From positions 1-34,670 of the IMG/VR virus record IMGVR_UViG_3300048037_000478: a DNA stretch of 34,670 nucleotides. The stretch is one strand, 5' to 3'. The notes below the pieces were generated by a model, which saw only the letters and a program-made list of their open reading frames with translations, did not search any database and was not told where the DNA came from. The position numbers and the translations under genes are program-made. Origin of the DNA: a virus. The number at the start of each line of letters is the position of its first letter. Position 1 is the first letter of the stretch. This document shows positions 1 through 34,670 of this stretch, one piece after another.

Positions 1-1
1 T

Positions 2-3000
2 CTTCCTGGTAATGCAGGATCATTTACAGATGTCAAGTTTGGATTTGGTTATAGAGATGCATCAAATACATACAAAGAAAAAATTGGTACAGACTTTACC
101 AACTTCTATTATTTTGATAGAAAAAATGTAGTAAATGCTGGAGGATCTTACTTAAAGATTATAACAGATCCATTACAAGGAATTAAGACACTCAACTATG
201 TTACAGCAAATCGTTTTGTTTATGATATTACTAGTCAGCCTCTTTGGGATGGTTCTGGATCCATTTCTTATACTACTACTGGTCAGTTCGCTATCGGTAA
301 AATCAATGAACTCGGTGTCATCAACCTTGGATTAAATTATAAAAAAGTACCTACAATTATTGGTGTTGATGCATCAGAAAGTTTTAGAGCTTCTGCTACA
401 GTATTATTTGACGTTGCAACTCAAACTATTACTGGAGTTAGAGTAGATAATAAAGGATCTAATTATTCAAAACCTAAAGTAGTAATCACAAATGGTGACG
501 GTATTGATGCAACATTTAATGTTGTTGTTAGAAATGGTGAGATTTTTTCATTGACTGTAGATAAACCAGGAAGAGGATATACGTTTGCACCTGAGATTAA
601 AATTATTGAGAGTGATGTAAAAGCATATGCTAATAGTAATAGTATTGGTGTTCCTAAAAGTATTAAAATTACTAAAAATGGTGGAGGTTTTCATTTAGAT
701 AAAACAGTATCTTCAACATTTACATCAAATTATATTCTTAGTGTAGAATCAGGTAAAGTTATTGGTTTAACTTTAAAATTAAAAGCACCATCAAGATTAT
801 ATGGACAAACATATTGGAATATTACAACTGCTATAGGTCCTTTTGTTGTAGGTGAAGAAGTTTATCAAACTAGATTGGATGAAAACACTTTAAATTACGT
901 AGAAATTGCAACAGGTATTGTTAAGACGTGGGATAATGATACTTTAGTTGTTGACGTTACTTCTGGAGAATTTGTTTATGCTCCTAATGCTCCAGATTAT
1001 GAACTTGGAGATTATGAACTATACAGTAGAACTGGAGTAACTATTGATAAAGGTGGACTCTCAGGTAATCCTTTCCCTTATCCAAATCGTGCGATTATAA
1101 CTAGAGAACCAGAAAATGTTACTAGTTTAGAATTACCAGTTTACAGAAAAGGTGAGATTGTAACTCAAAAAATTAATGATGTAGAAGTTTCTAGAGCAAT
1201 AGTATCTGAATGGAGAGAAGGATCCAATCTTCTAAAATTAGAAAATGTAACTGGTATTCTTAGAAAAAATATTCCTATTACAAGTTTTATAAACCCAAAT
1301 GAAACATCTAGAGTAAAAAGTATTTTTGTTACTTTGTTTGATGAACAGATTTCTAGTTTTTATGATAACTTAGGATTCTATAAATCAGATAAAGGTAAAC
1401 TTGGTGTTTCTAATCAAAAAATTACAGATAGTCTCTTCTATCAAGATTATTCATATGTTGTAAAATCTAAAACTCCAATTGATCAGTGGCGTGATTTAAT
1501 CAAGTCTACTACTCATCCTGCTGGATTTAAGTTATTTGGACAAGTAGATGTAGAATCAACTGCTAAATCTGAAATGCCAGTTGAAGTTCCTAAGGCATCT
1601 CACTTTAGTGTTGTTCAACTTTGGGATCCAGATAAAAATAAGATCACTGTTGAAAGTACAAAATACGCTATTATACAGTCTGTACAATCAGTTAAGAGTC
1701 AAAGAGTTCGTAAGGGTGTTGGTTCTGCTGCAACTAGTGAGTTCTTGTTTAATGAAGTTCGTGCATTTGAATTTACTATTAATGGTGTGTTTGATGGTTA
1801 CTATGATACAGAAGGAAAACTTCAAGGAACTACATCATTCCAAATTTTAGATGATGATGGACAAGCTTTCTTCCCATCATCTGAAAAAGGTCTTATTGTA
1901 ACTCTAGACGGTGTTATTCAAGAACCAGGTGTTTCTTATACTATTGATGGAGATAGAATTATATTTTCTGCACCTCCATTGGGTTCAGGAACTAAACTTA
2001 CTGGTGATAGTGGAGAAGTTTCTCAATATAAAGGCGTTACTTTTTATGGTAAAGTATTCCAGTTTAAGGATGAGCAATACAATACTAAACACCTAAGAAA
2101 GATCAGAAATATATTCCAACGTGGTGGAACATGGATAGATGCTGCAAATCAAATAGAGAGAAATGTAGAATTTATTGTAAATGAAACTGTTGGGTATGGT
2201 AAGGCAACTTATCCAACATTAGATTGGAGTACAAAGCAAGATGATTACGAAAGAAATATTCGTGCAATTTTAGATGCTTATCAACATGATATTAGATTTG
2301 GTGGAAATATAAAAACTATTGATTATACTTCTATTTTTAATTCTAATAGTGACTATTTGTATATTCAGAATAATAGGACACAATCTAATTCAATCTTTTC
2401 ATATGCCACAAGATTAGCAAAACTAGCTATTAGAAATTGGGACTATATTGATATTGGTGTTGAGTATATTCAAGGACAAAATACAATTAAAGTTACAAGC
2501 ACTGATGATCTTGCTGTTGGTTTATTTGTAAGTTCTGGTAAAGCATTCCATACATCAACTAAAATTATATCTATTGATAGCGATACACAAGTTACAGTAA
2601 GTAATCCTGCTCTTGCAAATTCTGGTGGTAGCGGTGGAGTGCCTGATGGTGTTACAAATATTAGTGGTAGTGCTGGTGCTGGTGTTACATCTAACCCAAC
2701 AAACACTGGTGCTGTTGTTCCTCCTAATACATTTGATGTTCCAGTTGGTTCTACATATGGTATTCCTGAGGCATTCTCAGGAAGTGACCAAGCAAAATTT
2801 GGTTGGAGTGCATTGAACAATGGTATGTTCTATAAAGCAGGAGAGTTAATTGATCTTAATAGAGCATATATTATATCTGAATCATTAACTTGGGCACAAG
2901 CACAATATCCATCGTTGAATTGGGGATCTATTGCTACTAAGTGTGGTAGAGACATTGGTCTCATTATAGATGCTTATGTTTACCATCTTAAGTTAGGTGG

Positions 3001-6000
3001 TAACTACAAAATTGTTGAGGCAGCACAATTATACTATCAGAAAAATGATTATCCATATGGCGAAGATCTTTATTACATTAGTGGACAGTTAACTGAGACT
3101 ATTGCTACGTTTGCATATGCTAGAGATCTAGCTATTCAGGCAATGAGAAATCAATTACCTGGTCAAGATCCTAATGTTTTAGTTGACTCTATTTCACCTG
3201 CATGTGCAGAAGTGGAAAGTACACTTAACACATATCATAGTATTGTCAATACTATTTTAACAGAGGGTAAAGGAGTTGTAGAAAAAACTAATCAAAATAG
3301 AAATAAAGCAGGTAATTGGACTCCTACTTTAACATATTCTAATTACAATATTTTAGGTGATCCTTTATTACCAGCACAAGAGTGTAATACTGTAATTTCT
3401 GCTGTTAATTCTCTCTTTGATAATGTAAGTGAAATCTTAGATCAAAAATCTGTTACTAGAACTCTTCCTGACTACGTTGACGGAGAAAATAAAGAGTTTG
3501 AATTATATTGGGATGACAATACAGAAGTTAATACAGAAGCAGATGAAAATCTATTCCTAACTCTTAACGCTGTATTACAAAAACCAAAATATACAGAAAG
3601 TTATCCTTTAGAAGATTCTTACTTTATTGATAGAAGTGTAATTCCTAACTTAATTAAATTTGATGTTGCTCCTATTTGGGATCAAGATTTAGGTGCTAAG
3701 ACTATTGGAGAACCAACAGCTGTAGAAAAAGTTTCTGGTATTGGTGTTGGTAATTACAAACGACTTACTATTGACTACAACTTAGTTGATGATGTAAAGA
3801 ACGGTCCTTTCTTAATTTTAGATGTAGAAGATTATACAGTACAAACTATTGAGGCAGAGGATGCTTTATACGTATTCCTAGATGGTGTCTTGCAAAGAAA
3901 AGGTTTATCATACACTATATCAGGTCCTAATATCTTCTTCAATGTTCCTATCAAAAAGGAGATGAAGATTGATATGAGATATCTCTTTGGAAGAGATGTC
4001 GGACAGGTTATCAACTTCTATGATTTTTCTCCAGATACTTATTTTGCTACTGGTATTTTAACTTTTGATTCAACAGATTCAATCTGGGATACATTCTCAA
4101 AGTATGCTTGGATGGGTGATAAAATTGGTTTACCTGTTCATGCATGGCAAGTAAAACCAGATGGAACTTATAATGTTATTGGTAAAGTAAGGAACTACAC
4201 TAATACTGGAACACAAATTAAATTTGATGTTCCTCAGGCACAGAACTCTACTATTTTGAGTGGTGTTGATGTTATCTTTGGTGTTGCAAGTTACTATGAT
4301 ACAAATATAACTGTTCCTGCTTCAGCATTTACAAATCCTACTTTAACATTAGTCAAAGATGAAGATGGTAGAAAATTATTAAAAGCTGATATTCAAGCAT
4401 GGTCAGGAACTGTTATCGGTAAAACTTATAGAAATCCTTTTGAGGTTTTATCAGGTGGAGATCAGATTCGTGTAGAAGGTGAAGAAGGTTTCAGAAAGAT
4501 AAAAAATCTTCCTGGTGTTACTACTAGTAAAGATAATAGAGATGGTGAACAACTATCAGATGATATTTTTGCTCCAGTCTCAGTTGAGTCTTATACTGGA
4601 ATAACGAGAGGTGAAGGTCTTTCAGTAATTGCTACTATTGAAAATGGTAGTGTTACCAAATTAACTTGGAATCAGCGTAGTTATGATCCTATTACACAAC
4701 CTACTGCATACCAGTATTTTACTCCACCAGTTCTTAAATTTGAACCTTTAAATGGTGACGGTGGTGGTGCAAGAGCAAATGTTCTTGTAAGTAAAGGTCA
4801 AGTTATTAGTGTTGATTTAATTGATGGTGGTTCTGGATATACAAAAGTTCCAAAAGTTATTGTAACAAGAAGATTTGATGTTCTAAGTGATAGAGGAATT
4901 GGTGTATCAAAGATCAATATCGCCTACAGACCTTACATAGATGTTTCTCAAGGTTCGTTAGTTATATCAACAATTGATATTCTTGGTAATAGACTAGTTG
5001 ATGCGTTCTCTTATTCTTCTGTGGATCTTATCAGTCCAGCAGCTGCTGATCGAGAAATTATAGCAGAGATTCAAACTGGAATTACTAATGTAATTGATAG
5101 TGAAACTGTTGGTAGTTCAATGCCAGTTGATGATGTGTCACAACCTCCATCTGAGGGTGCTTATATTGTTTATGTTGAACCAGAACCTGTTCAAATTGAT
5201 GGACAAGGTGGTGCGTTAAGACTTAAAGGTTCTGAAACTATTGTTAAGGCAGAGATTCAGGATGTTATAACTACAACTTCTATCACTAATGTATCTAAGG
5301 TAATTACAGCAACTCAACAGATTGAAATTCCTAATAATGCATTAAGCAATATCAATTACTTTGAAGATGCTGCATATCTTGATCTTGACTTTAACATTGG
5401 TGACGTTATTGCTTACATTCCTGATACATCTAAATTCTACGGAACAGGTCTCCTATTAATTGGAGATGAAGTTGTAAGATATAATAGAAAACTTAATGAT
5501 AGATTCCTTAACATTACTAGAGGAAGAAGAGGAACTACTCAAAAAGATTGGGTTGCTGGTACATTCTTAAGACAGATTCCAGAACTTGTATCTGTTGCTC
5601 CTGTTGGAATTGCTAAGATTGAGTCTGAATCTCAGTTAGTTGCTGTAAGCGTTGGTGCTGACGGAACTGGAAGAACTGAACAGAAAACTCAATATCAATT
5701 TGAAATTGATCAATTTGAGACTGTAGTTACTAGAGAAGTTCAACTTGATCTTCAACCACAATTAGATGTAAATTCTATTTCTAGTGTTATAGCAGAGATA
5801 GTTCGCAAACCACCAGAACTAGGACCTAATGTAATTAAATCATTCGTTACTAGTCACAATCAAACTGTTGTTACCAATAGGGTACAGATAGTTCATAGTG
5901 AATTTGTAATGCAAAAGAACCAACTAGAGGTTCTATTAATTACACCACCAGGCGGAGTTATTGATGGATTTGAAGAAACTGTATTCATTACAGATCCTAT

Positions 6001-7336
6001 CAACATCAGATCTGGTAACACTACTGGTGGTCATGATGGAGAGGTTGATATTGTTGATGTTGGTGGTCGTTACTACGTTGTTAAGAGAGATACGACTGAA
6101 ATATTCATTGACAACGCTACCTTTGGTGTTGATAGTGAATACGTTGGAAAATACACTAAGACAAATGCTGGTCACAGAATCAGTCACTTTGATGGTATAT
6201 TTGATGATGGTACATCTAAAGTTTCTGGATTATCATTATTTGAAGTTGACTTATACTTTGGAGCACTTACTATCAGAGATTTTACTGAAAGAGCTAACTC
6301 CAGTTATACTCTAGCAGGTGACAAGTTCAACTTATTGAATCCTTCAATTCAGAATCCAGTTCAGATTAATACTAATGCAGTAACTTTCTCTGGTCCAGAA
6401 CAATCTCTTGTTGTATCAGACACCACAGGTTTCCCAGATGAAGGGTATCTTTATCATAGTAATGGAGAAGGAACACAAACTCCTGTAGGAAATTTACAAC
6501 AAAGACAATATGCAGTTGGTGGAACTGTGGACTTAGAGATTAGTTCTAATCAAAAGTTTGGTGATAGATCTGTATATTTGTCTAGACTTGCTGGAAATAA
6601 TGATGGAAATTATTTAGCTGCTTATAATTTTGAATTAGGTGCAGGAGACTTCTCAATTGAATATTGGTTTGATAAAACAACTCTAGCATTCCCAGCATCA
6701 CCTGGAGCACTTATTTTCTATGGAAGTAATCTATTAACAGGAGCTAGTTGGGGTGGAGGTAGCTATTTCCGTCCTAATTTTGGATTCTCTATGTTTGTAG
6801 ATGTATTTTACGGTACAAACTCATCATTGAAGTTCTGGAATGGTGAAACTGGAACATTCGATACTCTCACTGGTTTCCTCAGTGCGAATACATGGTATCA
6901 TATTTCAATTGTTCGTAAGAATGGAACCATAAAAGTTTACTTAAATGGTGTAGAGAAAGCATCTAGATCAAATAGTCAAGATTACTCAACTGCTGGTGCA
7001 GCTGCGGCAAGTAACGCTTGGGGAACTGGAGGAACTGGTTTCTTTGATATTGGTTCTCACAACACCGCTACTGGATATGATACGTTCCATGGCTACATAG
7101 ATGATGTCAGTGTCAGTACTGTTGCTCGTCGTGATGGAAACTTTAATGTTCCTACAGCACCAGCAACTGTTGACAGTAACACAATCCTATATGATAACTT
7201 TGATACCATTATACCAAGTTATACTGGTGTGATCAAATACACTGGTAGAAGTCCATCGACATTCACTGGATGCACCGTACATAACGGTGATAATCAAATT
7301 GTTTCTGGTTCTGAAATAGTTCCTTTTACAATTTGA
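2..7336 (+). CDS. gp7-like baseplate wedge protein with giant C-terminal extension (5' partial)
   Basis: The frame is open from base 2, so the start lies upstream; 2444 residues are visible. I call it gp7-like for two reasons. It sits directly before gp8, as gene 7 does in T4. Around visible residues 480-513 it has a YVVKSKTPIDQWR...HPAGFKLFG stretch resembling, from memory, the C-terminal Arg-Trp...HPVGFGF region of T4 gp7. T4 gp7 is only about 1030 residues, so everything after about residue 515 would be an extension. That extension holds 'DGVxQxPGxSYTI' strands (bases 1906-1980, 3868-3952, a weaker one near 3555), two alpha-helical modules (2138-2440, 2852-3154), a GGSGYTKVP repeat near 4830, an IGDEVVRY...ITRGRRGT segment near 5460-5545, and a LamG-like domain at the end. 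Three degenerate Gly-Tyr-Pro repeats lie at 310-610. It is probably a virion protein of the baseplate periphery. The gp7 identity is moderately supported; its virion role is much firmer. Confidence 0.7.
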   Translation, partial: LPGNAGSFTDVKFGFGYRDASNTYKEKIGTDFTNFYYFDRKNVVNAGGSYLKIITDPLQGIKTLNYVTANRFVYDITSQPLWDGSGSISYTTTGQFAIGKINELGVINLGLNYKKVPTIIGVDASESFRASATVLFDVATQTITGVRVDNKGSNYSKPKVVITNGDGIDATFNVVVRNGEIFSLTVDKPGRGYTFAPEIKIIESDVKAYANSNSIGVPKSIKITKNGGGFHLDKTVSSTFTSNYILSVESGKVIGLTLKLKAPSRLYGQTYWNITTAIGPFVVGEEVYQTRLDENTLNYVEIATGIVKTWDNDTLVVDVTSGEFVYAPNAPDYELGDYELYSRTGVTIDKGGLSGNPFPYPNRAIITREPENVTSLELPVYRKGEIVTQKINDVEVSRAIVSEWREGSNLLKLENVTGILRKNIPITSFINPNETSRVKSIFVTLFDEQISSFYDNLGFYKSDKGKLGVSNQKITDSLFYQDYSYVVKSKTPIDQWRDLIKSTTHPAGFKLFGQVDVESTAKSEMPVEVPKASHFSVVQLWDPDKNKITVESTKYAIIQSVQSVKSQRVRKGVGSAATSEFLFNEVRAFEFTINGVFDGYYDTEGKLQGTTSFQILDDDGQAFFPSSEKGLIVTLDGVIQEPGVSYTIDGDRIIFSAPPLGSGTKLTGDSGEVSQYKGVTFYGKVFQFKDEQYNTKHLRKIRNIFQRGGTWIDAANQIERNVEFIVNETVGYGKATYPTLDWSTKQDDYERNIRAILDAYQHDIRFGGNIKTIDYTSIFNSNSDYLYIQNNRTQSNSIFSYATRLAKLAIRNWDYIDIGVEYIQGQNTIKVTSTDDLAVGLFVSSGKAFHTSTKIISIDSDTQVTVSNPALANSGGSGGVPDGVTNISGSAGAGVTSNPTNTGAVVPPNTFDVPVGSTYGIPEAFSGSDQAKFGWSALNNGMFYKAGELIDLNRAYIISESLTWAQAQYPSLNWGSIATKCGRDIGLIIDAYVYHLKLGGNYKIVEAAQLYYQKNDYPYGEDLYYISGQLTETIATFAYARDLAIQAMRNQLPGQDPNVLVDSISPACAEVESTLNTYHSIVNTILTEGKGVVEKTNQNRNKAGNWTPTLTYSNYNILGDPLLPAQECNTVISAVNSLFDNVSEILDQKSVTRTLPDYVDGENKEFELYWDDNTEVNTEADENLFLTLNAVLQKPKYTESYPLEDSYFIDRSVIPNLIKFDVAPIWDQDLGAKTIGEPTAVEKVSGIGVGNYKRLTIDYNLVDDVKNGPFLILDVEDYTVQTIEAEDALYVFLDGVLQRKGLSYTISGPNIFFNVPIKKEMKIDMRYLFGRDVGQVINFYDFSPDTYFATGILTFDSTDSIWDTFSKYAWMGDKIGLPVHAWQVKPDGTYNVIGKVRNYTNTGTQIKFDVPQAQNSTILSGVDVIFGVASYYDTNITVPASAFTNPTLTLVKDEDGRKLLKADIQAWSGTVIGKTYRNPFEVLSGGDQIRVEGEEGFRKIKNLPGVTTSKDNRDGEQLSDDIFAPVSVESYTGITRGEGLSVIATIENGSVTKLTWNQRSYDPITQPTAYQYFTPPVLKFEPLNGDGGGARANVLVSKGQVISVDLIDGGSGYTKVPKVIVTRRFDVLSDRGIGVSKINIAYRPYIDVSQGSLVISTIDILGNRLVDAFSYSSVDLISPAAADREIIAEIQTGITNVIDSETVGSSMPVDDVSQPPSEGAYIVYVEPEPVQIDGQGGALRLKGSETIVKAEIQDVITTTSITNVSKVITATQQIEIPNNALSNINYFEDAAYLDLDFNIGDVIAYIPDTSKFYGTGLLLIGDEVVRYNRKLNDRFLNITRGRRGTTQKDWVAGTFLRQIPELVSVAPVGIAKIESESQLVAVSVGADGTGRTEQKTQYQFEIDQFETVVTREVQLDLQPQLDVNSISSVIAEIVRKPPELGPNVIKSFVTSHNQTVVTNRVQIVHSEFVMQKNQLEVLLITPPGGVIDGFEETVFITDPINIRSGNTTGGHDGEVDIVDVGGRYYVVKRDTTEIFIDNATFGVDSEYVGKYTKTNAGHRISHFDGIFDDGTSKVSGLSLFEVDLYFGALTIRDFTERANSSYTLAGDKFNLLNPSIQNPVQINTNAVTFSGPEQSLVVSDTTGFPDEGYLYHSNGEGTQTPVGNLQQRQYAVGGTVDLEISSNQKFGDRSVYLSRLAGNNDGNYLAAYNFELGAGDFSIEYWFDKTTLAFPASPGALIFYGSNLLTGASWGGGSYFRPNFGFSMFVDVFYGTNSSLKFWNGETGTFDTLTGFLSANTWYHISIVRKNGTIKVYLNGVEKASRSNSQDYSTAGAAAASNAWGTGGTGFFDIGSHNTATGYDTFHGYIDDVSVSTVARRDGNFNVPTAPATVDSNTILYDNFDTIIPSYTGVIKYTGRSPSTFTGCTVHNGDNQIVSGSEIVPFTI
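2138..2440 (+). repeat. Alpha-helical module, copy A (in gp7-like gene)
   Basis: This about 100-residue unit runs from DAANQIERN to LAIRNW. It reads: aliphatic/Ala start, NVEFIVNE, YPTLDW, (Y)ERNIRAILDAYQHDIRFGGN, then a short linker and an ATRLAKLAIRNW end. It has the helix-rich character (regular I/L/A spacing) that the surrounding beta-repeats lack. Copy B has the same length, 303 bases. This copy has Tyr where the other three copies have the Cys of C-x-RDI. I do not know its function. Confidence 0.7.
2852..3154 (+). repeat. Alpha-helical module, copy B (in gp7-like gene)
   Basis: It runs from DLNRAYIISES through YPSLNW, CGRDIGLIIDAYVYHLKLGGN and ends in YARDLAIQAMRNQ. It has the same order of motifs and the same length as the copy 412 bases upstream, and matches two copies in the 4000-residue gene. 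A further helix-like segment with CAEVESTL follows, as CAQVESTI follows copy D in that gene. Confidence 0.75.
6545..7180 (+). other. LamG / concanavalin-like jelly-roll domain (C-terminus of gp7-like protein)
   Basis: The last about 210 residues show the order typical of Laminin_G_3-type domains: FSIEYWF near the start, then WYHISIVRKNGTIKVYLNG as the central strands, then FDIGSH...FHGYIDDVSVS at the end. In such domains this is a beta-sandwich that often binds sugars. In this position it could touch host surface glycans or another virion protein. The fold is a family-pattern call; ligand binding is inference. Confidence 0.75.
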
Positions 7337-7360
7337 TAAATATTGATATAAATATAAATA
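7336..7360 (+). promoter_or_regulatory. Cluster of three T4-type late promoter cores
   Basis: ATAAATA occurs at 7336-7342, 7348-7354 and 7354-7360; the last two are preceded by T and give the full T4 late consensus TATAAATA (7347-7354, 7353-7360). The first overlaps the stop codon of the upstream gene. T4-like late promoters consist of this -10-like element alone, read by a gp55-type sigma factor. The cluster ends 37 bases before the gp8 start, so it most likely drives gp8. Confidence 0.75.
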
Positions 7361-7397
7361 ACTCAAGCACAATTAAAACGTCGGATAAAAAAACACC

Positions 7398-9212
7398 ATG
7401 GCTGCTATTATCTCTGATAAGTTTCGTATTTTTAACGCGAAACAATTTCTAGAATCACTTACCGAAGGGGTCTCAGATACAGATCCTGATAAGACTAGAA
7501 TGTATTTCTTCGTGGGTCGCCCGCAACCATGGAGAGCTTACTTAGAACTTTACTCAAAAAACTCTACAGCATTTACTGTAGGTGATGAGGTTTACGTAGG
7601 AACGTATGGTTCTACTGCTTTCCGTGCTACAATTGCTGCAGTTTACGACAGTGCTTTATTATTGACCGACGTTTTTGGAAGTTCTGGCGTTAACTCTGCT
7701 CCTCCTCTAGGATCAAGTCTTAAGTGTCGTACTGGTGGTTCTGGTGGTTCTGATACAGGTGCTACTGCTAAATCTGGTGTTTATCGTTACGCAACTGAAG
7801 ATGTTCCTCCCCTTCCTCTTGATAATCAAAGAGAAAAAAGAAATCTTTATGACGAACTAATTGCTGCCAAGCGTATTACTGATACTTTTGCAAGAACAGT
7901 TATCCGTCGTTACAACTGGGATCTAGTTGCTAACCCTAAGTATGATATGTGGAAACCAGACTACTCTGCTACACCTGGTGGCGGTGGACAGATTGGTAAA
8001 CAGACTGCAACAGGTCAAAATAGTATTGCTGATGCTAAGTTCTATGTAATGAACTCTCAATATGAAGTATTTAAGTGTCTATACAACGGAGAAGATCCTT
8101 CTAACTCAACAGGTCAGGGTGCAACTGAAGAACCAACTACTGCAGGTGGTAACTATAATAGTTCTACTGGACTTTACACTGAGACAACTGGTGCAAAGTA
8201 TATTTGGAAGTATATGTACACAATTTCAACTGATGACGTGTTGAAATTCCTTTCTTCCGACTTTATGCCAATCGTTCTTGCTTCTAACTCTTCTAGACAA
8301 GGTGTTACTGCAGCTGCTGTTGATGGTGCTGCTGATGTTGTTGTTATTGAAGACGCTGGTTCAGGTCTTCCTGCATCAGATACCATATACACAAGTATTA
8401 AAGGTGACGGATCAGGTGGTATTGTAAAATTTGTAACAAATGGTTCTGGTACAATCACATCTGCTGAGATAGAAGCTCGTGGATCAGGTTACACATATGC
8501 TAATGTTCTTTTAGGTAATGGTAACTTATTTGCGGATGCAGGATTATCATCTGCTTTAACAACTGGTGCATCTGCTGTTGGAGCTCTTGAAATTATTCTA
8601 CCTCCCGAAGGTGGACATGGTTCAGATCATGAAACAGAATTGAATGGTAAGCGTGTTATGACAAACATTCGTCTTACATATTCAGAAGGATCTGGAGACT
8701 TCCCTGTAGATAACGACTTCCGTAGAATTGGTATTATTGCTGATCCATTTAACTGGGGTACTACAACATTCTCTACTGCTGAAACATTATCTGGTTTAAA
8801 ATCTGTTAAAATTACTGGTGCTACTGCAGATTACTCAGTTGACGAGAAAATTACTCAAACCGTATCTGGTGGTACTGCATATGGTACAGTTGTATCATGG
8901 ACACTTGATAGTGGTTCCACAACTGCTGGTGTTCTTAAGTATATCCAAACTACAGATGCACACACAGATTCTGGAGTTGTAAGACCATTTGAATCTAATG
9001 GTTCTAATGCAATTACTGGTGAGACATCTACTGCATCTGGTACTGTAAATACTTCATATGGTTCAACAACATTAGGAGTTACTTTCTCAAGTGGTTTAGC
9101 AGCACCTGAAATTGAAAATAATTCTGGTGATGTCATCTATGTTGAGAACAGAAGACTAATCACTCGTGCTCCTGATCAGATTGAAGATATCAAGTTAGTT
9201 ATTGAATTCTAA
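7398..9212 (+). CDS. gp8: Baseplate wedge subunit gp8
   Basis: This is a 604-residue homologue of T4 gp8 (334 residues), a structural subunit of the baseplate wedge. Landmarks align in order with T4 gp8 as I recall it: ISDKFRIFNAKQF and an FFVGRPQPW block (residues 7-46; T4 has SKFR and FGRSEPW), an Arg-Arg-x-x-Trp segment (about 171), YIWKYMYTIS (about 268; T4 YVWEYLFEIP), FRRIGIIADPF (about 441; T4 FRQISIITNPL) and the C-terminus SGDVIYVENR...DQIEDIKL (T4 GEMIYMENR...DQTEEINI). The extra length comes from three blocks: about 50-125, a Gly-rich GSGYT repeat near 354-375, and about 462-575 just before the last strands. The start follows a late promoter cluster; the ribosome site is weak (GGA 12 bases upstream). 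Its neighbours match T4 order on the upstream side. Confidence 0.92.
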   Translation: MAAIISDKFRIFNAKQFLESLTEGVSDTDPDKTRMYFFVGRPQPWRAYLELYSKNSTAFTVGDEVYVGTYGSTAFRATIAAVYDSALLLTDVFGSSGVNSAPPLGSSLKCRTGGSGGSDTGATAKSGVYRYATEDVPPLPLDNQREKRNLYDELIAAKRITDTFARTVIRRYNWDLVANPKYDMWKPDYSATPGGGGQIGKQTATGQNSIADAKFYVMNSQYEVFKCLYNGEDPSNSTGQGATEEPTTAGGNYNSSTGLYTETTGAKYIWKYMYTISTDDVLKFLSSDFMPIVLASNSSRQGVTAAAVDGAADVVVIEDAGSGLPASDTIYTSIKGDGSGGIVKFVTNGSGTITSAEIEARGSGYTYANVLLGNGNLFADAGLSSALTTGASAVGALEIILPPEGGHGSDHETELNGKRVMTNIRLTYSEGSGDFPVDNDFRRIGIIADPFNWGTTTFSTAETLSGLKSVKITGATADYSVDEKITQTVSGGTAYGTVVSWTLDSGSTTAGVLKYIQTTDAHTDSGVVRPFESNGSNAITGETSTASGTVNTSYGSTTLGVTFSSGLAAPEIENNSGDVIYVENRRLITRAPDQIEDIKLVIEF

Positions 9213-9218
9213 AAACTA

Positions 9219-9256
9219 CGCTAAATACTAAAGACTAGATACTTAGTATTTTGGCG
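9219..9256 (+). other. Inverted repeat / hairpin between gp8 and the DUF4815 gene
   Basis: AAATACTAA (9223-9231) is exactly complementary to TTAGTATTT (9243-9251) around an 11-base loop. CGC (9219-9221) can pair with GCG (9254-9256) beyond a small internal loop. The left arm contains most of the CTAAATA late promoter core. The stem is AT-rich, so as RNA it would be of modest stability. It could be a weak terminator or processing site after gp8, or a protein-binding operator. Confidence 0.55.
9221..9227 (+). promoter_or_regulatory. Late promoter core CTAAATA
   Basis: CTAAATA, the variant of the T4 late element reported for marine T4-like phages, lies 8 bases after the gp8 stop. It ends 36 bases before the ATG of the 2698-residue gene, the same spacing as at the gp8 and 4000-residue gene junctions. 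It probably starts the transcript of the next four genes. Confidence 0.65.
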
Positions 9257-9263
9257 AAGTAAG

Positions 9264-12200
9264 ATGCCTCAGAAGACAAACCTAAATGTAAATCCTTATT
9301 ATGAGGACTTTGACGCGAGTAAGAATTTTTATAAAATTCTATTCCGTCCTGGTTACTCTATTCAAAGTAGGGAATTAACGCAAGCACAATCTATTCTCCA
9401 AAACCAGATTGAGAGTTTTGGAAAGTATGCATTTAAGCAGGGAGAACTTGTTATTCCTGGTGAGGTAGGTCTTAACACAAAATTAGATTACGTAAAATTA
9501 TCGTCTGTTTCTGAAGTTGCTGTTTCAGAAGGAGACGATATTGTTTATAAGAAGTATGATATTTCTCAGTTAGTTGGTCAACAATTAGTTGGTCTTACTT
9601 CTGGAGTTACAGCTACTATTTTAACTACAAAATTAGCAACCGAATCTTCTGCGGATACTTTATTTGTTAGTTACATTAATAGTGGTAATTCTAATACTGA
9701 GTCTACTTTTAGACAGGGTGAGACTCTAGAGGTAGTTGATGGCGTTAATACTCCTTTACTAGTTGTAGGAACAGATGGTAGTGTTTTACCAACTAGTATT
9801 CAAATTACAGATCCTGATACAGGTGCGGTAACTTCATTAGAAAGTTCTGCAATGGGATTTGGTTCTGCTGTTAAAGTAGAAGAAGGTATTTACTTTGTTA
9901 ATGGTTATTTTGTTCGTAATAGTGAACAACTTTTAGTTATTGATGAATATTACAACAAACCATCTGCAAAAGTAGGTTTTACAATTAAGGAAGATATTGT
10001 AACACCAGAAGAAGATGCAAGTTTATATGATAATTCTATTGGGTCTGCAAACTACACTGCACCTGGCTCACATAGACTAAAGATTACTTTAGAGTTAAAA
10101 GAATTCGCTCTTGGTTCAATTACTGATAAGAATTTTATTCAATTACTAAGTGTCTCTAGAGGTCAAATTCAAAGTAAGATTTCCTCTACAGATTTTAGTG
10201 TATTAGAACAAACTTTAGCTCGTAGAACTTTTGATGAAAGTGGTGACTATGTTGTAGATAATTTTTCTGTAGATATTAGAGAATGGGCACAGAAAGATGG
10301 TAATAGAGGTCTTTATGGTGTTGATGAGTTTGGTCTTTATAATGGACAAACTGCTGGTGAGTCAGCAAGAAAAATGGTTGCCAGTATTGGTCCTGGTAAA
10401 GCGTATATAAAGGGATATGAAATTGTCAATAAGGAAACTAAGTATCTAGAAATTAATAAAGCAAGAGAAAGTCTTTCTAGTGATAATGTAAATCTTAAGA
10501 GTAAAGGTCTACCAACATTTAATCTTACTAATGTTTATGGTAGTGTTCCTTTGAACAAAGAAGGATCTGAGTTAACTGCATATCCTGATGTATTTTTATA
10601 TTCAACATTTAATGATGGATCTATTGGTTTAAACAATACAGAGTTATCAACTGATCATAGACAAACTATTGATAGAAGAGGTAAGACTTTTAGTACTGAT
10701 GATGGAATTAAAACTATCACCTTACAGATCACTAATACTGTAACTTTAATTGGTTCAGTAACAGATTCTACATTCCAAACTCAGTTTGGCGAGTTGTTCT
10801 TTGTTAAAACTAGAAGTGATTTAGGAACACCAACTGCAATTAGTTCTTTTAAAACACTATCTTTTGCAACATCAAACAAACCACTAATCAATGCATCTAC
10901 ATCTGTTCAATTTTTAGAACTAACAGTATTTGGTAATAAAAGTGAACTAGAATTACTATGCTTAGAATATGACTTATCTGATAGTGAAAATAAGAGAAGA
11001 ATTTATTTAACAGAAGCTGATGCAGCTGCAGCAAATGATGAGTTTGGATTTATCGTAGATTATTCAGACATTATCACTCCTGTTATTGGTAAAACAAAAC
11101 CAAGCAACTTTTTCTTAAAGAGTAGAGGATCTGGATTTAATTCAGATTCTGACATTGTAATATCAAAAGGTCGTTTAGAAGCAGGAACACCTGCATATAA
11201 TTCTACATTTGGTTATTCTTATTTTGACCCACAGTTCTTTACTAAGGTTATTTTAGAAAATATTCCTGCAGGTGCTAATGCATTTGATGAGGGTAAATAT
11301 GTATTTGGTATTAATAGTAATGCATATGGAGTTGTAGAAGGATCATCTGCTGGTGTTTATAGTACAGGAAGAATTTTATTTCTTAAAACTTTATCTGGTA
11401 AGTTCCAATCTGGTGAAACAATTAGAGATGAAGATGGTAATACTGTAAAAATTGCAAAAGACAATACAATATCACATTTTATTGTTCAGAAAAGAGGTTT
11501 AGGATATGCTGATGGTTGTACTCTATTAATAAATGGTCTTGAATTTGATGAATCAAAAATTTCAATAGGTAAGACTGTTCCAGGTAACATTTACAATGCT
11601 ATTATTAATAATAGAAGAGCAGTAAATGTTGAATATGCTCAACCTCCTGCAGTAACTGTACAAAATCCTGATGGAGCAGCTACACCTAGTTCTGCAGCTG
11701 CTGTTGTACCTGTTCTATTCAGAAACACAGTAACAACATATACTCCACAGAATGTAAAATCTATTGGTTGTGAGTATGGTTCTGGAAACTCCAACACTTT
11801 CTCTGCTGATGTTGTTGTAAATAGTCAAACGGATGCAGAAATTAAATCTGTAACAAGTTTTACTTTCTTTGGTTCTCAAGGAACTAATTTTATTGAGTCT
11901 ACAAGTTTTAGTGCTGATGCTTCTACATTACTACAGCAAGGGGATCTTATACAATTATCTGACGATAGCAATAATCTAGTTCGTGCAGTAGTACAATATG
12001 CTACAAAACAAGAAGGATCTTCTAAAACTAGAGTTTACATAGATACAGTTCTACCTGGTGATGTTACAAATACAAGTATAGTACGTTTACGTCCAAAAGT
12101 AAGTAATACTAATTCTGGTACATTACTATTCCCAACTGGTAGTAAGCAAGTTTCTCAAGTATCTGCTGGTGGAGATGATACTAAGATCAAGTATTATTTT

Positions 12201-15200
12201 CGTAGAGATTTTGTAACTACTGCATCTTCTGGTGGTGGTACAATTACATTTGCTGCACAGTTACCATTTGGTACACAAAGATTTGCTGCTTTTAGTGAGA
12301 GTAACTTTATTATTACTGTACTAGATCCTGGCGACGCTCCTAGTATTGTAAAAGGTGATATTATTTACGTGTCTGATGATTCAGTAGAAATTACATCTGC
12401 TACTGACACTGCTAGTGGTCTTACATCTGGTAGTATTAGTTTACAGTTAGCATCAACATATTTTGGAACTATTCCTTCTAATGGAACATTCCCTAAATTA
12501 AAACTTACTGCAACTCTTGAAGTATCTAATGCAAAACCAAGACTTAAAACTGCTATAAGAAATAAAAGATTAGTTATTGCTTCTGCTGGTGATCGTATAG
12601 TTCCATTTAGAGGACAAGATTACGATAATGAAGTAGTAGAAACTTTATCATATTCTGACGCTTTCAAATTATTATATGTTTATGAAGGAACTTCTTCTCA
12701 AGCACCTGATGTAGACTCTGCAGGTAATTTAATTTCAGGAACTGATGTTACTGCTAGATATACATTTGATAATGGTCAAAGAGATACAATATATGATGTT
12801 TCTAGAATCGTTCTAAAACCAGGATTTGAACCTGCTGCTGGTCAATTACTAATTGCGTTTGATTATTTTGAGCAATCTCAAGGAGATTTCTGTACTATTG
12901 ATAGTTATCTACATGAGGCAGGTGTTCCAGAAGATGAGATTCCATCTTTCAATTCATCAGTTCATGGAAACTTAGAACTTAAGAATGCAATTGATTTCAG
13001 ACCTAAAGTAGATAGTAGTGCTATCATTCCTGGTTTCCTTAATATTGCTTCTCTTGAGACTACTGCTGGATCTTTTGCTGGTGCTGGTGCTATCTTGTCA
13101 AGCACACCAGCTCCTGATTCTAATTTAGAATATACATTCTCATTTAGTCAGATTCAATACTTAGATCGTATTGATGGTATTTTCTTAGATAAGAAAGGAA
13201 ACTTTATTGTTAAAGAAGGTAATTCATCTCTCAACCCATCTAAACCAGATCCTATTGATGATGCTGTACCTCTTTTCTATGCATACATTCCTGCATTTAC
13301 AAAAACAACTAAAGATGTAAGGATTACTCCTGTTGATAACCGCCGTTACACAATGCGTGATATCGGTAAGTTAGAAAAGCGTATTGAAAGACTTGAGTAC
13401 TATACTACTCTCAGTATCCTAGAACAGCAAGCTCTTAACATGCAAGTTAAGGATGATATTGGTCTAGACAGATTTAAGTCTGGTTTCTTTGTCGATAACT
13501 TTGAAGCACATAAAGTTGGAAACTTACAATCTCTTGATTACAGATGTGCAGTGGACAGTCAACAAAGTGTCCTACGTCCTCAAGCAAAAGAAGATTCTGT
13601 AAATTTGGAAGAAGTAAATGTAAGAGAAGATCAGAGATCTGTTTCTGGATATAAGAAGTCTGGAGATATGGTGACTCTACCTTTCTCTCCTTTAAATTTA
13701 CTAGGAAATAATTTTGCATCTAAAACTTTAAATCCAAATCCATTTGTTGTTCTTCAATATGTTGGTGATGCAGAAATATCTCCTTCTATTGATCATTGGT
13801 ATGATCAAACTGAGGAACCATTAGTAGTCGATACCAATACAGATCTGTTTAATATTTTCATAGCAAAAGAAAATGTAAAAGAAAGTTTTTCAAGTCTCTT
13901 TAATTCATTTGTAGTTAACTGGGTTGGAACATCTACTTCATTTACTACTATTAATTCTCTAGGAGAAAATAATACACAACAAGCTATTACATCTGTTGCT
14001 AGTGCATCTGTCTCAAGTTCTTCCAATATTAGTCCTCAAAATAATGAGGTGGGTAAAGGAGTTGCAACTAAAACAGTTGGAGAGAGTTTAGTTTCAACTT
14101 CATTAGCATTCTTCGCTAGAAGTATTCCTGTTAGGTATGTGATTAAAAGAATGAAACCTAACACAAAGATGTATGTCTTTTTAGAAGGAAGAGATATTGG
14201 TCGTTGGGCGAATCCAGATTTAAGATTTACTGGTATTGCTGGTAACTCTTTATCTGCATTTAATGGTGAGATTACAACTGATGAATATGGTAATGCTAGT
14301 GGATTAATTGTTGTTCCTGCTGGTTTACCACCACTTGAAAATGCAACTTGGACTGGTGATGTAGATACTCTAGCATATGACACTTCTGCTGATGAAATAT
14401 CAATTACCTCTGGTGTGTTGACATTTAGATTTACTTCTAGTTCAACTAATGCACCTAAAGAAGAAGTTGATAGTTACACAGAAGTTAAATATTATGCTAC
14501 AGGTCTTCTTCCAGAAAACCCATCAAGCATCGTATCTACAAAACCATCTTATTTTAAATCAAATGAAGGTGTTCAGTTAATTGAAAGTAATACTGATAAT
14601 CCTATAAGACCTAATCCTCTTGCACAAACATTTAAAGTAGAAAATTTAGATGGTGGATGTTTTGTAACTGGTTTAGATCTTTACTTTAGTAAGAAGAGCA
14701 CTAATATCCCAGTTAAAGCATATATCTCTAATGTTGATGCAGAAAAACCAGCTAAGAACATTGTTCCTGGTTCTGAAAAAACTCTTTCTCCAAATACATT
14801 CCTCAAGTGTTTTGCTAGTGGTAACGTAGCAGTTTATGTGGGTGAAAGTGTAACAGGTGCATCTTCTTCTGCATCAGGTCCTATTCTTAAGATCTTTGAT
14901 AAAAATAATGTAGAATTAGTTGCAACTGCATCTGGTAAGTTCAGTCTTACAAACGAGCAAGTATATACTTTAGTTCTCAGTAACCATAATGGTAAATCTT
15001 TTGTACAAAATGAAGATTTAATTATTCCATCTGTCACAGAAGCAAATGCAAAAAATAACACTGATCTTGTTCTTTCTATAGCAAAAAATAGTGGTAAGGT
15101 TTCTAAGATGAGAATTACTAACACTGGTCAAAATTATGACAGTGCAATTCTTACTATTGAAAGTCCTCAGTTACCTGGTGGATCTACTGCTACTGCAGGT

Positions 15201-17360
15201 ATAGAGGTTTCTGGTGGTAAAATTTATAACGCTGAAGTATCACTTAGTGGTTTTGGTTATACAGAAGCTCCTTCTGTAGTTGTTAAAGGTGTTGGAAATG
15301 GAGCAGGTGGATGTGAGATTCAAACATTCATTGAAATTGATACACCAGCAGTTAGAATGGGTGTGTCTATTGACGCTGGAGAAGTAACAAACTCCACAAC
15401 ACCTACACACTTTGCATTTGATTATCCTGTTTATCTACAGAATGATACTGAATATGCATTAGTAGTAGAAACAGATTCTACTGATTATGAACTCTGGGTT
15501 TCTAAACTTGGTGAAACTGACATTGCTACAAGTACGGTTATTACAACTCAACCATCTCTAGGTTCGGTATACCGTTCCCAAAATACCGAAAGTTGGACTG
15601 AAGATATTTTTGAGGATCTTAAATTTGTTCTTTACAGAGCAGAGTTTGATATTACTAGACCAGCAGAACTTCTTCTTAAGAATAAAAATCTTGGATATGA
15701 ACTTCTTAATGCAAATCCTATTGAAACAAATGCAAGTTCTAATTCTGCTTCCACATCTAGTCTATTCAAGAACAATAATGCCGTTATTAAAGTAAATCAT
15801 AGAGATCATGGTTTTGAAGATAGTGGTAAGTCATATGTCTTCTATAGAACTGCAGTTGAGACTGGAGGTATTACTGCTTCCACTATTAATAGTAATCTAT
15901 TTAAAATAACCAACTCTGGTATTGATTCTTATAATATTCTTTCTCCATCTCAAGCTGCAGGAAACTCTCTTGGTGGTGGTACTTCTGTATATGCAAGTCA
16001 TAATAGAAAGTTTGAGACTTTATATCCACAAATTCATTATCTAACATTTACAGGAACAACATTAGATGTTTCTGTGAAAACTACTAATGTAGTTCCTGTA
16101 GATTCTTCTACAACAAACTATGTTTCATATTCACAAGCAGAATATGAAAGAACTTTCTTGAATGAACCACATTACTTTACCAATCAAAAGATGATTGCTT
16201 CTGAGATTAACGAAACTTTAAACAGTGTTTCAAGATCTTTAACTTACAAGATGCAACTATCTTCTACATCTGGTAATCTTTCTCCAATCATTGATCTTTC
16301 TAGTGCATCTGTAAAAACATTAAGTAATAGAATAGAAAATGCAAAAGGAGAGGAAAACAGATTTGGTAGAAGAGATCAAGTTATTGAGTTCTTCCCAGTT
16401 TATCAGTTTGAACTTGCTGGTAACGGTGGAACACAAATACAAGATGATCAAATAATTGAAGGAAAAACTTCTAAGACAACTGGAACTATTGCAAGAGTTA
16501 ATGGTAGTGTTGTTTATGTAAGAGTAAAGACAAGTCAATTCTTCCAAAAAGGAGAAACTGTTTCTCTAGGTAATCAAACTCAATTAACAAATGTTACTGT
16601 TGACTCTAACCCATCACAAGTATTCGCATCTATTGATGATGGTGCTACAATTGAAGCAAGAAATCCATCTGTAATTCTTGAAACATATGAAAATATTATT
16701 ACTGGTAAAGCAGTTATATGGAATACTCAAACTCAAGAATTAACTACTAGAGTTGATGTTAATCCTATTAATGATAATTACACTGATAGGATTATTGATA
16801 ATGCATTCTATAATAGAAATGCTGTTATTGGTGATCAAATTGCTGACATCTTCCGTGTAGGAGATTTTGTTAAATATCCTAACCAACCAGATGAGGAAGC
16901 AAATTATTTAGAAGTAGGTAAAATTACTTATACTAATGGTGTTGATTTTGTTGTTGAAAATACTTCCAAGAATGGTTCTGCAATATCTAAGTATGTAACT
17001 AAGGAAGTTGTTATTAATAATCCAGCAACTGCTATTGATGTACATCTAATGGCAAATGTTAAGGATATTTCTAATATTCAAGTTCTCTATAAATTTAAGA
17101 AAGCATCTAGTCAAGAAAACTTTGAAGATATTGATTGGGTATTATTCAATGATGATGGACAACCAGATACTTTAGAATTAGCAACTACAGAAAATACAAT
17201 TTCAAGTGTTGTTGAGAAACAATCTTCTTATCAAGATCTTAAATATAGTGTATCTAATATTGATGAATATTCATCATTTGCTATTAAAGTTGTGATGCTT
17301 GGTGTTGATCCTTCATTTGTTCCTAAGATTCAAGACATTCGTGCGGTTGCAGCATTCTAA
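9264..17360 (+). CDS. DUF4815-type giant virion structural protein
   Basis: The protein has 2698 residues. Its N-terminus (NVNPYYEDFD, FYKILFRPGYSIQSRELTQ, then a Gln-rich helix) matches the DUF4815 family of large phage structural proteins as I know it. Other family-like blocks are a helical RRYTMRDIGKLEKRIERLE segment (about 1360-1395), an LAQTFKVENLDGG...LDLYFSKK beta-domain (about 1785-1812), a FAFDYPVYLQNDTEYALVV block (about 2050-2070) and a C-terminal domain (about 2590-2698) ending in IKVVMLG...PKIQDIRAVA. Gly-Tyr repeats occur near 620, 742 and 1950-2016. It follows gp8 where T4 encodes gp9 and gp10, so it probably joins the baseplate rim or connects fibres. Ribosome site: only a weak AAGTAAG directly before the ATG. 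The family call is firm; the exact role is inferred. Confidence 0.8.
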   Translation: MPQKTNLNVNPYYEDFDASKNFYKILFRPGYSIQSRELTQAQSILQNQIESFGKYAFKQGELVIPGEVGLNTKLDYVKLSSVSEVAVSEGDDIVYKKYDISQLVGQQLVGLTSGVTATILTTKLATESSADTLFVSYINSGNSNTESTFRQGETLEVVDGVNTPLLVVGTDGSVLPTSIQITDPDTGAVTSLESSAMGFGSAVKVEEGIYFVNGYFVRNSEQLLVIDEYYNKPSAKVGFTIKEDIVTPEEDASLYDNSIGSANYTAPGSHRLKITLELKEFALGSITDKNFIQLLSVSRGQIQSKISSTDFSVLEQTLARRTFDESGDYVVDNFSVDIREWAQKDGNRGLYGVDEFGLYNGQTAGESARKMVASIGPGKAYIKGYEIVNKETKYLEINKARESLSSDNVNLKSKGLPTFNLTNVYGSVPLNKEGSELTAYPDVFLYSTFNDGSIGLNNTELSTDHRQTIDRRGKTFSTDDGIKTITLQITNTVTLIGSVTDSTFQTQFGELFFVKTRSDLGTPTAISSFKTLSFATSNKPLINASTSVQFLELTVFGNKSELELLCLEYDLSDSENKRRIYLTEADAAAANDEFGFIVDYSDIITPVIGKTKPSNFFLKSRGSGFNSDSDIVISKGRLEAGTPAYNSTFGYSYFDPQFFTKVILENIPAGANAFDEGKYVFGINSNAYGVVEGSSAGVYSTGRILFLKTLSGKFQSGETIRDEDGNTVKIAKDNTISHFIVQKRGLGYADGCTLLINGLEFDESKISIGKTVPGNIYNAIINNRRAVNVEYAQPPAVTVQNPDGAATPSSAAAVVPVLFRNTVTTYTPQNVKSIGCEYGSGNSNTFSADVVVNSQTDAEIKSVTSFTFFGSQGTNFIESTSFSADASTLLQQGDLIQLSDDSNNLVRAVVQYATKQEGSSKTRVYIDTVLPGDVTNTSIVRLRPKVSNTNSGTLLFPTGSKQVSQVSAGGDDTKIKYYFRRDFVTTASSGGGTITFAAQLPFGTQRFAAFSESNFIITVLDPGDAPSIVKGDIIYVSDDSVEITSATDTASGLTSGSISLQLASTYFGTIPSNGTFPKLKLTATLEVSNAKPRLKTAIRNKRLVIASAGDRIVPFRGQDYDNEVVETLSYSDAFKLLYVYEGTSSQAPDVDSAGNLISGTDVTARYTFDNGQRDTIYDVSRIVLKPGFEPAAGQLLIAFDYFEQSQGDFCTIDSYLHEAGVPEDEIPSFNSSVHGNLELKNAIDFRPKVDSSAIIPGFLNIASLETTAGSFAGAGAILSSTPAPDSNLEYTFSFSQIQYLDRIDGIFLDKKGNFIVKEGNSSLNPSKPDPIDDAVPLFYAYIPAFTKTTKDVRITPVDNRRYTMRDIGKLEKRIERLEYYTTLSILEQQALNMQVKDDIGLDRFKSGFFVDNFEAHKVGNLQSLDYRCAVDSQQSVLRPQAKEDSVNLEEVNVREDQRSVSGYKKSGDMVTLPFSPLNLLGNNFASKTLNPNPFVVLQYVGDAEISPSIDHWYDQTEEPLVVDTNTDLFNIFIAKENVKESFSSLFNSFVVNWVGTSTSFTTINSLGENNTQQAITSVASASVSSSSNISPQNNEVGKGVATKTVGESLVSTSLAFFARSIPVRYVIKRMKPNTKMYVFLEGRDIGRWANPDLRFTGIAGNSLSAFNGEITTDEYGNASGLIVVPAGLPPLENATWTGDVDTLAYDTSADEISITSGVLTFRFTSSSTNAPKEEVDSYTEVKYYATGLLPENPSSIVSTKPSYFKSNEGVQLIESNTDNPIRPNPLAQTFKVENLDGGCFVTGLDLYFSKKSTNIPVKAYISNVDAEKPAKNIVPGSEKTLSPNTFLKCFASGNVAVYVGESVTGASSSASGPILKIFDKNNVELVATASGKFSLTNEQVYTLVLSNHNGKSFVQNEDLIIPSVTEANAKNNTDLVLSIAKNSGKVSKMRITNTGQNYDSAILTIESPQLPGGSTATAGIEVSGGKIYNAEVSLSGFGYTEAPSVVVKGVGNGAGGCEIQTFIEIDTPAVRMGVSIDAGEVTNSTTPTHFAFDYPVYLQNDTEYALVVETDSTDYELWVSKLGETDIATSTVITTQPSLGSVYRSQNTESWTEDIFEDLKFVLYRAEFDITRPAELLLKNKNLGYELLNANPIETNASSNSASTSSLFKNNNAVIKVNHRDHGFEDSGKSYVFYRTAVETGGITASTINSNLFKITNSGIDSYNILSPSQAAGNSLGGGTSVYASHNRKFETLYPQIHYLTFTGTTLDVSVKTTNVVPVDSSTTNYVSYSQAEYERTFLNEPHYFTNQKMIASEINETLNSVSRSLTYKMQLSSTSGNLSPIIDLSSASVKTLSNRIENAKGEENRFGRRDQVIEFFPVYQFELAGNGGTQIQDDQIIEGKTSKTTGTIARVNGSVVYVRVKTSQFFQKGETVSLGNQTQLTNVTVDSNPSQVFASIDDGATIEARNPSVILETYENIITGKAVIWNTQTQELTTRVDVNPINDNYTDRIIDNAFYNRNAVIGDQIADIFRVGDFVKYPNQPDEEANYLEVGKITYTNGVDFVVENTSKNGSAISKYVTKEVVINNPATAIDVHLMANVKDISNIQVLYKFKKASSQENFEDIDWVLFNDDGQPDTLELATTENTISSVVEKQSSYQDLKYSVSNIDEYSSFAIKVVMLGVDPSFVPKIQDIRAVAAF

Positions 17361-17369
17361 TTTCCGCGT

Positions 17370-17576
17370 ATGGACTATATTAAAGTAAGTGGACATGATG
17401 GTCTTGTAAGAGATAAAAACACTGGTGCCATAATCAATTTAGACGATTCTGCGATTGCTGCGAGACGTAAGTCAAAACAGCTAGGTTCCGCGTTGGACGA
17501 CATAAATATGTTGAAGAACGAAATCTCAGAAATCAAATCACTACTTCGAGAGTTAGTAAAAAATGCCAGCAATTAA
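17370..17576 (+). CDS. Small coiled-coil protein, probable virion component
   Basis: This 68-residue protein begins MDYIKVSGHDGLVRD, followed by a KNTGAIINLDDSA segment and a charged helical half (about 35-66) with heptad-like I/L spacing (DDINMLKNEISEIKSLL), suggesting a short coiled coil. Small proteins with an (V/S)-G-H-x-x-LVRD-x-x-TGAIIN start occur near fibre and baseplate genes in marine T4-like phages, as far as I recall; their role is unknown. It starts 9 bases after the previous stop and overlaps the next gene by 14 bases, so it is a real member of the unit and likely translationally coupled. No clear ribosome site precedes it. It could assist folding or oligomerisation of the following fibre protein, which is inference. 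Confidence 0.8.
   Translation: MDYIKVSGHDGLVRDKNTGAIINLDDSAIAARRKSKQLGSALDDINMLKNEISEIKSLLRELVKNASN
17501..17508 (+). promoter_or_regulatory. Possible internal late promoter core CATAAATA
   Basis: CATAAATA lies inside the 68-residue gene and matches 7 of 8 positions of the T4 late consensus. It is 54 bases before the 17563 start, longer than the 28-39 bases at the other junctions. In AT-rich DNA a chance match is quite possible. Confidence 0.3.
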
Positions 17577-20500
17577 TGTCGCACGTACCGATACCTTTGA
17601 ACTTCAAAGGCAGAAAATTAATCAAATCGGTTCAAGATTATTTGATGTAACTGGAGGTGGATCTGATCTATCTACTGGTAATTTGAAGCTAGGTGATGGA
17701 ACGGTTTTAGCACCATCACTAGCATTTGATACAGATGCAACTCTAGGTTTTTATAAAGCAGATACAAAGACTCTAGGATTTGTTTCAACTTCAAAACGTG
17801 TTTTAGAAATTAGTGATACTGAAGTTACTTGTGTCCAAAATTTTAACCTAACTCAAGAACAATTATCTACTGGTGGTATAACCATCTTAAATACTGGTTC
17901 ATTATATGAAGGTGGAACATATACTAATATTCCTCTAACTGGAGGTAGTGGTATTGCAAGTGAAGCAACTATTGTTGTAACTCCTTATGGTGGTTCTGTT
18001 ACTAATAATGGAGCAGGATATGTTCCTGGTAATTATGGACAAGGTGCAAATGGTGTACTTTTAACTGGAGGTTCTGGATCAGGTGTAGCGGTTTCATTTG
18101 ATGTAGATGGAATTGAAAATGGATCAGTAGTAAATGCTGGTTCTGGATACGCTGCTAGTACTACTGTATTAAATGTACCACTTACTAATGTAAGTAGTAG
18201 TGGATCTAATGGTACAGCGGATATTGTTACAGGCACAAATGGAGAAATTGCAGACGTTACTATTGTCAACCAAGGTTCTGGATATCAGAATGGAGATATT
18301 TTATCAGTAGATCCAAACTTCGATAGTGTTGGAGCTGGAGGTGGATTTCAATATAGAATTGATGGAAATCCTGGCGAAGTCACTAACTTTAATATTTTAA
18401 CTTATGGTACAAATTACGCTACTGGTAACGTACTTGCTCTGCCAGTAGATGTAACAGGAGTATCCACTAACTTAAAAGCACAAATACTTGGTGCTACAAC
18501 AACATTAAATCCTGCCTCTTATCAAATTACTGTACCATCTACCACTGGTATTGTTGCAGGGATGTTCGTCATTGGTGGAGACACAGATGTTGGAGTTTTA
18601 GCTGCTGGAACAACAGTTCAATCAGTTGATAGTGCTACTCAAATTACTTTAGATCTCTATCCAACTGGTGCTGGAGCAGCAACACTTGAATTTATTAGTT
18701 CTGGTAATTTACTAGAGTTTGATGTAGTTGATCCTTCTGTTTTAGTTGTAGGAATGACCGTTACTCAAACTGGAGGAACTGGAACTTTAGCATCTGGAAC
18801 AGTTATTGATGCAATTCAAGGTCAGACTGTGACAGTAAATCAAGCACCAACAGGTGCTGGTACAGCTACACTAACCTTTACACAACCATTTGGTAATGGC
18901 ACCACTCCTTTTGCTTATACGGTTGCAGCAGTTGGAACAGTAGACAGTGTTACTATTACTCAAGGTGGTACTGGATATGAGGTAGGAAATTTACTTTCTG
19001 TAGATCCTGAAAGTTTAATTTCTCCAATTGAGTACGTAGTTACTTCTGCAGCAGCTATTGAAATAACTTTTACTGGAACTGTCTCTGCATCTGCTTTTGC
19101 AGTAGGAGATACTATACAAACAGCAACTGGTGGTGAGGGAGGTGGTACTCCACTTCAATACGAAGTTTATAGAATTGAATCTGCTGGTGGAAATATAACA
19201 AGAGTTTTCCTTGAAGCAACATCTGGTGTTCTTGCTAATGGAGATCAACTAGAAGATAGTGGTAATACTTTAATAGGAACTGTAGATACATGCACTAGTC
19301 CTCAAAATTACTACTTCCTTTCTCTGGGTGATACTGGAGCTCCAGCATTAAATCCAGATATTACACTTTATTCTGGAAACACATATGAATTTGATATTAC
19401 TGATACATCACTATCAAACATCGGATTTGCTCTTTCTGCATATCCTGATGGTATTCATGCTCCAAGTAATGTTACAGCAGTATCAACAACATTATCAAAC
19501 GTATCCAAAGATATAACAGTCAACTCTGCTGCTGGTATTGTTGTTGGAATGGAAGTAGTGGTACTCAGTGGACAAGGTGCATTACTACCAAATACCGTAG
19601 TTGAAGCTATCAATGGAACAACAATCACATTGAGTAATGTTGCTCTAACTTCTGGTTCTGTACAATTAGAATTTAGAGGATTTGAGTACATCAGAAATGT
19701 TACTAGATCAGGCGGTAGACTAATAATTTTAATAGATGATAATACTCCAAATCTCTATTACTTCTCTCCAGAAGGACCAGACGTTGGTGGAAAAAATGGT
19801 GAGGAAGGATTACTTACTGTTGATTTAAACAACCCAAGAACATTTGGTTCTGGACTTAGTGTTGAAGTCTTGCTTACTAATGAAGTAGATATTATTAGTA
19901 ATAATATTTTGACTGGAATGTTATCTGCAGCAGGACTTACCAGTTCTACCTTAAATTCCTCAAGTGGTAGTATTTCTAATCTATCCTCCCCAATTATTAC
20001 TGGAGGTACTATTAGTTTAAATGAGATAACAAATAGCAGTGGAACTTTAGCTATTACTGCAACTCAAATTAATATTTCAGGAGACATAGATTTTTCAGGA
20101 AAAGGAAATTTTAATGATACTACTGGAAACTTTGAAGTTACAGGAGCTCTCAAGACATTAAACTCTGTAAATGTCAATGACAAACTTTTCATTACTGATA
20201 ATGTAGTTTCATCTGCTGGTGGTTCTAATATTACCTTCACTCCATCACTAGGTCAATCTGTTAAAGTTAACTCATCCACTTCTCTTGTTGTTCCTGTTGG
20301 AACTGATGCTCAAAGACCTGGTGTAACAGAAGATGGAGCAATTCGTTTCAATACCGATAGTCAATCATATGAAGGGTATAGTGCTTCTACTACTTCATGG
20401 TCTTCACTTGGTGGTGTAAGAGATCAGGATGGTAATACTTACATTCTTGCAGAAGAAACTGTAGCTGCAAATGATAATACATTATGGTTCTATAATGATG

Positions 20501-21843
20501 CTGTAAATACAATGAGATTTACACCAGAATATCAGGAATTTGTTAGTGTTAAGAAAGTAAGATCTCCTAATGTTGCAGCACCAGCTTATACCACATGGAC
20601 AGCAAATAGTCCAGCACAGTTAGGTGATTATATTAAGCATATAAACAATATCTATGAAGTAACACAAGTTGCAAATACTGGAGCAGGAGCTGTCAACTTA
20701 ACTGCTTCTAGTGGAAATGCTCCTAATCATAATTCTGGAGCTACTACAAATGGTGACTTAGAACTTACTTTCTTTGTTACTGCAGTTTCTTCTCTTACAT
20801 TTGAAGAAATTTCAGAGGTTCTTATTGACCCATTAGGATTTACAGATTTAGTAGTTAATAATGAAATTCGTCTTTCTGGAAATAGAATTTCATCAGAAAT
20901 TAATGATCTAATCCTTTCACCAAACTCTGGACAAAAGATAACCGTTGATTCTAAAACTTCTTTTGTTCTTCCTGTTGGAAACAATAACGAAAAAGGAAAT
21001 GCAGCACAAGGATCTGTAAGATATAATACTGATGATAATCAGTTTGAAGGATACAACGGAGCACAGTGGGGTGGTTTAGGTGGTGTTAAAGATATTGACC
21101 AAGATACTTACATTCAGGCAGAAACATCTCCTGGTTCAGATGAAGATACATTATATTTCTATAATGCAAATAACAATTCACTTCAATTAACAGGTACTGC
21201 ACTTGATTTTTATAGTGTTGATACTTTAAATTCTCCTACTACAGATACACTTAATATCAATGCATCTACAATCACATTTGATACTCTAGCAACCACACTG
21301 GACAATACTAGTGCTGATACAACATTCTTGTTCTCGACCAAAGCGAATTTTGATCTTGGTTTATCTTCTGGTCTTACAACTGATCCACTATTAAGATTAA
21401 CTAGTGATGGTGATATCTTCTATAACTTAGGATTTGGAACTGGTAATTATAGTGGTGTAAAACTATTTGACAGTGAACTTAAAGAATTAGAGATTGCTGA
21501 TTTTAAAATTATAACTAAGAAAGTAACTCTAGAAAGAGGAACACTCAATGAAGGAGATGCAGTAATATATGATCCTGTTGCTGAAGATTCTGCAAAAGTG
21601 ATTATTACAGCACACAATACCACTACTAATGATAAAGAAGTTGTTGAGTATTCTGTTACTGACAAAGGAACTGACGTTTACTTTTCAGAAATTGCTAACA
21701 TTTCAACAGGAGTAAATCAATTTAGCACAGTGTTTGATTTGAACGATACTGGAAATGTTAGAATTACATTTACACTAGATACTAGCCTAACTAGTGGTGA
21801 TGATGTTGAATTCACCATAGTCTCCCAAGTTACTAAGAGGTAA
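17563..21843 (+). CDS. Fibre-like virion structural protein, 1426 residues
   Basis: The N-terminus MPAINVARTDTFELQRQKIN, then STGNLKLGDGTVLAPSLAF and LGFYKADTKTLGF, resembles marine myovirus fibre-type proteins as I recall them. Residues about 110-285 are tandem Gly-rich GSGY repeats. Three 'VGM' repeats lie at about 319-377, 383-440 and 645-705. A cupredoxin-like domain (NPDITLYSGNTYEFDI at 595-610; TPNLYYFSP...DVGG at 728-743) is split by the third VGM repeat. Residues about 889-1000 and 1113-1220 are a duplicated unit (TSLVVPVG, AIRFNTD...YEGY, W-x-x-LGGV, TLWFYN). Between them is a W-x-A-x-x-P...LGDYIKHINNIYEVTQ module (1009-1071). No enzyme motif is seen. The start overlaps the upstream gene. 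It probably forms an extended, mostly beta, fibre or spike on the baseplate. Confidence 0.75.
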   Translation: MPAINVARTDTFELQRQKINQIGSRLFDVTGGGSDLSTGNLKLGDGTVLAPSLAFDTDATLGFYKADTKTLGFVSTSKRVLEISDTEVTCVQNFNLTQEQLSTGGITILNTGSLYEGGTYTNIPLTGGSGIASEATIVVTPYGGSVTNNGAGYVPGNYGQGANGVLLTGGSGSGVAVSFDVDGIENGSVVNAGSGYAASTTVLNVPLTNVSSSGSNGTADIVTGTNGEIADVTIVNQGSGYQNGDILSVDPNFDSVGAGGGFQYRIDGNPGEVTNFNILTYGTNYATGNVLALPVDVTGVSTNLKAQILGATTTLNPASYQITVPSTTGIVAGMFVIGGDTDVGVLAAGTTVQSVDSATQITLDLYPTGAGAATLEFISSGNLLEFDVVDPSVLVVGMTVTQTGGTGTLASGTVIDAIQGQTVTVNQAPTGAGTATLTFTQPFGNGTTPFAYTVAAVGTVDSVTITQGGTGYEVGNLLSVDPESLISPIEYVVTSAAAIEITFTGTVSASAFAVGDTIQTATGGEGGGTPLQYEVYRIESAGGNITRVFLEATSGVLANGDQLEDSGNTLIGTVDTCTSPQNYYFLSLGDTGAPALNPDITLYSGNTYEFDITDTSLSNIGFALSAYPDGIHAPSNVTAVSTTLSNVSKDITVNSAAGIVVGMEVVVLSGQGALLPNTVVEAINGTTITLSNVALTSGSVQLEFRGFEYIRNVTRSGGRLIILIDDNTPNLYYFSPEGPDVGGKNGEEGLLTVDLNNPRTFGSGLSVEVLLTNEVDIISNNILTGMLSAAGLTSSTLNSSSGSISNLSSPIITGGTISLNEITNSSGTLAITATQINISGDIDFSGKGNFNDTTGNFEVTGALKTLNSVNVNDKLFITDNVVSSAGGSNITFTPSLGQSVKVNSSTSLVVPVGTDAQRPGVTEDGAIRFNTDSQSYEGYSASTTSWSSLGGVRDQDGNTYILAEETVAANDNTLWFYNDAVNTMRFTPEYQEFVSVKKVRSPNVAAPAYTTWTANSPAQLGDYIKHINNIYEVTQVANTGAGAVNLTASSGNAPNHNSGATTNGDLELTFFVTAVSSLTFEEISEVLIDPLGFTDLVVNNEIRLSGNRISSEINDLILSPNSGQKITVDSKTSFVLPVGNNNEKGNAAQGSVRYNTDDNQFEGYNGAQWGGLGGVKDIDQDTYIQAETSPGSDEDTLYFYNANNNSLQLTGTALDFYSVDTLNSPTTDTLNINASTITFDTLATTLDNTSADTTFLFSTKANFDLGLSSGLTTDPLLRLTSDGDIFYNLGFGTGNYSGVKLFDSELKELEIADFKIITKKVTLERGTLNEGDAVIYDPVAEDSAKVIITAHNTTTNDKEVVEYSVTDKGTDVYFSEIANISTGVNQFSTVFDLNDTGNVRITFTLDTSLTSGDDVEFTIVSQVTKR
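18517..18882 (+). repeat. Two tandem 'VGM' protein repeats
   Basis: Two about 57-residue units share the order: V-x-S/D-x-x-x-(I/L)V-(A/V)GM, then GT-x-(V/I)-x-x-(V/I)-x-(S/G)-x-T-(I/V)-T, then PTGAG-(A/T)-ATL-(E/T)F. A third copy is at 19498-19677 and a relative is in the gp7-like gene at about 2482-2620 (VTSTDDLAVGLFV...TKIISIDSDTQVTV). Borders are approximate. Confidence 0.65.
19498..19677 (+). repeat. Third 'VGM' repeat, inserted in a cupredoxin-like domain
   Basis: The unit ITVNSAAGIVVGMEVV...LPNTVVEAINGTTITLSN...VQLEF repeats the pattern of the two copies about 700 bases upstream. It lies between the two halves of the cupredoxin-like domain (19310-19465 and 19680-19830). Confidence 0.6.
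20227..20560 (+). repeat. Duplicated fibre unit, copy 1
   Basis: It encodes NITFTPSLGQSVKVNS, TSLVVPVG, GAIRFNTD...SYEGY, W-SSLGGVRDQDGNTYILAEE, NTLWFYNDAVN. It pairs with 20899-21220 in the same order and spacing. The G-x-x-RYNTD-x-x-FEGY-x-x-x-W pattern is common in phage fibre proteins. Confidence 0.75.
20899..21220 (+). repeat. Duplicated fibre unit, copy 2
   Basis: It encodes DLILSPNSGQKITVDS, TSFVLPVG, GSVRYNTDDNQFEGY, W-GGLGGVKDIDQDTYIQAE, DTLYFYNANNN. Similarity to copy 1 is clear in protein, weaker in DNA, so the duplication is not recent. Confidence 0.75.
21836..21840 (+). promoter_or_regulatory. Ribosome binding site AGAGG
   Basis: AGAGG, within AAGAGGT, lies 5 bases before the ATG at 21846 and runs into the stop codon of the preceding gene. 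It is the clearest Shine-Dalgarno sequence at any junction in this window and fixes the start of the 169-residue gene. Confidence 0.75.
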
Positions 21844-21845
21844 AA

Positions 21846-22355
21846 ATGCCAGAAATTTTAAGGACATATGATTCTGTTGGAGGATTCTCCGTTGATAAAA
21901 CTACATTAATCAATGAAAAAAAAGATATTACTAACGTAAATTCATTCGAGGTAAAAAATTCATTTTATTCTGATAGTTCTACCAAACATTATATTTTAAG
22001 AGGTATTAATACATCCGTTCTATCTACAGATGATGTTAATAGTACAATTACTATACCAAATAATACAATTAATTTTGTAGAGACTTTTATTGTGGGAGTC
22101 AATGATAATGCATCTGGAAATGTCTGTACAAAATTAGATAGTGTTCTTAAAGTAGCTAATGACGGTGTAGTATCTGAATTATCTACAATGACAACTACCG
22201 TTAAAGATGATATTCCATCAGGTCAAACTTGGACTATTAATCCTTTTATTGGTGGTTCAATTAATACTTTCAGTTATAATACAACTCGTGCAGGAACAAC
22301 TCGTACAATTAAATGGGTTGCATATGTTAAAGTTGTAAGCATTGACTGGACTTAG
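21846..22355 (+). CDS. Unknown 169-residue protein in the structural operon
   Basis: I do not recognise the family. The protein starts 2 bases after the previous stop with a good AGAGG ribosome site, so it is co-transcribed with the fibre-like genes. It begins MPEILRTYDSVGGFSVDKTT. It is rich in Thr, Ser, Asn and Val with alternating hydrophobic residues, suggesting an all-beta protein. A Gly-Gly-Ser-Ile-Asn turn (about 138-142) precedes a C-terminal strand pair ending WVAYVKVVSIDWT. No signal peptide, membrane segment or catalytic motif is visible. Its position between two fibre-like genes suggests a minor virion protein or fibre accessory. It is the last gene before a new late promoter. Confidence 0.75.
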   Translation: MPEILRTYDSVGGFSVDKTTLINEKKDITNVNSFEVKNSFYSDSSTKHYILRGINTSVLSTDDVNSTITIPNNTINFVETFIVGVNDNASGNVCTKLDSVLKVANDGVVSELSTMTTTVKDDIPSGQTWTINPFIGGSINTFSYNTTRAGTTRTIKWVAYVKVVSIDWT

Positions 22356-22358
22356 AGT

Positions 22359-22370
22359 TTTAGTACTAAA
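22359..22370. repeat. Perfect 12-base palindrome at the promoter
   Basis: TTTAGTACTAAA is a perfect palindrome that overlaps the start of the CTAAATA core at 22366-22372. The gp8/DUF4815 junction also has its CTAAATA core inside an inverted repeat containing the same TACTAA / TTAGTA letters. Confidence 0.7.
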
Positions 22371-22372
22371 TA
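22366..22372 (+). promoter_or_regulatory. Late promoter core CTAAATA
   Basis: CTAAATA lies 10 bases after the stop of the 169-residue gene and ends 39 bases before the ATG of the 4000-residue gene. It is preceded by AGTA and overlaps a palindrome. It likely drives the largest gene as its own transcription unit. Confidence 0.65.
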
Positions 22373-22411
22373 GAAAAGAGAAATAATTTTAAGTCTGCAG
22401 GCTGATAGAAA

Positions 22412-25400
22412 ATGAGCTTTAAGTTTAATTCTGACAAAGAACAAATTAGGGCGGGTGCTCCCAAGTTTATAGGAGATAACGAGGTCTCGTTGAGATCTGG
22501 TACTGGAACTGATGAAAAAGAGGTCTTGCGTGCCTTAATTGAACCAACTTCAAAAGTACCTCGTGTTGGTATTAATAGGACTGGAAATAGAATTGATACT
22601 ATAGTAGTAGATAATCAAGGTTCAGGTTATACTACTCAACCTACAGTTACAGTCAGTGCTCCTCTTGGTGATAATCCAATCCAAGGTGCTGCTTCTGCCT
22701 CACTTTCTCCAGAAGGTAGAGTTGCTGGTATTCTTATTGATAATCCTGGTGCTGGTTATACTTCTGCTCCTACAATTACAATCAGTGGAGGAAACGGTGT
22801 AGGTGCTACTGCAACAGCATTTTTAGACAGCGTAGATTTTGAACTTGATATTAACGGTGCTATCAGAACTTCTACATCTATCATTTCTGATACTGCAAGA
22901 ATTTTAAATCTAGATATTGATAATTTGGTTACTCCTGACGCAGCACAGAGAGCACCAAACTTAAAAACTTTTATGAATAACACTGGTACCCCATGGGCAC
23001 CAGAAAGATTACTACAGAAAAACACTTTTGTTTATCGTGGTCCTAATGTATACCAATCTTTGAACGTTGGTACTACATCAGCAAATCCTGTAGATCCACC
23101 TCTCCATACTGATGGAATTGTAGTTAATGGTAATGCGTTAGACGCTACTGTTCCTGGCGTTCAGTTTAAACACATTGGTTTCCGCGTATCTGATCCTAAT
23201 GAAGTATATTATAACGAATCTGGAGAGACTGGAATATATCCAAGATCTATTACTCCAATATTAGGTGATAAATCTGATAAAATTGCAACTACTGAATACG
23301 TTCTTAACCTAGCAACAAATGACGTTGGTGGACGTATTTATGTTTCTCAATTAATTGGTAATGATGCTAACGATGGTCGTTCTCCAGTTAACCCAGTTAG
23401 GACTATTAAAAAAGCATGTCAACTAGCTTGGGAAACTCCTGGTATAAAAGAATCTATTATTGTTGCTGGTGGTGATTATACAGAAGACAACCCAATCTCA
23501 ATTCCACCTGATGCTTCTGTTGTTGGTGATAACCTTCGTCTTGTTATTATACGTCCTGCAAATGCAAGAAAACATATCTTTAAATTTGGTGATAAGAACT
23601 ATATTATTGGTGTTACTTATAGAGACCAAGAAGGTGCTGATACCTTTACTTGGGATTTTGCTATGGTCTTTGACGACAAGCAAAGAGTTACTTATGATTT
23701 CCTTCAAAATGGAGATGCTTCGACTCAATTCCCTATCGGTCATCAGGTTTTTGGTGAATCAATTTTTAGAACAACATTCCAGTCTAACGGAGGTCTTAAC
23801 AATCTAGTAGCTAGTATTGAATTAAGAGGTGTGAACGCTGGTGGTATTGTTACATCTAGAAATGTTAACTTTACTCAAACTACAGGTCCTAGTGCATATA
23901 TTAGTGGTTCATTTGATTTTGTACAAACATCTGGTTCTGTAAACGCTGGTGAAACATTAGTATATGGTGGTGCAAACAGTCAAAGATTCCAAACTCTAAC
24001 AGCATATAATGTTGGTGATGTTGTTTGGACAGAACAACATGTCTATAACGTATCAGTTGCTGGTACTTCTGGAGAAAATAACCCAACTCACGATGCTGGT
24101 GCTGCTAATAATGGTACTGGTACTCTAGAGTTTACCTACTTAAGAGATACATATTCTCTTGTCACAACTGATATTATTTCAATTAGACCTGAAGGTGAAG
24201 TTGTATTTGAGAACAGACCTAACCTAACAGATCCTCCACTACCAATCAGTAGAATTGACTTCTCTCTACAGGGAGATCCTAGTATTGCAACTGGTGGTTT
24301 TGGTGATTACGGTACACCTGAAGATCTTGGTGGTATTATTTTCTATACAAACCCATTAGTTGAATCAGATAATATTCACGACTACAAAGAAGGTGAAGAG
24401 ATTTTAATTCAAAATCTATCTACATCAAATCCAGACTTATCCATGTTAAATGGTAAGCAAAGAATTTACAAAGTTATTGAAGATCCTGATGGTAGATCTA
24501 GACGTTTTGTTATTCCTAAAAAACTACCTTCTTTAACTAACAACAATTATGATCCTGGTCAGTTTGCACAGGTTCAATCTTTCTCTAAATCAGTAACTTT
24601 ATCCTTACTTAACTCACCATTTAAGTTTGGTGAAGCAACTCCTGTAGCGAGAAGATTCCAAGATGCTTCTCTTCAAATCAGAAACAATAGAGAGTTTATT
24701 GCTGATGAAGTTGTAGGAAGAATTAATGATGAATTTAGTAAAGATTTCTACTCCGTATTTGATATTGGTGGTACTGCTACAGCGCAAACAACACCTACAA
24801 ATGCTACTTATAATGCTGCAACTGGAGACTTAGTACTTACTAAAGTTAACCATGGATTTGATGTTGGACAAGGTATCTCAATTGCAACAGATTCACTAAC
24901 ATTTACTTGTTTGATGGATAATAATGCTACAGAGCATACTTATCCTAGAGCAAGTGATCCAGGTGCAGGAAGAGCTCTTCCTATCACATCAAAAACAAGT
25001 GATACCTTTACTCTTAATGTCGGTATATCACCTGCAAATGCAAATTTCACTCCACAATCAGGAACATCATATAATCCTGCTACTGGAAATTTAGTTCTAG
25101 AGATTGGAACTCATTCCATCCCAGTTGGAGGAAGTATTACTATTGATAGTGATTCCTTGTCATTCTCATGTGACATGGATAATCGTCAATCAATTAAAAC
25201 ATATCCTCGTGCAGGAATTGATCCTTATGCTGTAAGATCTATTCCAGTTACAGCATCTACATCAACTTCTATTACTGTTAATATAGGTGCATCTCCTGCA
25301 GACAAATATTTCCAACCAACTTACGCTGACTATAATCCTAATACAGGAGACATGGTATTTACCATTGGACAGCATGGTTTAGGTGTAGGTCGTAATATCA

Positions 25401-28400
25401 CTATTGACAATGATTCATTAACATTTACTTGTTTACAAGATCCTTCAACTCCTAAAACTTATCCTCGTTCTGGTATTGATCCATATGCAGATAGAAAATC
25501 AATTTCTATTACTTCTGTTGGTGAAAGTTTACATACACCAACTAATGCTGTATATGATGCACCAAATGGTGAAATTACATTCACAGTTAATAACCATGCA
25601 TTCCTTGAGGGTGATTATGTTAAGATAGCAGATAATTCTCTAACATACTCTTGTGTTTTAGGTGGTAATTATAATCATACATGGGCTGGTGGTACAGCAA
25701 CCAACGCAATCCAGTCAGGTGGTAATTACGCACATTCATTCGTATCTGCTGCTACTGATTGCATTTCATCTGGAGGAACTAATTTAACTCCTGCTGTTGC
25801 ATCATATGTTCCTGTTTCTGGTGTATTAATATTAACTTTTGCAAGTGCTCATGGTCTTGCTAATGGAGCTAACATACAAATTGCTGATAATGGACTCACA
25901 TTTACATGTTCGATGGATAATTTCCAAACAGAGCACAAATATCCTAGACCAAGTGATCCTGCATCTGGACAAAATTTATCTATTACTTTAATTAATGCAA
26001 CTCAATTTAGTGTTAACGTAGGTGCATCTCCAATAGTTAATCATAATGTAACTGATGCAGATTATGATCCTTATACTGGTGAACTAGAATTAACCATTGG
26101 TTCTCATAGTCTTACAGGTCAGACACAATCATCACCTACTACTGGATCATCATATAACCCAACAACGGGTATTATGAGTCTCACAACAACACAAGCACAT
26201 GGTCTTGTAGTTGGTGATAAAGTTAGATTAGATGATGGTGCTGTAACATTCAGTTGCACCTATGGTACTGGAAATCACAATTATGTTGGTGGTACTGCAC
26301 AGGGTGCTGTAACTGCAGTTGGTGGTGTTATATTTGATGTAACTGATGCTTCATACACACCTACAACTGGTGTTATGGAGTTGACTATTGGTACTCATAG
26401 TTTAACAACTTCTAATCAAGTAATAATCACTTCTGGTTCTTTAGATTTCCAGTGTGATGCAGACGGTTATAATACAACTCATTCATATCCACGTCCAACT
26501 GACCCAGTAGCGGGAGAAGCTATTGATATTACTGCTGTAACTGGTACAACTATCACAGTTAATGTTGGTATTAGTAATCCTGGCACTGCTTATCCTCGTG
26601 CTCCTAAGAGTCATACAGTATCTAATGCTACTTATGATCCTGCTGGTGGTGACATGGTGCTCTCCATTGGTGCTCACTCATTACAAGCTGGAGATAAAAT
26701 TAAACTTGCTCCAGAATCAATAACCTTTGAATGTCCTGCTGCTATTGGTGTTCACCAATTCCAGTCTGGTGTTAATAATGCTATTAGTGGCGGTGGTCAA
26801 CAATTTACAGCTGTAACTGGAACTACTTACAATCCTAATACAGGTGAGATGGTACTGGAGATTGGTGCTCATAGTTTAACTACTGCGAACACAATCCAAA
26901 TTGCTGATGGCGGTGTTACATTTAGATGTGATGCTGATAACTATGCTACTGACCATGCTTATCCTCGTGCAACTGACCCTGCTTCTGGTGAAAATCTTGC
27001 TATTACAAACGTATCAGCAACTACTATCAGTGTTGATGTTGGTGCAGCATCATCTAACAATCAAAGTTCATATCCTAGAGCAAATGGTAATGACTATGCA
27101 TACAATAGTGAACTAACAATTTTAAGTACAACCACTGGAAGTATTACAGTTAATGTTAACGGTGGACAAGGTGCTATTAGTATCAACTCTGTTCATACAT
27201 TTGTATCTGCTACACCTAATGGTGTTCTATCTGGTGGAGATCCTATCAGTGGTAAGTGGATTGAAGTTCTTGCTGTTGGATCTTCTACTAGTTTTGATAT
27301 TCAAGTATTGGATACAGTTCCTTCTACAAACACAGATCCACATACATTTATTTCTGGTGTTGCTAATAGTATTACTAAGAAAGGAACCGCTGTCAGAATT
27401 GCTCCCGACTCATTAACCTTTACTTGTGATAAAGATGGTAATGCATCTCAACACACATACCCTCGTGCAACTGACCCTGCATACAACACATCAGTAGATA
27501 TTGTTTCAACAACTGGAACAACAATTACACTTAATGTTGGAAAAGCAAATACTGGTACTTCTTATCCTCGTCCAGGATTTGATCCTATTTCTGGTCGTTG
27601 GGTTCCTATAAATGTTATAGACGTAAATACATTTAAAATTAGCGTCGGAAGTTCTACTTATACTGGCACTCATACATTTATCGGTGCTTCTGAGAATGCA
27701 ATTTCACGTCAAGATGGAACAATCACTATAAACGTAGGTACCTCTTCTAATACCACTGTTCATACTTTCGTAAGTGCTGCAGCTAATGCTATTAGGTTTG
27801 AACCACAGTCAACACATTATTACGAGGCTAGCACGGCAAATGCTGTTAAGTTTAGACCTCAAACTGCTCACACATTTGTAAGATCATCAACTAATAGTCT
27901 ATCTACTGGTGGTAGTAGCTTTAGTATTTTCTTAGGTGCATCTAGATATGCACACACATATGTCAGTGGTGGTACTGTTAAATTTGGTGGTGTTACTTAT
28001 ACTGTAACTAATTTTGTGTATGATCATTCTGTTAGTGGTAATGCAGTTATTACTCTCAGTCAATCAATTCCTAACATTGCAGAAGATGCTATTATTGAAC
28101 TTGAAGGTATTGTAGTTGAATGTGTTATTGATGGTGTAACAACACAAAAAACATATCCAAGTTTCAGTATTCCTATTAGTGATGAGAAATGTAAGAGAGA
28201 TATTAGATATTTCCTTGATGCTCTAATTCAAGATTTAGAATTTGGTAGTAACAACAATGTTATTGATGGTGCTAAGAAGTATATTGACGCCACCAATACT
28301 TTCATTGATACTACTATTGACTTTGAGATTATTCAAACTGTACGTGCCATTGAGTACGCTAGAGAACTAGCTATCTTTGCAATGCGTAAGTGGCGTACTG

Positions 28401-31400
28401 GAAATGGTCTTGTATCTGATCCTGTTTATACTCCTGTATATTCTAGTCTTGATAGATATTTTGACCCAACTATTATTGATGATTTAAGTGCAGGTGGAGC
28501 ATGTAATAACGTTAAGTCTGCTATTGATACTCTAGCATATCTGTTTGTAGATGTCTTAGCAAACGACGCTTCTGGAACTTATCTAGATGCTGCATATTTG
28601 ATTGCTAGAAACAGAGATCATATTGTAGATGAGGCATACAATGATGCGATCAATCAATTCCCATCTCTAGTTCTTAATAATGTTGATGAACGTAAATGCC
28701 GTAGAGATATTAATCTTGTACTAACTGCATTATTGAAAAATTTAGTTCTTGGTGGAAACGATGCTATTGTTACTTACGCTGAACTATATTTCACAGGAAC
28801 AGTATTAACAGGTGTTCCTGCAAGTGAACTTCCAGCAACTAGATACGCATTTACTGCAGCAAGAGACCTTTGTATTGAGGCAATGCGTAATTGGAATGAT
28901 GCTAGTGGAAACCCAACTACAGTTTCATTTACACCAATTCCAAGATTTACAGACAGTACTATCTTAGCAGATCCTGCTGGAAATCCTCTATGTGCTCAAG
29001 TAGAATCTACTATTACATCTCTATTTGATGTCTTAGATGATATTTTAGGTAGTGTTGTTGCACCTGGTGCTACCACTAAAACAACTGGAACTTTAAAAGA
29101 CGTAGCAGGTTTATACAATTATTCTGATAGTTATATTAGTGACTTTAATGGTAATAAAGTAACTGTTAAATCAACTTATGATGACTTCCCAATCATTGAA
29201 GCATCTCCATACACACAGAACGCATCTGTTATCTCCAAGTTAGGTGGTGGTGGTGCTTTAGTTGATGGTTCTAAAGTTAAGCAACCTAACTGCCCATTCC
29301 CTGGCTTGAACTTAGATGGAACTGCTAAGTTCCCTAATCAGGGTAAATCAATGGTTGCGTCTGCTTTCACGATTGTTTCTGAAGGTGGTATTGGTTATAA
29401 GATTATTGAAGATGGTTATGTACAGTTAGTTTCTGTTTTCTGTATCTTCACTGCAGATGGTGTTCTTGCTGAGTCTGGTGGTTATGCTTCTGTTACTAAC
29501 TCCGCATCTAACTTTGGTATCTATTCTCTAAGATCAAGAGGATTTAGAAGAGAATGTTACGAATTTGACCAAGGAACTATTGGTAATGTTTCTTCTACTC
29601 CTACTGGTAGAACTATCTTCTCTGTAAGTGGTCTTGGTAGAGAACCATTAGAGCACTATGTTGTTAAGATTGATGGATTTAGTAATACAAATACAGACAT
29701 TGAATACTTCGTTGATGCTGTAGAAGGTGTTACAGTTGGTCCTCCATTTTCTGCTCAATTAACACTAGAATCTGGTGCTGGTGGTCCTGCATCATTTACA
29801 GACGACAACACTGGTAGTGTAGTTTCTCTAGCAAGTTTGGTTGGTGAAAATGTTAAGTTACATAGACCATCTATTGTTAACTCTTCATCACATACTTGGG
29901 AATACGCTGGTTCTGGTACCAGCTATCTCGCTCTACCTGAAAACGGTGGTACTAAAGTTGAGGCAAACGAACAGGTATCTGAAGCTTATGGTAGAACATA
30001 CGTTTCTGGTACTGACGAACTAGGTGACTTTAAAGTTGGTACATTTGCTAGAATTGAGAACAGAACTGGTAACATTACCTTTACTGGTACGGTTACAATT
30101 TCTGAAGTTGAATTCTTGAAATTGAAAGGTGGTGACGTTGTTGTTACTGGTTTCGACGCATCTAACACACTTGGTGGTGCTAACTCTAGTGACTCCAAAC
30201 TACCTACTCAGAAGGCAGTTAAAGACTTTATCACTAACGCTTTAGGACCTTACATTAACAAACCTTTCTCTACTAACCCAGTTCCTAGAGCATTGGTTGA
30301 ACTTACTGATTCTGGTAAGATTTCTGAAGATCAAATTCCACCTCTACGTCCTTTCCAAGTTTATACTGTTGCAACCCAATCAGAAAGACTTGCTATTGAA
30401 GGAGCATTAGCTGGTGACATTGCTATTCAACAGGATACTACAACATCGTTCATCTTAAACAACGATAACGAAAGTTTATTTACTTCGTTTGCAGTTGACC
30501 CAACACTACAATTTACTATTGGTGATGTATTTACTGGTAGTGTTAGTGGTGGTAAGATTCAGGCAACTGAATACAGACAAGGTGTTGTTTATCAAGTTAA
30601 TATCACTGATGGTGGATCTGGATATATTACTCCACCAATTGTAACAGTATCTGGTGGTAACCCACAAGCTGGTGCTGTAGACGCATTAGTAGAAACAACT
30701 ATTGCTAATGGTCAGGTTGTAATTATGACCATTAAATTGTTTAATGGATTTATTGGTGGTAAAGGATACACTACTCCACCTACTATTACTATTGCTGCTC
30801 CTGCAGGATCTGGTACTCAAGCAACTGCAACTGCTTTAATTGAAAGTAGATTGTATGGTGATATTGTAAACAATATTAAGATTGTAGACACAGATAATAT
30901 TCTTTCTAGTGATCTTCCTGCTGAGACAATCAATATCAACCGTGTTGTCAACACATCTGCTGACAATAATAACAACTGGGTATCTCTATCTACTAACCAA
31001 ATCGCTGCTTCTGATATTACATCAGGTGTTATTTCTACAGCACGTTTAGCATCTAACGCATCTGGTGTAGAAAGTGCTGCTAACTCCTTTACATTCTTGA
31101 GAGGAGATCAGGCATATGCACCTGCTGTACAGACAATTAAAGGTCCTGAAACAAGATACTTTGCTCAACTAAAAATACAGGCAACTGCTGGTGCTTCTCA
31201 GTTAATCTTTGATTCTAATTCTAATTTCCTTAAGGGTCATGATATTGTACAAATTTCTGGTATTCAATCAGACACTAATATTGATGGTGTTCTAACTGAA
31301 TCTGGTAATACAACTATTACTCTTGATAAATTTATTACGTCAACTCTGCCAGCTGGCACAATTCTAGAATTTAATAGAGGTAAATCACCACTAACAGTTG

Positions 31401-34400
31401 AGTCTTCTCAAACAGAAGGTGGTTTCGTTGAAGAAGTTGTTATTCAAAGTGGTGGTTCTGGATTTACAGACGGACAATATTTTAACTTACCACTAACTGG
31501 TGGTGCTGGATCTGGTCTAAGAGTCAATATCGTTGTTTCTGCTGGTTCAGTTACTGATGTTAATATTGTTGCTGGTGGTCAAGATTACGGACAGAATACT
31601 TCTCAATCTAACGTTGACTTTATTGTATCATCTGCTCCAACAGAACTTGGTGGAGGAACAGGTCTTAATCTTTTAGGTAAGGTTACAACAGTTCTTCGTC
31701 AATATGCAAACGTCACAATAGATGTTGATAGAGTTAGTGATTTAACTACATCTGGTGATCCATATGGAACATTAGGTGTTGGTAGATTTCTTAAATCACA
31801 ATTCTTGATTGGTGAAGCTGGTAACGGTTCAGTTCAAATTAATACAGGTCCTGATTCAGGTCTTGATGCTGATACACTTGATGGAGCACAAGGTGTTTTC
31901 TATCTAAACTCTGGAAACCAAAATGCTGGTTTCTTACCAAAAGAAAGATTGAATGGTATATATGACATATCTATTTCTAACCAGTCTGGTAGTACGTTAA
32001 GACTTAGATCATCTACCAACTCACCAACTGGTAACCCAACTCCTGATGAGTTTTCTACTGGTATCATTGCTGATACTAAGAACAACACTGCTGATGGTCT
32101 TTTCGATGGTGGAACAAGACACGTTGTAATGACTATCAGAAATGGTGGTATTGACTTTGATGCTACATTTGGTGGTGTAAAACAACTTGCATTTACAGAT
32201 GCTAACGCTGATGTTGGTGCTGGTATGTTCCTTCGTGGATCTTTCAACAGTCCAGCAAACTCATTTGGTAACTGGCATGAAATCTGGCATTCAGGAAACG
32301 ACGGCACATTAAGCGGACTCGACGCTGACAAGATGGATGGTCGCCAAGGAACTTGGTATCAGTCTGCACAGCATATGGACTTTGGATACTTGAGTAATGA
32401 AAGATTACCAGTTCTCCAGAGAGAAAAAGATTTCCTATCCAAACTTCGTGTTATGGATTGGACAGGAAATGTTAGAGTTAACGTTCTTATTAGAGATGAA
32501 CTCTTAAATGCAACACCGTTTGTTGCTGGTCAATCAGTTAACCTTTATACACCAAGTGGTGTTGCTAGAGGTTCAATTAGTATTACAAAAGTAGAACCAA
32601 ATCAAGATACTAATGATGCTGCTAACAACTACACATTAATTACTGGTAGTTTAACAAGTGGAGATTTTGATTCATTTGATGATGCTGAATTTATTGGTAC
32701 TGGTGGTGTAGGTAATGCATATAGATTCCAAAACTGGAATGTCTCACAAGTTGATGATAATGCAGATGGAGATATTGATGGAACATATGAGGTTATTAGC
32801 GGAGAGAGTGTTTCTGGTAATGCTCGTCTAAAACTTGGTAGAGCAGATGGTCAAGCATCTGATCCTTCTATCTTCTTTAGATCTTCTGCACTTGTAGCAT
32901 CTGATTACAACGCAGCATTCATAGCTACAGGTGGTGGTAGTGCCAATGGTAGTGGTAGTCTTGAAACAAAGGTAGGAAACAATAACGCATTTACCATCAA
33001 TGGTAACAAAATTTGGAACGAAGGTAACATTACCTTTAACTCAACTAACGTTGTTGGTACTGGAGTTATTCGTGATCAAAATGGTGCCTTTGCAGCTGGA
33101 ATAATTACTGCATCATTAACAGGTTCTGCATCACTTAACGTGCTGAAAGCTGGTGATACAATGTCTGGTGCTTTGACAATTGGTGGTGTTGTTGCTGCTA
33201 ACCAAGCACTAAGCGTATCTGGTAGAGCAGATTTCTTAAGTAATATCACAGTCGCTGCAGATCTTGAGGTTGATAGTAAGACTTTCTTCGTTGATGCTTC
33301 TGAAAACAAAATTGGTGTTGGTGGTGTAACCGACTTCTCTGCTCGTAGTGGTCAGTCATACGTTAAATTAAGGATGAGACCATCTGCATTTAATGGTTAT
33401 GATGATAATCACCATATTGATTTTGCTCAGTTCAATGGTAACTGGGTAGATGGTTCTAGTGGTGCTGACACTCAGTTTGGTTTATCATTCAGTTACGACT
33501 CTGCTGTGAGAGGTGGTCTACTTTATGACCACAGAAGTACTGAAAGAATGGCACTTTGGTCTTCTTATGGACGCATTGACTTTATTGTTGATGGTGGACA
33601 AAGTGGCAATGAGGTTCCAATCACTGCTTCAACTGAGGCAATGACTGTTGATTATACTGGATCAATTGGTATTAACACAACAAGTCCAAGTTCTAGTTAT
33701 AAATTAGATGTTAATGGAGAATCTAGATTTAGAAACTTCATTACTCTTGATGATGCAGGTGATAACTCTGGTACTGGTTTATACTTCCTTGGTGCAACTG
33801 GTGGTGCTGATGGTTCTGGTGGATATCTAAGCAACTTCCGTGTTGGTAATAGTCTTATTGGTAATGATATCTTTGAGATTACTGCTAACAATGGTCCTAG
33901 TGGAGCTACTACTTGGAAGTCAACACCAGCACTTTCAATTCAGGGAACTAATAACAGAGTTGCTATCAACACTACAACGTTCTCTGGACAAGATAACACA
34001 GATCCAAACAATATTATCACAAGATTCTACGCATTGAATATTGAAGGCAATTTCAATATCAATAACGGAAATCTATTTGTTGATAACAAACCATTTGTAA
34101 CTTCTCGTTGGACAGAATCTCCTAATAATACTGATATTTACAGACCAACTAAAGTTGGTATCAACTTCAGTAGTGCTAAGAATCCAACAGAATCCTTAGA
34201 TGTTGAGGGTAGTATTGACGTCTCAGGAACATTGAAAGCTAATGGTCAAGCACAATGGATTGATAGTTATGGTGTTATTAAAACATCTTCTGCAACCGTT
34301 AATGAGAATATATCCATTCCTTCTGGAAACAACGCTTTCAGTTTCGGACCTATTGGAGTAGGAACGAATAATATCATTACAATTCAAACTGGTGCAATAT

Positions 34401-34414
34401 GGGTTGTTCTTTGA
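22412..34414 (+). CDS. Giant fibre/adhesin-like virion protein, 4000 residues
   Basis: A single uninterrupted frame. In order: GSGYT/GAGYT repeats (about 70-135); GDKSDKIATTEYV, a phage fibre motif (about 284-296); a right-handed beta-helix-like entry with GNDANDGRSP...RTIKKA (about 305-383); an AYNVGDVVWTEQHVYNVS module (about 528-579); an array of about 85-residue repeats (about 790-1925); two alpha-helical modules (1927-1994, 2059-2161); a second beta-helix-like stretch with SPYTQNASVIS and SMVASAFTIVSEGG (about 2240-2450); LPTQKAVKDFITN (about 2598); more GSGYI/GKGYT repeats (2733-2806); two LDADxxDG fibre motifs (3150, 3302); KAGDTMSGALTIG (about 3578); and GINTTSPSSSYKLDVNG near 3754. 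I see no S74 chaperone or enzyme. It probably makes a long host-contacting fibre. Ribosome site: only a weak AGG 10 bases upstream. Confidence 0.85.
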   Translation: MSFKFNSDKEQIRAGAPKFIGDNEVSLRSGTGTDEKEVLRALIEPTSKVPRVGINRTGNRIDTIVVDNQGSGYTTQPTVTVSAPLGDNPIQGAASASLSPEGRVAGILIDNPGAGYTSAPTITISGGNGVGATATAFLDSVDFELDINGAIRTSTSIISDTARILNLDIDNLVTPDAAQRAPNLKTFMNNTGTPWAPERLLQKNTFVYRGPNVYQSLNVGTTSANPVDPPLHTDGIVVNGNALDATVPGVQFKHIGFRVSDPNEVYYNESGETGIYPRSITPILGDKSDKIATTEYVLNLATNDVGGRIYVSQLIGNDANDGRSPVNPVRTIKKACQLAWETPGIKESIIVAGGDYTEDNPISIPPDASVVGDNLRLVIIRPANARKHIFKFGDKNYIIGVTYRDQEGADTFTWDFAMVFDDKQRVTYDFLQNGDASTQFPIGHQVFGESIFRTTFQSNGGLNNLVASIELRGVNAGGIVTSRNVNFTQTTGPSAYISGSFDFVQTSGSVNAGETLVYGGANSQRFQTLTAYNVGDVVWTEQHVYNVSVAGTSGENNPTHDAGAANNGTGTLEFTYLRDTYSLVTTDIISIRPEGEVVFENRPNLTDPPLPISRIDFSLQGDPSIATGGFGDYGTPEDLGGIIFYTNPLVESDNIHDYKEGEEILIQNLSTSNPDLSMLNGKQRIYKVIEDPDGRSRRFVIPKKLPSLTNNNYDPGQFAQVQSFSKSVTLSLLNSPFKFGEATPVARRFQDASLQIRNNREFIADEVVGRINDEFSKDFYSVFDIGGTATAQTTPTNATYNAATGDLVLTKVNHGFDVGQGISIATDSLTFTCLMDNNATEHTYPRASDPGAGRALPITSKTSDTFTLNVGISPANANFTPQSGTSYNPATGNLVLEIGTHSIPVGGSITIDSDSLSFSCDMDNRQSIKTYPRAGIDPYAVRSIPVTASTSTSITVNIGASPADKYFQPTYADYNPNTGDMVFTIGQHGLGVGRNITIDNDSLTFTCLQDPSTPKTYPRSGIDPYADRKSISITSVGESLHTPTNAVYDAPNGEITFTVNNHAFLEGDYVKIADNSLTYSCVLGGNYNHTWAGGTATNAIQSGGNYAHSFVSAATDCISSGGTNLTPAVASYVPVSGVLILTFASAHGLANGANIQIADNGLTFTCSMDNFQTEHKYPRPSDPASGQNLSITLINATQFSVNVGASPIVNHNVTDADYDPYTGELELTIGSHSLTGQTQSSPTTGSSYNPTTGIMSLTTTQAHGLVVGDKVRLDDGAVTFSCTYGTGNHNYVGGTAQGAVTAVGGVIFDVTDASYTPTTGVMELTIGTHSLTTSNQVIITSGSLDFQCDADGYNTTHSYPRPTDPVAGEAIDITAVTGTTITVNVGISNPGTAYPRAPKSHTVSNATYDPAGGDMVLSIGAHSLQAGDKIKLAPESITFECPAAIGVHQFQSGVNNAISGGGQQFTAVTGTTYNPNTGEMVLEIGAHSLTTANTIQIADGGVTFRCDADNYATDHAYPRATDPASGENLAITNVSATTISVDVGAASSNNQSSYPRANGNDYAYNSELTILSTTTGSITVNVNGGQGAISINSVHTFVSATPNGVLSGGDPISGKWIEVLAVGSSTSFDIQVLDTVPSTNTDPHTFISGVANSITKKGTAVRIAPDSLTFTCDKDGNASQHTYPRATDPAYNTSVDIVSTTGTTITLNVGKANTGTSYPRPGFDPISGRWVPINVIDVNTFKISVGSSTYTGTHTFIGASENAISRQDGTITINVGTSSNTTVHTFVSAAANAIRFEPQSTHYYEASTANAVKFRPQTAHTFVRSSTNSLSTGGSSFSIFLGASRYAHTYVSGGTVKFGGVTYTVTNFVYDHSVSGNAVITLSQSIPNIAEDAIIELEGIVVECVIDGVTTQKTYPSFSIPISDEKCKRDIRYFLDALIQDLEFGSNNNVIDGAKKYIDATNTFIDTTIDFEIIQTVRAIEYARELAIFAMRKWRTGNGLVSDPVYTPVYSSLDRYFDPTIIDDLSAGGACNNVKSAIDTLAYLFVDVLANDASGTYLDAAYLIARNRDHIVDEAYNDAINQFPSLVLNNVDERKCRRDINLVLTALLKNLVLGGNDAIVTYAELYFTGTVLTGVPASELPATRYAFTAARDLCIEAMRNWNDASGNPTTVSFTPIPRFTDSTILADPAGNPLCAQVESTITSLFDVLDDILGSVVAPGATTKTTGTLKDVAGLYNYSDSYISDFNGNKVTVKSTYDDFPIIEASPYTQNASVISKLGGGGALVDGSKVKQPNCPFPGLNLDGTAKFPNQGKSMVASAFTIVSEGGIGYKIIEDGYVQLVSVFCIFTADGVLAESGGYASVTNSASNFGIYSLRSRGFRRECYEFDQGTIGNVSSTPTGRTIFSVSGLGREPLEHYVVKIDGFSNTNTDIEYFVDAVEGVTVGPPFSAQLTLESGAGGPASFTDDNTGSVVSLASLVGENVKLHRPSIVNSSSHTWEYAGSGTSYLALPENGGTKVEANEQVSEAYGRTYVSGTDELGDFKVGTFARIENRTGNITFTGTVTISEVEFLKLKGGDVVVTGFDASNTLGGANSSDSKLPTQKAVKDFITNALGPYINKPFSTNPVPRALVELTDSGKISEDQIPPLRPFQVYTVATQSERLAIEGALAGDIAIQQDTTTSFILNNDNESLFTSFAVDPTLQFTIGDVFTGSVSGGKIQATEYRQGVVYQVNITDGGSGYITPPIVTVSGGNPQAGAVDALVETTIANGQVVIMTIKLFNGFIGGKGYTTPPTITIAAPAGSGTQATATALIESRLYGDIVNNIKIVDTDNILSSDLPAETININRVVNTSADNNNNWVSLSTNQIAASDITSGVISTARLASNASGVESAANSFTFLRGDQAYAPAVQTIKGPETRYFAQLKIQATAGASQLIFDSNSNFLKGHDIVQISGIQSDTNIDGVLTESGNTTITLDKFITSTLPAGTILEFNRGKSPLTVESSQTEGGFVEEVVIQSGGSGFTDGQYFNLPLTGGAGSGLRVNIVVSAGSVTDVNIVAGGQDYGQNTSQSNVDFIVSSAPTELGGGTGLNLLGKVTTVLRQYANVTIDVDRVSDLTTSGDPYGTLGVGRFLKSQFLIGEAGNGSVQINTGPDSGLDADTLDGAQGVFYLNSGNQNAGFLPKERLNGIYDISISNQSGSTLRLRSSTNSPTGNPTPDEFSTGIIADTKNNTADGLFDGGTRHVVMTIRNGGIDFDATFGGVKQLAFTDANADVGAGMFLRGSFNSPANSFGNWHEIWHSGNDGTLSGLDADKMDGRQGTWYQSAQHMDFGYLSNERLPVLQREKDFLSKLRVMDWTGNVRVNVLIRDELLNATPFVAGQSVNLYTPSGVARGSISITKVEPNQDTNDAANNYTLITGSLTSGDFDSFDDAEFIGTGGVGNAYRFQNWNVSQVDDNADGDIDGTYEVISGESVSGNARLKLGRADGQASDPSIFFRSSALVASDYNAAFIATGGGSANGSGSLETKVGNNNAFTINGNKIWNEGNITFNSTNVVGTGVIRDQNGAFAAGIITASLTGSASLNVLKAGDTMSGALTIGGVVAANQALSVSGRADFLSNITVAADLEVDSKTFFVDASENKIGVGGVTDFSARSGQSYVKLRMRPSAFNGYDDNHHIDFAQFNGNWVDGSSGADTQFGLSFSYDSAVRGGLLYDHRSTERMALWSSYGRIDFIVDGGQSGNEVPITASTEAMTVDYTGSIGINTTSPSSSYKLDVNGESRFRNFITLDDAGDNSGTGLYFLGATGGADGSGGYLSNFRVGNSLIGNDIFEITANNGPSGATTWKSTPALSIQGTNNRVAINTTTFSGQDNTDPNNIITRFYALNIEGNFNINNGNLFVDNKPFVTSRWTESPNNTDIYRPTKVGINFSSAKNPTESLDVEGSIDVSGTLKANGQAQWIDSYGVIKTSSATVNENISIPSGNNAFSFGPIGVGTNNIITIQTGAIWVVL
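24790..28180 (+). repeat. Array of about ten degenerate 85-residue repeats
   Basis: Each unit starts Y-x-x-x-(T/S)G-x-(M/L)-x-L, then an (A/T)H(S/G) turn, an I-x-I-A-x-x-(S/G)-(L/V)-TF-x-C-x-x-(D/G) segment, and then one of two endings. One is HTYPR-x-x-DP followed by I-x-(V/A)-x-x-x-T-x-(T/S)-(V/I)-x-V-x-VG. The other is H-x-(F/Y)-x-(S/G)-x-x-x-NAI-x-x-GG. Units begin near 24790, 25050, 25316, 25537, 25785, 26045 (broken), 26145, 26336, 26616, 26808, then irregular ones to 28180, the last ending in a decayed TYPSFSIP. Unit borders are approximate. Confidence 0.8.
28190..28393 (+). repeat. Alpha-helical module, copy C (short)
   Basis: It runs from CKRDIRYFLDALIQDLEFGSN to YARELAIFAMRKW. It lacks the N-terminal helix and YP-x-L part of the other copies and follows directly on the last decayed unit of the repeat array. 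Confidence 0.7.
28586..28894 (+). repeat. Alpha-helical module, copy D
   Basis: It runs from DAAYLIARNRDHIVDEA through FPSLV, CRRDINLVLTALLKNLVLGGN and ends FTAARDLCIEAMRNW. The full motif order and about 103-residue length match copies A and B in the gp7-like gene, 20 kb upstream. It is followed by CAQVESTI. Confidence 0.75.
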
Positions 34415-34415
34415 T

Positions 34416-34423
34416 GATAAATA
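34416..34423 (+). promoter_or_regulatory. Late promoter core GATAAATA
   Basis: GATAAATA starts 2 bases after the stop of the 4000-residue gene and ends 28 bases before the next ATG. The context TGATAAATAT is identical to that at 7334-7343 after the gp7-like gene. Confidence 0.65.
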
Positions 34424-34451
34424 TAATTAACAAATCTTTTTTGTAGTTACA

Positions 34452-34670
34452 ATGAGCGCAACAAGTGCATTAAAAATAGACAAAGTTCAAACTGTATCAG
34501 GAAGTCAGGTAATGACACTTGGTACTGGAGGATCTATTGTATTTGATGGTTCCTTCTCTCCTAGTAATTTTGGTTTACCACAATGGGACGGTCCTAAGAA
34601 TAGACCGACAACCAATCTTAGTTATGGAGCTTTTGGATGGAACTCTAAAAACAATCAGTTTGAATGTTAT
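34452..34670 (+). CDS. Fibre-like structural protein (3' partial)
   Basis: Seventy-three residues are visible before the window ends, with no stop. The start is MSATSALKIDKVQ, then a TLGTGGSIVFDGSF segment and, at the edge, YGAFGWNSKNNQFECY. The last piece resembles the G-x-x-RYNTD-x-x-FEGY pattern of the duplicated unit in the 1426-residue gene, where it precedes a Trp-x-x-Leu-Gly-Gly strand. A late promoter core lies 28 bases upstream, with no clear ribosome site. It is probably another fibre or baseplate-decoration gene; the rest of the protein is needed to tell. Confidence 0.65.
   Translation, partial: MSATSALKIDKVQTVSGSQVMTLGTGGSIVFDGSFSPSNFGLPQWDGPKNRPTTNLSYGAFGWNSKNNQFECY

Follow-up and report, generated by a model that had tools for sequence, protein, structure and literature searches.

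A LamG-like domain nested in the C-terminal module of a gp7-position tail protein of marine T4-like phages: a candidate exchangeable adhesion lobe

Insertion of a carbohydrate-binding-type domain into a conserved tail protein is known from the distal tail protein (Dit) of lactococcal 936-group siphophages, where near relatives are empty ("classical") and the evolved versions (evoDit) carry several groups of insert (PMC10688798, PMC6669499). Adding such an insertion gave the phage back its ability to infect hosts that bear exopolysaccharide (PMC10688798), and domain shuffling is described as common in tail and baseplate proteins (PMC10684548). GP075 of Pseudomonas phage K8, a putative baseplate wedge protein, also contacts host sugar; a GP075 variant binds core oligosaccharide, which gives baseplate sugar contact a precedent, but mutant versions and no domain insertion are involved (PMC9887876). 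In cyanophages and pelagimyophages, the LamG/ConA structural proteins of S-MbCM6, P-HM2, and S-H9-1 share the Pfam family and the structural operon of the domain described here, and the operon's unidentified structural proteins carry YHYH and concanavalin A domains, according to a pelagimyophage paper (PMC7029224). That structural proteins of cyanophages can carry LamG domains has thus been published before. Those of the three phages named, however, lie at other sites and in other lineages and are not nested at the C-terminal loop. S-MbCM6 (NC_019444, 50779-71847) has a 7022-aa frame with two LamG domains after gp6; this protein is followed by a gp9-like connector, and gp8 comes only further on. 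Among 28 records, the LamG domains were at most 34% identical to that of the window (the whole 34,670-nucleotide stretch of viral DNA analyzed here, positions 1 to 34,670 of IMG/VR record IMGVR_UViG_3300048037_000478). A YHYH domain (PF14240) was also seen at residues 697-856 of the 7633-17973 protein of locus L002; it belongs to the N-terminal part of full-length homologues, which the window lacks.

The window contains an architecture of the evolved-Dit type: a binding-type domain that sits within a tail-protein loop and is missing from near relatives. Its fold, its nesting that spares the host protein, its dispensability, and the exchange of its alleles together match it to evolved Dit insertions. 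The evoDit insert is BppA-like, has a demonstrated effect on adsorption, and resides in Dit, a protein of siphophages that infect Gram-positive bacteria, whereas here the host protein is a PHROG 4406 protein of the gp6-gp8 interval, the insert is a LamG domain, and the case is built from sequence and a structural model. No account of a LamG domain at this C-terminal site, or of its exchange, was found in the largely open-access literature searched. The comparison thus points to a known trick, a sugar-binding-type insertion in a tail-protein loop, used here in what seem to be a new host protein and a new group of phages; the evidence for exchange is good. The features concerned are as follows.

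2 to 7336, plus strand: giant virion structural protein (gp7-position protein), 5' end cut by the contig start
6431 to 6458, plus strand: conserved C-terminal module, first half (FPDEGYLYH...), the strand leading up to the insertion site
6459 to 7223, plus strand: LamG cassette with linkers, 765 bases opposite 15 bases of the relative L008
6602 to 7129, plus strand: LamG domain proper, Laminin_G_3 (PF13385), E 4.8e-13, above the cut-off
7224 to 7336, plus strand: conserved C-terminal module, second half (GVIKYTGRSPSTFTGCTVHNGDNQIVSGSEIVPFTI), and stop
7398 to 9212, plus strand: gp8-like baseplate wedge gene (Phage-Gp8 PF09215, PHROG 438), directly 3' of the gp7-position gene
9264 to 17360, plus strand: DUF4815 protein (PF16075), called "virulence-associated structural protein" in relatives' annotation

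The first of these reading frames is open at its 5' end and shows 2444 aa, relatives being about 3450 aa long. Its product belongs to PHROG 4406, "virion structural protein," and matched 401 annotated phage records, 24 of them covering at least 80% of the query and all below 60% identity; the best annotated relatives are Synechococcus phages. The gene order in the isolates opened is gp6, gp7-position protein, gp8, and DUF4815 protein, with gp25 upstream of gp6 in the two isolates opened furthest upstream; the window itself starts inside the gp7-position gene and shows the gp8 side only. S-B43 (MN018232) departs from this order: its gp6/gp25 segment faces the opposite way to the interval protein and gp8, and its interval gene has an annotated length of just 4173 bases. 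Further downstream, positions 22412-34414 of the window form one 4000-aa frame with a match to the tail fibre protein PHROG 5342, several stretches of which also match PHROG 701 and 18802.

Profile and structural comparisons agree on the nature of the inserted domain. PF13385 was matched at residues 2201-2376 with 38.8 bits in the whole protein and 45.3 bits in the C-terminal piece, against a curated cut-off of 27.6 bits. An AlphaFold2 model spanning window positions 6317-7333, built on an alignment of 70 rows (mean pLDDT 76.6, pTM 0.69), matched LamG, pentraxin, and ConA-like sandwiches, with a best Foldseek E value of 1e-8 and VIA-align Z scores (rows restricted to model residues 55-298) of up to 17.1 over 188 residues, the top score being that of the LamG module of the protease PAPP-A. 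Pentraxin, domain 4 of AbnA, a neurexin LNS domain, and a phage tailspike sandwich were also among the structural matches, and matches to viral models included several cyanophage proteins whose annotation reads either baseplate wedge initiator or structural protein. A phmmer search against solved structures returned one chain, AbnA domain 4 (PDB 5hon; E 1.7e-5, VIA-align Z 15.3), the nearest solved sugar-binding relative and, by its structure title, an arabinotriose complex; searching PDB sequences with a profile of the full-length family gave one weak tail-protein match (E 0.0037), the rest being at chance level. AbnA domain 4 and the ConA-like domain of the CBA120 tailspike TSP2 (PDB 5w6p) have the same sandwich fold but sit in enzyme and tailspike contexts, at 12-19% identity, and a common fold alone demonstrates no function. 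ConA-like glucanases of the GH16 type carry a catalytic motif of ExDxxE type. The pattern E.D.{1,2}E had no match in residues 2157-2406, and a catalytic glucanase reading was rejected because the GH16-like motif is missing there. The LamG-like domain proposed in a preliminary description of this DNA is therefore borne out, both by a profile match above the cut-off and by the predicted sandwich.

The same description had placed the domain at the end of the protein, and in this respect it needs correcting. The insert comprises 255 codons where L008, an 86%-identical relative, has 5, and the flanking DNA is 88% and 92% identical to that of L008. After the LamG domain, the C-terminal module resumes for the last 38 residues, which are conserved in relatives that have no LamG, so that the domain is nested in a loop and not terminal. 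The module residues on the two sides (...FPDEGYLYH and GVIKYTG..STFTGC......I..GSEIVPFTI) make up one small unit, with the LamG in its middle. Relatives were gathered with the preceding 424 residues (61 IMG/VR loci, plus phage records); 70 of the 71 read, near-duplicates included, have 36-55 residues after residue 2150-2156 and then a stop, the exception being L026, with 279. The reading frame of the window is open through both insert junctions. The G+C content of the insert (0.378, against 0.335 in the remainder of the gene and 0.396 in gp8) is near that of its neighbours, and composition thus gives no foreign mark.

Filled and empty versions of the site coexist among relatives. A scan with the LamG alignment gave at least 80 loci, of which the best two, L094 and L095 (46%), encode the homologous protein with a LamG at the identical site and gp8 next; the other 78 of the loci listed had no such downstream module. 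Core scans were seeded on the window (61 loci; otherwise blind to LamG) and on L094 (at least 80 loci), and LamG occurred in 1 of the 61 and in 5 of the 80 listed, a share that depends on the scan and is not a natural frequency. A survey of C-termini covered 154 loci among the matches listed, the window and duplicates included, and these reduced to 96 distinct C-termini. Among these matches, a full LamG lies at the exact site in 4 of the 96 (the window, L026, and the L094 and L095 alleles), whereas 90 are without it, one of them (L299) being cut just past the module start. Of the remaining two, also among the matches listed, one (L296) ends with its contig 25 residues into the LamG, and the other (L275, IMGVR_UViG_3300008111_000279) stops inside the module (FPSSGYLFTN*) by truncation, frameshift, or sequencing error. 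The site holds no LamG in any of the 10 isolate loci read. L026, L094, and L095 come from other contigs, with the site as in the window and gp8 downstream, and the L094 allele is present in four contigs (L094, L175, L252, and L333, the last found by DNA pattern). Empty sisters are known for the window (L008-L010) and for L094 (L253, with 91% core identity, and L255/L256). In each of the four full inserts the reading frame is uninterrupted and the core residues of LamG are retained; among the matches listed, these inserts are one another's nearest LamG relatives at one site. A related-locus search with the window LamG alone gave no match, a two-row alignment retrieved the L026 contig only, and a search of genome contigs gave six LamG loci in bacteria, at 24-29% identity, and no donor. 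With most relatives empty and a few carrying different versions at the same spot, the insert looks like an exchangeable part.

Comparison of alleles strengthens this impression. On a core tree of 85 rows, thinned from 139 with a located site (15 of the 154 loci being left out, 14 because their site string was not recognised and 1 because it was too short), the 5 LamG rows require 4 changes, 4 of them forced by starred branches, with a bootstrap range of 4-4. Shuffled labels required a mean of 4.9 changes, and 37 of 500 shuffles were equally low; moreover, since such counts are blind to gain versus loss, repeated loss of an old insert may account for part of the pattern. L094 and L095 are 61.7% identical in amino acids within the insert and 89.9% outside it, the lowest identity in 106 equal-sized windows outside the insert being 85.9%. 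Both dN (0.307 in the insert versus 0.054 outside) and dS (0.66 versus 0.22) are raised, which suggests replacement by a diverged allele, with no need to invoke positive selection. The two differ at 31 of 88 positions within strands and at 60 of 150 positions elsewhere (p 0.49); differences are thus not concentrated away from strands, and selection on loops leaves no sign. In L296, the first insert bases are identical to those of L095 at 73 of 75 positions, whereas the cores agree at 554 of 972 (57%), with a best core window of 57 of 75; on the core tree, L296 joins the clade of the window (96/81) on a long branch. As this match is 75 bases long and lies where a contig ends, a place prone to assembly errors, it may reflect a false join and is support rather than proof. 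Between the insert of the window and the three others, identity is 38-48%, much the same distance as separates the cores, which indicates that the window's insert was acquired earlier or came from a donor outside the sample. That the site is either empty or holds one of several divergent LamG alleles, apparently swapped by recombination via the conserved flanks, is well supported by these comparisons.

We propose that the sandwich, which sits within a loop of the final small beta module in the gp7-position tail protein, is held between the two halves of the host module, which would close around it and display it as a side lobe while leaving the rest of the protein unchanged. Recombination across the conserved flanks appears to carry LamG alleles from one diverged host gene to another, and the lobe may bind a polysaccharide or other glycan (O-antigen, capsule, or exopolysaccharide) borne by some hosts as the baseplate approaches the cell. 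Swapping of alleles would then track changes of the host surface. Accessory adhesion is most likely the role of the lobe, judging from its fold and its pattern of exchange; exposure, glycan binding, and a part in host range are what we infer from these. For the explanation as a whole, we have moderate confidence. Alternatively, the lobe may be a structural or docking domain that binds another virion protein (a fibre, gp8, or a neighbouring copy) and adjusts assembly or stability instead of contacting the host. Besides glycans, LamG domains bind proteins, and the top Z scores here fall on the LamG module of a protease, PAPP-A. However, relatives with up to 91% identical cores are without LamG, which is thus dispensable for assembly, and the alleles diverge far beyond the rest of the protein. 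Presence or absence in near relatives, together with the exchange of divergent alleles, is easier to reconcile with a module for host contact than with one of the structural core, and we consider a structural role unlikely, though still worth bearing in mind.

About as unlikely is a location outside the baseplate, with the lobe decorating the neck, whisker, or head-proximal tail. PHROG 4406 is placed in the category head and packaging, and gp7 is stated to be absent in these groups, apparently replaced by VrlC, in the pelagimyophage paper (PMC7029224). Like T4 gp7, the protein is encoded between gp6 and gp8, and there is one remote segment match by way of the wedge PHROG 17744, hit by both S-WAM2 161-282 and T4 gp7 646-758; the segment is absent from the window. 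In contrast, T4 gp7 has 1032 aa as opposed to about 3450, and its Pfam Gp7 domains (helical, V, and VI), detected in T4 gp7 itself, were found neither in the window protein (E to 0.1) nor in the full-length S-WAM2 and S-RSM4 homologues (E to 1). An hhalign comparison with T4 gp7 gave a probability of 9% (E 0.0035, 69 columns). An outright gp7 label was rejected as unsafe on these grounds, and "gp7-position protein" is the safe name; the earlier term "gp7-like" is backed by the position of the gene in relatives and not by detectable T4 gp7 domains. The accompanying remark that T4 gp7 carries no LamG domain agrees with the lack of a LamG match to it in Pfam. Against a location outside the baseplate are the gp6-gp8 interval position in isolates, the wedge PHROG segment, and the annotated gp7 of P-HM2, which occupies the same interval and whose homology to the S-WAM2 protein emerged from a single comparison (E 7e-48). 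Given the order gp25-gp6-[gp7-position protein]-gp8 in relatives, a place in the baseplate is plausible. Public records conflict in their gp7 labels (NC_015284, NC_023587): P-HM2 has two gp7 genes, one of 4454 aa between gp6 and gp8 and a 2423-aa LamG protein downstream, while in S-MbCM7 "gp7" is the protein after gp8, and another record names the interval protein VrlC.

The LamG could also be a neutral passenger, tolerated in the loop and spread by recombination with no selected function. Its rarity (4 full and 1 partial among the 96 distinct C-termini of the matches listed), its absence from all 10 isolate loci read, and the lack of loop bias between L094 and L095 would suit such a history. 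Maintenance of frame and core residues in all four full inserts argues the other way, as does their mutual proximity at one site, which repeated random insertion would not yield, and we regard a passenger as improbable. Joining of unrelated LamG reads to the window's gene during assembly was rejected as scarcely credible: the allele of the window is known from one contig only, but its frame is open across both junctions, the same architecture recurs in L026, L094, and L095, and the L094 allele, seen in four contigs, is no assembly accident.

In sum, a nested, displayed LamG lobe, swapped by recombination and serving accessory adhesion to host glycans, is the reading we favor. A bolder version, which we offer tentatively, is that the C-terminal loop is a dedicated docking port of marine T4-like phages, in which LamG cassettes from a population-wide set, swapped via the flanks by homologous recombination, act as a baseplate host-range switch, an "evolved gp7" to set beside the evolved Dit of siphophages. 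With site, flanks, and alleles defined, the module should be easy to score in metagenomes. For marine cyanophages, tail fibres and the hypervariable region are the usual guides to host range; if the proposal is true, an exchangeable adhesion module in a core wedge-interval protein would add a second determinant that has so far been overlooked, and the evolved-Dit principle would extend from siphophages of Gram-positive hosts to oceanic T4-like phages.
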